A stretch of 64,000 bases of DNA, from contig OX031064.1 of the NCBI GenBank assembly GCA_943736015.1, positions 40,723,361-40,787,360 on the forward strand, in the 5' to 3' direction. Below, one piece after another: positions 1 through 64,000 of this stretch. The notes under the pieces are model-generated. The model saw only the letters and a program-made list of their open reading frames with translations, did not search any database and was not told where the DNA came from. Every line of letters begins with the position of its first letter. Position 1 is the stretch's first letter. The stretch comes from Tridacna crocea. Lineage: Eukaryota > Mollusca > Bivalvia > Cardiida > Cardiidae. A program made the position numbers and the translations under genes.

Positions 1-905
1 GTAGTTAAAATCGCCTAGTATGCAAATATGGGAACAGCCATATGATTTGCTCATGGAGAAGATTTGTTTTATTTCTTCTATACATCCAATACCAAGTGAC
101 GGACTTCTGTATATGCAACCGATCATTAGCTTGTCATTTTTATCTAGATTTATACTAATCCATACTGATTCTAAAAGTCTACTTTCAATTTCCACTTCTA
201 CGGCCCTAAGTTCTTTCATTGTGTAGATTATTACTCCTCTTCCTTTTGGTTTGTGGGAGATGAACAAGTCATAACCGTCAATATGGAAAATGTTTTTAGT
301 AATCTCAAATCTGGTTACTTTAGGGTTACATTCTGTAATTGCTATGATTTGCGGTCTAAGTTGATCTACATTTATTTTAAGTTCTGTCATTTTGTTTGTA
401 AGAGTATCTGCATTTGTATAGAATATAGAGAGTTTCTCCCTATGACTGCTCTCATATTTGCCGTCTTTTGTACAGTTAAAATTAAAACAAACCCTCTAGT
501 CTCTATTGACTTCTGGGGAACCAGGTTCTTTTTCAGTTGATATGCCTCCCCTTATGGTTTCATCTGTAATTGTTGTATCATGGATATGTTCATATAAAGT
601 TGTGTTGTTATAGTATGTTTTTTGTGTGATATTATGTTGCTCATTCATGTCTTCTTCTTCTTCTTCTTCTGTTTTACTTTGTTGATTTGAAATTGATTCT
701 ACATGTGCTTTCTCTGTAGATTTTTTTGGGATGACAACTTTACTGTTTCTGATGAAAGCTCCTTCATGAATTTTTCGTTTATTTTGTAAATCTTCCAATA
801 GTTCCTTTCTCTCTCTTCTTTGAAGTGGAGTGTAATCCGGAGCTATTATTACTTTTTTTAATACCATCGGTGCTCTTGCTCGGATTAAGAAAATGTATAG
901 TGTCT
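1..905 (-). pseudogene. LINE retrotransposon fragment: ORF1-like tail plus apurinic-type endonuclease start
   Basis: On the minus strand one reading frame runs from 867 to the left edge, broken only by a TAG at 496-498. The first part (867-499, 123 aa) is basic then acidic, with a PDYTPLQRRERKELLEDL stretch typical of the ORF1/ORF2 junction region of animal LINEs. After the stop the frame reads an exonuclease-endonuclease-phosphatase fold start, with a TNADTLTNKM N-terminal motif, an ITECNPK catalytic-glutamate motif, a GCIYRSPS strand and HICILGDFNY at the very edge. The reverse transcriptase would lie outside the window. Upstream of 867 the frame meets a stop at 904-906, so the copy is shifted or truncated at its 5' side, just where the pearl-like element at 914 begins. 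The in-frame TAG may be damage or the natural ORF1/ORF2 boundary. Confidence 0.8.
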
Positions 906-913
906 AACACTGA

Positions 914-2039
914 TTTTTATACGCCCGTCGAAGACGGGACGTATTATGGGATCACCCGTGGCGGGCGGGCGGGCGGCGTCCAGTTCTTTGTCTGGAGCAT
1001 ATCTCCAAAACTATTCTAGCTAGGGTTATGAAATTTCATGGGTGGATAGATCTCATCGAGGGGGAGTGCAGTGCGCAGGAATCATAACTCTTGCTTGCTT
1101 AATTTTTGAGTTATTGCCCTTTGTTGTCGAGGGGAGTGCAGTGCTCAGGAATCATAACTCTAGCTTGTTTAATTTTTGAGTTATTGCCCTTTGTTGTTTT
1201 TCATACTTGAATTTTGTCCGGAGCATATCTCCATAACTATACTAGCTAGGGTTATGAAATTTCATGGGTGGATAGATCTCATCGAGGGGGAGTGCAGTGC
1301 GCAGGAATCATAACTCTTGCTTGCTTAATTTTTGAGTTATTGCCCTTTGTCGTTTTCCATACTTGAATTTTGTCCGGAGCATATCTCCAAAACTATACTA
1401 GCTAGGGTTATGAAATTTCATGGGTGGATAGATCTCACCGAGGGGGAATGCAGTGCGCAGGAATCATAACTCTTGCTTGCTTAAATTTTTAGTTATTGCC
1501 CTTTGTCGTTTTCCATACTTGAATTTTGTCCGGAGCATATCTCCAAAACTATACTAGCTAGGGTTATGAAATTTCATGGGTGGATAGATCTTATCGAGGG
1601 GGGTGCAATGTGCAGGAATCATAACTCTAGCTTGCTTAATTTTTGAGTTATTGCCCTTTGTTGTTTTTCATACTTGAATTTTGTCCGGAGCATATCTCCA
1701 AAACTATACTAGCTAGGGTTATGAAATTTCATGGGTGGATAGATCTCACCGAGGGGGAATGCAGTGCGCAGGAATCATAATCCTTGCTTGCTTAATTTTT
1801 GAGTTATTGCCCTTTGTTGTTTTTCATACTTGAATTTTGTCCGGAGCATATCTCCAAAACTATACTAGCTAGGGTTAAGAAATTTCATAGGTGGATAGAT
1901 CTCATCAAGGGGGAGTGCAGTGCACAGGAATCATAACTCTTGCTCCCTTTATTTTTGTTTTTCATACTTGAATTTTGTCCAGTGCATGCCCCAGCTTTAC
2001 AACTTGGGGTCAGACGGGCGTCAATTTGCCGCTCTTGTT
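914..2039 (+). mobile_element. Pearl/Helentron-like non-autonomous element with 156-bp tandem core
   Basis: It starts with TTTTTATACGCCCGTC followed by its reverse complement (GACGGGACGTAT), forming a hairpin, and ends with a CCCCA...TGGGG hairpin, GACGGGCGTC and CTCTTGTT. Between them is a tandem core. The same kind of 5' module recurs at 25435, and the CTCTTGTT end is shared with unrelated cores elsewhere in the window. This architecture (5' hairpin, satellite-like core, 3' hairpin plus short tail) matches what is known of bivalve pearl and other Helentron-associated elements. No coding capacity is seen. Confidence 0.6.
989..1975 (+). repeat. Tandem repeat, about 156 bp x 6
   Basis: Units begin with TGTCCGGAGCATATCTCC at about 989, 1215, 1371, 1527, 1682 and 1839. 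Spacings are 226, 156, 156, 155 and 157 bp, and the last unit is about 137 bp. The first unit is longer because about 70 bp (GGGGAGTGCAGTG through GCCCTTTGTTG) is duplicated inside it. Units are nearly identical, so homogenisation is recent. The same consensus, more diverged, reappears at 25675-26290 and 63449-64000. Confidence 0.9.
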
Positions 2040-2132
2040 TCATTTGTAATTCATTGAAGTATGAACTTTCAGAGCTAAATAAAGAAGCGTTTTATTTTCT
2101 TACATTTTACGGATGTCGCGATTTCTTTTCAA

Positions 2133-5100
2133 ATTTCCATTGCGAGGTACTGGCACATTGGAAAAAAATTGTTATATAAAATTAGCATATACATGTTATT
2201 AAATTTAGTAAACATCTATGATTCCACACGTGTTTATTTTCACTCATTGATATCATTTATGTACATAAACTGGTATAAACTTAAAAAAAAAAGTTTCTGT
2301 ACTGCTAACAAATGTACTTGAAGAAACTGATATTTTCCCATTATGAAGGTGTTCCCAGCAGTTAGCGACATTGAAAATTTACCCAAGTCATATCAATACA
2401 AAATATTTTACCTAAAACGGCCATTTTATTCAAGCTCTTTAAATAATTACTTAAATAAGCAATATTGAATATTTTTCAAATATATATATATACAGATGTT
2501 TTAACTTCAAAGGAAATTTCCATTGCGCGAGACTGGCGCAATGGAAATGGATGTACGCAATTATGGAAGGTCTCTTCTCAGATAGCGAAATTTGAAATTT
2601 ACCAAAGTCATACTAAAACAAAATATTTTTTAAAAAAAATGGTATTTTAGTATAGCTTGGAAAACAGTTACTGAAATCAGAAATATTGATTCTTATGGAA
2701 ATACCTTTATAGATGTTGAAATTTGCTTTTAAATTTCCATTGCGCGGGATCGTTGCAATGGAAAGGAAAGTACGCAATGGAAAATCTTCTGAGGTCCTTT
2801 ATGAACACACTAATTTGGTGCTCTCAATCATAGCCCATCTGATTTTTAAATCTGTATTTTGCAATTAAATAAAAAAACAATTGTAGTACAGAAAAATACA
2901 TCGTGATTTTCCAACAAATTTTTTCAATGTACACATAATAATAGAAATATCAGAAAACCCTGATTTTGCACTGAAGATTAAAGGCTAATCATAGTTTGAT
3001 TACATTACCGTGTAATAAATTTACTTCTTTAAGTAAGCGATTAGTTGAATTGTCAGTTAAACCATTAAATCAATTTACTTCATTCATGTCAAACTTGCAA
3101 ATTGATTAAACCCTTCAGTTTGTAACACGTCATTAATTAACACAATTAAATTGTTTTTTTCATTTCCATCTTACCAGTCCTCCAGTGTTCTTTTCCATTG
3201 CGCCAGTCCCATGCAATTGAAATCAGGGATCTTATATACAATCTCTGGTGAAGATATCAAAGGAAGTTTCATCATTTGTAATAATAAAAAAAAAATAACA
3301 ATAATAACAAAATTATCGTTTTTGATTCAACTTTTAGCTTACGAATATTTTCTAGACTTTAGAACATGGTTCGTATCTGACTTGAGTATATTTATTTCCA
3401 TTGTGTACTTTCCTCTCCATTGCGTCAGCCCAGCGCATTGGAAATTAAAATGAATTTTTCAACATCAGTAAAGGTGTATGAAATACAGCCACACAATTTC
3501 TGAAAAATTTCCGGTTAATGTAAATTAAAGTAACGATCCACTGCAAATGAAGACGTTAAACTTTGAAATAATGCATAGTTCTTTTATTCAATAGCATGCA
3601 TGTACATGTATATGTAATACGTTTCCATTGCGTCCTTTGTTTTCCATTGCACCAGTCCTGCGCAATAGAAATTTACTTGGAAGTTTAAGCATCTGCACTG
3701 GTATGAGTGAAGTTTCGAAATTTGTGCATCAAAGAACTATCCATTGAACCCAAAAGACACACATTTTTCGGTGTAAGATACGTTTTTGATACAGTATATA
3801 TTCTCTAAGTTTGAATTTGGTAAACTTTCCGTTGCACAACCTGAGAAAAAACGCATGAAGGTAAAATCATATATCACTACAAATGCATTTCCTTTTTAGC
3901 GACTTTTTTCACCTGTATATGTACTTTATAATAATATTAGTGAGTAAAAATAAGGTGTTTGAAGTCAATTCTAGTCATTTATTTAAAAAAGGAATCAAAC
4001 TATATTTCCATTGCGTACTTTCTTTTCCATTGCACCAGTCCCGCGCGATGGAAATTTACTTGGAAATTAAACATCTGCACTGAAATATGTATAGTTTCAA
4101 AATTTATGCATCAAATAACTATCCATTGAAACCAAAAGACAGATTTGTTTTCAGTGAAAGATACCATTTGGGTACAGTATATCCTCTAAGTTTGAATTTG
4201 GTAAACTTTCCATAGCGCATCCTGAGAAAAAACACATAAAGGTAAAATCAAATATCGCTTTAAATGCATTTAGTGAGGTTTTTACCGGTGTCTGTACTTT
4301 AATATACATTAATGAGTACAAATAACGTATTGAAATCAATTCTGGTTACTTCATTTGATAAATGAAGCAAACTATATTTCCACTGCCTAATTTCTTTTTC
4401 ATTGCGCCAGTCCCGCGCAATGGAAATTCACATCTGCACTGGTTTGAGTATAGTTTCGAAATTTATGCATCAAATAACTATCTATTGAATCCAAAGACAT
4501 TTGTTTTTTCAGTGTAAGATACGTTTTGGGTACATTACATGTATATTCTCTAAGTTTGAATTTCGTAAACTTCCCATTGCGCATCCTGAGAAAAAACTCA
4601 TGAAAGTAAAATCACATATTACTACAAATGCATTTCTTTTTAGCGAATTTTTCACATCTGTACTTTATTATACGTTAGTGATTACAGGTAACATGTTTCT
4701 AGTCAATACTAATTACTTCATTAAATAAGTGGGGAATAATATATTTCCATTGCGTACTTTCTTTTTTTCCATTGCGCCAGTCCCGCGCAATGGAAATTTA
4801 CTTGGAAGTTTAAACATTTGCTCTGGTATGAGTATGGTTTCAACATTTATGCATCAAATAATTATCCATTTAACCCAAAAGACCGAAAACTTTCAGTGAA
4901 AGATACGTTTTATTGGTACAGTTTATTGTCTAAGTTTGAATTTGGTAAATTTTCCATTCCGCAAACTGAGATTACCCACATAAAGGTAAAATCAAATATC
5001 AGTACAAAGACATTTTTTATGGATACAATGATTTTATCTGTTTTTCACCTGTATCGGAACTTAAGATTTCATCAATGAGTACAAACAACGTGTTTGAAAT

Positions 5101-5205
5101 CAATTCGACTCACTTCATTTGATAAGTGAAGCACAATATATTTCCAATGCGTATTTTCTTTTCCATTGCGTCCATTGCTCTATAATATTTCCATTGCGTA
5201 CTTTA
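2133..5205 (+). repeat. Satellite-like array with TTTCCATTGCG...CGCAATGGAAA hairpin, period about 370 bp
   Basis: About ten occurrences of an imperfect palindrome (TTTCCATTGCG, a CCAGTCCCG-type loop, CGCAATGGAAA) occur near 2133, 2513, 2730, 3185, 3397, 3621, 4004, 4377, 4743 and 5141. From 3621 on the spacing is about 365-400 bp and the intervening sequence is shared (TAAGTTTGAATTTGGTAAAC, TCTGCACTGGTATGAGT), so these are true tandem units. The first units are shorter or diverged. The short frames in it are incidental. No gene is seen in this 3-kb stretch. Confidence 0.8.
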
Positions 5206-6670
5206 GGCCTACCGACAGGACAGCTCCCCGACACGGCTTTTCGAGACGTTTCCCCGACAAAATTGCAGACAGTTCCCCGACACTTTTGAAGACAGTTCCC
5301 CGACACTTTTGTTATTAGTATATTGAATAGATTTGGGTTTTTCTTTTTTAAGTATTTTTATGGACATTTATTTGAAATGATGGAACTAAATTTCAACTTT
5401 GGTGGTTATCAAATTGCGTATTATGCCCAGTTAAGGAGGTCGATATATTCACGGCGGGGAATCACGTGACACAACAACAACAACAATGACCGTTATTTGA
5501 AAAAATTCCCCGACTTCAGGTAAGAAAATCTTCAATAATTCCGTTAACACATGACCGATTGGAATTTGGTTTGAAGCAGAGAAGGCGGAAGGACTCCGGG
5601 GATTTGCTTGATGTGTTAGATTTTTTAAACAACACCTGATAAAAAAGTTATTGACGAGCAAACAATTTTTTTACCCTGGATAATTTGTTTGCTCGTCAAT
5701 AACTTTTTTATCAGGTGTTGTTTAAAAAATCTAACACATCAAGCAAATCCCCGGAGTCCTTCCGCCTTCTCTGCTTCAAACCAAATTCCAATCGGTCACG
5801 TATTAACGGAATTATTGAAGATTTTCTTACCTGAAGTTGGGGAATTTTTTCAAATAACGGTCATTGTTGTTGTTGTTGTGTCACGTGCTTCCCCGCCGTG
5901 ATATTGTGATTGGACTGTTTGTTGCCATGATTGGGTGTTTGTAATAATGATTGGTTTAATTGGCCGGAATCTTTCGAGTTTCCGTTTATTTTGTATGATT
6001 GCCGTGTTTTTACTGTAATTCAGCTACAAGAACAAGCCTGCGAGGTAAGTATTGGGTTCTGAAATGCAATTTTAACATGTATAACTCGTGTAATTTATGT
6101 GCTATAAATTTCTTGAATAATGTTAAACATTGAAACTTTTTGTTGATTCTCGTTGGACTGTAAAGGGGATCTACTCTCATATTATCCATTACATTACTAG
6201 CGGGTTATTTCAGTTTCTGCGGAAGTAACAGTAAGAGATGAAAAAAAAAAAAAAAAAAAAATGCACTAAACCTAGGCCTACGTGTATTTCAATTCAAACA
6301 TTGGATTAACAATTTGTTTTAGTAATCAAACTTTATACACATATTCATATAACACATATAATAATATTCTGATCTGCACAACGGCGGAGGTATCATTTCC
6401 GAACTGAGTGATCATCAATAATACACTAAAAAGGAGAAATACTCTCAATTATTCACAATCCTTTCACAAGTACAAGACCCCAGTTTCTTTTCCTTAAAAG
6501 TTATAGATATCAATGATAAATGTCGATGAAAATCAAGTTTGCTAATAATGAATGTGTCGGGGAACTGTCTTCAAAAGTGTCGGGGAACTGTCTTCAGTTT
6601 TGTCGGGGAACTGTCTTCAATTTTGTCGGGGAACTGTGTCGGGGAACTGTCTTGTCGGGGAACTGTCTTG
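5206..6670. mobile_element. Foldback-like element with inverted GTTCCCCGACA arrays
   Basis: Left end 5206-5310 holds four to five copies of (A)CAGTTCCCCGACA. Right end 6551-6670 holds six copies of the reverse complement TGTCGGGGAACTGTC. Spacers in the two arrays also correspond (ACTTTTGAAGACAGTTCCCC on the left against the inverted form on the right). The interior includes the long inverted repeat at 5449-5901. No transposase is visible and no clear target duplication was found, so the exact borders are uncertain. Confidence 0.55.
5449..5901. repeat. 216-bp near-perfect inverted repeat, 21-bp spacer
   Basis: Arms 5449-5664 and 5686-5901 are reverse complements with about four mismatches, centred at 5675. 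Each arm contains a (GTT)n/(AAC)n run and a TCACGTG motif. Each arm also encodes the same 70-residue frame in opposite directions, differing at one residue; this is a consequence of the palindrome and not evidence of a protein. A transcript across it would form a hairpin of over 200 bp. Confidence 0.95.
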
Positions 6671-7179
6671 AAACCATATTATCGCTATTTAAAATCAAAC
6701 GCTCCTTCACTCCATTACAAGTAGATTCGTCCTCAATCTAGATTACATCCCGATTACATCCATTTACTTTTTTTTTCGGCTCAAAGTAAATAACTTTAAA
6801 GGTGGACCGATTGAAACAAATGCAATTTTTCACAGAATATAGACAGAGTTTGGATCCAGTTCATTTCTCAGTTTGGTTCGAATTTTCTTCGGCTAATTTT
6901 GTTTTTTTTTTTCCCTTTGTGTTCGACTTTTCTTGGGGTCGGGTTTGCACTTGAGTCTTCATCGTCCAGACGCATGGCGCTATCTTCAAATAAATAAATG
7001 GCGTCCAAACGGAATCTGTACAGACCTGCCCAAGTGCAAGAAAATGTTGGCCAGCGTCGAACTAGGTAAAATAAAGCCACAGACAACCATGCAAAAACGT
7101 GGCGCCAAAAACACATAATTCACGGTAGCAACCTCTAACTATAATATAGATGTCTTTTTTCGGTTTACACTTTACAGTC
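6671..7179. other. Unassigned spacer, weak minus-strand ORF
   Basis: Apart from an open frame of 82 codons on the minus strand (7116-6868), nothing recognisable is seen. The part beginning MRLDDEDSSANPTPRK has a good start context and a lysine-rich tail, so a small first exon is conceivable, but no convincing donor site follows and no family is recognised. Confidence 0.2.
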
Positions 7180-7345
7180 AAAACGTCCCACCGTTAAAAC
7201 GTCCGGTAACAGGACGTTTCGCCCCCAAGACGTTTCCCCCCTGGTCGTTTCGCTTCTATTTTTCACCCTTAGTCGTTTCGCCCTCGGACCCTAGTCGTTT
7301 CTCCCCCAAACCATGTCCTCCCCTAGTCGTTTCGCCCCCAAGAAA
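7180..7345 (+). repeat. Left GTCGTTTCGCCCC minisatellite array
   Basis: Degenerate 14-18 bp units built on (C/T)(A/G)GTCGTTTCGCCCCC and GACGTTTCGCCCC, preceded by two AAAACGTCC motifs. It shares the phrase CCTCCCCTAGTCGTTTCGCC with the inverted array at 14277-14515, so the two behave as long, imperfect inverted termini. Confidence 0.85.
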
Positions 7346-7397
7346 TTTAAAGAGAGAAAAAGAGAAGCAGAGAGACAATGAGCACCTTAAGAGAATA

Positions 7398-7440
7398 CTG
7401 GCTTGCGACCAGTTCTCGCCAAGTACCAGTTCTCGCCAAC
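7398..7440 (+). repeat. Left TIR and subterminal repeat of pogo-like transposon
   Basis: The outer copy 7398-7422 and inner copy 7422-7440 both contain CCAGTTCTCGCCAA. The mirror arrangement is at 11771-11789 and 11971-11996. Confidence 0.9.
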
Positions 7441-7900
7441 TACCGTATTACACGCTGAAACCGCGATGATTTAGCACGCGATTTTTTTCCGAGTTAAAAG
7501 AAGTTGCTGTCAGAGTTTGTGGTAAATAAAGGTAAGAAATGTCAAGTATTAAGGAAGAAATACGCATTTCCCTTTAGCGACCCCGTCAAATGTAAACAAC
7601 AAATTCCAGGGGATCACGTGACGCCCTACTCTATAAATAAATATGTCCAACACAGAGCAGCGAAAACTTCCATTGCTTGCCAGAGACAAACAAAGACATT
7701 TTTTCTCACCTTGAAGTTCATTGATCCAAGGAAATTTGAATATTTCACTTCAAAACCCTATAAATAAAGCAGTGCTGATTTCACCACGTTCCTCTACAAT
7801 GCACAAACTGAACGCGCCACAGTTTGACCTTGTAATGACGTCATTTAGTGGGAAAAACCAAAATTCCTTCATGGAGCAGTCATTATTCACTATCATTTCT

Positions 7901-8411
7901 TAACCTTCCGATGACAAATTAAACCTATACTAAACATCAAATTTTTAGACTTAACCAAATCGAAAGCATTTGTAGACGACAAATTAAATGAACTAAAAGA
8001 TGGACGTAGTATTTGGTGGAATAGAAAACATTGTGTGAAAAGGAGAACTAATTTAATGTTTTTAATTGGGTTCTTCCTCGGGGTCTTTATAAAAAGTCGT
8101 TCGGGGTTATGTGGAAGGGGATTAAGCAACTTTTTGCACATTGCTTTGCAATGATTATTCTTTTTTTTTTGACTGTCTTAGGAACAAATGATTGTAAAAC
8201 AATCAAATATACAATATTGATGATGATTAGTAATGACAGGTAGAAAACTGCATTCTGTCAAGTTTCGATTTGCAGATATTAGTATAAATGACTATTGATG
8301 ATTAAATATATTCAACCTTTTCCCCAGTAGATCTATGCGCTAATTATAAAAGGAAAGGGTCTGCAAATGCTTTCGATTTGGGCGAGACCAAAATTTTGTC
8401 ATCTCGGAAGT
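7901..8411. repeat. Diverged fragments of the TTAA palindromic MITE, opposite orientations
   Basis: 7901-8046 reads as the reverse-oriented outer half of the MITE (AAATCGAAAGCATTTG then GAAAACATTGTGTGAAAAGG). 8351-8400 reads as the forward-oriented outer part (CTGCAAATGCTTTCGATTTG). The central stretch is unrelated, so this is either a very diverged copy or two partial ones. Confidence 0.5.
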
Positions 8412-8440
8412 ATACATGAAGTTTAAAACCAACTGTAATA

Positions 8441-9299
8441 CCCCCTTTCACCGGGCGGCGATTCTACTGCGCTTTTAAAGGCGATCATGACACTTCTCCG
8501 AAATCTTCCAAATGATGACGAGGAAGCGCAGGCTTTCTGCAACATTCTGGAGCTATAACATTACCTGGGCGTTTATAGAACGTTTCGTGATCTCGCTGCG
8601 CTGGTCACGGTCCTGTCAGGCCGTGGTTGCGCTTAGAACTACGATGCTTCAAAGCGGCTTCTACTACGCTTATAAATTTACGGGATTTCAGGCTAACTAC
8701 CTTGCAGCTGCGACCTTACTACGACTTATGCGCTGGAGGAACACTTCTGTACATTGTGTTTTTTGAACGTTTCTATAAAAAAAAAAAAGTCGTTGAAGTG
8801 GCTATCACGAAGCGCTCTTTAAACTTTTACATCGGCGAAAGCATTTCTACTGCACTTTTGCCGTTCGTGCTACGCCTGGAGGAATTTTTTACTAAAATTT
8901 CGAGACGAATCTCTCTTCAGCGGAATTGAGGTTTAACCTTTTATCAAACAAACCCAGATTTTAACTTTCCTGAGATAGAAGCCTTTTGAAAATATTGTGG
9001 GAAAAGGAAAAAATGCTGGTTACTCGCATTTTCTCCCTTTCCCACAATGTTTTCTAGCCTGCTGGAAACAATTTTCAATTCTTGTATTACGTTTATTTTG
9101 CGAGTGCAAATGCTTTCAATTAGGACAAGTCTAAAGTTTTGTCGTTTGGTAATGGGTCAAAGTGCCGATCATGAAACTTCCGACATGCGTGTACTACAAT
9201 CATGCACTTCCACTGTGCTGTTGCCGTTACGCGTTCGATTCACGGCATTTCGATCGAAAATTCGAAACATAGCCGAATCGCCGCACAGTGGAATGGGGG
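8441..9299. mobile_element. Non-autonomous element with CCCCC...GGCGGCGATTC inverted termini
   Basis: The left end (CCCCCTTTCACCGGGCGGCGATTC) and the reverse complement of the right end (CCCCCATTCCACTGTGCGGCGATTC, in + orientation GAATCGCCGCACAGTG) agree over about 25 bp with a few mismatches. TA lies outside both ends, fitting a TA target duplication. It contains a complete TTAA MITE (8933-9160). No transposase frame is present. Confidence 0.6.
8933..9160 (+). mobile_element. piggyBac-like palindromic MITE, forward copy
   Basis: It has a TTAACC start, central palindrome around 8990-9055 (GAAAATATTGTGGGAAAAGG and its complement) and a GTCGTTTGGTAATGGG end, the terminal TTAA being degraded to TCAA. 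Confidence 0.8.
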
Positions 9300-9345
9300 T
9301 ACTAAATGTAACGTATGTAATGATGAAAATGAAGCCTTGGATCCA

Positions 9346-9374
9346 AACACATTTTTTTTTTTCATTCTTCAGAC
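9346..9374 (+). promoter_or_regulatory. Probable 3' splice site in transposase 5' UTR
   Basis: A 25-base pyrimidine tract ends in CAG at 9370-9372, two bases before the ATG of the transposase. This suggests a 5'-UTR intron whose acceptor abuts the start codon. The donor was not located. Confidence 0.45.
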
Positions 9375-11129
9375 ATGTCTAAGCGATATAGTAAAGACAG
9401 TCGACCGTATACCACTGAACAGTTACAAGAGGCAATTAACTCTGTAAAACAATCAAAGCTGTCTATCAGTCAGGCATCCAGAGAATTTGGAGTACCCCGA
9501 AAAACAATCGATGACCATGTTAAGAAATCTATGAAGTTTAAACCCGGTCCTGATTCAGAAATAACAACTGAAGAGGAAACGGCTCTTGTAAATTACGCAA
9601 AATACCTGGCTAATCGTGGGTTCCCGATGACAAGGGCTATTTTTCGTCAATTCATTATTTCACTGCTAAAACGAAGTGGGAGGGAAACTAAGTTTAACTT
9701 AGACAAAGGTCCGAGTGACAAGTGGTTTAGGGGTTTCCTTAAGAAACACGAAGAGTTAACGGAAAGGGAGCCGGAATTACAAGACAGAAGCAGAAACAGA
9801 ATGTCAAACCCCACCGTCATGAAACAGTATTTTGATCTCCTTGGTGAAACCATTAACAGTTTGGGTTTAAAGCCGCACCAAATATATAATTGCGACGAAA
9901 CTGGCTGGAGCGGAAAGGAAAAGTCGAGGCAAAAGGTTATTGCTGTGAAGGGGCATCACAGTTATCAGCAGGCCCTGATGTCTTCAGGCCATGTTACGGC
10001 ACATTTATGTATCTGTGCAGACGGCAGAATTCTCCCAACATTTATCATCTTTGAGAAAAGCCTGCCTCATATCGATTACAAAGATGGTGTTCCAGGTGAT
10101 TGGCTGTTTGGTCATTCAGAGAGCGGATACATGGATAGCGTGCTTTTCTTAGCATGGTTCAAGCAGGTTTTCATTCCACATTGTGGCTCCGCTAGACCAG
10201 TCCTCCTTATTCTCGACAACCATGACTCTCACACTACTCTAGATGTCATTGAATGTGCCAAAGAAAACAACATTGAGTTACTTGGACTTCCTCCACACAC
10301 GACCCATCTTCTGCAACCTCTGGACGTCAGTATAAATGGGCCTTTGAAAGCCAAGTTCAGCTCTACTGCCGTCCAGTTAGGACATGTAAATAAGCATCAG
10401 ACCATCAACAAGGCAAGATTCCCCGCAATTCTTTCCCATACTATCGATGAATTCTGCTCTCCAGCCAGAGTGAAAGATTCTTTCAGAAAAGCTGGTATTT
10501 CACCTTTTAATCCCGACGTTATAGACAAGTCCCAGTTGACAACGACACACACAGTGACAGAAAAAAGACAAGGAAAGGGACCCGAAGACGAAGCATGTTC
10601 TTCTCTCTCGGAAGACAGTCAGAAGAATAGCAGTATATGCATCACATGTGGTACTTTCCTTGGTGAAAACCCACTTGTGACTGAGGGACTTATTCCACAG
10701 GCTTTGTCTCGAATTTTTACCCCAGTCCCATGCAAGCCACAAACAGTCCGACGAAAATTGGTCACCGAGGCAAGAATTATTACGAGTGAAGAGTACTTAA
10801 ACAGACTGAGAGAAAAAGTGGCAGAAGAGAAAAGAAAGAAAGAGGGGATAGCAAAGAGAAAACAAGAGAGGGAAGAAAAGAAGAAATTAAGAGAAGATGA
10901 GAAGGCAAAGAAGGGGGAAGAAAGGGCTAAAAAAAGACAGAAAACATCACATGTCAGCGCATACATTTGTAAGATATGCAATATGGCAGACCAGGGGAGT
11001 GAGGACAACACACTGTGGATTGGATGTGACAACTGTGACGACTGGGTGCATCCACAGTGTGTAGGTCTACAGGAGGACGAGGACTTCGAAACCATTTCCT
11101 TCATCTGTCCTCAGTGTATCGAAGAGTGA
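9375..11129 (+). CDS. Pogo/Tigger-like DDE transposase with C-terminal PHD finger
   Basis: This intact 584-residue protein would bind the element's inverted repeats and catalyse cut-and-paste transposition in the nucleus. Residues 12-50 form a pipsqueak-type helix-turn-helix (SISQASREFGVPRKTIDDHV). About 60-135 is a CENP-B/Tc5-type second helix-turn-helix. The DDE_1 catalytic core spans about 165-375 with D174 (NCDETGW), D281 (LILDNHDSH) and D317 (HLLQPLDVSI), 35 residues separating the last two. A strongly charged, lysine/glutamate-rich helix with nuclear-localisation character covers about 470-523. Residues 532-581 hold a C4HC3 PHD finger (C532, C535, C551, C554, H559, C562, C578, C581, with the usual W557 before the histidine). 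All three acidic residues and all zinc ligands are present and there are no stops, so the gene may be functional. It lies inside matching TIRs. A domesticated gene is the less likely alternative, since TIRs and TA duplications remain. Confidence 0.95.
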   Translation: MSKRYSKDSRPYTTEQLQEAINSVKQSKLSISQASREFGVPRKTIDDHVKKSMKFKPGPDSEITTEEETALVNYAKYLANRGFPMTRAIFRQFIISLLKRSGRETKFNLDKGPSDKWFRGFLKKHEELTEREPELQDRSRNRMSNPTVMKQYFDLLGETINSLGLKPHQIYNCDETGWSGKEKSRQKVIAVKGHHSYQQALMSSGHVTAHLCICADGRILPTFIIFEKSLPHIDYKDGVPGDWLFGHSESGYMDSVLFLAWFKQVFIPHCGSARPVLLILDNHDSHTTLDVIECAKENNIELLGLPPHTTHLLQPLDVSINGPLKAKFSSTAVQLGHVNKHQTINKARFPAILSHTIDEFCSPARVKDSFRKAGISPFNPDVIDKSQLTTTHTVTEKRQGKGPEDEACSSLSEDSQKNSSICITCGTFLGENPLVTEGLIPQALSRIFTPVPCKPQTVRRKLVTEARIITSEEYLNRLREKVAEEKRKKEGIAKRKQEREEKKKLREDEKAKKGEERAKKRQKTSHVSAYICKICNMADQGSEDNTLWIGCDNCDDWVHPQCVGLQEDEDFETISFICPQCIEE

Positions 11130-11770
11130 AATATGACTCACGGTATCTTTGTAAATATGTTATGCAGTTAATTATGATTATTTATATCAAGTTCTACCTT
11201 TGACTATATCCAGATTAATATTTAGACTTTTCCAAACAATGAACTGTTTTATGGACTCATTTTTTACCCTTCTGAATTACTAAGAAAGCTGTGATAAACT
11301 GATTATGACTAACAATCTTCTCCATATACATGTGATTTTGGATTTTGGACGCTCTCCAACTGAAATGACGGACGGAGTGAAGTAATATTTTAGCCGATTC
11401 GTCATTTAGTAATGTATCAGCAAATCCATACTATTTTGGCTTCAATTTACATCTTTGAGGTAAGAATATTTATTTATCCTGTTAATAGTTATTATAATTA
11501 ATAATGAATATATATCACAATCAACATGAACTTTTGAAAGGGTGAAAATGGCACGTGTAAAAACTGTCAGTGCTTTTATTTCACGCGCGCATGAAACTGA
11601 CATTTTCAGCCGATCACACTACCTGGAATAAATACCGCTTGTACATCGTCAATAATGTCTTAAATGTCGGTTTGTCATGGTACCGAATGGAAATTAACTT
11701 TGAATAATACGGAGGAAGAAAATAATCATTTTCCGTACATATATTAATGTCCTATCCAGATTATAAAAAT
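11130..11770 (+). other. Transposon 3' non-coding region
   Basis: It is non-coding between the transposase stop and the subterminal repeat. An AATAAA at 11627-11632 is a candidate polyadenylation signal. Nothing else is recognised. Confidence 0.4.
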
Positions 11771-11996
11771 GTTGGCGAGAACTGGTACTGTGAACGTCAG
11801 AAATTAACACAATAGGGTAGTAAAATAACTGCTCCCTGGCATATTGCGCATGCGCACAGCAATCGAAAAAAATAATGTCACGTGTGAACAAAAGGTCATG
11901 TTACCACAACATGAGGTCGCATACGGGATTAATTTATCGTTTACGATGTAAGTACAGAACATGTTCCAAAATTGGCGAGAACTGGTCGCCAGCCAG
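11771..11996 (-). repeat. Right TIR and subterminal repeat of pogo-like transposon
   Basis: The subterminal copy at 11771-11789 is a perfect complement of 7422-7440, and the terminal copy 11971-11996 mirrors 7398-7422. TA follows at 11997-11998. Confidence 0.9.
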
Positions 11997-12288
11997 TAAT
12001 GGTTCAAAGATTCTTGAATGATAGTGTATATTAAGAATTATTACATTAATTCAAATCATAATTTTCTGAAAAGAAGAAGAAAGAAAATATAAATACATAC
12101 ATGTTTACCGAGGTAAGTGTCCTTGATAGTCTTCTGATACAATAAACTGAAGTATTAAGGTTTTTCATCGATACCGTTGATCACCTTGTTTAATTGGTTG
12201 AGTTATTAATCACGCAATGTTTTTCGCCAAATGAACGCCACTAATGCTGAGGTGTGAAAACGCATGCTCTATGCAAAATTAAACTTCT

Positions 12289-12517
12289 TTAACCCATTAC
12301 CACACAATCCCTACTTTTGACGCCCCTGAGAAAGAAGCCTTTTGAAAACACTGTGGGAAAAGGAGAAAATGCTGGTAACCAGCATTTTCTCCTTTTCCCA
12401 CAGTGTTTTCTACCCTTCCCAGAACAAATTTCAATTTCTTTGTTACCTTTATTTTGTCGTCTGCAAATGCTTTCAATTTGGACCAGTCTAAATTTTTCTC
12501 GTGTGGTAATGGGTTAA
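12289..12517 (+). mobile_element. piggyBac-like palindromic MITE, forward copy
   Basis: It is flanked by TTAA on both sides, with termini CCCATTACCACACAA and TGTGGTAATGGG. The central perfect palindrome at about 12345-12411 is built from GAAAACACTGTGGGAAAAGG, GAGAAAATGCTGG and their complements. It is among the best-preserved copies in the window. Confidence 0.92.
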
Positions 12518-13860
12518 TTATATCAGCTAGATTTTATTTTTTTACCCAAGTAAAATGAAGAATCATGACAAGAAAAAACTAGTCTGAATTACATAAATAT
12601 ATTGATATATAACTGCTGTTGTATAGTTATGTAATAGAATCATCACATTCAAAGGAAACGTGAATGTCCGTCAATAGTTAATATATACATGTATATATAA
12701 AAAAGCCAATCCTAGATTAAGGATAAAATTCAGAACCAAAAAAAAATTAGGGAAAAGAATCATTTAGAACTGTATCTCCTTTTGTCACGATGCTGATCAC
12801 CTCTAGCAAACAAAGATGATGCACCACATGGCGCCAACCTGATCTCGGTCTTTACCTCTCTTTCATCTTTTAGGTTATCTTTGAAAAGATAATGACACCC
12901 AATATTGATTTCTGCTTGAAAGAGTCCACCGTGTTGCTGGTCAAAAGGCTGTCACTTGCCTTCATAATCCTATCTGGCCCAATTATAAAGTCGTAAATTA
13001 CGTATTACGCAATATCTGTCAATTTGACTTTGCTATTGTGAAGTCGCTTAATTGATTACGTAATGACATCATGCATTGCTTTCAGTATTGTCTGCACCAA
13101 TTTTTTATCAAAAGGTATAGATGCGTTTATATACATGTATCTTTATGTAGAAATACAAATGTGTAAAGAGATTTCACTGTCTTGATTTATCATTTATACT
13201 TCTGAGGTTTATCGGAAAAAGGGTTGATATTATACAGAAAAGTTGTGAACTTAAATCCAGATTGAGTCCTTCTGTGGTCTCTCCGTTCGTCCAGAGCCAT
13301 TTCTCCACAACTCCTGGACTAAATTGGATGAAACTCCATATATGAAGGATATTGCGCCGATGTATTTTTCTCGGTTTTCCAATTTGACGCTGTGTCATGG
13401 AAAAAGGGGGTTTCTTGCAAAAAAAATCCAATTTCTACTAATAACTCTGTCAGTTTTCATCAAAACTTCATGAAACTTCGCATTCATATTGTTTATGAAA
13501 AGTTTCAACATGTGCCCCTCCTTTTCTTAATCTATGCCAAACCATGTTACGGAAAAAGGGTGCTTAATGTTTGATAAGTTGTTGCCCTCATTGCCCTTAG
13601 TAAATTGAAAATTGGAAAATGCTGTTTGGCATACGCGACCAAACACAAGTAGCCTGTTTCGACCCCACCCTCATCTCCTGTGACCAACTATTCACCGACA
13701 GCCTTCACTTTCCTAAACAGAGACCTGTTCGGGGAGTACAATCCGTCTACGATGGCTCTTAATTGTTTTTCTCTTTATCATTTCCATGTACAAAAACACA
13801 AAAAGGGGAGGTGTTTTGGTAAAATGCAATAACCGTTGATAGTCTGGTACTTGAAACAAA
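12518..13860. other. Non-coding; diverged pearl-type core repeat at about 13200-13570
   Basis: No gene is seen. 13290-13570 contains two diverged tandem units (CTCCACAACTCCTGGACTAA, ATGAAACTTCGCATTCATAT, ending GGAAAAAGGG) related to sequences near 22660 and 23690, and so is an old pearl-type core. Confidence 0.4.
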
Positions 13861-13864
13861 GCAA

Positions 13865-13925
13865 TTTAAAACAATGTGGGAAAAAAGGTAAATGCTGGTT
13901 ACCAGTATTTACTCCTCTTTTCATT
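13865..13925 (+). repeat. MITE central-palindrome fragment
   Basis: ACAATGTGGGAAAAAAGG, then AATGCTGGTTACCAGTATTT and a partial mirror arm. The outer parts of the TTAA MITE are missing. Confidence 0.6.
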
Positions 13926-14276
13926 GAATTAGACTATTCAGACACTAACAACACAATTTGAGCAACTCTTGATACTTCCTTTTTCTTCTGTTATAAATCG
14001 AAAAACTGTCCATTGTAAAGCTAGGGTGATAAGTTTCTTTCATTAGTAGAAGCTTTTTGCTTTCTTTTTAATCTTTTTGCTTTCTTTTTAATGTAACAAT
14101 TTTTACCCTTTTACCACACGAGTAAGAATTAAATTTTTGATACGGGTCTCATTGTCTAAATCATTGTCTAAATTATGCAAATGCCAAACAAAAAAAAAAA
14201 TCATACTGTGTTTCTTAACATAGTCCTGCTATTAAAATTTATAAAAGTTCTAAGGTGCAAGTCAGCTTTTCTTGAA

Positions 14277-14515
14277 CAGGGGGCGAAACGACTAGGGGGG
14301 AAACAACCAGGGGGGCGAAACGACCAGTGGGGGCAAAACGACCAGGGGGAAAACGACCTGGGGGAAACGTCTTGGGGGCGAAACGACTAGGGGAGGAGAT
14401 GGTTTTGGGGCGAAACGTCCCGGAACCAAAACGTCCCCCAGTCAAAACGTCCCACTTTTGGTTAAAACGTCCCACTATTCAAAAACATTGGTCAAAACGT
14501 CCCACTTTGAATTAT
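14277..14515 (-). repeat. Right GGGGCGAAACGAC minisatellite array
   Basis: About ten degenerate units GGGGGCGAAACGACCAG, followed outward by four AAAACGTCCCA motifs at irregular spacing. It is the reverse complement of the 7180-7345 array over its inner portion. The open frames in both directions here are by-products of the repeat. Confidence 0.85.
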
Positions 14516-14599
14516 TTCGTTCGTATCAACTAGTGACAAAAGTGTAAGTGGTTGATAAATTTAATCATTTTTTCTTTGTATGAATTATAACAATGAAAT

Positions 14600-16310
14600 T
14601 GTTTCTTTGCAGATTTTGTTGATGTTAATTTGCAAGTGTGATAAATCGGGTATAGGTGAAAAAGAACTGGTTAATTGGTCGGCATACAATGACTAATGAA
14701 CAGAACAGAACACAAATTTTAAATACGTACTATTCGTACATGGTCATAAAAATTAAAGACGAATTAATGGGAATCAACTTTTTTTGACATTGTTCCTTTG
14801 TGTAGATAAGCGGAATCTTGAACATTTATGATTTCCTTTTGGAATATATCTCTGTGCGTTTTGTGCTCTGCAGTGCTCTTGCAATTGAGTGTTTCTGCAA
14901 TATTAGTACATTATATTATTGCTTAGAGTAGGAAATTTAAGATAGATTTTATTCATTAAGTATGCATATACATTTTGCATCACGCAAATTCATGTTAAAA
15001 CATTAATAGGTAATCATTAATTAATCATGTACTGACCCTTAACCTCATGACCCCTAGATTCAATAAATATGAAAGAGAATGCTTTAGTAAACAGCGTTGG
15101 ACAATGACAAAACACTGGTAACAGCCTTTGCTTCTTTTTCCATCATTAATTCTATCATATCAAAGACAACAAATATTGTGTCATTTCAGCAAATACCAGG
15201 GGATTTTCTTCCTTTCCTGCGGGGCCAAATTTCGGCCCCATTTCCATTGCAAAAAGTGTATTCTTTTCCCAATTCCATAAAATAAAATTCCCAATTTGAC
15301 GCTAGAAAAAGAAAATAGTCTGATGTATCAGCCAGGGTTTTACCCTACACACAAATTTGCGGGTACTGACCACAGTTCAAGCAGGAAATCGACAGACGTC
15401 GTACATAGGTATGAAAATATTTGGGGGCGAATTAACTATAGACTGTGTCCGTATAATTTCAACTGATTCATGCGTTGACTGGATTATCTGGCTGTAAACC
15501 AATCTTGCTTTAAAAATACAAAATACAGACGACATTTAATGTCTCAGCAACTGCCACGCATATATTGAAGCAAAGCGGAGTTTCGTGAGACAAAAAAGAA
15601 GAACCCAGCTCCAAAATTGACAATCCTGAATTAGGAATAAGTTATGAAAAATACCCGGCCGAATCTAGAGTAAGACCACAAGATTTTTATCCTCGCTCAA
15701 ATTTCAATCGGTTGTCTCGAGCGGTTCGTAGAAGCAAATTTTAAGTGTGAAGTTTCCTCTCTCTAATTGATTTTTAACAATTTCTTTTCAATACTGTAAT
15801 AGGTCTACCACAGAAAATGACGATTTTTCAATCTTTCTAATTATGTCAAAGCACTCAAAAAATCAATTTCAAAGATAAATCGTAATGAGAAAAAACATGA
15901 AAACCAATGACAAAACAAGACCTCCGCCGATCAGAGGCTCCTAAATCTGTCGTATCAAGCCTTGATAAGGACCTCTTTCAGCTGACTTGCATACACACAA
16001 TATAAGAAATAAAACGGGAAATAATTCCTCTATTCATTCACCAGAAAAATAAATATCTTTATTTAAATATCCTCCCTAACAGGTTCCGTGGGCAGGGGGG
16101 GGGGGGGGCTTAGACACTTGAAGTAGTATGAAAGACAGAAGAGAGCAAATCCACCCAAAAAGAAAGAAGTTTGAAAAAAAGAAGCAGTATTGATTCAGTA
16201 GTATATTTAATGCCTGAATAAGTTTATTGTAAGATTAATTGTGTTCCAAACTTTATATTTTTTTATATTTTGTCAGTATCATTTTCCTAATTTTGACATT
16301 TTGTCGATGG
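14600..16310. other. Non-coding stretch
   Basis: No supported gene or element. A GGGGCC-type short inverted motif (GGGGCCAAATTTCGGCCCC) lies near 15220 and a run of about 15 G at 16095-16109. Confidence 0.4.
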
Positions 16311-16811
16311 TTTTTAGCTCCACTTTTGGCCAGCGAGCTATTGTCATGGCGTTGTGTCCGTCCGTCCATCTGTCCGTGCGTGTGTCCGTAAACTTTTTCT
16401 TTAAAAAACTTCTCCTCAGAAACTATTGACTGGATTTTTACCAAATTTCACAGGAATGTTCCTTAGGTGGTCCTCTTTCAAATTCCTTCAAATAATTGTG
16501 TTCCATGAAGAATTCTGGTTGCCATTGCCATGGCAACCAAAGTAAAAAACCTTTAAAAATCTTCTCCCAACAAACCGCTAATTGGATAGCATTATTATTT
16601 TGCAGGAATTTTCCTTAGATAGAGGTCTACAGAATTCCTTAAAAAAAAAAAAAAGATCCGTCAAAAAACATGGCTTTTATACGAGACTCATTTTCCTTTT
16701 ATGGTATAAAGTAAAATCTTTGAAAAATTTCTTCTCTCAAACTATTAGTTGGATTTAATTGTTGTATTGCAGCTTAGCTCCTTTGGTGGTAAGTCTTTAC
16801 CATACAATCTT

Positions 16812-17012
16812 TTAACTACCTTAAAGAAGAAGTCTTTGGAAAACACTCTTTGAAAAGGAGAAAATGCTGGTAATCAGCATTTTCTCCTTTTCCCTCCGTG
16901 TTTTCTACTCTATAAAAGAGAGAAATCATCATTTCATGAGTGTTTCATTTGTTGTCTGCAAATGCTTTCAGTTTGGTCACATCCCAAATTTTGTCGTTTG
17001 GTAAAGAGCTAA
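16812..17012 (+). mobile_element. piggyBac-like palindromic MITE, forward copy
   Basis: It has a TTAA start (16812) and an AAAGAGCTAA end, with the central palindrome (GAAAAGGAGAAAATGCTGG / complement) well preserved. The 201-bp length reflects small deletions. Confidence 0.75.
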
Positions 17013-17354
17013 AGATGGTTGCTTTACATAATCTGTAATCCCTTTCATATAAAACAAGAGAACCTCAGCACTTTTATTAGTTCTGGTAAAGGTTTGTTGA
17101 CCTACTGGTGACCTAATACAAAGAGAGACATGGCTTTACTATAGTGATAAGGTATTTTGTTATCCAATCAAACTGATCCTGCAACTTCAATAAAACAATT
17201 GCCACAATACATATTTTCTATATTTTGATGTTTCCCCACCCAGAATGGTTTGTAACAAGACCCTCTTTTACTATAACCAGAAGACAAAATTTTTATAACT
17301 TGTCATAATAGAAAGATGTTGCAGACAACAAAATATATCTTCAAATTAGTAAAA

Positions 17355-17490
17355 CTGGTATCAAAAAGGGTAGAAATTATTGTGTAAAACTAAGAAAATG
17401 CAGGTTACTATTATTTTCTTCTTTTCTCACAATATTTTTCATAGCTTTTTTTCTTTAGTGACCTAAAATGCAGGAATGAATGGTAATTGT
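17355..17490 (+). repeat. Diverged MITE fragment
   Basis: TAGAAATTATTGTGTAAAAC and AGAAAATGCAGG pair imperfectly with TTATTTTCTTCTTTTCTCAC, the decayed central palindrome. Confidence 0.5.
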
Positions 17491-17562
17491 TAAAAGCTTC
17501 TCTTCACCATTACAGAAAAATCAGGCCTGTGGAGCGATACAGGCGCTCAAGCGCCTCTAGTT

Positions 17563-19880
17563 TGTTTTCCTTTGCAACTGCTACCATGTGACTTTATCAT
17601 TTTCATAACTTGAGACTTTTATGAATTTATTGCCATTACCAGAGGGACATTATCAATACAAAAAGTTTTTACATGCAGAGTTGTAAACTCTATTCTGAAT
17701 TATTTCTCCTTCTAAGTATTCTAAACCAGTCTACCTTAAGGAACAGTTCTGTGTTTTGATACAATTCTCAAAGACAGGTATCTTTTTGCCACTTTCTGCC
17801 ATCACACAATCTAAAATAGCCTTAATCTGCAGAAGGAAGAGTTATTTGTCGTTTCTTTATGTAAGAAATCGACAAAATTCTTGCTTTATTTCTTGCCCTC
17901 GCTTCTATATATTTCATTCTGATTTGTTTGATTACTAAATTTATCACGAAAACAAGCTCTGTTAGTGCTGGTCTTGGAAAAAAATGTATCACATCCCTCT
18001 TTCCTTTGATCTGATGATTATTCTTCTGTAACAGGTTTTCTCTTTTTCCTATACACATCAGCCTTTTTTTATTTCAATTTCATCACTTTCAGGTCACAGT
18101 AGCATTTTGCTCTTAAACTGACCTGTCTTTTCATCTATTGCTGCTTTTGTTGACTTTCTGTTTTTCCTTTTGGTAAGTCTGGTTTTGTTGGCATGGTGGG
18201 GTCCTGTTTTGCTTCTTCTTGATTTTGCTTACTAACCTGTTGTTTCCTTTATATGTCTCTTTTCCCTTTTAATCATGAATTGATACTTTTCCTTTTCCAT
18301 TCAATATTGCCCCCTCTAATATTTTTCTTTCCTTTCCTGCAGGCATTTATGTCACCTTGCATCACTTGCATATGACCTCTTGCAAAAATCTTCGCTGTCT
18401 CTCAGCGTTTGCCATAGGCATTCCTGAAAGCAAAGAACTGTATTTCACAAAGGGGTTTCACACTTTTTTTTAACTTTCTCTAAATATTTATTCTGTGACT
18501 GACTATAATGTATAGGAACATTGTTTGCTAGATATAAGAGAAAGTGACTCAATACTCTTAAAAAACAGCTACTCTTTTTTTCACAATGTTATCATCCTTT
18601 TAGAATCAGTGCACTCATTCCGTTTTGCAGCAGGCCTTTATATTCTCTTTCCTTGCCTCGGGGAAAAAATCATTATCTCGTGCAACCAATGGATGAAGTT
18701 GGAAGGATGGAAAGCATTGTGGAAATAAGAGAAAATGCTGAGGGCAATACCAAACAGGGCTTATCATGTAAAGAGTTTCTTCGTGGGTAAATCTGAAAAA
18801 CCTTACCAATCTAACAGTTTCCTGTCATGTAACAAAGATCATCCATTATGCAACCATTACATTTCATTTGTAACTGAAGACACACTTAAGGCAATGTTTT
18901 GCTGACAAGGCTACGATAACTGATGTTATATTGTGGTTTAACAATACTAACACTAAGCTATTTGATTTCTCTTTGGACTTTCCCTGTACATATTCAATCA
19001 TTTTAATTTGTATACTCCTTTGTGTAACAGCACATCCTTAAAAATACACAATTACCATATAAACCATTACACAGCACTTATCATGTGATCTGTGTTAAGA
19101 ACTAGTTTTTCTGTAATAATGACATACATATGAAGGTTCAATTTCCATTTTGTTTTAGAAATGAAAAGCCACGAACAAGCTGTTTTTCCTTGATGTAACA
19201 AAATCATTCCATTGTGTAACATAAAAACGTGTTACAGTACTGAGTGTTACATCATGGATGTATTTGATCTCTATTGGTATTTATGACACCATCATGCCAT
19301 AAACCTTTCAAGAAAGACTGTTTTCGCCTTGATCATTCATATACACAGCAGCCCAATGATTTGCATCAACCTATAAATGCAGCTTAATGGTATACATAAT
19401 GTTACATCAAAGAATATTAAAAAATATACGGGCTTACCTTGATTTTTGTCAATTCAATATCTGTATTTAAAATTAATGCGGCAAAGAGTAACCGTCCGCC
19501 ATATCGCCATAAAGGAGTTGAGTGTAAGGTACAGAATGTAAACAAATTTATTTGTATTTTAAGATAAATGTAACCATTGTCTGATATGTGGTATGTTATG
19601 TATAAAGGTGGAATAATTTAAAGATACAGTAATTATAGCTTTACATACGGAAAAAAACTTTAAAAAATCCCATATAACACTTAACTTTCAAAATTGGGAC
19701 ATGACAGAAAGGTACTTTTGGACGATTGATTGCTTCATTTGTCATAGTTAACGGACTAGTAGTCATTTGATATTTCCCACATACTTAGAACCAATCCTGA
19801 AGTTTCATACCAAAGATACTTTAAACTGGAATAATCACTAGTTAGTAATTGAGAAATTGTGCACGGACAGAAAATGTGGC
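17563..19880. other. Non-coding, thymine-rich
   Basis: No supported gene. A weak exon-like stretch with a good acceptor (TTTCCTTTCCTGCAG) begins near 18342 but has no recognisable product. A MITE core fragment sits at 18702-18748 (GAAAGCATTGTGG, AGAGAAAATGCTG). Confidence 0.35.
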
Positions 19881-19883
19881 AAA

Positions 19884-22690
19884 ATTTGATTTTGACTCAG
19901 GAACAAAAAAGGAAAAATTTAAAATTCTTCTTCTCTGAAACTAGAAGGTGCAGAGCTTTGATATTTGGTATTTAGCATCTCCTGGTGGACTTCACCAAGA
20001 TTGTTCATATGATGCCCCTGGGGTCAAAACTGGCCCCAACCTGGGGGTCACAAGTTTGAAACATAGGAACAAAGAAGGAAAACTTTAAATATCTTCTTCT
20101 CTGAAACAAGAAGGCATAGAGCTTTGATATTTGGTATGTAGCATCTCCTAATGGGCCGGTACCAAGATTGTTCATATGATGCCCCTGGGGGTCAAAACTG
20201 GCACCGCCCCGGGGGTCACAAGTTTGAAACGTCGGAACAAAGAAGGAACACTTTAAAATTCCTCTTCTCTGAAACTAGAACATGCATAGCTTTGATTTTT
20301 AGCTCACCTGAGCACAACGTGCTCAAGGGGAGCTTTTAGGATCACCCCGTGTCCGTCGTGCATCGTCAACAATTCTTTAAACATCAACTCTTCCTAAACA
20401 GGTGGGCCAATTTGGACCAAACTTGGCTGGAATGTTCCTTGGGAGGTCCTTTTTAAAAATTGTTCATAGAATTTGATTCTGTCAAAAACTCTGGTTGCCA
20501 TGGCAACGAAATGGAATTTTTTAGGTAATTCTTTAAAAATCTTCTTCTCTGAAACTGCTGGCCAGATTTTAAAATAATTTCACAGAGATGTTCCTTGGGT
20601 GACCCTTTTAAAAAATTGTTCACAAAATTTCGATCCATCAAGAAACATGGCTCTGGTGAATGGGGGTTCTTGCACTATACAGAAATGAGGGAATTTTTAA
20701 AAATTCTTCTTCTCTGAAACCACTGGCCAAATTTTAAAATAATTTCACAGAGATGTTCCTTGGGTGACCCTTTTCAAAAATTGTTCGCAAAATTTTGATC
20801 CGTCTAGAAACATGGCTCTGGTGAATGGGGGCTATTTGCGCTATAGGGAAATGAAGAAATTCTTAAAAATTCTTCTTCTCAGAAACCCCTGGTCAGATTT
20901 TGAAATAATTTCATAGAGATGTTCCTTGGTTGACCCTTTTCAAAAAGTATTCGTGAAATTTTGATCCGTCAAGAAACATGGCTCTGGTGAATGGGGGCTA
21001 CTTGCGCTATAGGGCAATAAAGAAATTCTTAAAAATTCTTCTTCTCTGAAACGGCTGGTCAGATTTTGGAGAATTTTCAGAGATATTCCTTGGGTGACCC
21101 TTTTCAAAAATTATTAGTGAAAGTGATTTGTCGAGAAACATTGCTCTGGTGAATGGGGGCTACTTGCACTATATGGAAATGAAGAATTTCTTGAAAATTC
21201 TTCTTCTCTGAAACGGCTGGTCAGATTTGAATTATTTCACGGAAATATTCCTTGAATGACCCTTTTCAAAATTTGTTCGCGAAACTTTGATACATGTAGG
21301 TCAAGAAACATGGCTCTGGTGAATGCGGGCTACTTGCACTGTATTGAAATTAAGAAACTCCTAAAAATTCTTCTTTTCTGAAACTGCTGGTCAGATTTTG
21401 AAAGGACTTTTACTGGTGACCTTTTAAAAATTGCTTGGCAAAATAATGATTTTGTCTCCAGTGTTTCAATACATTAAAAAAAAAGACTATGGTCCTCTCA
21501 AAAATTCAGGTGAGTGATCCAGGGCCATCTTGGCCCTCTTGTTGGTATGTAGCATCTCCTAGTGGACCTCTACCAAGATTGTTCATATGATGCCCCTGGG
21601 GTCAAAACTGGCCTCGTCACAGGGATCGCAAGTTTGAAACGTAGGAACAAAGAAGGAAAACTTTGAAATTCTTCTTTTCTAAAACTAGAAGGTGCAGAGC
21701 TTTGTTATTTGATATGTAGGTTCTCCTAGTGGACCTCTACAAAGATTGTTCGTATGATGCCCCTGGCCTCAAAACTGGCCCTCTCCCTAGGGTCACAAGT
21801 TTGAACCATAGGAACAAAAAAGGAAAACTTTAAAATTCTTCTTCTCTGAAACTAGAAAGTTTAGAGCTTTCATATTTTGTATGTAGCATCTCCTAGTGGA
21901 CCTCTACCAAGATTGTTCATATGATGCCCCTGGGGTCAAACCTGGTCCCACCCCGGGGGTCACAAGTTTGAAACGTCAGAACAAAGAAGGAAAACTTTAA
22001 AAATCTTCTTCTCTGAAACTAGAAAGTTCAGAGCTTTCATATTTGGTATGTAGCATCTCCTAGTGGACCTCTAGCAATTTTTTTAAATCATGCCCATGGG
22101 GTCAAACCTGGCCCCGCCCCAGGGGTCTCAAGTTTGAAACATAGGAACAAAAAAGGAAAACTTTAAAAATCTTCTTCTCTGAAACTAGAAAGTTCAGAGC
22201 TTTCATTTTTGGTATGTAGCATCCTCTAGTGAATCTCTACCAAGATTGTTCATATGATGCCCCTGGGGTCAAAACTGGCCCTGCCCAGGGGGTCACAAGC
22301 TTGAAACATAGGAACAAAGAAGGAAAACTTTAAAAATCTTCTTCTCTGAAACAAGAATGAGTAGAGCTTCGATATTTGGTATGTTTACCTCTATCTGCTA
22401 GTTTACCTCTACCAAGTTTGTTCAAATGATGTCCCTGGGGTTCAAACAGGCCAAGCCTGAAGGAAAACTTTTAAAAAAAATTTCTCTGAAACTGGAAGTC
22501 ATAGAGCTTTGATATTTCATAAATAGCATCTTCTAGTGGACCTCTACCAAATACGATACAATGATCCTGGAGTCCAAACTGGCCCCGCCCTGATGGTCAC
22601 AAGTTTGAACATGGGAACAAAGAAGGAAAACTTTTAAATTCCTCAGTTCTGAATGAAGATGGAAACTTCATATGTGTGTTCCTTATGATA
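19884..22690 (+). repeat. Pearl-like core array, about 165-bp units, with nested insertion
   Basis: Repeated units of CTTCTTCTCTGAAAC, TAGAAGG, GAGCTTTGATATTTGGTATG, TAGCATCTCCTAGTGGACC, ATGATGCCCCTGGGGTC, and GGGGGTCACAAGTTTGAAAC. About eleven to twelve units are present if the insertion at 20296-21543 is removed. A matching 3' terminal module (CTCAGGTGAGC ... GGTCCTCTTGTT) stands at 25298-25342, so the element may originally have reached there. Related arrays are at 35.9-37.5 kb and 52.9-54.4 kb. Confidence 0.7.
20296..21543 (+). mobile_element. Pearl-like element inserted inside another pearl-like array
   Basis: It starts TTTTTAGCTCACCTGAGCAC with a hairpin (GAGCAC AAC GTGCTC) and ends CAGGTGAGTGATCCAGGGCC, GGCCCTCTTGTT. 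The internal units of about 168 bp (TGGCTCTGGTGAATGGGGGC) differ from the host array's. It interrupts a host unit at GAGCTTTGAT / TTGGTATGTAGC, so the insertion is clean and younger than the host array. Confidence 0.75.
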
Positions 22691-22777
22691 GTCTGCCATG
22701 TCATTGAAAAAGGGGGTTTGGTGTAAATTTTCACTGTGGACCAATATCTCTTTCACTACAGGACAAAATGTAATTTA

Positions 22778-23553
22778 GGCCTCCTAGTGAAACCTTTAAA
22801 ACCTTTAAAAACCTTTAATTTCAGATCAAACCTTTAAAACCTTTACATTTCCCCAGAAAACCTTTAAAACGCCAAAATAGACTGTAATTCTCACTCAAAA
22901 CCTTTATATTTGCTCTGACTGGTTGCCGTGCTAGCTTAAAACAAGTAATGGATTTTGTTCTGCATTTTCCCTTCTTTTATGTGTAGTTAAACAATGCTGC
23001 TTTTGTTTCTTTCATCTTGAGTTTTTCAGAATGCTGTTGTGTTCACCAGACTACCATGCAGTAGCTGTTTGCAGTAGTGCACTCACCAAACCATGTCCAA
23101 ATTCTTAGGTTGGAAAATGATTGGGTGATTATAACAAATGCCAAGTTCTACTGATTGTGACAAGTTGAATAAAGAAAGAAAAAAAAATTACAGGTCCTGT
23201 GAGATGTTTGCACTACTGTAATGATGGACAAGGTTTGGTGAAGCTACAGCATTCTGAACAAAGGTGATGTAGATCCTACACTGTAAAACAGGAGCTATGT
23301 ATGATATAAATATGCAGAGAAAATAGGTATACACATTAAATAAGGTATGCATTATATTGCATAATTCAAACAGTATATAACATCAAAAAATGACTTTGGT
23401 ATGACTGTGGGTTTAATAAAGAAATGAGAACTTCGACGAAAATAGCCTTTATTTACTCTTTATTTTTTCATATTTTACACAAAAAGGCCTTTATTTTCAT
23501 ACACTGGAGCCTTTATAAAAACCTTTATTTTTGTTTTGGCCTGCTAGGAGGCC
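22778..23553. mobile_element. Short element with GGCCTCCTAG termini and AAACCTTTAAA clusters
   Basis: GGCCTCCTAG at 22778-22787 is exactly complementary to CTAGGAGGCC at 23544-23553. Just inside both ends lie several AAAACCTTTA motifs (seven or more on the left; CCTTTATTT types on the right). The interior contains no gene. It interrupts a pearl-type array. The superfamily is unknown and no target duplication was identified. Confidence 0.5.
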
Positions 23554-24084
23554 TGGTACTAATTAAACTTCATCTTGTTAAGCAACAGACAATAGTTATT
23601 TAATTTTATTTCATGAAACAACATGTTATCAAAAAAGGGGACTAAATGTATAATTTCATTATGGACCAATTACAGTCAGTTTGCCCATCCATCCACCTTG
23701 ACGGATATCTTCTAAAGTCCTTGGCATTTATGAAACTTCAAACATGTTTTCCTTAGGATAGTCTTTTGATACAATTTTCTTCTGTAAAATGTGTCACAGA
23801 AAAAGGGGTTACCTTTCACATACTGGGCTTGTTGAGCCCTGATAGATCAGTTAGTAATGTTGTGAGCTGTTAGTCTAGGGTTCCCAGTTTGCGCTGGCTT
23901 GGTTACTGTCTTGGCCAACATCCTTTGACATTTGATCAAAAGTTACTGAGACAAGTTTAATTTGTGTCTTACCAATGAGCGAATGATGTTTTAATCTGTC
24001 GACCACCATTTGACCAGGAAATTAATGCCTGGCCTTGCAAGTTAATTCAATCCCATACCATACAATCCTGATTTTCAGTTACCC

Positions 24085-25158
24085 CAGTGTTCCCACTGAA
24101 AATTTTGTTTGGGGGTTTTGTACCCCCTACAATTGAAAAATGGGGGTATAAGAAAACAAATGGGGGTACAGATTCAGAGAAAAACTAGTATGCACTCAAT
24201 AATTGTTTATTTAATGCCTCATTTTCGATTACATGCAGAACAATCATATACATGTAGATCTACTATGTGAATGTACATTTTTAACTGTAACTGACACTTA
24301 ATTGCTTGGTAAAGTGTTAACTAGTAGTCTTTATGCTTATCTTTTCACATGCCTTATCTACATTAACCATTGTTGAATTCTGACTGAAGACGGCTGTAGG
24401 CCTATTCAATAATGGACAATAATGATTCGCAAAGCAATCCATACTGATGATTTGCAGTAAAAAGGTTTGTTATATAAAGGTATTTGTGGAAATTTACAGC
24501 CTAAACCCATTAAAAGCTGAAAAGACAGTATGAAGTGACTGTGATAGGACAATGTCAAAGGGAGCATTTTGTTGTGTCATGGGTTTCTGCGTTTTTGGCC
24601 CGATCAATTTTTCATGTCCGTTTATTTATGAATGAGTATTTCTGCATGAAATGAATTCTTTTTTCTAGATTTTGAATGGTTCTACAACTAGTGTACCTTG
24701 CTTGTCTACGGGAACCCGAATTCTGAAACCCGAAAGCGTCTAAAGTATATTTCTGAGCTATTCCCAATGTAGGTTTCCAGATGAAAGATGTTGACGTCGA
24801 CAAAACGCTTTTTTTATCGACTGCTTTAAAGAAAAGAGAGCTGAAATAAGGAATTTTTTTTAAACAAAGGAGTCCCAGTCTGCAATATTATTGATCGTGA
24901 TAATAAAGTCCGAGTACGCCGACCATGTAAATCTTCTAAAAATAGAAAGCTGGAAATCCAAAGTTTTTTTGATGATCTATGTTTTCCGAAAATCGCACAC
25001 ATTACGAGAGCCGTTCTATGCAAGCGTTTCCTACTTTTTTTTGTTCGATCTTCTAATGTATTTTTGTGCGTGATTTCACGTATAGGTTTGTAATTTTGTA
25101 CGTGTTTTATTTAATTTATACGTGTTTCACGCACGATTTTGCGTGATCGGGAACTCTG
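24085..25158. mobile_element. Possible non-autonomous hAT-like element
   Basis: It starts CAGTGTTCCC and ends GGGAACTCTG, inverted with one mismatch and with the CA ends usual for hAT. It has a (T)GGGGGTA cluster near the left end. No transposase and no convincing 8-bp duplication (AGTTACCC against GACCCTGA), so the assignment is tentative. Confidence 0.4.
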
Positions 25159-25297
25159 GACCCTGAGTAAGGAAGGTTGCGAAAGCATTTTCAGAAAAGA
25201 AGAAAATGCTTTTTGCACAGTTACATACCCTGTCAGAATTATTTGGCCTTGAACTTTGATATTTGGTATTTAATCTTCATTGTAGACCTTTACTGCT

Positions 25298-25342
25298 TAG
25301 TACTCAGGTGAGCAATATAGGACCATCATGGTCCTCTTGTTT
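25298..25342 (+). repeat. Pearl-like 3' terminal module
   Basis: CTCAGGTGAGCAATATAGGA followed by the imperfect hairpin GGACCATCATGGTCC and TCTTGTT. It probably closes the array that starts at 19884. Confidence 0.6.
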
Positions 25343-25434
25343 ATTTTTCTGGGAAAAAGTTATCTCTTGGCTTTTTAACATTTGTATGGCAATACAGATT
25401 ATGGAGAGACTGCTGGCAGCCAACGTTTTCTCCA

Positions 25435-26290
25435 TTTTTATACGCCCGAAGGGTTGTAATACTATTATGTTATACCCCTGGTTGTTCGTCCGTCCGTTAG
25501 CAATTTCTTGTGTGCCCAACTCCTCCTACAGTTTCCATTGGAATTTTTTGAAACTTGCCACAATGAATCTCTATGATGTCTAGTTGTGCACCTGGGTCTT
25601 AGAATTTGGATTGCTGTTTGCATTCTAAAATTGTCTGCCCCTGATTCCTGAAATTATGAAGTTTTCACTTTGAATTTTTGTTCAGGCTATTAACTTCCAT
25701 ACTATAAAAGATATCAACTTGAAACTACATACACTGATAGAACACACTATGGAGAAGTGCACTGCACATGAACCATAACTCTACTATCTTTATTTTTTGA
25801 GTTATTGCCCTTTGTTAATTTTCAGTTTGAATTTTTGTCCTGGCCATAACTTCCAAACTATGAAGGCTATTAACTTGGAACTTCATACACTGATAGAACC
25901 CAATATGGAGAAGTGCATTGCACATGAATCATAACTCTACCATCTTAATTTTTTAGTTATTGCCCTTTGTTTATTTTTTTCAGTTTGAATTTTTGTCCAG
26001 GCCATAACTTCCAAACTATAAAAGCTATTAACTTGGAACTTCATACACTGATAGAACCCATTATGAAGAAGTGCATTGCTCAAGAACCATAACTCTGCCA
26101 TCCTTCCTTCTGAGTTATTGCCCTTTTCACTTTGAATTTTCGTCTGGGCCATAATTTCTAAAATATAAAAGATATGATCTTGGACCTTCAAAGACTGATA
26201 GAACACCTTGGGGATAAGAGCAATTCACAAAATTTGTAACTTTGCCAACATTATTTTTTTAGTTATTGCCCTTTAATATTTTTCACATAT
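25435..26290 (+). mobile_element. Pearl-like element with TTTTTATACG 5' module and four 150-bp units
   Basis: TTTTTATACGCCCGAAGGG repeats the 5' module seen at 914. Four units begin near 25675, 25828, 25983 and 26129 (TTTGAATTTTTGTCCAGGCC ... GAGTTATTGCCCTTTG). These are diverged relatives of the 156-bp repeat at 989-1975. A 3' terminal module was not found. Confidence 0.6.
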
Positions 26291-26917
26291 CATGGAGAAT
26301 AACTACTCTTCATTCATGGCCCATCTGTCAATGCAGCTCATTTCACTGACAAGCCCCTTTGGGCATATATGCGCCACTCTACGAAGCTCTTGTCTGAAAT
26401 GTTTTATATCTCTTCAAAAGAATCCCAACCATATGAGCCAGATTCAGATTTCTCCAATGCAAATGAACTTTTTTTTTGACAAGTCTACATTTTCCGAGTT
26501 GTAAAAAAGTTAATTAATGTCCGATGTCTTAATGTGCATAACATCACGAATGGAGAGAATTTGCTGGTGGCCACCATGTTCCTTAAATTATCTTAAAATT
26601 CTTTTTTTTATTTTCCTATTCCATAATAACAGTTAACTCTTGGGTCATATTAAATTGTCGACCCAAAATGTTTTGAAATTGACAAGTTCACATCTTGTTT
26701 CTGTCTACATTTTTCGTTTGAAGAAGTAATAGGTAAAACCAAAGCATGTATTACTCAATTACATGAATTTCACAACAATAGTACTTTCTCCACGCCAAAT
26801 ACATGTAAAGTGCAAATAAAGTTCAAAGCCGATTTTTTTTCAACGTCTCATTAAAATCGTTCCAGAACAAAGAGAAAATTACACCCCTAAATTATTAAAG
26901 CAAACAAAACATACAGC
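26291..26917. other. Non-coding stretch
   Basis: Nothing recognisable before the BEL/Pao target site duplication. Confidence 0.4.
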
Positions 26918-26922
26918 CAATA
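26918..26922. repeat. Target site duplication CAATA (left)
   Basis: Identical CAATA follows the right LTR at 35336-35340. Confidence 0.9.
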
Positions 26923-27181
26923 TGTGATGCCCTTACAGAGGAACACGCAACATCTCTTGGAATCAGTTTAATACCAATATGCATGAAACATGCTGTGGTA
27001 AAAAGACTGGTGATGGCTCTAGCCACAAAGAAGGACATCAACATTTCTAAGATCTTGACGGACAAATATCCATCAACATGGCATCTTCACGAAAAGCACA
27101 TGCGTCAAGGGAGATCACTTCCTCAGGAAAATCAGAAATTAATGCAACCAACAGCAGAAGGGAAGCAACTGCTACAAGACA
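26923..27181 (-). repeat. BEL/Pao 3' LTR
   Basis: On the minus strand it starts TGTCTTGTAGCAGTTGC and ends GGGCATCACA, giving the standard TG...CA. It is preceded (27182 onward) by a purine-rich GGTGGGGA, a plausible polypurine tract. It differs from the other LTR at 8 of 259 positions. A 75-codon frame on the plus strand is present in both LTRs and looks coincidental. Confidence 0.93.
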
Positions 27182-27332
27182 CTCCCCACCTGATATTAAT
27201 GGCATTAATATCACTTAAAATCAACTTAGTGATCTACATACAAAACTTTGTAAAAACTTGTAGCATACAAGGAAATGCAACTCAAGAATTTAAGTGGTTA
27301 TTGACTTTATAAACCTTTAAACTACAACAGAA

Positions 27333-28894
27333 TTATTGATCTTCATTCAATAAAAGTATGACCTCAGTACTTGGTCTCACCAACTTTGATGACTTGTTAT
27401 TCTTTGAAACCTCTATTTCAACCTTTCTCACCTTCCCATCCTCATCTGGGAAAATCTGTATTATACGCCCTAATGGCCAATTATTTCTATGTAATGACTT
27501 ATCACGAAGTAAGACAATATCCCCATTCTTCAAGTTGGGTTTGTCATGTAGCCATTTAGGTCTTCTCTGAAGTGTTTGTAGAAATTCTTGTTGCCACCTC
27601 TTCCAAAACATATCTGAAAGTAACTTGACCCTTTTCCATTGTGCAGAAAACATATTCTTTGAGTCTATTTCAATTTCTGAAGTATCAACATCAGTCTTCT
27701 GAATCAGAAGCATCGATGGTGACAACACCATCGGCATTTCTGGATCATTAGACACAGAAGCTATGGGCCTAGAATTCACTATCGACACTACCTCGGCCAT
27801 TAAAGTAACAAACACTTCATGAGTAAGTCTATGATCAGACACATTTGAAAGAATGTTATCCAGAATTCTATGAATGATACCAATGAGTCGTTCCCAGACT
27901 CCACCCATATGTGATGCATGAGGCAGATTAAATTTCCACACTGTTCCTTCATTAAACAGAAATCTTTTTATCTCTTGGTCTTCAATATTGACAGCATCTA
28001 TTTTCATCCCGTCAGTGGCACCAACGAAATTGGTGCCCCTGTCGGAACGAAAAAGATCTACCTTTCCTCGAATGGCTATGAATCTTTTGAGAGCATTAAT
28101 GAAAGAGGAACTACTCAAAGTACTCATTGATTCCACAACTTCTATATGGATTGCCCTTGTAGTCAAGCAGGTGAAAAGAATTCCCCATCGTTTATTGTTT
28201 GCATGCCCTCATCTAGTTTTTCTCACTAAAACTAGCCATGGTCCAAAGGCGTCAACCCCAACTGAAGAAAATGGAGGGCCAGGTACAAGTCTGTCTCTGG
28301 GTAAGTCTGCCATCTTTTGTTCACATCACCTTCCACGTTGTTTTCGGCAAGTGACACATTTAAAAATCACTGATGACACAACACGTTTACCACCGAGCAA
28401 CCAAAACCCAGCAGATCTCATGGCTCCTTCTGTGATGTGTCGTCCTTGGTGACAAACTTTGGCATGTATATCACGGATGATTAAAAGGGCAACATGACTT
28501 TTCCCGGGTAGTACAACTGGATGCTTCTCCTTTACATTAAGATCACCTCTGCCCAGACGACCTCCTACGCGTAATAAACCACTGGGATCAATAAAGACAT
28601 CTAACTTCCTTAAAACACTATTTCTAGGTGTAGGTTTACCCCTCTTTAAGCAACTAATTTCTTCTTCATAGGCTTCTTGCTGAACTAGTTTGATGATTAA
28701 AGATTCTGACTCCTTAGCACTTTGAATTTCAGAACAACACAGATGAGTTATCAGAATCAGCAATTTTACTATCCCTTGAAACAGACTTTGCTATGAGAAC
28801 ACGTCTAAGAAATGACATGGCTCTAACAAGCCCTTTCCAGCTTGAAAATTTTTTAAAGCAGCTTGTTTCAAGCCTGTTAGACTTCACACACATT
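27333..28894 (-). pseudogene. BEL/Pao integrase (broken)
   Basis: Reading from 28894 down: the tail of the RNase H/integrase linker (FSSWKGLVRAMSFLRRVL), a frame change between about 28763 and 28729, then an H2C2 zinc-binding integrase N-terminus (about 28590-28330; HAKVCHQGRHIT ... FKCVTCRKQRG). The catalytic core follows, with the first aspartate in VGVDAFGPW (near 28250), the second in RSDRGTNFVGA, and the glutamate in VWERLIGIIHRIL. A C-terminal domain with GDIVLLRDKSLHRNNWPLGR typical of BEL/Pao closes it. In-frame TGA stops are at 28326-28328 and 28209-28211. The last 277 codons (28166-27333) are uninterrupted. Confidence 0.92.
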
Positions 28895-28980
28895 GATTTT
28901 ATTTCACTCGGTTGTCTTACCAAATTAATCTTACAGATAGGATTTATCCAGGCTAATCGAGCATGACTCGCAAGACGCTT

Positions 28981-29039
28981 GCAAAAACAAAGCAAGCGTC
29001 TCGTGATCAAGATCACTCATGCATACCCGCCATGAATCA
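28981..29039 (+). repeat. Left inverted repeat of DIRS element
   Basis: 59 bp, perfectly complementary to 33875-33933. It includes part of a local hairpin (AGACGCTTG at 28974 and CAAGCGTCT near 28993). Confidence 0.92.
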
Positions 29040-29134
29040 AGTTTTATTTTCAGCGCTCGTCGAGCTCAGACATTTTTTTTCTCACTGTTGTCTTTTTTGT
29101 GTTTTCACTCTACGTTTTGAGTGTTTATTATTCA

Positions 29135-30556
29135 ATGGCGCAAGCTTCCATAGACGATGCTTTGTCCGATATACATTCGAACGTCAGCATTGCGACATCC
29201 GCGAAAAGTGGTGACAATTCTTCAAAGAAGTCTACTCGGACTACAGGTTCGTCGAAACTTAGTTTGAAAGATATGGATAAACGCATATCTGCTATGGAGT
29301 CTTCTATGCACGCTTGTTTGGAGCAAATTATGCATAGTTTGGATGTTCTTAATAGGTCTCAGCATACGGGTGGCACTTCTGCCTTGCCGAGAGCTGACCC
29401 AGAGACTTCAAGGGATAGTGCTCCGACAGGGAGGCGCAGACCCTTAATTAGTCTGAATAAATCTGGTATTGATAAGGATATTGTATCAGAGGACATCGTA
29501 TCCTTACATCCAAGACAGACAGAAATAAACGATTTGTTTGGTTTGGATGGTCTTTCTCAGCCAGAAATTACCAAATCTTCAGTTTCTGAGGACTCGGATA
29601 AAGGAAGATTCACTCAGTACACAAATACAGAAACCCCAAAATTGTTGGGTGAATTATTTGGAGATGAAAATACTGCTGCCAATACCTGCTCAGAGTTGGG
29701 CTTAGTTCTTGATGACTGTCAAGTTCAAGTCTTGAATAAGTCATGGCGTGCACAGATTCCTTAACATATTTCTTCATACAAGGAAGAATATAAAGTGTGC
29801 TTTCCAATTCATGAGAAAGCAGCTGCTACTTTACAAGTACCAGGACTTGATGATTTATTGGAGCCTATGTTGGCTAAGAGACATGGTCCAAAAAATTTTA
29901 AACCATGGGGAAAGCACAAACAACTTTGCACACAACCCCTAAAATCTATTGAAACATTGGGCTACCAAGGACAGTTAGCCTCTAGGATGAATATCATTGC
30001 CATAGCCTATATTCAGCAAGGCTTAGCATCCCTGCTTAAGACTTTGCAGGAAAAGGACTTGAATATTGATCGGGCAATTCAGAATGTTCGCGATTTATAT
30101 GATATGACCAATAAAGCAATGGATCAGGCTGGTAGGTCTGGAGCTTTTCATCATATGATACGTCGTAAAGCAGCAGTGTCAGATTCTGGCTTAAATACTT
30201 TGAAAGACATTCACTCAAAAGTAATGTTTCTGCCATTAACCGGTGATGGTGTGTTTGGACCTGGACTACAAGATAAACTGAAGTGTAGAAAAGAACAAAA
30301 AGAACAGTTATCTGATTTAGTTCCAGAGTTCTTTGAAAATAAAGCAGCAAAACGAAAAAACACAAGCTTTGATTATCGTTCAAATTTCAAGCAAGTAAGA
30401 CTTGACAACTCTAGTTTCAAGAGCAAAGGAAAGCAAAATAGTGCTTCTAGAGAAAAAGCATCCAAATATAGTTACAGAAACAGTAACAGCAATGCTCAAG
30501 AACAGAAGGAAAAGGAAGTTTCTGTTCCTTCCTTTCGGATCCCTAAAAAACAATGA
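29135..30556 (+). pseudogene. DIRS-element gag-like protein, one in-frame stop
   Basis: The start is taken at 29135 (MAQASIDDALSDIH) after a 12-codon hydrophobic lead-in from 29099. The N-terminal third is rich in serine, threonine and aspartate. A TAA at 29762-29764 interrupts the frame, which then continues from 29765 to a TGA at 30554-30556. The second half has helical repeats (KSIETLGYQGQLASRMNIIA) and a basic tail before the stop. It lies in the position and has the composition of DIRS gag proteins. No zinc knuckle is seen. The reverse transcriptase follows in the same frame. Confidence 0.7.
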
Positions 30557-30574
30557 CTCGGTAAGCAAAACTTT

Positions 30575-32614
30575 TTGTCTTTTACCTCAAATTCCTGTGG
30601 GAGGTCGTCTCAAGTATTTTCTGTCAACTTGGAAAAGAATAACAGCAGACCAGTGGGTTCTGTTAATAATAAAAGAGGGTTACAAAATGGAGTTCATTCA
30701 AAAAACCCCTTACTCAGGTATTCGAAACACAAACGTAAAGAAATCAGAGGCTACTATTATTCAAGAGAAATAGATACTCTTTTGGCAAAAGATGCTATAG
30801 AAAAAGTACCTATGGCAGAAATTCATCAAGGTTTCTACAGTACCTTATTTCTAGTCCCAAAGAAAAATGGACAAACCAGACCAGTGATCAATTTGAGACC
30901 ACTCAACCAATTCCTAAGCAAAAAACATTTCAAGATGGACACTCTTCAAAAGGTTATAAACTTAGTAAGGCCAAGCGATTGGGCAGTATCAATAGATTTA
31001 AGCGATGCCTATCTTCACATCCCAATATACCCCAGTCACAGAAAATACCTGAGATTTTGTTTTCAAGGTCAGTGTTTCCAATGGAAAGTAATGTGTTTTG
31101 GACCAACTGTTGCACCACGAGTATTCACCAAACTAGTATCAGTGGTAGCAGCATTTCTAAGAACAAGGGACATAAGACTAGCTGTATACCTAGACGACTG
31201 GTTAAATTTGAACCAACTAAAGAGTCTACTGTTAAATCATTTAGATCAAACTCTAAACCTTTTGATATCTTTAGGATTTATAATTAATTTAGAGAAATCA
31301 AGTCTGATTCCACAACAAGTTTTTGTTTATCTGGGAGCTTGGTTCAATCTCAAACAAGCAGTAGTACGTCCTACTTTTGAAAGATTAGAAAAACTTCAAT
31401 TGACCATAATGAATTTGTTAAATGGACAAACAAAAGCAAGAGATTTCCTTGTTCTTTTGGGCATCATGGCCTCTTGCATAGAATTGATCCCAAATGTTCG
31501 TCTATACATGAGACCAATTCAATTGCATCTGTTGTGTTTCTGGAAACCTTCAAAGCATCCACTGAATATGGCTATACCATTAACAGCACATGTGAAATCA
31601 CATCTGGCTTGGTGGAAAAATACAGCCAACATTTTGAAGGGTCGATCACTTCAGCAATCTGTGGCAGAAATAACCCTCACAACAGATGCTTCGAAAGTCA
31701 TGTATGGCGGGCATTTAGAGAGCGATTATGTGCAGGGAACATGGTCTCAGAAGGAATCGAAACTGCATATCAATTTGTTGGAAATGAAAGCAGTCCATCT
31801 AAGTCTTCAACATTTCTTACCAAAACTTCAGCGGAAATCAGTACTGGTAAGGACAGACAATACCACAGTGGTACAATATATCAACAAACAAGGGGGTACA
31901 AAATCAGGGAACCTTTGTATTGCTGCATGGAATCTATGGCAATTTGCACTTCACAACAGCATATTATTGAAAGCTGTACATATACCAGGTGTGCACAACT
32001 GTCTTGCAGATGTTTTGAGTCGTCAGAAGATCAGGGCAACAGAATGGACACTAAGCCATTCTGTAGTTCAAATGATTTTTCAAAAATGGGGCACACCAAT
32101 GATGGATTTGTTTGCATCTCAAATGAATCATCAGACCCCAGTCTTTTGCTCATGGTTTCCATGCAGTCAAGCTTTTGCAATAGATGCTCTCAGTATTTCT
32201 TGGGAGAACATGTTTGCCTATGCCTTCCCTCCAATATGCCTAATTCCAAAACTCCTGAAACATATACGGCAGTACCTTTGTCAGATTATTCTTATAACCC
32301 CTCTTTGGCAGAGGAGACACTGGTTTACAGATCTTCTGGAACTAGCAGTAGCAATTCCCTTGAAATTACCAATAGTTCCAAATCTTCTGACGCAAGCAAA
32401 GGGTCAAGTTTGGCATCCGAATCCGGAGATGTTCAGTCTAACAGCCTGGCTGTTATCGAACGACGTTTCAAAACGATTGGATTTTCTAAAAAATCTCGAG
32501 AATTACTCATGGCTGCCTGGCGAACAGGAACCCAAAAGGATTATACCAGTAAATTCAAGTTGTACAATAGCTGGTGTCTGTCAAGGAAAATTGATCCCTA
32601 TTGTGCAACTGTAA
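30575..32614 (+). CDS. DIRS-type reverse transcriptase-RNase H
   Basis: 679 residues without a stop. It copies element RNA into cDNA. The fingers motif SIDLSDAYLHIPI carries D141, and the catalytic box reads LAVYLDDWL with D207/D208. GFIINLEKS and YLGAWFN follow. RNase H occupies about 365-490 with TTDAS, LLEMKAV, RTDNTT and CLADVLSR supplying the acidic residues. A conserved post-RNase H region runs to the end. The frame equals that of gag; only the TGA at 30554-30556 separates them. The 3' end overlaps the start of the recombinase in another frame, the usual DIRS arrangement. It is the best-preserved frame of the element. Confidence 0.95.
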   Translation: MSFTSNSCGRSSQVFSVNLEKNNSRPVGSVNNKRGLQNGVHSKNPLLRYSKHKRKEIRGYYYSREIDTLLAKDAIEKVPMAEIHQGFYSTLFLVPKKNGQTRPVINLRPLNQFLSKKHFKMDTLQKVINLVRPSDWAVSIDLSDAYLHIPIYPSHRKYLRFCFQGQCFQWKVMCFGPTVAPRVFTKLVSVVAAFLRTRDIRLAVYLDDWLNLNQLKSLLLNHLDQTLNLLISLGFIINLEKSSLIPQQVFVYLGAWFNLKQAVVRPTFERLEKLQLTIMNLLNGQTKARDFLVLLGIMASCIELIPNVRLYMRPIQLHLLCFWKPSKHPLNMAIPLTAHVKSHLAWWKNTANILKGRSLQQSVAEITLTTDASKVMYGGHLESDYVQGTWSQKESKLHINLLEMKAVHLSLQHFLPKLQRKSVLVRTDNTTVVQYINKQGGTKSGNLCIAAWNLWQFALHNSILLKAVHIPGVHNCLADVLSRQKIRATEWTLSHSVVQMIFQKWGTPMMDLFASQMNHQTPVFCSWFPCSQAFAIDALSISWENMFAYAFPPICLIPKLLKHIRQYLCQIILITPLWQRRHWFTDLLELAVAIPLKLPIVPNLLTQAKGQVWHPNPEMFSLTAWLLSNDVSKRLDFLKNLENYSWLPGEQEPKRIIPVNSSCTIAGVCQGKLIPIVQL

Positions 32615-33435
32615 TACAGATTGCAGATTTCGTTGCCCACTTATATCAGAAGGGTCTTCAATATAGTACTATCAACGGGTACAGATCAATGCTTTCTGCC
32701 GTTTTGCCTTGCATAGATGGTCATAAAGTAGGACAACATCCTCATCTTATTCAGCTATTAAAAGGTGTGTTTAACTCCAGACCTCCACAAGTCAAGTTAG
32801 TTCCAGAATAGAGTTTACTTGATGTTCTGGATGCTCTTCAGAAAAAACCTTTTGAACCTTTGCCTAAAGTTCCTTTAAAAATGTTGACATTAAAAACAGT
32901 TTTTATCATAGCTATCACTTCTTTCAGGAGATGCAGTGACCTGCAGTCATTCAGGATAGGTCCCGATACTGTAAATATTCAAAGTAAAGGAGTTACTTTT
33001 ATTCGACATGGTTTAGCGAAGCAAGACAGGCAGTCTCATCGCAAGGCCACAGTGTTTATTCCAGCTTTTCCTGAAAACAAGAAATTAGACCCAAAAAGAT
33101 GTCTTTATTACTACCTCAAAGCAACTGAACGTTTTCGAGGTTCACCATATGGAAAAGATGAGACTAAAGTGTTTCTTAGTTACATTGAACCACACAAACC
33201 TGTATCAGCTCAGACTATTTCAAATTGGATAGTAGAAACTTTAAAATTAACATTGAAGGATAAAAATTTGAAAGTTAAAGCACACAGCACCAGAGCTATG
33301 GGCCCATCATTGGCTCTCTTCAGAGGAGCTTCTGTAGAATCAATCCTTAACTCGGCAGATTGGTCGTCTGAATCTACTTTCATTAGATCATATCTTCGAG
33401 ACATGAACTGCAATGTTTTGAAGTCAAAACATTGA
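32400..33435 (+). pseudogene. DIRS tyrosine recombinase, one nonsense codon
   Basis: In place of a DDE integrase, DIRS elements use a lambda-type recombinase to insert a circular intermediate. The N-terminal core-binding domain is read from about 32452 (FSKKSRELLMAAWRTGTQKD). A TAG at 32809-32811 interrupts it, and the same frame resumes and is open to 33435. Counting from 32860, the catalytic residues are R24 (RRCSDL), H142 and R145 (AHSTRAMG), W168 and the nucleophile Y178 (FIRSYLRD), all present. It overlaps the end of the RT-RNase H frame. The single stop would inactivate this copy unless suppressed. Confidence 0.88.
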
Positions 33436-33709
33436 TGAGCCTTTCAGCGAGTCGCATTTGTATAGTTCTGCATTTTTGTCTTCCACAAAGGAGTGGAAAG
33501 TGTTTTAAATTTTGTAAATAGAAAACTGTATATAGCCAGTTTGGATCAGTTGCATTTACTATTGATTGTAGTTGCAATTGCATTTCTCCATACTGCTCCA
33601 TTAGAAGATGGAACTTTAATATCATGGATTTCATGTTTTGGTATACATGATCTTGACAGTTACTGAAACCTCAAAGCACCGCCTTTTTGGTAAGTACTGC
33701 TTTGAAATC

Positions 33710-33811
33710 AATCCTATCTGTAAGATTAATTTGGTAAGATAACCGAGTGAAATAAAATTATAAATTTTTCTTCAAATTTGAATTTTATGAATAAGGTTAT
33801 CTTACCAAATT
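33710..33811 (-). repeat. Internal complementary region and hairpin of DIRS element
   Basis: 33710-33757 is the reverse complement of 28897-28944 with one mismatch. Within it AATTTGGTAAGATAACC pairs perfectly with GGTTATCTTACCAAATT at about 33795-33811, a 17-bp stem around an AT-rich loop. Confidence 0.75.
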
Positions 33812-33874
33812 ACACATTACCCATCGCCATTCCCTATGGGTTTCAGAAGGAGGCTCTCCTCGCTTCAGTAAAAC

Positions 33875-33933
33875 TGATTCATGGCGGGTATGCATGAGTG
33901 ATCTTGATCACGAGACGCTTGCTTTGTTTTTGC
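33875..33933 (-). repeat. Right inverted repeat of DIRS element
   Basis: Perfect 59-bp complement of 28981-29039. Confidence 0.92.
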
Positions 33934-34006
33934 CAGCGAAGCCATGAGAGGCTCCCATTATCTGTTTTAGGAAATTGATTTAATCTCTTGGTGAGGGAAG
34001 CGTTGA

Positions 34007-35057
34007 CTATTTCTGGTGCCTGTAATACTCATTAAGTCTTCTCCGCAATCTTTCTAGACCACTCTTGATATTTCTGCAACTAGCAGATTGGATTCTAATC
34101 GCATGCAGTCTTGATTCCGGACCCAAGTACTTTAGCAGCAGATCAAACTTCTCTCTTGGAGTAACAGTCAACTCTCTGAGAGCATACTGAAAATTTGTTT
34201 TCCATGATAGATAATTTTCTGGCCTATCACTGAATACCACAAAACGGTGCTAAAGGAGATCTTTCTTCAGGAGAAAGTTGGTCAGTTCTTCATGCTGTCG
34301 AGGAACTTGTGTCGATAGAAGTGGTGCTGTAAAGGTATTATTGTTGTTTATGTCTTAATGTAATTGGGACATGTTTTCAAAGTCCAGTCTTTCCTTAACA
34401 GAATGGGGAATCTGTGTATAATTGAATTTTACCGGTTTGGGAAAGTCCAAGTGATTACTTGTCTTTACTTCATTTCTGTTCTCCAAAGGTTCATTTATCT
34501 TAACATTATTGTCAATAAAACTACATTCTGGGTCGCTATTCAGTTCTTGTTCACAAGTTTTCAATTGCTTCAGTTTTCAACCTTTGCTTTGATAATACAG
34601 AACTCAGAGAACCTGACCTTGAGGATGCTCTTTCAAATTTGGCAGATCTCAGTTCCACAAACTCGTCTTCAATCTCTTGAATAATGGAGTACACCTTGAC
34701 CTTAACAGTATTTGCCATCATCTGATGTGCCGCCTTTTCATTTTCTGCTTGTATAGTCCTAGACTGACTTAAAAACTTTGTAAGATGGATAGAAAGTTCT
34801 GTGTATTGTTCATATAATGTGTTGATAGTTGCTTTACACACCTCTAAATCATTTTTCTGACGATTATTTTCAATTTTTGAATAGGCATCATCAATCTCTT
34901 TACTGATTCGCATCAGCGAAATAAAATCTCTGTGTAGCCTTTCTTCAAATTGTTCTTGGCCCTTAGCCGTAAGTTCACGAACTCTTTTCCGTCCATCTTG
35001 TGTTTCCTGGCTCTCCAAAGCCGTAAGCGCAGATTCAGAGTCTTTTTGTAAGGCCAT
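34007..35057 (-). pseudogene. BEL/Pao gag (broken)
   Basis: The start ATG at 35057 is 20 bases downstream of the 5' LTR. 35057-34551 is open (168 aa), alpha-helical and charged, a coiled-coil-like region. The reading then shifts frame near 34560. The second frame (34564-34007) carries a TAA at 34355-34357 and a TAG near 34252, and includes FVVFSDRPENYLSWKTNFQYAL, a motif of the DUF1759-type gag domain of BEL/Pao elements. The C-terminal part of gag is lost at the DIRS junction. Confidence 0.85.
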
Positions 35058-35076
35058 TGTCCATCAGTCTTTTTAC

Positions 35077-35335
35077 TGTGATGCCCTTACAGAGGAACAC
35101 GCAACATCTCTTGGAATCAGTTTAATACCAATATGCATGAAACATGCTGTGGTAAAAAGACTGGTGATGGCTCTGGCCACAAAGAAGGACATCAACATTT
35201 CTAAGATCTTGACAGGCAAATATCCATCAACATGGCGTCTTCAAGAAAAGCACATGCGTCAAGGGAGATCACTCCCTCAGAAAAATCAGAAATTAATGCA
35301 ACCAACAGCAGAAGGGAAGCAACTGCGACAAGACA
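35077..35335 (-). repeat. BEL/Pao 5' LTR
   Basis: 259 bp, TG...CA on the minus strand, 97% identical to 26923-27181. CAATA follows at 35336-35340. As the 5' LTR it should contain the promoter of the element. The primer-binding site would lie at about 35060-35076. Confidence 0.93.
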
Positions 35336-35340
35336 CAATA

Positions 35341-35590
35341 ATACAAAAACAAAATATGAAGACTGGTCCGAGTTCTCTATATTTCTCAATGATTGGGCCC
35401 AATCTTCTCCAAAAAAGGGATAGGAACACTGCTAAAATCAGCTAATAATAGCAATAGCAGAACACGGTAATAATCACAGTAATAATCGTAACGTTCTGCA
35501 AAACAGTATGTGCGATTAGGATTACTATAACATTTAAGAATAATTAGTTCAATTAGGTTATTTTACTGATACAAACAATATAATATAACT
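35341..35590. other. Non-coding spacer
   Basis: An (ATAATAGC) simple-sequence patch near 35440-35485. Nothing else is recognised. Confidence 0.4.
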
Positions 35591-35700
35591 TGGGCCGAAT
35601 CTTCTCACCCTCGGGGCTGAATCTTCTCACCTGCTGGGCCGAATCTTCTCAAAAATCACTGGAAGGCCCTGGGCCGAATCTTCTTGGGTCGGAATCTTCT
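35591..35700 (+). repeat. GGGCCGAATCTTCTCA minisatellite
   Basis: Five to six degenerate copies of GGGCCGAATCTTCTCAC. In design it resembles the array termini at 5206, 7180 and 44970, but no inverted partner was found within the window. Confidence 0.75.
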
Positions 35701-35701
35701 G

Positions 35702-37576
35702 ACATCCATTGTGATTGCCCTATGTCTGGCGTCCGTCGTCCGTCAACAATTTCTTAAACATCTTCTTCTCCTAAACCACTGGGCCAGTCTTCATGAAACT
35801 TGGCAGGAATCATTCCTTGAGTGAAGCTCTACCAAAATTGTTCAAAGAATTTAATTCCACCCCATAACTGGTTGCCATGGCAACAAAAAGAGAAAAAAAA
35901 AATCTTTGAAAATCTTCTTCTCTGAAACTAGAAGGCATAGAGCTTTGATATTTGGTATGTAGTATCTCCTAATGGACCTCTACCAAGTTTGTTCAAATTA
36001 TGTCCCTAGGGTCAAAACTGGTCCCACCAAGGGGGATATCAAGTTTGAGCATAGGAACAAAGAAGGAAAACTTTAAAAAATGTTCTCCTCTGAAACTTGA
36101 AGGCGTAGAGCTTTGATATTTGGTATGTGGCATCTCCTAGTGGACGTCTACCAAGTTTGTTCAAATTATGCCCCTGGGATCAAAACTGGCCCCACCCGAG
36201 GGTCACAAGTTTGAGCATAGGAACAAAGAAAGAAAATTTTAAAAATCTTCTCCTCTGAAACTTGAAGGCGTAGAGCTTTGATATTTAGTATGTGGCATCT
36301 CCTAGTGGACCTCTACCAAGTTTGTTCAAATTATAACCCTTGGGTCAAAACTGGCCCCACCCCAGGGGTCACAAGTTTGAGCATAGGAACAAAGAAGGAA
36401 AACTTTAAAATTCTTATGCTCTAAAACTAGAAGGCCTAGGGCTATGATATTTGGCATGTAGCAATTCCTAGTGAAATTTGAAGGAGTAGAGCTTTGATAT
36501 TTGGTATGTGGCATCTCATAGTGGACCTCTACCAAGTTTGTTCAAATTATGCCCCTGGGGTCAGAACTGGCCCCACCCCAGGGGTCACAAATTTGAGCAT
36601 AGGAACAAAGAAGGAAAACTTTAAAATTCTTTTCCTCAGAAACTGGAAAGCGTAGAGCTTTGATATTTGGTCTGTTCCATCTCCTAGTGGACCTCTACCT
36701 AATTTGTACAAATTATGTCCCTTGGGTCAAAACTGGCCCCACCCTGGGGGTCTATAGTTTGAGCATAGGAACTAGGAAGTAAAACTTTAAAATTCTTCTC
36801 CTCTAAAGCTAGATGGCGTAGAGCTTTGTTATTTGGTATGTGGCATCTCCTTGTGGACCTCTAGCAAATTTTTTTAAATCATGCCCTCGGGGTCAAAACT
36901 GGCCCCGCCCCGGGGGTCACAAGTTCGAACATAGGAACAAAGAGAGAAAATTTTAAAATTCTTATTCTCTAAAACTAGAAGGCATAGGGCTATGATATTT
37001 GGCATGTAGCAATTCCTAGTGGACCTCTACAAGTTCATATTATGCCCTTGGGGTCAAAACTGGCCCTGCCCCGGAGGGCCACAGGTTCGAACATAGCAAC
37101 AAAGAAGGAAAACTTTAGAAATCTTCTTCTCTGAAACTTGAAGGTGCAGAGCTTTGATATTTGGTATGCAGAATCTTCTAGTGGACCTCTACCAAGTTTG
37201 GTCATTAATGTCCCTGGCATCAAAACTGGCCATGCCCCGGAGGTCACAGGTTGGAACATAGGAACAAAGAAGGAAAATTTCACATTTCTTTTTCTCTTAA
37301 ACGTGAAGGTGTATAGCTTTGATATTTGGTATGTAGCATCTTTGAGTGGACCTCTACCAAGTTTGTTCCAAGGATGCTGCTTTGGTTAAAACTGACCCAG
37401 CCCTGGGGACCACAAGTTCGAACATAGGACAAAGACGGAAAATTTAAAATTCTTCTTTGAAACGTAGCAGGGATGTTTCTTGGGTGAAGCTTTACCAAAG
37501 TTGTTCAAAGAATTGAATTTCACTCATAAGCTATCGTCTAAGGTGAGCGTTCCAGGGCCAATGGCCCTCTTGTTTT
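35702..37576 (+). mobile_element. Pearl-like element, 5' end missing
   Basis: It enters at TGATTGCCCTATGTCTGGCG without the TTTTTAGCTC start. About ten units of about 165 bp follow (GAGCTTTGATATTTGGTATG ... CAAAACTGGCCCCACC), ending CTAAGGTGAGCGTTCCAGGG and GGCCCTCTTGTTT. The left part is replaced by, or abuts, the minisatellite at 35591. Confidence 0.75.
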
Positions 37577-38249
37577 ATGTATTTCTTCCCCCCAACCCAT
37601 GTATGGTACGTCCATTTTTCCGCTTTCTCTCTATTGCCCACAATGCTATGCTCGGTCAGACCACCTTTTTGTTTTACTGCAAAAATAAATCTTTACACTT
37701 TTCTTTATCTTACTCCCTATATTATTTGTATTGTATCCCCATATTGTATTGTATAATATTTGGGTGTAATTATAAAGGGATATTATGTAGTGTTATGTTA
37801 CTCAATGCTCACAATCAGGGCTCCGGAAATTTTTCGATCTGAATCGGTCCAGGCCGGCCCCTTCCTCTCCTCCAATACTATTGTACCCCTACTCGGTACC
37901 CAGAGGCATATTAAATAAAGTCTATTTTTATGTCTCTGACCTACCCCACCCCCGATCGTTGCCTGGTTTAAATGTCCTATTATATATCAATTTCTGTTGC
38001 AGGTTCCTCTTTCTTGTGATGGATTTTTGTTCAAGCTTACATGGTTGAGAATGACATATGGAGACGAATATTGAATAGTAAAGCATAGTTGACAGTCGTA
38101 CCTTGTTTACGCATGGCATCCTACACTTCCGGTTATGTATAAAATTGCACTTCCGGCAATGTAGTAGAAGGTGCCCATCGACATCGATTTGACAATTAAA
38201 ATTATTCATTCATTCAACGTTTTTCTTTTGTCAATTTTTATACATTCAA
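37577..38249. other. Non-coding; no supported gene
   Basis: A CAGGGCTCCGG motif at about 37816 could be a hAT-type end, but a partner was not found. A 93-codon minus-strand frame (38209-37928) has no recognisable features. Confidence 0.35.
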
Positions 38250-39057
38250 CAGGGTTCGAATTTCATTTTTTTATCCACTTGCAAATTTTAGCAAGTAGCT
38301 TTTATTTCCACTTGCAAAATTAAAACTTGACTCGCATTTTTTTTTAAGCTCAGCTTGCTTACTAATTGTAAAGATTGAATGGCCAGTACAAACTCTTTAA
38401 TTCTAAATCTATTACGTAAAGCGTCAACCGTTACAGCAACCAAACAAAAAGAATGTTAATTGACATTAAAACCCTCATTTAACAATCAATTCAAGTCCAG
38501 TTGAATTTCTGTTCTAATGCCATGTTAACTTTCTATAAAACTTACAATGGTGGACAATTTTGTAAGTGAAATATGGACATGTCACATCTGAGTATCTGCG
38601 TGTCCGGTAACTGGTTTAGTGAGTCCACCACATCCGACTTGCTTATTGTAGCTATTTATGCATAATAAATTATCTTTTCATGAAAGATTGACAAATGTTT
38701 TTGTTTCATATGATTTAATTTGCCTACCAGTTTTTTCGTATAAAAAACGCAAAACCTTAGTATTGGCTGTGAGTGCATGAAACTCGGATAACGAACGACA
38801 ACTTGGAGGCTTCAATGGCGACATGTAAGAAATATCAACAGTCGTCAAAGGGTATTCTCAGTGCGATATGACCGATGTTTATACAGAACGGAAAGAATTA
38901 CCCTTTTTTTGTATTCACATATGAAATATAGTACATTCTGTAACTGTTCTTCAATAATTTGCACTTGCATTTTTTTGCAAGTGCTTGAAATTTCAACTTG
39001 CATTTTCAAATTCTGGCTTGCATTTTGCGCGTAAATATGCGGGAATTTCGAACCGTG
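38250..39057. mobile_element. Non-autonomous hAT-like element
   Basis: Ends CAGGGTTCGAA and (complement) CACGGTTCGAA. Internally both ends carry repeated CACTTGCAAA / TTTGCAAGTG motifs. The flanking octamers ACATTCAA and AATTCCAA agree at only five of eight positions, so the duplication is eroded or absent. Confidence 0.5.
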
Positions 39058-39272
39058 AATTCCAATAGCGCTGTGTTGCAGTTGGCCAGTGCTTGATCAC
39101 AATCATAATTCAATTGCAGTGTTCGCCCCTGTGCCACGTCGTGGCCCAACACATCCGTCTTCAACAGGGGATTTTTTTTTTCTCATTTTATTTATTAATT
39201 TATTAAATCCGGATTAAATTCTCACAATGAAATATACATAAATGTTACCATATAGCAAAGTCCAGATTAAAC

Positions 39273-41631
39273 TTATAAAAGTTTGTTCTGGCCTTTTGTG
39301 TTTTTGAAAATGTGACGACCTGCATTCATTCTAGTACGCCAAGCGGGAAATGTTGGCAACAGGTCAAATTCAGGAAGTGCAGGTCCATTGATAGAAATTC
39401 GCATCAATTTGTCCAACATTTCGACACTCATACTACATCGCAGTCGTGTCTTAATCAGGTTCTGCTTTGAAAACCCACGTTCACACTCTACAGAATTGAC
39501 AGGCAGTATTCTGCAGATAGCTAAAAGCTTTGTCATGTTAGGAAATTCCCTTTGAAAATGTTCTGCTGCAAGCATTTCCTGGGCGAGGGAAGACATTGTC
39601 ATCCTTTCCTGCTTTTCAGTGGCTGGTGTTCTTTCGCATTTTGCGAACATGTGATTCTTGAACAGTGACCATTCTTGTTTTGTGCCATCAGCACACACAG
39701 GGGGTGTGTCAGGTCCTCTTTTCTCACTGAAATGCTCCAACAGAACATTCATTTTGTCAGAGCCAAATTTGGCCTTTTCTTCAACTCACTTGGGGAATGT
39801 TTCTGGGTTATAGATAGAAAGAGGATCCCAGATTTCTAGCCGAGGAAACTGACTCTGTATGCTGTCTTTGAGAATACGTGAGAATTCAGACACAATTACA
39901 GGTAGCCTAGCATCCCTGGGATAGCATTTTATTTCAAAATTGTGAAATGTCTGCGCATTTCTGTAACTTTCTAAGAATTCACCTAAATTTTTACCATAGG
40001 TTGGCTCTTCAACCAAATATTGTTGCTGAATAGAATCGCACACAGCAACTAGAGTTTCGTGCAGGTCACAATAATGTAAATTCCATTCTTGGAATTTACG
40101 TAATACCTGAGCAATATCACTCATTGTATCACTAAAAAAGTGAGTTCAAAATAAAAAATTTGTAGGATGACATGGCACAGTAAAGTGATTCAGCCATCTG
40201 ATCGTCATTGCTATCGCTCTGTAGAGATTTTAACAGAGATTTAAGTGATCTGCGGATATTAGTCACACAATTTGCAAAGCTAAGCCATGCACCTGATTTG
40301 ATGGATGCCTAAAGGTTTAATCTTTGGGTCATCCAAAACTTCCTGCCAGACTCTTAAGTGCTCAAGTCTTTTACTGGATCGACTAAAATATGCATGTATT
40401 GAATGCAATGCTCCTTCATAGTAATTCACTTCTTTCACTGATTTTGCAGCATCAAGGCTCGATAAAACAAGTTTATGAGCTACGCAGTGCATTGACAGCA
40501 TGTAAGGGTTTTGTTCTTTCAGTCGATTGGCAACACCATTGTGTTTACCCGTCATAACAGCAGCACCATCGGAACCAAACCCATAAACTGTGGAAATATC
40601 TATGTCACAGGCTCTAAAGTAGCTTATTAATGAATTATAAACGACACTTGAGTCTGCAGATGCCAACTTAATCAAAGTCAAATATTTGGTTTGCATGGAG
40701 CCATTATCAATGTAATTGATAAATACTATCATGTGATTTTCTAGGTCTAGATCAGTGCTTTCATCCACCTTTAGCCCCAGCGCCGGGCTATTCCTTAATT
40801 TCACCAAGAGTGTCTCATCAAGATGATCAGAAATCAGACTTATAAATTCAGTGCAAGCACTGTCTTCTTGATAGAGGTTTTTCGTTAAGCACGTGTCGTT
40901 ACATGATTGCAGTTGACAGAGCTCTGAGTACATAGATATTGGCAAGTTCGTTTTAGCAACGGTATATGCCGTTCTAATAAGCCTGCATACAGCAGCTCAT
41001 ATTTTGTCGAATTCTTTTACTATGCAATCTGATACCCATGGTATTTTTTTCGACTGAGTTTCTGTGTCAAGCTGTACAGAATTTACATGCCCGCTACTGC
41101 TCTTGTGCTCATGTAATGTAGAGATACGAAAATTCTTTGAGCCAGACAGTGAGAATTTTGACTTGCTTTTGTGCAAAATACACAGAGAACAGAACATTGC
41201 GTCATTTTCAAACTTGAGCCACTTAAACTCGTCAGACCAAGATTTTTTAAATGACTTTTAGCTGAAATATCTTCAGTCTTTGCCTGCTTTGTATTTTGTT
41301 CCGAGGAATTGCCATCACTAAGCTTTCTTTTCTTAGCTTTCGTTTTTAATTCATGGTTCTGTTTGCTGGTTTTTAGGACAGAAAAAACATTTTTTGTAGA
41401 TGCATCCGCATCATCAATTGGTTGCCCAGGCCAGTTGAATTTGTCATTAACTGTAGTAACATGACTAATTTTTGAGTTGGTAGTACAACTCTGCGACTCT
41501 GTCGGGTCCCCAGTCCGACTTTTTGAGCCATCCAGTTGCCCAGGCTGGATTTGTTTGTCAAGATGACTAGGGTTGCCAAGCCTGTCATTTGACTTTTTGA
41601 ACATCGCAAGGATATTCTGTTGTAGAGCCAT
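39273..41631 (-). pseudogene. hAT-superfamily transposase, ZNF862-like group, decayed
   Basis: The start is taken at 41631 (MALQQNILAMFKK). A lysine-rich linker leads to a TTF/BED-like zinc finger (MFCSLCILH ... HEHKSSSGH, about 41197-41085). The catalytic domain follows: ALGLKVDESTDLDLE, GFGSDGAAVMTGKHNG and SMHCVAHKLVLSSLD (40945-40280). The C-terminal dimerisation region has ILPVNSVECERGFS and KTRLRCSMSVEMLDKLM (about 39560-39380). Damage: frame changes near 41245, 40290 and in a T-run near 40138; TGA stops at 40997-40999 and 39786-39788. The family mobilises DNA by cut and paste. This copy is inactive. A possible 3' terminus is CAGTGTTCGCCCCTG at 39117. A 5' terminus was not found. Confidence 0.88.
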
Positions 41632-41684
41632 TTCGATTTCATTCGAACAGCAATAGACAGCCATACACATCTCGTTTCACACAG

Positions 41685-41945
41685 TTTGTTTAAAACATCA
41701 GTAGCTACAAGCCTATCGATTTCGAAGAAAATCCAATAAACAATAATCATGGGAAAAGTAGCCATCTCAAGTTGAAAATTTCAAATTCTTGTTTACGTGA
41801 TAAACTGTGCATTTGTAATCAGATTTTTGTGAAACTTGCGCAGTTAGTTTATCTCATCAATAGCTTCAACCCTATGGATTTTGAAAAAAAATCCAACAAA
41901 CAGTATTGGAAAAGTAGCCATTTCAAGTTGACTGCCAGTAGAGCA
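41685..41945. repeat. Two-unit tandem duplication upstream of hAT pseudogene
   Basis: 41713-41790 and 41872-41940 share AATCCAATAAACA...GGGAAAAGTAGCCAT and CAAGTTGA, at about 160-bp spacing. The second unit ends beside a CAGGCCCTTTAGGGCCTG palindrome. Confidence 0.55.
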
Positions 41946-42004
41946 TATTCAGGCCCTTTAGGGCCTGCTAAATTAAAATTTTTGGTGGGAAATCTAAAAA
42001 TAGC

Positions 42005-42233
42005 TTAACCCATTACCACACAATCCCTACTTTTTACGCCCCTGAGAAAGAAGCCCTTTGAAAACACTGTGGAAAAAGGAGAAAATGCTGGAAACCAGCA
42101 TTTTCTCCTTTTCCAACAGTGTTTTCTACCCTTCCAAGAACAAATTTCAAATTTTAAGTCATCTTTATTTTGTCGTCTGCAAATGCTTTCAATTTGAACC
42201 AGTCTAAAATTTTGTCGTGTGGTAAAGAGTTAA
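42005..42233 (+). mobile_element. piggyBac-like palindromic MITE, forward copy
   Basis: TTAA on both sides, CCCATTACCACACAATCCC start and GTGTGGTAAAGAG end, complete central palindrome. Very close to the copy at 12289. Confidence 0.9.
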
Positions 42234-42513
42234 GAGGCTACATAGCCTTTTAAGGGAATACCATCAAAAATTTCTTTGTAATTTTATGATTCTTAATTAT
42301 TGATAAAATTGTATTGTTTTTTCATATAAATTTCAGTGATATATAATTTTTTTGATTTGGTGGCATGTGAAAATTCTAGATACCCACCTTTAAAAACATT
42401 GTGGTTTTGTCTCAACACACTTAATCAACCTGGCTGGTGTAACATGATTTTTAGAGAGAGAGAAAGAAAATAGGCTTTTTGAAAGATATTTGTAGAATCA
42501 AGTTGCAGTACTC

Positions 42514-42803
42514 AGTATGCCTCCAATTCCCAGATTTTCAGAATTATCAACATTGAAAGCATTTTGCAGATAACTCGAGTGTCGCTGAAATGATGGTGTT
42601 TTATCTGTGGAAAATAGTTTAGTTAGTAGCGAAGAACATTTGAGTCCACCAGCTCGGTCAGTTTCCTTCTGAGGACTGATGATAGGTATTGTGATAGCGT
42701 ACAATTCTCTCTCATCAAAGACCAAACATGCAGGTCTGAGTTCTTTGAATCTCTCTAAATAAGTATTTTCCAAAAGTTTCCCTTTACCAAAAAACATTTT
42801 TTT
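42514..42803 (-). CDS. Candidate coding exon, unidentified protein
   Basis: A minus-strand open frame of about 97 codons follows a good acceptor (CTCTTTTTCCAG, ending at 42804). The product begins KKMFFGKGKLLENTYLERF and contains LRPACLVFDERELYAITIPI and LQNAFNVDNSENLGIGGIL. It has the amino-acid balance of a real protein and no repeat character, but no donor better than GAGTAC near 42513 is visible and I do not recognise the family. Opposite in strand to the four-exon gene at 43.7-61.6 kb. It could be part of a neighbouring gene or a retroposed remnant. Confidence 0.4.
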
Positions 42804-42809
42804 CTGGAA

Positions 42810-42927
42810 AAAGAGTTAAAAGCATTTGCAGAAGACAAATGTTTATAATAAAAAAAAAGTAACATTTGTCTTTCAAATGCTAGAAAATATTGTTGGAAAA
42901 GGAGGAAATGCTTTTGTGGAAAAGGGT
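42810..42927 (-). repeat. Diverged reverse-oriented MITE fragment
   Basis: GAGTTAAAAGCATTTGCAGA and GAAAATATTGTTGGAAAAGG with partial mirror sequence. Confidence 0.5.
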
Positions 42928-42992
42928 TTCCATATACAGATGTGGGTCAAAAGACTGCTGGAATTATGAATCTTGTATTGGGTGATGGAATA

Positions 42993-43023
42993 TGCGAGAG
43001 AGAGAGAGAACGAACGAACGAAC
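42993..43023 (+). repeat. (GA)n(GAAC)n microsatellite
   Basis: Seven GA units followed by four CGAA-type units. Confidence 0.8.
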
Positions 43024-43375
43024 CTTTGTATGATAAATCAAAATAATGGGCATATAAGAATATAACACAAAATACATTAAATGACAAGCAAAGGACTACA
43101 GAAAAAAATTATAAGCATTCTTTTGGTTGCAAATCAAAGTCGATCAAAGACATACTTTAAAAATCAAGCATGTGTAATGTAATTTGTGACTGATGTGCAA
43201 TACATCCTCTCAGTGTGAAATAGGCGGTATAAACAATGGCAAAAGTGCAAATATTTTATCACTCTTGGATTAAGGGAACTAATACACATAATGTACATAC
43301 TAAAAACAACGAACATTCAAATATATTTTTTACAGAAAACTTGAAAAATGATATGGATGAAATATGATGTTGGGG

Positions 43376-43485
43376 AAAATTTCTCCAAAATTTTATTTGG
43401 GGACGATTTCACCAGAGAAAACCGGAGAAATCATCCCCAAGCAGTTTGGGGCTGATTTCTCCAGGGGCAGATTTCTCCAGCATAC
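43376..43485 (+). repeat. GATTTCTCC/GGAGAAATC short repeat cluster
   Basis: Five to six occurrences of GATTTCTCC or its complement within 110 bp, interspersed with GGGGACGAT-type segments. Stylistically like the array-type termini described elsewhere in the window. No partner found. Confidence 0.55.
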
Positions 43486-43720
43486 CATTTTATATGTGAA
43501 TGATATATTCCAGACAGTTGACAGAGCTTTTGTAAAATTTTTGCTAATTACAATAAAGTGTATGCAGCTGTGGAAAGTAGACATGTTCAAGTAAAACTGT
43601 GTGATATGTTTTACGGTGACCCCGTTTCACAGACAGGGTTAGATCATAGCTTTATATACAAGTTAAGTAGATCTACGTGTATTTCAATCTAGTGTTGAAT
43701 TTTGTTGGTTTGTCTCACAG

Positions 43721-43785
43721 GAAAACTTTGGCTCAAGGACGTTTGATATCAAGCACCAGCCAACCAAAGCTTCATACTAGTGCAG
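43721..43785 (+). CDS. Exon of unidentified gene (first seen)
   Basis: Acceptor TTTGTCTCACAG precedes and donor GTAACT follows. Only one frame is open (entry with 1 nt completing a codon), reading KTLAQGRLISSSTSQPKLHTSA and leaving one nt. That phase fits the exon at 56066. The product is polar and serine-rich, probably disordered. The intron to the next exon is 12.3 kb and holds most of the 44-56 kb repeats. Confidence 0.5.
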
Positions 43786-43820
43786 GTAACTATTGATTTG
43801 AATCTTCTGTTATATCTATA

Positions 43821-44051
43821 TTAACCCTTTACTACACAATGACCGCTTTTAACACTCATGAAATAGAAAGCTTTTGAAAACATTGTGAGAAAAGGAGAAA
43901 ATGCTGGTTGATACCAGTATTTTCTCCTTTTCCCACAGTGTTTTCTACCATGTCAAAGAAAAACAATTTGATATGTGCCACATTGAAACTGTGATCTGCA
44001 AATGCTTTTAGTTTGGGCTAGTCTAAAATTTTGTTGTCTGGTAAGGATTAA
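43821..44051 (+). mobile_element. piggyBac-like palindromic MITE, forward copy
   Basis: TTAACCCTTTACTACACAA start, complete palindrome (TGAGAAAAGGAGAAAATGC... mirror) and GTCTGGTAAGGATTAA end. It lies 36 bases downstream of the exon donor. Confidence 0.88.
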
Positions 44052-44139
44052 CCTTTTAATACATGGCAAAAGTTTTGGCTTATCCATGTTATAATGAAAG
44101 CATACATGTGAATACCTTATAAAAAATGTGGCTCTGATA

Positions 44140-44345
44140 ATTGAAAAGGTAACAAAGCAATGTTGGAAAAGTAGGAAATGCTGGTTACCATGATATGCTT
44201 CAAGACTTGTGAAAACTTTACGCTTCATTTTAGTTACCTATACTGAAAGGAAGACTGTTTAGATTTGCTAAAATTGAAAGCTTATGCAGATGATAAAATG
44301 AATGTGGCTTTAAGATAGAAATTTGCCTTTGGAAGGGAAGGAAAT
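44140..44345 (+). repeat. Fragmented MITE sequence
   Basis: GCAATGTTGGAAAAGTAGGA and AATGCTGGTTACCA at 44157-44190, and a reverse-type CTAAAATTGAAAGC at 44268. The central order is disrupted. Confidence 0.45.
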
Positions 44346-44695
44346 GGAAAAATAAAAAAAAAGAGAAATCTGTACTTTCAGAGTGCTTATTCTTTAGGGT
44401 CAGCTTATTCCTTTGGTTCATTAAAAAACTTAGGATTGTGTTGTAAATTATCCAAACTTGAGATGGTTTGGGGAAAGGTTAACGGGCAGCCGCATGGTAG
44501 TTACAGTCCAGTCAAGAAAAAAACAAATTTTAAACAGAGTTCATTGTTTTGAATCAATCACATGTACAAAGTCAATTCTTACTTATAACTTTTAGTTAGT
44601 GTTATGGAAAATATTCAATTTTACCCAAGCATTTTAAAGAAAAACTACCTTGATCTACATTACAATACCCTAGCTATTTCAAAATTGAATAACCT

Positions 44696-44893
44696 GGGTA
44701 TTCACCAACCATTCTTCAGAACATTCTTAGGCTTATTCCTCAGAAATTTGACAGTGTGAAAGTAACAGAGCTTCTGATTGGCTTAACCAATAGGTTTAGC
44801 CAGCCAATCAGAAACTCTGTTACTTTCACATTCAGAAAATCTTGAAGATTAAGACCAAGAATGTTCCTAAGAATGGTTGGTGAATACGGACCC
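44696..44893. mobile_element. Foldback MITE, about 198 bp
   Basis: Left GTATTCACCAACCATTCTTC and right AAGAATGGTTGGTGAATAC are complementary. Pairing continues inward through GTGAAAGTAACAGAG and CTGATTGGCT to a short loop near 44795, so almost the whole element is one hairpin. Borders GGGTA...GGACCC. No transposase. Confidence 0.75.
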
Positions 44894-44984
44894 TGAATTC
44901 ACTAGTATTCCTGAAAAAGTCATTTCAACTTGATATAGCTTGATCAAATATGATGACTTGCTTGGCATTGGGTCCCTGTAAATT

Positions 44985-45100
44985 AAGAAACGGAACCGAA
45001 ACTAAACGCAGCGAAACGGACGTAAACGGAACGGAATGAAACACAACAATACGAAAAGAAATAGAAGAAAACGGAATATACCGGGATCGAAACGGACACT
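44985..45100 (+). repeat. Left GAAACGGAAC array
   Basis: About ten units of (A)GAAACGGA(A)C. The mirror array GTTTCGTTCT lies at 48290-48410. Confidence 0.85.
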
Positions 45101-45229
45101 ATTTTTGGTACAAAATCAAGCAGAAGGAAAACCTACATTAGTTTTTGTTTTTGTAAATTACCCTGCTTTTGATTGCCGACAGTGTTACATAGTAACGCTG
45201 AATTTGACATAATTTCAATTATAAAGGGG

Positions 45230-45480
45230 CTGCCAGTGTAGGTCTAGCGGTGCTTTCCTTGAATTTCTTACACAAGTTTTCAACACAACATTGTTTACAA
45301 GCCATTGGCTGCTTTTCCACTTAACCTTCGCCGACAGAACGGTTTTCGTTGAAAGAGGAATGAATCCTGCTGCAATGACTATCATCAGTCCTCGAAAAGA
45401 CATTGGCAGAGTAGGGAATCGAACCAGTGACTACCTGTTCTCAAGTCCTGTACGGTACTGACAGAGCTATGGAGGCCTTT
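45230..45480 (-). mobile_element. tRNA-derived SINE, family 1 copy a
   Basis: Minus strand: A-box TAGCTCTGTCAG and B-box GGTTCGATTCC within 45478-45403, then a tail containing complement of GAGGAATGAATCCTG and ACTATCATCAGTCC. The copy at 47745-47970 shares both head and tail. Confidence 0.65.
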
Positions 45481-45946
45481 TGGTAACACCTACTGTAGGT
45501 AATGAAACCACTTTGGATTCTTACAAGATGGGTTAGAAATAATCCATTTTATGTCAGGCAAATGAGAATGTCGGTTTTTAGTCTTTGATTAAATTTTGTA
45601 CATTTGTGCAGATATCACCTTTCTTCATGCACTGTCTGTTTTTCAATCACTTTGATTTCTCTCCCAAAATAGTGGCCTCGAAGGTCTTATGTCACTGATC
45701 ATGGCTAATTGTATTGAAGGTCTTTTTTTCGCATGAAACAGACATACATAAAAAATTGTGGGGACCGTGACAGACAATTTTGATTGACTGATTCTATATT
45801 TTAAACGCTGCTTTCAACAATTTTTCAGTTATATTACGACAACAGCGCACAGATTCGTGTATTTCTTGAGTTCCACCAGTACTTGGCTATGGCTCTGAAT
45901 TGTCTTGCCTAAGGATACTTCCCCCCACCCCTCAAAAAAAAAAAAA

Positions 45947-46013
45947 ATGAGGATCGAGCCCGGAGCCTCCAGGTCAGGAGTCCTACACTTTACCACTGAG
46001 CCACTCAGGACCA
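45947..46013 (-). mobile_element. tRNA-derived SINE head, family 2
   Basis: On the minus strand, TGGCTCAGTGG (A-box) and GGCTCGATCCTC (B-box), followed by a T-run (A-run on plus, 45934-45947). The acceptor stem does not close, so a pseudo-tRNA/SINE. Confidence 0.6.
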
Positions 46014-46797
46014 TGTGAAATATTATAAACCGGTCAATCTGTTATTGTGCAGCTGGTCCAAGTTATAGTCACTGGCAGAAAAATAATTTCTAAACTCAGA
46101 TGAAAAGTAAATAAAAAGAACGAACGACCAGGGAACTTTTAACCTAGGTTTGAAATTAATTTTTCTACTTAGGACTAAGAGAAATTATGTCTGCGGAATA
46201 TGTACCAATTCATTTTAAGGTTTCTGGGTACATCAAAACTTTCATGCTTTATTTTTCCGTTTCAGTCACTATTTGAAACCTTCCAGTTTGCTCTCTCCTA
46301 GTTCATTTTATTTAAAAATAGAGGTTTCTTAAAAAGTACAGAAATAGTTATAACTAACAGTGGCCCCAAAAGACGACTTCAAAATAAGTTAATACTAATT
46401 TACAGTTAACAAAATATACAATGAATCATGCAGGCAAAAGGGGGCTTAATAAATTTCTATGATGCACGATACCAAGTAAGTCCTCACACAATTTTTGATC
46501 CATGAAATTTGTTTTGTGTAACATTGTACTTTATCGTAACATTGCACTTTATCATGAAATACTCTGGTCCTTTGACGTACAGAAAAGTGACCAATAGCGA
46601 AAGGTTTCGACTCATATCACCCTGTGGGGACTGCGCAGGCTGACCTGGGCAGATACTTTTTACGGATTTGTTAAACCCTGTTTTACAGAATATAGTTCAA
46701 ATTAAGAAATAAAAATCTGAGGAAAAAAACATACTCGAAATATTGCGGCGCTTGGTTGTATTGGCTGTATAGTGTCTAACACCCTTTTCAACATTAT

Positions 46798-46990
46798 TGT
46801 GTGGCGTCCATGGTTGTAGGTTTGAGCGTCTGCCTCATAATCATAACGTCCCGAGTTCGATACCCGGGAGCGGGTGTCATCTTTGGGATTTTTCATTAGC
46901 CCACACATTCGGCGCGAGTACTGGTGTAGTTCACAGGGAGCAGAATAGAAATAAGTAGAAGCTGTAAGAACTTGTTTTTCATTCTATGTA
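46798..46990 (+). mobile_element. tRNA-derived SINE with tRNA-Met-like head
   Basis: TGGTTGTAGGTTTGAGCGTC, a CTCATAA anticodon-loop-like stretch and GAGTTCGATACCC (B-box) at about 46810-46865. The stem regions are imperfect. A tail of about 110 bp follows. Confidence 0.55.
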
Positions 46991-47265
46991 AAATAAATAT
47001 GTTAAAAAGTAAACATTATATCAGTTGTATTGCTGCATGGCGCAATCTGTGCAGGCTGATCTAAATAGAAAATGCTTGCTAGTTAGTCAATATGTTACTT
47101 GTCAAAGTACCAGTGTACCTTGTGATTCAGTCGGCTTTTCAACAAAGAGGGAAATTATGAATCCATGATAATATGATGGAATTGAAATCATATGAAAAGT
47201 GGTGTAAGACACCTTAGAACCCAAAGGACTGCTGAAAATTGTTAAGACAGCAATGGTCACAGACC

Positions 47266-47346
47266 TGCCGTGACCAGGATTCCAACCAAAATGTCGGCTA
47301 CTTCGCGAAGCACTAACCACCAAACGATCACAGCTCTCATTGCTGA
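47266..47346 (-). mobile_element. tRNA-derived SINE head, family 3
   Basis: Minus-strand GTTTGGTGGTTAGTGC and GGTTGGAATCCTGG resemble A and B boxes. Degenerate. Confidence 0.45.
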
Positions 47347-47394
47347 ACAGATATGACCTAGATCTTCGACTTAAACATGAAAGAAACAAACCCT

Positions 47395-47512
47395 TTGCTA
47401 CAAAACAACGAGTTTCACCGCCCCTACAGGAGAAGAGTTTTGAAAGGTTTTAAGAAAAGGAGAAAATGCTTGTCACCACCATTTTCTCCTTTTACCACAA
47501 TGTTTTAAGATT
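47395..47512 (+). repeat. Diverged MITE copy
   Basis: TTTCACCGCCCCTACAGGAG then AGAAAAGGAGAAAATGCTTG with its mirror arm. Outer ends lost. Confidence 0.6.
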
Positions 47513-47562
47513 TAACGCCCTTTTCAACATTAGTTGTATCGCTGCATGTATCCCTACATTGA

Positions 47563-47700
47563 GCCCGGCCGGGTAGCTCGGTGGTTAGCGCATCAGACTG
47601 GTGACCCGGACCTGGTCAGCACTGGTGTGAAAAAGGCAGGAAATACATTATTGCATCACTGACCGCCATGATATGACCTAAGCTGTTAAAAAGGCTTTAT
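47563..47700 (+). mobile_element. tRNA-derived SINE head, family 4
   Basis: GCCGGGTAGCTCGGTGGTTA and GCGCATCAGACTGGTGACCC match a tRNA 5' half. The B-box half is degenerate. Confidence 0.5.
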
Positions 47701-47744
47701 AACTCTTAACACAAACCAAACAAAATCTCTACATTACACCTACC

Positions 47745-47970
47745 TGTGTTTTCCTGCAGTTCTTTTTACTAGTACTTCGCATAATATTCTTCCCAAGCCA
47801 CTGGCTGCTTCCAATCGCTTACTATCGGTGATCAGCAGTGAGAGAGGAATGAATCCTGTCGCAATGACTATCATCAATCCTTGGAAAGAAATTTGTCGAG
47901 TGGATATTTGAACTAGCGACCCTTGTTCTCAAGTCCTGTACGCTACTGACTGTGCTACCGAGGCTCGGCA
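47745..47970 (-). mobile_element. tRNA-derived SINE, family 1 copy b
   Basis: Same family as 45230-45480: shared GAGGAATGAATCCTG, GCAATGACTATCATCA and CTCAAGTCCTGTACG. A-box TAGCACAGTCAG and B-box AGTTCAAATATCC on the minus strand. Confidence 0.65.
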
Positions 47971-48289
47971 TATTCAGGCTCACTGTGATAATACTATGAT
48001 ACCATAGTGACAGAACAAAATTAAATTTTCCCTACATGCCAAATATTTAAAATATATTATTTTTTGTGTAACCTCTAAAGCCACAGTTACTTGTAGAGGG
48101 TTATCTTTTTAAGTGCTTACTCGTGACTCCGACCAGATTTTCAATGCAAAACAATTGCAAAAATTAAGCAACATAATTCTTTTGTGCCTTATATGAACTG
48201 TGGGATAAAACAATTGGAAACAGTACAACAGAACAACGATAAATTGAGACAAAAAAATAAGTTAAAAAAAAAAAAATCACTGCTAGATT

Positions 48290-48410
48290 TCATTTTAATT
48301 CGTTTCTTTCTATTCTGTTTCGTTCCCGTTAATATTCTGTTTCGTTCTATTTCGTTCTGTTTCGTTGCGTGTCATTCTGCTTCGTTGCGTTTCGTTTCTG
48401 TTTCTTACTA
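48290..48410 (-). repeat. Right GTTTCGTTCT array
   Basis: About nine units of TTCGTT(C/G)(T/C)GT, reverse complement of the 44985-45100 array. Confidence 0.85.
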
Positions 48411-48867
48411 TAGGGACCCCTTGGCATTATGCCTCACAGATACATTAAGCCACCTTTTGCCAGAGCATGGCTCATATATTCATGTATTTATACTTTGTAC
48501 ATTAACAGTCCTACGAGTTCAGCACCATCTTATTTGGCATGAATTTACCAATGCATGTACTTTCACTCATGAAGGAGTCCAAAATTTTGTTGGATAGTAA
48601 AACATGTATCAGTTATGCTGTGTGAAAAGGGGCTTTATATATCTTTGTGAACCATGGTACCAAGGCAAGCCATTGCATACTAATGAATCCGTGAGTTTTT
48701 AGAATAACAATCTTAATCCTGAGGTAAACTGATCTTACGGAAAATTGACCAATAGCGAAAAGTTTTGGCCCAGGTCAGCCTGCACAGGCAGGCCTAGATG
48801 GATACTTTTTTGCAGATGCATTAAGCCCCGTTTTTACAGAGCAAGTTTAGGAAGATATTACTAAAGA

Positions 48868-49086
48868 TTAACCATTCACCTCCAAATCTTGTGTTTTGAT
48901 AATACGGAAGAAGAATCCCTTTGAAAACATGGAAAAAAGGAGAAAATGGTGGAAACCAACACTATCTGCTTTTGCCACAATGTTTTCCTCCCCTTCAAAA
49001 TTTGAAATCATCCTCTGGACCTTTCTTTTAATCTAGTGTCTTCAAATGCTTTCAATTTAAAATTGTATCCTGTTGTAAAGAGTTAA
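48868..49086 (+). mobile_element. piggyBac-like palindromic MITE, forward, diverged
   Basis: TTAACCATTCACC start, GAAAACATGGAAAAAAGGAG palindrome arm and TTGTAAAGAGTTAA end. Its 3' TTAA is the 5' TTAA of the next copy. Confidence 0.75.
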
Positions 49087-49318
49087 CCCTTTACCACACA
49101 AGCCCAAATTTTAACAACTCTGCCTGGGAATGCACTTGAATACATTGTGAGGTAAAGAAAAATTGCCACTCCAGTAACCTGCATTTTCTCCTTTTCCCAC
49201 AGTGTTTTCTATTCTTTCTCACAGTGACCTTTCTCCGTTTGGACCACATTTTAATTTGTTGCATTTAAATACTTTCAATTTGGACAAGTCTAAAATTTTG
49301 TTGTTTTCTAGAGTTAGA
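49083..49318 (+). mobile_element. piggyBac-like palindromic MITE, forward, abutting previous copy
   Basis: TTAACCCTTTACCACACAAG start. Palindrome partly expanded. The end is degraded (TTTTCTAGAGTTAG). Confidence 0.75.
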
Positions 49319-49445
49319 AAAATAAACTACCTCACAGTACATGTAGTTTTAGATGCTTGTTTTGAAAAATGATCCTTGACTGATCTTTTACCTTCATTGT
49401 CCTATGTGTGGTAGGTATTTTGAAAAAGACAGTTACAGATTTTTA

Positions 49446-52396
49446 AGGTGACCTTTTGTAATTGTGCTGTGTCCGTTGTGGGTTGACCATCATCCATTGT
49501 CAACTTTTACCTTGGGTACGCTCTAGAAGCCACATTTTCAGTCCAGTACTCCCGAAACTTTTTCAAAAAGTTTGTCTTGATAATATCTTGGACAAGATTA
49601 GTGTGATCATGGGTCTTGTCAGGTCCAAAATAAGATCTACGTCAAATCTTAGAAAAACCTTGTGTACACTGTTAGACTAGAAGCTACATTTTCAGTCTGA
49701 TACTCATGAAGCTTGGTCAGAATGTTTTATCTCAATAATAACTCGGACAAGTTTGATAATGGGTCATGTTGGGTCAAAAACTAGGTCACTAGGTCAAATC
49801 TTATAAAAACCATATTTACACTTATGAGGCCATGTTTTTCGTTAAAATCTCCTGAAAGTTTGTCAGAATGTTTTTTTTTTTATGATATCTCAAATGAATT
49901 TGAAAATTGTCATGTCCAGTTATTAACTAGGTCACAAGGTCAAATCCAAGAAAAACTTTGTGTATGCTCTAGAGGCCACATTTTCTGTCCAAAACTCTTA
50001 AAGTTTATCTTGATAATACCTTGTATGAGTTTGAAAACGGAACATATCAGATCTTAGAAAAACCCTGTGTATGCTCTAGAATCCACATTTTCTGTCCAAA
50101 ACTTTTAAAAATTAATCAGATTGTTTGCCTGCAGGATATCTAACACAAGGTAAAAAATGGGTTATATTGGGTTAAAAACTAGGTCACAAGGTCAAATCCT
50201 AGAAAAAGGCTCTAGAGGGGGCACATTTTCAGTCCAAAACTCTTTAAAGTGGGTCCAAATGTTCATCTTGATACTATCTCAGGCAATTTCAAAATTTGGT
50301 TATGTCAGGTTAAAAAGTAGGTCATTAGGTCAGATCTTCCAAAAACTTGGTGTACTTTCTATATGCTACATTTTTGGTGCAGTACTCATGGAGCTTGGTC
50401 AAAATGTTTGTACTGATGATTTCTTAGACAAAGACAAGTTTGTAAGTGGGTCATTTCAGGTCAATGACCAAATTACTGAGTTAAATCTTTGAAAAACTCC
50501 AGAGGCCACATTTTCAGTCAAATACTCCTGAAAATGTTTATAGAATGTTTGTCATTATACATCAAAAGAGACGGAAAATGGGTCATGTTTGGTAGAAAGA
50601 CTCAGGTGAGCGACTTCAGGCCTGTCATGGCCCTCTTCTTTATTAATCAGATTGTTTGCCTGCAGAATACCTAACACAAGTTCAAAATGGGTCAGATTGG
50701 GTCAAAAACTAGGTCACACGGTCAAATCCTAGAAAAACCTCATGTACGTTCCAGAGGCCACATTTTCAAACTGATACTCATGAAACTTGGTCAGAATGTT
50801 TTCCTAAATGAAGTATGGGACAATTTCGAAAAAAGATTCATTTAGGGTTAAAAACTAGGTCACAAGCTGAAAATTTAGAAAAATTTTGTGTATGCTCAGG
50901 AAGCCACATTTTCAATCCAATACTTTTGAGAGTGGTTATCTTTATGATATCCCTGATGAGTTTGAAAATGGGCCATGTTGGGTCAAAAACTAGGTCACAA
51001 GGTCAAATCTTAGAAACACCTTGTGAACCCTCTATCGGCCATTTTTTCAGTCCAATTCATGAAAGTTGGACACAATGTTTTTCTGGATGATATTTCAGGC
51101 AAAATTGAAAATGGGCCATGTAGGGTCAAAAACTACTTCACCAGGTCAAATCTTAGAAAAACCTTATGTACACTTTGTAGGACACAGTTTTAGTCTAATA
51201 CTCCTGAATGTTGGTCAGAATGTTTGTCTTGATGATATCTGAAAGGACCTCTAAAATGTGCCATGTCAGGTCAAAAACTAGGTCACTAGGTCAAATGTTA
51301 GAAAAATCTTATTTATGCTCTGGAGGCCACATTTTTTGTATAGTACCCCCAAAAGCTGGTAAGAATGTTAGCCTTGAACAAAGTTGAAAAAGGGTCATGT
51401 TCGGTCAAAAACAAGGTCACTTGGCCAAGTCTAAGGTAACATTTTTAGTCCAATACTCCTGAAAGTTGGTCAGAATGTTTGTCTTGATGATAAGTTTGAA
51501 AATGGGCCATGTTGGGTCACATTCCAGTTCATCAGGTCAAATCATAGTTAAAAACTTGTACACTCCAAAGGCAACATTTTCTGTCTAATGCTGTCAAAAG
51601 TGGGTCATAATGTTGTCATAATGATAGCCTTAGTTTGAAAATAGATCATGTCAGTTCAAATACTAGACCACAGGGTGAAATCTTAGAAAAACGTTGTGTA
51701 CACTCTAGAGGCCACATTTTAAGTCCAATGATTTTTTTTAATTAGAATGGTAATTTTGTCTAGATAATACATGTATCTTAGACTACTATTATGCACATAA
51801 TATCTTAGACTAGTATTAAAATGTGTAATGTTGGATAAACAAACTAGGTCAGTAGGTAAAATCTTTTGAACACAGTAGTGGTTACATTTTCAGTTCAATA
51901 TTCTTTAAACTTGGTCAGAATGTTGTCATGATGACATCTTGCCAGAGTTTGAAAATGGATCATGTGGAATCTAAAACTAGGTCACTGTATTAAATCCTTG
52001 AAAAACCTTGAGTATGCTCTAGAGGCCACATTTTCAGTCCAATTATCTTAAAATCTGCTTAGACTATTTTTCTTGATAATATCTTAGACTACTATGAATA
52101 TAGATCATGTTAGATAAAAAACTAGGTTACCTGGTCAAATCTAGGAAAAACCTTTTGTACACCCAACAGGCCACATTTTCTCTCAAATACTCATGAAAGT
52201 TTGTCAGAATGTATATCAGAATAATTTCTACATGTCAAGTAGGCCGATTAAACAAATTCTAGGAAATGATTGTGTGCACTTTAGAGGCCATATTTTGTCA
52301 GAATGTTTATCTTGATATCTCTGAGGAGATTGGAAATGGGTCATGTTTGATAAAAAAAGATCAAGTAAGCAACTCCAGAGCCATCATGGTCCTTGT
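49446..52396 (+). repeat. Pearl-like arrays, about 145-bp units
   Basis: Some twenty units of GAGGCCACATTTTCAGTCC ... CTTGATGATATC ... GGGTCAAAAACTAGGTCAC ... TTAGAAAAACCTTGTG. A 5' module lies near 49446 (TGTGCTGTGTCCGTTGTGGG). One 3' terminal module (CTCAGGTGAGCGACTTCAGG, GGCCCTCTTCTT) stands internally at 50602-50640 and another, degraded, at 52360-52396. Probably two successive elements of one family. No gene. Confidence 0.75.
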
Positions 52397-52633
52397 TTAA
52401 CCCTTTAACTCATTACCACTCGACAAAATTTTAGACTGGTTCAAATTGAAAGCATTTGCAGACAACAAATTAAAGGTGACTGAAAAATTGAATTTTTTTC
52501 TGGAACGGGTAGAAAACACAGTGGGAAAAGGAGAAAATGCTGGTTACCAGCATTTTCTCCTTTTCCTACAGTGTTTTCAAAAGGCTTCTTTCTCAGGGGC
52601 GTCAAAAGTAGGGATTGTGTGGTAATGGGTTAA
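52397..52633 (-). mobile_element. piggyBac-like palindromic MITE, reverse copy
   Basis: TTAA at 52397 and 52630. Inverted relative to the 12289 copy, whose outer sequence CCCATTACCACACAATCCC it carries at its right end. Its left end sits exactly at the CTTGTTTAA end of the preceding array. Confidence 0.88.
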
Positions 52634-52731
52634 CCATGAACATAATTTTAGACCCTTCCAATTTGACAACATTTGCAGATGGAAAATTTGATATGGCTCA
52701 GATGATCAGATTTGTATTTATTTTGGATTTG

Positions 52732-54532
52732 TTTTTAGCTCACCTTAGCACAAAGTGCTAAAGGTGAGCTATTGTGATCGCCCTATGTCCGTCATCCTTC
52801 ATCCGTCAACAATTTCTTTAAACATCTTCTCCTAAACCACTGGGCCAATCTTCATAAAACTTGGCAGGAATGTTCCTTGGGTGAAGTTTTACCAAAATTG
52901 TTCAAAGAATTTAATTCCATCCATAACTCTAGTTGCCATGGCAACAAAAAAAAAAATGAAATCTTTGAAAATCTTCTTCTCTGAAACTAGAAGGCATAGA
53001 GCTTTGATATTTGGTATGTAGCATCTCCTAATGGACCTCTACCAAGTTTGTTCAAATTATGCCCCTAGAGTCAAATCTTGCCCCACCCCGGGGGATAACA
53101 AGTTTGAGCATAGGAACAAAGAAGGAAAACTTTGAAAATCTTCTCCTCTGAAACTTGAAGGCGTAGAGCTTTGATATCTAGTATGTAGCATCTCCTAGTG
53201 GACCTCTACCAAGTTTGTTCCAATTATGCCTCTGGGGTCAAAACTGGCCCCAATGGGGGGGTCACAAGTTTGAGCATAGGAACAAAGAAGTAAAACTTTA
53301 AAATTATTTACCTCAGAAACTAGAAAGCGTAGAGCTTTGATACTTGGTCGGTTGCATCTCCTAGTGGACCTCTACCTAGTTTGTACAAATAATGTCCCTA
53401 AGATCAAAACTGGCCCCACCCCGGGAGTCACTAGTTTGAGCATAGGAACAAAGAAGGAAAACTTTAAAATTATTTACCTCAGAAACTAGAAAGCGTAGAG
53501 CTTTGATACTTGGTCGGTTGCATCTCCTAGTGGACCTCTACCTAGTTTGTACAAATGATGTCCCTAAGATCAAAACTGGCCCCACCCCGGGAGTCACTAG
53601 TTTGAGCATAGGAACAAAGAAGGAAAACTTTAAAAATTCTTCTCTGATGAAACTAGATAGCGTAGAGCTTTGATATTTAGTATGTGACATCTCCTAGTGG
53701 ACCTTTACCAAGTTTTTTTAAATCATACCCGTGGGGTCAAAATTGGCCCCGCCCTTGGGGTCACAAGTTCGAACATAGGAACAAAGAAAGGAAAATTTAA
53801 AATTCTTCTTCTCTAAAACTAGAAGGCATAGAACTATGATTTTTGGCATGTAGCAATTCCTAGTGGACCTCTACCAAGTTTGTTCATATAATGCCCTTGG
53901 GGTCAAAACTGGCCCTGCCCCAGGGGGTCACAGGTTCAAACATAGCAAGAAAGAAGGAAAACTTTAGAAATCTTCTTCTCTGAAACTTGAAGGTGCAGAG
54001 TTTTGATATTTGGTATGCAGAATCTTCTAGTGGACCTCTACCAAGTTTGGTCATATGATGTCCCTGGGGTCAAAACTGGCAATGCCCTGGAGGTCACAGG
54101 TTGGAACATAGGAACAAAGAAGGATTTCTTTTTCTCTTAAACGGGAAGATGTAGAGCTTTGATATTTGGTATGTAGCATCTTTGAGTGGACCTCTACCAA
54201 GTTTGTTCCAAGGATGCTGCTTTGGTTAAAACTGACCCAGCCCAGGGCCACAAGTTCGAACATAGGACAAAGAGGGAAAATCAAGAATTCTTCTTTGAAA
54301 CTGGAAGGTGTTGAGCTTTGATATTTGATTGCCCTATGTCCGGCATCTGTCGCCCGTCATCCATCAACAATTTCTTTCAATATCTTCTTCTCCTAACCCA
54401 CTGGGCCAATCTTGATGAAACTTGGCAGGGATGTTTCTTGGGTGAAGCTTTACCAAAGTTGTTCAAAGAATTGAATTTCACTTATAAGCTATAGTCTAAG
54501 GTGAGCGTTCCAGGGCCAATGGCCCTCTTGTT
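52732..54532 (+). mobile_element. Complete pearl-like element
   Basis: TTTTTAGCTCACCTTAGCAC with hairpin partner GTGCTAAAGGTGAGCT, then a TGTCCGTCATCC stretch and about eight 165-bp units including a duplicated pair at 53285-53625 that is nearly identical. It ends AGGTGAGCGTTCCAGGGCCA, ATGGCCCTCTTGTT. The best full-length example of this family in the window. Confidence 0.8.
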
Positions 54533-54544
54533 ATTGAAGTTTAA

Positions 54545-54692
54545 TGCCATTTCAACAATAACTTGAAAGGGTAGAAAACATTGTTGGAAAAGAGAAAATG
54601 CTGGTAACCAGCAAATTTTCGTGTTCCCACAATAGTTTCAAAAGCCTCCCCTTATAGGATTGTTGAAACCTGGGATTGTTTGGTCGAGGAAT
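54545..54692 (-). repeat. Partial reverse MITE
   Basis: GGGTAGAAAACATTGTTGGA, AATGCTGGTAACCAGCAAAT and GGGATTGTTTGGTCGAGG. The left outer part is missing. Confidence 0.65.
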
Positions 54693-55122
54693 ATATTTTA
54701 TTTTCTCTATAAAGAATATCATTTTTTTTTTTTTTCGGCAGTAATTTGCCTGCTTTTGAAATGACTTATAGTACAGAAAGAATTTTTAGAATATCATTTT
54801 ATAGTACAGAAAGATTTTTTAGAATATCATCATAATTATAAAAAATAATGTGATATTTTCTGTAATGATTTCTGAAGCAATTTGGAAAATCGTCTAAATA
54901 TATGGAGCAAGGTCATCATATGCAGTATGGGCAGGTGGACTTAGGTTGAAACTTTTTTCCTTTCAATCAATTTTCTGCATTTCAAAGGACTCATATATCT
55001 CATGATTTGGTTGGTGTTACACCAAGCAGATTGTATACATCCATTAATATACCATAACTTGGTTGGTATTATGATGCATTAAACCTTTTTTTGCCAGAGC
55101 ATGGCTCAATTTATGTTTATTG
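54693..55122. other. Non-coding, T-rich
   Basis: A 15-base T run near 54729 and short direct repeats (TATAGTACAGAAAG twice, 54768 and 54802). No gene. Confidence 0.4.
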
Positions 55123-56061
55123 TTTTTAGCTCCAGTGGCCTAAGTCCAGCAGGTTTATGTCATGGCCCAGTGTCTTTCGTGCGTGTGTGAGTCTGCCTGT
55201 CTGTCCGTGTGTTAACTTTTATTTCTAACATCTTCTCTGAAACTACCCATCCAGTTTTGATGAAACTTCACAGAAATATCCTGCCATGGTCCTCTTCAAA
55301 ATTTCTTAAAAGAATTTGATTTCTTTGTTAACTCTGATTGCCATGGCAACAAAACTGGAAAAAAACAAAAAAACGAAGATCTTCTTGTCTGAAACCATTA
55401 GGCATCGGCATGTAAATTTGGTATGTAATCTTATCTAGTGAACCTCTACCATGTTTCTTCAAATTATAGCTCTCAGGTCAATCTTGGTCCTGTCCTGGGG
55501 GTCACAAGTTTTATATGAGTTTATGTAGGGAAAAATTCAAAAATCTACTTGTACCTATTCATTAGACCTTGGGCTACCAAATTTGGCATGGAGCTTTATC
55601 TAGTAGATGTGTACCAAGGATGCCCAAATTATAACCCCTGGATCAAATTTTGCCCAGCCAGGGTGGTTAGGAGTTTTACATGGGCTTATATAGGGAAAAC
55701 TCTAGTCATAGCTAGCCATTTGACCTATGGCTAAAAAATTTAGCCCTGTCTCAGGGGCCTCATGTTTTACAGGATCTTTTTTTGAGGAACTTGGAATTTT
55801 TTTTTTGTTCATATACACATTCTACACTTGTATTATTTGGTATGGGGTTTTATCCTGTTGAATCCACTAGGATTCAAGTAATTATAGCTTTGTGGTCAAA
55901 AATGGCTTTGCCCTGGGGTCATTAGTTTCTCAGGAAGTTATAGAAAAAAGTTTGTATGTCTTCTAGTTTGAAACCAATTGGCCAAGTATTGCAGTCCTTG
56001 GTGTAAGTTTTTTCACTTATTAGCCAGTGGAGCGATACAGGGCCATCTTGGCTCCCTTGTT
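55123..56061 (+). mobile_element. Pearl-like element ending at an exon
   Basis: TTTTTAGCTCCAGTGGCC start, GTGCGTGTGTGAGTCTGCCT, GATTGCCATGGCAACAAAAC and diverged units. It ends AGCCAGTGGAGCGATACAGG, GGCTCCCTTGTT. The last bases form the pyrimidine tract of the acceptor used by the exon at 56066. Confidence 0.7.
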
Positions 56062-56065
56062 TCAG

Positions 56066-56171
56066 TATCCCAGAATTCCAGCCATGTCTCTAACACTTCA
56101 GAAAATGTGACCCGCCTTCATACATCACTCATTCAAGGTCAACTAGAGGAGTCAATTTTCTCACCTCGCAG
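56066..56171 (+). CDS. Exon of unidentified gene
   Basis: Acceptor CCTTGTTTCAG, donor CAG|GTAACA. Entering with two bases it reads SQNSSHVSNTSENVTRLHTS then LIQGQLEESIFSPR and leaves two bases. Both junction phases fit the neighbours (1 nt from 43785; 2 nt into 57213). Serine/asparagine-rich with a C-terminal helix. Probable phosphorylation-type SPR ending. No family recognised. Confidence 0.6.
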
Positions 56172-57212
56172 GTAACATTGCTGCTTTTATCAATATAATT
56201 TCTTATTTTGATTTACAAGAAAGATGACTCTTGAAGCTGTCTTGTCTACTGTGTAGTGGATTATCTCCCTACATAAGGTTTTATTGATTTTTTCTTGTTT
56301 TACAAAGAAATTTCTCACAATCTAATAGTATAATACAGTTACGCTCCACATATATATATTGTGTACACTGGCATGCTGAAGGGAAAAGCATGTCAGAAGT
56401 CTGTAGACTTCACTACACTTGAAAGCAAAGTCCAATATTGAGATTGTAGTTTCCCTTTGTGCTTATCAATAAATCAGAAAGAACTGATTATCTTTGAAAT
56501 GAATGAATAAGGATTATTTTTCAAAATAAATGAACATGCTTATATTTATCATCTTTTGTAGTTATTCTAAAACAAACATACAGGGTTGATAATCCCTTAA
56601 TTATGTAAACATATTGTGAAATGTCAGAGATCATACACTGTAATGTTACATAAAATAAAACTAATGATTGTTTGAAGCAACTAATCTAGCTGTTTACTTT
56701 TGCCAGTTAATCTAAAAGTGAATAGTTATTTACTGTAGAGTTGTTTAAATTCACATTGAAATGAAAATGCACCAAATGTCTATCACAGGGACTTCATGCA
56801 CCAAACTGCACATTTTACCAAGGTTTCCGTGATGGAAGTTTTCACTGGGGCACTCAGGTGGTAATTTCCATTACCCAAGTGTTCTCTATTTGTAAAACCA
56901 TAAAACAGAAAACATTCACTGGAATACATGTACATGTCAGAATGATAAAACTTTGCAGTGTAATAAATTTGATGTTTGTGAGTTGGCAGGGCACTTCGAA
57001 ACTTGTACATGGCCCTGCCACCTGACTGTACAGCTAATAAAGTATCAAGTAAATATGTGGTGTTCTTATATTCTTCCAGCTGCTATCTTACATTTGATAG
57101 ATCATTTGCCATGGAAATGCGAAACCCTTTACTTGAGAGTTGTTCAAACTCAGGATAGTTTGGTAAAGAAAATAAGTTCTACTTAAAATCTTTGTTTTTG
57201 GGTACCTTACAG
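56172..57212 (+). other. Intron, no other feature
   Basis: AT-rich sequence between two exons of the unidentified gene. Nothing recognisable. Confidence 0.45.
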
Positions 57213-57303
57213 ATTAGTGCCTCAGGCCTCAGAGCCTCGATCTCCAGGACATGGACCCCCCGCACATAGCCTTGACATGTCTGATAGTGATGAATTTGCA
57301 GAG
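57213..57303 (+). CDS. Exon of unidentified gene
   Basis: Acceptor GGGTACCTTACAG, donor GAG|GTTTGT. It reads LVPQASEPRSPGHGPPAHSL then DMSDSDEFAE after completing an arginine codon with two bases from 56171, and ends in phase 0. Higher in GC than its surroundings, as expected of coding sequence. Proline/serine-rich linker ending in an acidic DMSDSDEF motif, a typical casein-kinase-2 site. Confidence 0.65.
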
Positions 57304-57570
57304 GTTTGTGTTTCTAAGCTTTTCCTTTTGTTTCAGACACTTGTGTGATTAAGAAAGAAAACTTTTAATGATACAAGAATTATTTGACCACAATTTAATG
57401 CTTGACCATGCATCTGTACTTTAACCTGAATTAGATATAGCAAGATAGAAGTCTTTGTAGGACAGATAACACATGCAAGAATGGATAAAAAAGATGCTAG
57501 TTACCAGAATTTTTGTTCCATCTCAAAATATTCACAAAATACTTTTCCTCTGGGTTGCTAGAAAACTGTA

Positions 57571-57641
57571 TTGTTATACCTCCCTCAACAAAGTGGAGGA
57601 GGGTATACTGGAATCACCATGGCTGTCTTTCTATCTGTCTG

Positions 57642-57680
<39 letters not shown>

Positions 57681-57800
57681 GTTTAGCTGTCTTTCAGTAG
57701 ACACAAATTTGTCCATCAAAACACTCCAACACTTTTTTAGGTACTGAACTCAAATTTACACACAGTGTTCTTATATGTATGAACTTGTGAATGTACAGTA
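57571..57800 (+). repeat. 5' module of another pearl-like element with ATCT microsatellite
   Basis: GTTATACCTCCCTCAAC pairs with GTGGAGGAGGGTATAC to form a hairpin like those at 914 and 25435, followed by (TCTA)n at 57641-57680. Microsatellite next to the hairpin is a known pearl-family trait. No core array or 3' end seen. Confidence 0.55.
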
Positions 57801-58081
57801 CAACTCCTCTATTACTGTTAAGACCACTCATGGTACTTTTAAAATTTGGTCTTATTAGTGGGGTGGTCTGATTTCACATGCCTACATTTTGATATAAACC
57901 CAGGCTCTGAGTAGACTTTTGCAGGGCTAAATGATATGAATTGTAAATGCATTTGATTTAGGGAAGCCTAAGTAAACAAATGAAAATGACAACATTTTCA
58001 TATTCACTGAAAAGTTTTATTTTTTCTTGAATTTGTTAAATAAATCCACCTGTAAAAGCATGCCTATTCGTAATTGCCTAT

Positions 58082-58310
58082 TTAATTCTTTATGAAACAA
58101 CCAAATTTCAGATTGGTCCAAATTGAAAGCACTTGCAGATGAAAAAATAGATGTAACTCATTAATTGAAATTTGTTTCCAGCTGGGTTGAAAACATTGTG
58201 GGAAATGGGAAAAATGCTGGTTTCCAGCATTTTCCCCTTTTCCCATGATGTTTTCTAAAGGCTTCTATCTCAGGGTCGTAAGAAGCAGGGATTGTTTTGG
58301 AAATGGTTAA
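58082..58310 (-). mobile_element. piggyBac-like palindromic MITE, reverse copy
   Basis: TTAA on both sides, GATTGGTCCAAATTGAAAGC side at left, palindrome arm GAAAACATTGTGGGAAATGG, GGGATTGTTTTGG side at right. Confidence 0.85.
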
Positions 58311-58787
58311 AACAATCATACATAGGTACATTAATTAACTAAATGCATCTGAAGACTAAAGGATCTTATATTGGTACTGACAGAATTTCTGCCTTTTCAC
58401 TTCGTGTAGTCTTAAGAACTCATATTCCAACCGCTGAATTTATTCTAAAACAAAGAATTTCGAATAAGTGTTGATCTTTGAACGTTTGACATCTACGGAC
58501 CCCCCCCCTTTTTTTTTTCATCCAAGTAGATCATTTGAACATGCCTGCTAATCGTCGATCTCACAGTCTTTGTGTTCATTTGTTAACAATAACATAATCG
58601 TTACAGAATAATTGCAGTATGTAAAGTGCCAAATTCAAAATGATAATCCCATCTCGATCACATCTAAACCCAAACGCCTAAGCTATAAACAATGAATCCT
58701 GATCACCTGGATGTAGACATGTTTGTCATCCGGGTCAGCGGCGTGTGATAAACCACTTGATTGCCATGTGAAAGACAAATCAATGGT
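58311..58787. other. Intronic, nothing recognised
   Basis: Contains a C8T11-type homopolymer patch at about 58500-58520. Confidence 0.4.
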
Positions 58788-59017
58788 TTAACCCTTTACC
58801 ACACAATCCAGAGTTTTAACGACCCTGAAGAAGAAAGCTTTTGAAAACATTGTGGGAAAAGAAGAAAATGCTGGTAACCAGCATTTTCTTCTTTTCCCAC
58901 AATGTTTTCTACTGTTCCCAAAACAAATTTAGATTCTTGAATCAAATTTATTTTGGTGTCAGCAAATGCTTTCAAAATGGACTGGTCCTAACATTTTGTT
59001 GAGTGGTAAAGTGTTAA
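58788..59017 (+). mobile_element. piggyBac-like palindromic MITE, forward copy
   Basis: TTAACCCTTTACCACACAAT start, perfect palindrome (GAAAACATTGTGGGAAAAGA, AGAAAATGCTGG, mirror) and GTGGTAAAGTGTTAA end. Confidence 0.92.
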
Positions 59018-59754
59018 AAATCCATTCACATGTCATTTGATTATCTTACGTAACATCCTGATTAATTAACACAATCATGTTACAATCAATGGTCAGTGGA
59101 CAAACAACAGACCGATAATTGATTGTCAATTCCATCGGACCCAAGAACATTCGTACATGTGGCACAGTCTATGGTTTGCCGTTACGGATGCGTGAAAATT
59201 AGCTGGTTGTAAAGAATGTTATGTCAGTCGAGCGGTCGTTTCTCGGGGTTAAAATCCACAGGTAAATTCATATTGGTACTGAAAATGGTGGTCGTAATTT
59301 CGGAGTAGCGGGGTTCTTGTATTTCCGGGTTTATTATCATTGATCTTGAAGAAGGAAAAATTCCGTTCTGGCAAAAATTGTTCTTAATAGCGGGTTGCTC
59401 ACATTGCCGGGTGGTCGGGAGGAGAGGTTTTACTGTACATGTATTTTTGTGACCCTGCTGAGATTTGTTGCAGAATTATCTCCCCTTGAACTTTTCAACT
59501 TTTTTTTTCCTTGTACCAAACCATTCTGCATTTTATGACAAAGACTTGTTTTTGTGACAAGGAGCTGGGAAGGTATAATCTTGTTTAGTGATAGCTCTAG
59601 TTAAGTTTATGATAAAACAAGATGATGAGATGGATATTTAAAATGTTTAGTTGAAGTTGAATACTGTAGTCAACACAATGTTGGGTGTTTTACACTCTAA
59701 TCCTGCTATTTTAGAAACTCTGAAAAAGTTTTTTATGTGGCTCTTATGACTGAA

Positions 59755-59890
59755 TTTGTCTTTGCAAGGGCTGAAAACATTATAGGAAAAGGACATGTTT
59801 TGCTAACCAACATTTTCTCCTTTTCTAACAATGTTTATAATGCCAACTTCACCATGTTCCTTTAAATTTGTAGTTGGTTAGTAAAGACTT
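59755..59890 (+). repeat. Diverged MITE fragment
   Basis: GAAAACATTATAGGAAAAGG and mirror TTTCTCCTTTTCTAACAATG. The termini are not recognisable. Confidence 0.55.
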
Positions 59891-60426
59891 TTTTTGGCCA
59901 ATATGGCATAACAAAGTCCATGGTACACAGGATTTGACAGGGCTTGAAGAATTTTTCAAGATCAACTTACAAATGGGATAAGAAAACCACTCACCCTTAA
60001 TTACTTTTTGCTCATCCGGCAGGAGAGTTATAATGAAATAGATAATTCAAACATATAACTTTTTATGTCCTAAAAACACCAGAATTTAGCTTCTCATCAT
60101 CTTTCTTTCCTAAGAAGCTTTCACAAACTTTCGCAGACGCCTGAAATCGAGTTACCAGTTTTCTATTCATAGCAACAAACAGGCATGACTGAAATGTACT
60201 GAAAAATACAGAAAGAAAAGTAACATTTAATAACCAGTTTGAAGTGATGCATTTATAATCATTTTATTAGCAGAATTTACCGATTTAATTTGCATCATTC
60301 AATTTGGCTCAGGTTGATTTTAATCGTAATTTATCAAAATGCATATGGCTCTGAATAAACAAAGACATTGGAAGACAAAAGTGATTTATAAGACATCAAT
60401 CAATATCTCCTAGGTGTTTGACTGCC
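59891..60426. other. Intronic, nothing recognised
   Basis: AT-rich, no supported feature. Confidence 0.4.
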
Positions 60427-60652
60427 TTAACTCTTTACCAAACCACAAAATTTTACACTGTTCAAAATTGAAAGCACTTGCAGCGACAAATACAACACAA
60501 AAATTGATTTTTAGTTTCAGAAGACTAGAAAACAATATGGGAAAAGGAGAAATTGCTGGTTACCAGCATTTTCTCCTTTTCCCACAATGTTATTAAAAGG
60601 CTTCTATCTCAGGGTTGTAAATTTAACCAAGGATTGTTTGGTAAAGGGTTAA
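60427..60652 (-). mobile_element. piggyBac-like palindromic MITE, reverse copy
   Basis: TTAACTCTTTACCAAACCAC left, palindrome around 60534-60590, GGATTGTTTGGTAAAGGG plus TTAA right. Confidence 0.9.
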
Positions 60653-61130
60653 ATTAAGCCTTTTATTGATGCCAGCTGATTGGATTAATAATAAAAGATA
60701 TATAAAGAATTTGAATCACGTTTTTTTAATTGATTATGGGACAAAAACGTCGCTTTTCCTGTCACAATAGACTCAGACTTGGCTGATGCTTCTATGTCTT
60801 GTGCATAGTTGTTGACCATTTGCAAATTTCTGCTTGTCTAAAAGCCGACCTGACTCGTCATGACGAGTGGACAGGTGGAATTTTAAAGGCCCCCTTGAGA
60901 ACAGGAGGTTGCTTGATGGAATCACCAGCTGAGCCTTTTTTTTTTTTTTCGAAAATTTATGGCAGTCATTGTGACAGGAATCATTCCTCTCTGACCACTG
61001 ATCATTATGTTTGAAAGCAGCCAGAGGCTTTGGAGGGACATTTTTCAAAGGACTGGTTGAATGAAACCGAGGAAAGCAGTAATAGGTTGACTGGCTGCTA
61101 CAAAATAATTGAAATGATGTATAAAAAGGG

Positions 61131-61365
61131 TTAACTCTTTACCAAACATTCCTGACTTTTAATGACCCTGAGAACGAAGCCCTTTGAAAACATTTTTGAA
61201 AAAGGAGAAAATGCCGGTGACAACCATTTTCTCTTTTTTCCTCAATGTTTTCTACCATTTACAAAACAAATTTGAAATTTTCAGTCACTTTTACCGGTAT
61301 TTGTTGTCTGCAAATGCTTTCAATTTGGACCAGTCTAAAAATTTTGTCGTTTGTTAAAGAGTTAA
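61131..61365 (+). mobile_element. piggyBac-like palindromic MITE, forward copy
   Basis: TTAACTCTTTACCAAACATT start, palindrome slightly degraded, GTTAAAGAGTTAA end. 43 bases upstream of the exon at 61408. Confidence 0.85.
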
Positions 61366-61407
61366 ACATCATACAGTCAATCAAAATTATTATTATTATC
61401 CTTTCAG

Positions 61408-61568
61408 TTACCCGAAAGGAAAGGATATCAGGTTCCCACAGAAGTGATTTGTATTGATGTGTCACGTCAAACCATGGACCCTGATGTTTCAGAGGTTGAT
61501 ATCAGGATTGGGATGGATGAACCTTCAGTTAGAGTTATCTGCCATTCACCGAAGAGTCACTCATTTAA
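61408..61568 (+). CDS. Exon of unidentified gene (last seen)
   Basis: Acceptor TTATTATCCTTTCAG, donor AA|GTAAGA. Phase 0 entry reads LPERKGYQVPTEVICIDVSR then QTMDPDVSEVDIRIGMDEPS and VRVICHSPKSHSF, leaving two bases. This is the most ordered-looking segment of the gene, with alternating hydrophobic residues (EVICIDV, EVDIRIG, SVRVIC) suggesting beta strands. The gene continues beyond the window. Family not recognised. Confidence 0.7.
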
Positions 61569-61636
61569 GTAAGATTGCTTTTCCTTCATTCTTTACCAGA
61601 GAACAAAATTTAAGATTTTTTCATATCAAAATCATT

Positions 61637-61867
61637 TTAACCCTTTACCAAACAAGAAAGTTTTAGACTGGTCCAAATTGAAAGCACCTGTAGATGACAA
61701 CATAAAAATAAATTAAAAAATGGAAATTTTGTTTCCAGCAGGGTAGAAAACATTGTGGGAAAAGGAGAAAATGCTGATTACCAGCATTTTCTCCTTTTCC
61801 CACAATGTTTTCCAAAGGCTTCTATCTCATGGTCGTAAAAAACAGGGATTGTGTGGTAAAGGGTTAA
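61637..61867 (-). mobile_element. piggyBac-like palindromic MITE, reverse copy
   Basis: TTAACCCTTTACCAAACAAG left, GACTGGTCCAAATTGAAAGC, near-perfect palindrome at 61746-61811, GTGTGGTAAAGGG plus TTAA right. Confidence 0.92.
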
Positions 61868-61914
61868 GAGAATACCTTGTATACATGTAATACAAGTTGT
61901 GTGATTTTTGTATT

Positions 61915-62143
61915 TTAACCCATTATCACACAATCCCAAATTTAAACGACCCTTAAGAAAATACCTTCTGAAAAAACTGGTGTGAAAGGAAGAAAAAGCT
62001 GGTATCCAGCATTTTCTCCTTTTCCCTCAGTGTTTTCTATTCTTACATGAAAAATCCCATCATTTGAGCCAAACATCATTCATTGTTAGCAGATGCATTC
62101 CTGTTGTACGTCTCCAAAATTTAGTTATGTGATAAGAGGTTAT
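61915..62143 (+). mobile_element. piggyBac-like palindromic MITE, forward copy
   Basis: TTAACCCATTATCACACAAT start. End degraded to GATAAGAGGTTAT. Only 47 bp from the previous copy and opposite in orientation. Confidence 0.82.
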
Positions 62144-62154
62144 AGAACAAAGTA

Positions 62155-62235
62155 CTTGAAAAAAATTTTAAAAAATATTGTGGAAAAAGGAAAAGTGCTG
62201 GACTACCAGCATGTTTAGCTTTTTATACATAAAAG
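62155..62235 (+). repeat. MITE core fragment
   Basis: AAATATTGTGGAAAAAGGAA, GTGCTGGACTACCAGCATGT. Outer parts missing. Confidence 0.55.
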
Positions 62236-62369
62236 CCAAAACAGATAATTTTCCTCTATATCTTGCCTGTAAAAGATGGAGTTAAGACTTGATGTGACAT
62301 TTTCCATTTGACACAATTTTCCAAGTGATTTATCACAAAGAAATTATGGTAAGTCTTTCTGTTTTTAAC

Positions 62370-63480
62370 TTGACTTGTGCGCTATCACTCACCGTCCGTT
62401 GGCATCCGTTGTCTGTAAGTCTGTTCATATTTTTTGTTTACACTCTAGCATATATACAATTTATAACCAGTCAGCACCAAAGTTGGTCTAAATGTAGTTG
62501 TTAATAAGATCTCTGATAAGTTCGATTATCGGTCTAATTGGACCAGAACTACTTGAGTTATATGCCCTTAAACCAGAAAAATTGCTATATTTGACTTTGT
62601 TTATACTCTAGCATCTACAGATATCAACCAATCAGCACCAAATTTGGTCAAAATAGTTATATATTACCATAAGATCTCAGTTGAGTTCAATGAGTCTAAT
62701 TGGACCAGAACGACTGGAATTATTTGCCTTTGGATTTGAAAAATTACTATAATTTGACTTTGCATCTCTAGCATGTACAATTTTTAACAAATTGGCACCA
62801 AATTTGGTCAAAATATATGACCATAATATCTCAGATGAGTTCCATAATGGGTCTAATCGGCTCAAACCAATTGGAGTTATTTGTCCATAAGATCTCAGAT
62901 GAGTTGAGTGGGTTTAAGCAGACCAGAACGAGTAGAGTTAATTGCCCATGAATTAGAAAAATTGCTATAATTATTTGACTTTCTTTACTCTGTAGCATCC
63001 ACAATATTTAACCAATCAGCACCAAACTTAGTCAAAATATATATGACCATAAGATCTCGGATAAGTTTGATAGTGGCTTTAAGCAGGCCAGAGTGACTGG
63101 AATTAATTGCCCTTGAATTTGAAAAATTGCCGTATTTGACTTTGTTTACAGTCTAACATCTACAATTTTGGTCAAAATATATATGACTATAAAATCTCTG
63201 ATGAGTTTGATTATGGGCCTTATTGGAACAGGAAAAGCTGGAGTTGTCTGCATTTAAATTAGAAAAATTGCTGTATTTATGTTTGTTTACACTGTAGTAT
63301 CTGCAAATATCGACCAATCAGCACCAAACTTGTTCAAAATATATGGGACCATAAGATCTAGAATAAGTTCCAATATGGGACTTACCAGACCAGAACAAGT
63401 GGAGTTCTTTGCCCTTGAATTAGAAAGTTCTATAGAATTGTTCTTAGTCTGGAGCATAGCTTTTTCATCTACAGTCTGAA
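62370..63480 (+). repeat. Tandem core, about 150-165 bp x 7
   Basis: Units share TTTGACTTTGTTTACACTCT, AGCATCTACA, ACCAATCAGCACCAAATTTG, GACCATAAGATCTCAGATGA and GGACCAGAACGACTGGAGTT. A GTCCGTTGGCATCCGTTGTC stretch before it (62393) is a pearl-type 5' feature. Confidence 0.75.
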
Positions 63481-64000
63481 TGTTTCAAAAATTGGCACTT
63501 GTGTTTGTTGCAATAATATGGAATGCAGTGCAAAAGAAGCATAATTCTACCTTGTACTGTCTATGAGTTATTTCCCTTTGATTTGTAATTTTTACAGCAT
63601 TTATTCTTGTCCTAATTTTTACAGCATTTATTCTTGTCCGGAATATAACTTTGTCATATCTTGTCTGAACATCTTCAAATTTGGTATGCATGATTGTGAA
63701 AAATTACAGAGTGCAATACTCTAGAACCATAACTCTTCAGAGCATAGATTTTGAGGTATTTCCCCTTTGATCTTCATTTTCATAGCCTTTCGTGCTTGTC
63801 TGGAGCAAAACTTTGAAATGTTAAGTAGGAATGACTTGAAATATGGTATGCTTTTTTGTTGCAATATTTGGAAGTGCAGTGCACAAGAATTTTAAACTCT
63901 TTGAGTTTTTTTCCCTTTGATCATCATTTTTACAGCAATTGGTGCTTGTCCTGAATATAATTTTTTCATTTCCAGTCAGGATGACTTCAAATTTGGTATG
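63449..64000 (+). repeat. Diverged relatives of the 156-bp repeat, continuing off the right edge
   Basis: Units start near 63449, 63636, 63798 and 63947 with TTGTCTGGAGCATA/TTGTCCGGAATATA and contain GAACCATAACTCT and TATTTCCCTTTGAT. One unit has an internal 28-bp duplication (TTTTTACAGCATTTATTCTT twice, at about 63590 and 63618). Confidence 0.7.

Follow-up and report, generated by a model that had tools for sequence, protein, structure and literature searches.

Repeat arrays and elements of the locus

The window, by which we mean the whole stretch of 64,000 nucleotides of Tridacna crocea DNA that was analysed, had been reported in a preliminary description to carry arrays of short degenerate repeats at five places, and all five arrays were located by our unit scan. 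The features at these places, assigned to families A to E and G, and a further transposon, F, are listed below in window coordinates.

5212–6675, no strand: family A element, non-autonomous, with inverted GTTCCCCGACA arrays (unit scan and comparison with other copies)
5223–5305, plus strand: left array of A, 4 units at 5223, 5249, 5272 and 5295 (unit scan, at most 1 mismatch)
6555–6675, minus strand: right array of A, six exact units within 6555–6653, element end at 6675 (unit scan)
7162–7204, plus strand: left end of family G (GGTTTACA...; AAAACGTCCCAC units), split by B (unit scan; boundary set by eye against G copies L087–L094)
7205–14427, no strand: family B element that interrupts the G array, flanked by the 9-bp target duplication AAAACGTCC and with ends GGTAACAGGACG and GGTTCCGGGACG (comparison of borders and duplication)
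7205–7340, plus strand: array of B end 1, GTCGTTTCGCCCC-type units (4 forward, 7213–7326, at most 2 mismatches; unit scan)
7398–11996, plus strand: element F, pogo-like, nested in B, with TA at 7396–7397 and 11997–11998 (ends and TA duplication)
9375–11129, plus strand: transposase ORF of F, 584 aa, with HTH_psq, HTH_Tnp_Tc5, DDE_1 and PHD finger (ORF and domain search)
14279–14427, minus strand: array of B end 2 (5 reverse units, 14279–14406, at most 2 mismatches; unit scan)
14428–14505, plus strand: the same G left array resumed after B, units at 14428, 14444, 14464 and 14494, then G interior (unit scan)
35592–35707, minus strand: lone end of family D, AGAAGATTCGGCCC units read inward from end GGATGTCAG (unit scan and genome copies)
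43370–43480, no strand: lone array of degenerate units like those of family E, with GGAGAAATCNGCCCC on the minus strand and a single inverted unit (unit scan)
44970–48419, no strand: family C element, ends GGGTCCCTGTAA and GGGTCCCTATAG, with 9-bp duplication CTTGGCATT (end comparison)

The arrays of A, B and C bound real transposable elements; they are inverted at both ends, with units GTTCCCCGACA (A), GTCGTTTCGCCCC (B) and GAAACGGAAC (C). In the A copy of the window the right end is intact (GGTTTCAAGACAG... read inward) and the outermost left end has been lost. The element described earlier at 44970/48420 is C, which occupies 44970–48419 with its duplication, and whose arrays of degenerate GAAACGRAAC-like units start near 44980 at one end and stop near 48405 at the other. 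Other copies of C were obtained by a similarity search with both ends, the pattern TTCTGTTTCGTTCTNTTTCGTT having matched the window copy only. D (35.6 kb) and E (43.4 kb) are one-ended in the window, as had been noted, and are lone ends here of families that occur as inverted pairs elsewhere in the genome. A search of the window for a partner end of D gave none. For E, many isolated places were among those listed.

The element proposed at 7180/14515 proved to be two things. B is real at 7205–14427, where it comprises about 2.6 kb of B sequence proper and a nested 4.6-kb pogo element, but the outer AAAACGTCCCAC units belong to G. Those at 7180 and at 14428–14505 have the same direction and form one G array into which B jumped. 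No convincing unit of a G right end was recognised downstream of 14505 with up to 4 mismatches allowed in the scan.

F, a passenger within B, does not belong to the array families. It has the DDE_1 transposase and the TA duplication by which pogo and Tc1-mariner elements are recognised, with CCAGTTCTCGCC sites at 7409 and 7426 (plus strand) and at 11774 and 11974 (minus strand). Drosophila pogo likewise has a DDE_1 transposase, a TA duplication and repeated short sites at each end; F differs from it by its PHD finger. The F transposase (9375–11129) was considered as the enzyme of B and rejected, since F is bounded inside B by inverted ends and a TA duplication of its own, and the same end recurs with different flanks in six other copies (one end read per copy).

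Units and ends of the array families

Inverted ends of short tandem units are present across the families, E being known only from listed places. At each element end a short terminal motif, specific to the family, precedes several copies of a unit of 10–23 bp, and the terminal motifs at the two ends are unlike in A, B, D, G and a further family, H, and alike in C. The unit motifs had been called unrelated, but the units of B, G and H have a common GGACGTTT core. Among 28 motif pairs compared, only B–G, H–G and B–H stood after correction, with unit registers chosen by eye and G entered on the strand opposite to inward reading from its ends.

The preliminary description further suggested that the termini evolve by tandem amplification, and here A varies more than B. 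At end 2 of B, 8 units were counted in all 19 copies, and at end 1 there were 7 units in 15 copies and 6 in 4. The mean number of differences between B units was 2.06–2.12 within a copy vs 0.16–0.62 at the same position between copies, and unit number, order and spacers are kept across the 19 copies, the number being nearly fixed. The B arrays are inherited with nearly fixed unit number and order, so that no ongoing amplification is seen in this family. The A copies have 4–7 units, so that amplification or loss is possible in A. If termini generally grew by continuing tandem amplification, the unit would be a by-product rather than a binding site; the variation in A agrees with such growth, but the constancy of the B arrays and the GGACGTTT core kept in three families (B, G and H) speak against it, and we consider this explanation unlikely.

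Target duplications and transposases

A check of target duplications, which had been proposed together with the original claims, gave exact duplications of 8–10 bp in 52 of the 57 copies scored in families A, B, C, D and G. For A, 15 of 17 were exact (11 of 8 bp and 4 of 9 bp), with 18 of 272 in a swapped-partner control; seven of the 17 copies have one common duplicated flank, so the sample holds only 11 independent insertions (10 exact). All 20 B copies had exact duplications (15 of 8 bp, 5 of 9 bp; swapped control 0/380). The counts were 9 of 10 for C (9–10 bp), 4 of 5 for D (9 bp) and 4 of 5 for G (three of 9 bp and one of 8 bp), and the swapped controls, scored as exact at 8 bp or more, were 0/90, 0/20 and 0/20, respectively; element borders in these three families were set after viewing the sequences. 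The samples were C ends from 9 of the 13 other pairs, D ends from 5 of the 13 pairs on contig C1, and four G pairs picked among listed places plus copy L095. Failures were L011 (2 mismatches), L022 (1 mismatch), L106 and L093 (no duplication) and the D pair L081, whose flank was too short: the 7 flanking bases compared all agree, but with so few the pair was scored as a failure. The A copy of the window was excluded because its left end is incomplete, and B copy L068 because its second end missed the pattern.

A search for a common transposase had also been proposed. Elements with A, G and H arrays, one examined per family, each contain a MULE-domain ORF, with an N-terminal FLYWCH zinc finger also in A and H. 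The domain matches scored 50.2 bits (MULE) and 35.2 bits (FLYWCH) in the ORF of A copy L019, and 37.9 and 46.4 bits in that of H copy L076, which lies between inverted arrays in an element with a 9-bp target duplication read by eye. The two proteins gave a 30% alignment over 319 aa. In G copy L095 a MULE fragment scored 28.8 bits against a cut-off of 27.6, the piece being only 216 aa, and no FLYWCH was seen in this fragment; the MULE proximity comparison for G entered 80 of 100 listed places, with second members of pairs omitted. The ORFs of L019, L076 and L095, one copy per family, could in principle be nested insertions.

Of the 17 A copies compared with L019 (the window copy and 16 loci), 14 have subterminal sequence beyond the array in common with it. 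Copies L014, L016 and L025 have only the array in common with L019. A pogo-like enzyme for A was dropped once the MULE and FLYWCH domains were found in L019.

None of the 61 scored MULE-domain matches, a lower bound from a search blind to introns, lay within 15 kb of 99 of the 160 B left ends (99 of 100 listed ends were entered, the second of two close ends on contig C4 being omitted). The 5.96-kb B copy L056 was examined as a possible autonomous element and rejected, having no open frame longer than 108 aa; its length is due to satellite-like internal repeats.

The arrays are thus very probably composite terminal inverted repeats of several foldback-type DNA transposon families of the Mutator superfamily (MULE). 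The single architecture originally claimed for A, B and C is borne out, in that all are mobile elements with inverted arrays and target duplications. Among the copies examined, a transposase was located in one each of A, G and H and in none of B, C, D or E, which are probably MULEs by inference.

Different superfamilies might instead have evolved repeat-built ends independently, only A, G and H being MULEs and B, C, D or E being, for example, of hAT or KDZ type. The outcome of the search near B ends would agree with this, and F, which belongs to another superfamily, also has repeated sites at both ends, so convergence does occur. However, hAT and KDZ elements are known for strictly 8-bp duplications, whereas duplications are of 9 bp in 5 of 20 B copies, 9–10 bp in C and 9 bp in D, and the B units resemble those of G and H. 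Muta1 of Aedes aegypti, a MULE-type element shown to transpose in yeast, makes duplications of 8 or 9 bp (PMC5225508). We regard independent origins as quite improbable, and a hAT assignment was rejected on duplication size, which is 9 bp in 4 of the 17 A copies and in 5 of the 20 from B.

Pairing of ends in the genome

Pair statistics were obtained on contig C1 for A, B and D and at listed places for C. Opposite-strand neighbour clusters less than 10 kb apart on C1 were 9 inward and 0 outward for A, 15 and 0 for B, and 0 and 13 for D (which is named on the other strand), with 2 same-strand D neighbours; random placement of the clusters of these families gave a mean of 0.06–0.15 pairs and maxima of 1–3 in 1000 runs. 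The C end sequences formed 14 inward pairs (that of the window included) and no outward pair among 78 clusters. The arrays at the two ends thus co-occur in other copies, as the preliminary description supposed. Unpaired clusters on C1 numbered 13 of 31 for A, 4 of 34 for B and 21 of 47 for D. That the arrays are independent minisatellites lying in inverted pairs by chance, a notion to which the unpaired A and D clusters, the isolated E places and the single D and E arrays of the window lend themselves, is for practical purposes ruled out by one-orientation pairing far above random in A, B and D and by precise ends with target duplications at the outer array borders in A, B, C, D and G.

Possible mechanism and co-existing families

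The repeat units are most likely binding sites of the elements' own transposase. The FLYWCH zinc finger of the element-encoded MULE transposase would bind the repeated units, and several transposase subunits might then assemble on each end. The ends would be synapsed and cut, and integration by staggered cuts would leave the duplications of 8–10 bp. The short A, B and C copies of the window, which lack a transposase, may have been moved in trans by coding copies; coding (L019) and non-coding A copies have ends in common.

A more tentative reading, more likely wrong than right, is that at least six and probably seven foldback-type MULE families co-exist in one genome, that some of their end units are variants of a common ancestral site (the GGACGTTT core in B, G and H, which in G is turned round with respect to the element end), and that each is recognised by a diverged FLYWCH transposase of its own. 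If so, the families would be a natural series of co-evolution between a zinc finger and a multiplied binding site, a flip of that site with respect to the cut being part of it.

Relation to described elements

The array-bounded elements had been thought to be an undescribed group. Composite inverted ends of tandem units, duplications of 8–10 bp and a FLYWCH-MULE transposase are, however, already described for Muta1 (PMC5225508) and Tm1 (PMC3169594), so the group is not undescribed; the present families are further examples and no new element class. Literature searches found no published description of these repeat families themselves. Abundant repeat families of a 1.05-Gb genome are now placed in the Mutator/Foldback class, transposon ends can take the form of short "minisatellites" in such genomes, and the families provide material for studying joint change of a transposase and its multiplied binding site.

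The inverted ends of Muta1, of 145 bp, combine a 10-bp terminal motif with nine 12-bp tandem units; its transposase of 504 aa has FLYWCH and MULE-type DDE domains, and it has more than 300 putative non-autonomous relatives. Sister families also occur in Aedes aegypti, and of the 12 long-end families there 10 have subterminal repeats of 9–15 bp (PMC5225508). Our families resemble it in duplication size, tandem-unit ends and the FLYWCH and MULE domains (A and H here), and differ from it, as it is described there, in unit and terminal sequences, in the unlike end motifs of A, B, D, G and H, and in being described here from sequence (PMC5225508). Tm1 of root-knot nematodes has different 7-bp motifs at its two ends, tandem units of 13–15 bp in variable number, duplications of 8–10 bp (mostly 9 bp) and a FLYWCH/MULE transposase placed by its authors in the Phantom subclass (PMC3169594). 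It is similar to our families in the unlike end motifs, tandem units, duplications of 8–10 bp and FLYWCH/MULE transposase; the sequences are other ones and the unit number of B is nearly fixed (PMC3169594). Tetris of Drosophila virilis, a foldback element described from copies found without a transposase, shares repeat-bearing ends and duplications of 8–10 bp with the present families, but its tandem units are of about 220 bp and seed satellite arrays, whereas the units here are of 10–23 bp (PMC4079207).

Elements with repeat-built ends

The elements with repeat-built ends in the window are real, well-formed and abundant, and they are most likely new members of the known Mutator/Foldback class. 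The families A, B, C, D, E, G and H are distinguished by the short units of their end arrays, which are inverted at both ends. The arrays claimed in the preliminary description are present in the window, which contains a retroelement, satellites, and pogo and MULE (Mutator-like element) transposons, a content in keeping with a eukaryote, possibly a mollusc. Pattern searches of the genome (1.05 Gb in 31 contigs, with the window at C9:40723361-40787360) gave 924 occurrences of a two-unit A pattern and 735, 787, 1472 and 122 occurrences of the B, D, E and G units, respectively, and the reversed-letter controls gave 0 in every case. The left end of B in its intact form occurs 160 times.

Pairing of A, B and D was scored on contig C1 between adjacent opposite-strand clusters no more than 10 kb apart. 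All pairs were found to face one way (A, 9/9; B, 15/15; D, 13/13, plus 2 same-strand neighbors), and random placement of these three families on this contig gave means of 0.06-0.15 pairs. Clusters left unpaired there numbered 21/47 for D, 13/31 for A and 4/34 for B. The 150-bp ends of C, used as queries, matched 57 and 48 rows at 70-100% identity (window counted); these group into 78 clusters, among which 14 pairs face inward and none outward, and 9 of the 14 are 4.0-4.2 kb in length. Among the matches listed for E there are some inverted pairs, for example C1:67412760-67414865, and numerous isolated places too.

Terminal sequences of the families (the unit array comes next in each)
A: GGGAACAAGACA / GGTTTCAAGACA
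B: GGTAACAGGACG / GGTTCCGGGACG
C: GGGTCCCTATAA on both sides in fetched copies, with minor variants
D: GGATGTCAGAAG / GGGTGGAGGAAG
G: GGTTTACAGTC / GGTATCCGGTC
H: ATGTAGGACG / ATGGAGGACG

Exact target duplications flank 15/17 copies of A, 20/20 of B, 9/10 of C, 4/5 of D and 4/5 of G. Seven A copies have one common duplicated flank, which reduces this family to 11 independent insertions, 10 of them exact. The duplication of H, CACTGTTGA, was judged by eye in one copy. When partners were swapped, duplications were scored in 18/272 combinations for A and 0/380 for B (8 bp compared, with up to 1 mismatch allowed), and in 0/90, 0/20 and 0/20 for C, D and G, respectively (exact words of at least 8).

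Nested elements in the window

What had been described as a single 7.3-kb element is instead a nest, since F, a pogo-like transposon, lies in B, and B in the array of G. The duplication AAAACGTCC is found on either side of the B insertion.

Elements with array ends, and F, in the window
About 7162, resuming at 14428: G, with B inserted between
7205-14427: B, inserted in the left array of the G element
7398-11996: F, within B, with a TA duplication and a 584-aa transposase
44970-48419: C, with a perfect 9-bp duplication
A: right end alone intact
D and E: lone ends

Five further full-length copies of F (97-100% identity) are present in the genome, one with an internal stop.

Transposases

An A element of 5.9 kb (L019) has a 510-aa ORF with FLYWCH zinc finger (35.2 bits) and MULE (50.2 bits) matches. 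Subterminal sequence past the arrays is common to this copy and 14/17 other A copies (about 74-92%); in L014, L016 and L025 the likeness to it is confined to the arrays. A second A transposase copy (90% identity) is located at C10:17894097. Two more A-transposase-like fragments lie at C9:40658592-40660141, roughly 63 kb to the left of the window.

The name H was given to the family with GGACGTTTTGGCCAC arrays, which in inverted orientation flank a 502-aa FLYWCH-MULE ORF at locus L076. The MULE match of this ORF is one of 18 tied at 41.1 bits, out of 61 genome-wide, and arrays were examined around 1 of the 18, namely L076. The A and H proteins share 30% identity over 319 aa, including DGTF, DFE and EGW stretches, the putative DDE triad. 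A G element of 5.8 kb (L095) has an 8-bp duplication, GTCCTATG, and a 216-aa MULE fragment. None of the 61 MULE matches was within 15 kb of the B left ends compared (99 of 160), and for this reason no enzyme is assigned to B, nor is one assigned to C, D or E.

Inheritance and relationships of the arrays

End 2 of B has 8 units in 19/19 copies, and end 1 has 7 units in 15 copies and 6 in 4 (at most 4 mismatches in 14). Units differ by 2.06-2.12 within a copy versus 0.16-0.62 at equal position between copies. Because both unit number and per-unit differences are conserved between copies, the B array is inherited as a block. The A unit number ranges from 4 to 7 (at most 3 mismatches in 11), with the end 2 count taking in one loosely matching terminal word.

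Of 28 unit pairs compared with 4000 shuffles each, B-G, H-G and B-H are alike above shuffles (p <=0.0005) and D-B is borderline (0.004); C units are dissimilar to those of all other seven. The shared core in G has the opposite orientation relative to the ends.

Array families adjoin each other above expectation: on C1, 4 A/B/D/G neighbors were no more than 2 kb apart (elements hand-grouped) versus a random mean of 0.2 and a maximum of 3 in 1000 runs. A B end and a second G unit are 151 bp apart at C10:1941755-1941906.

Relation to described elements

Muta1 of Aedes aegypti combines a 10-bp terminal motif and nine 12-bp units with a FLYWCH transposase of 504 aa. Its duplications are 8 or 9 bp long, it is mobile in yeast, and it is classifiable as a type 2 foldback element according to its authors (PMC5225508). 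Tm1 of root-knot nematodes has differing motifs at its two ends, units of 13-15 bp and mostly 9-bp duplications (PMC3169594), and Tetris is another foldback (PMC4079207). Of the two mollusc groups in a MULE survey, one has inverted repeats of 48 and 296 bp and the other lacks them (PMC6446971), and a survey of bivalve transposons includes 39 curated MULEs (PMC10294476); the term foldback is absent from the available text of both. The shared architecture proposed in the preliminary description is supported, and its suggestion of an undescribed group is not. The families themselves were not found in print by a word-based, not sequence-based, search of open-licence papers.

Other sequences in the window

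A near-perfect palindrome (220-nt arms, 98%, 13-nt spacer) lies within the A element at 5449-5901. MITE-like hairpins, short, perfect or nearly so and based on AAAAGGAGAAAATGCTGGT or a close variant, occur at 8988-9054, 12344-12410, 13868-13919 and 47440-47508, and recur in L076. Satellite-like arrays with a repeat length of roughly 145-168 bp are dispersed over 1056-1957, 19899-22452, 25662-26274, 35895-37457, 50964-51377, 52951-54327 and 62433-62815. Long internal repeats are also present in L056, a locus outside the window. An ORF at 40280-40945 has a weak DUF4371 match (27.1 bits, under the 32.1 cut-off). The remains of a retroelement span 27333-33435:

27333-28166, minus strand: DUF5641 ORF
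30575-32614, plus strand: reverse transcriptase and RNase H

DUF5641 is common in BEL/Pao elements.

The CCAGTTCTCGCC sites of F are spaced 17 bp at one end and 200 bp at the other. In a second pogo-like family (L036, L037, L039, L041), with 35-37% protein identity to F, the spacings of the CATGCTCGCCCA sites are 16 and 202 bp in 4/4 copies checked. The site sequence differs between the two families and the spacing is nearly alike, being unequal between the ends in both.
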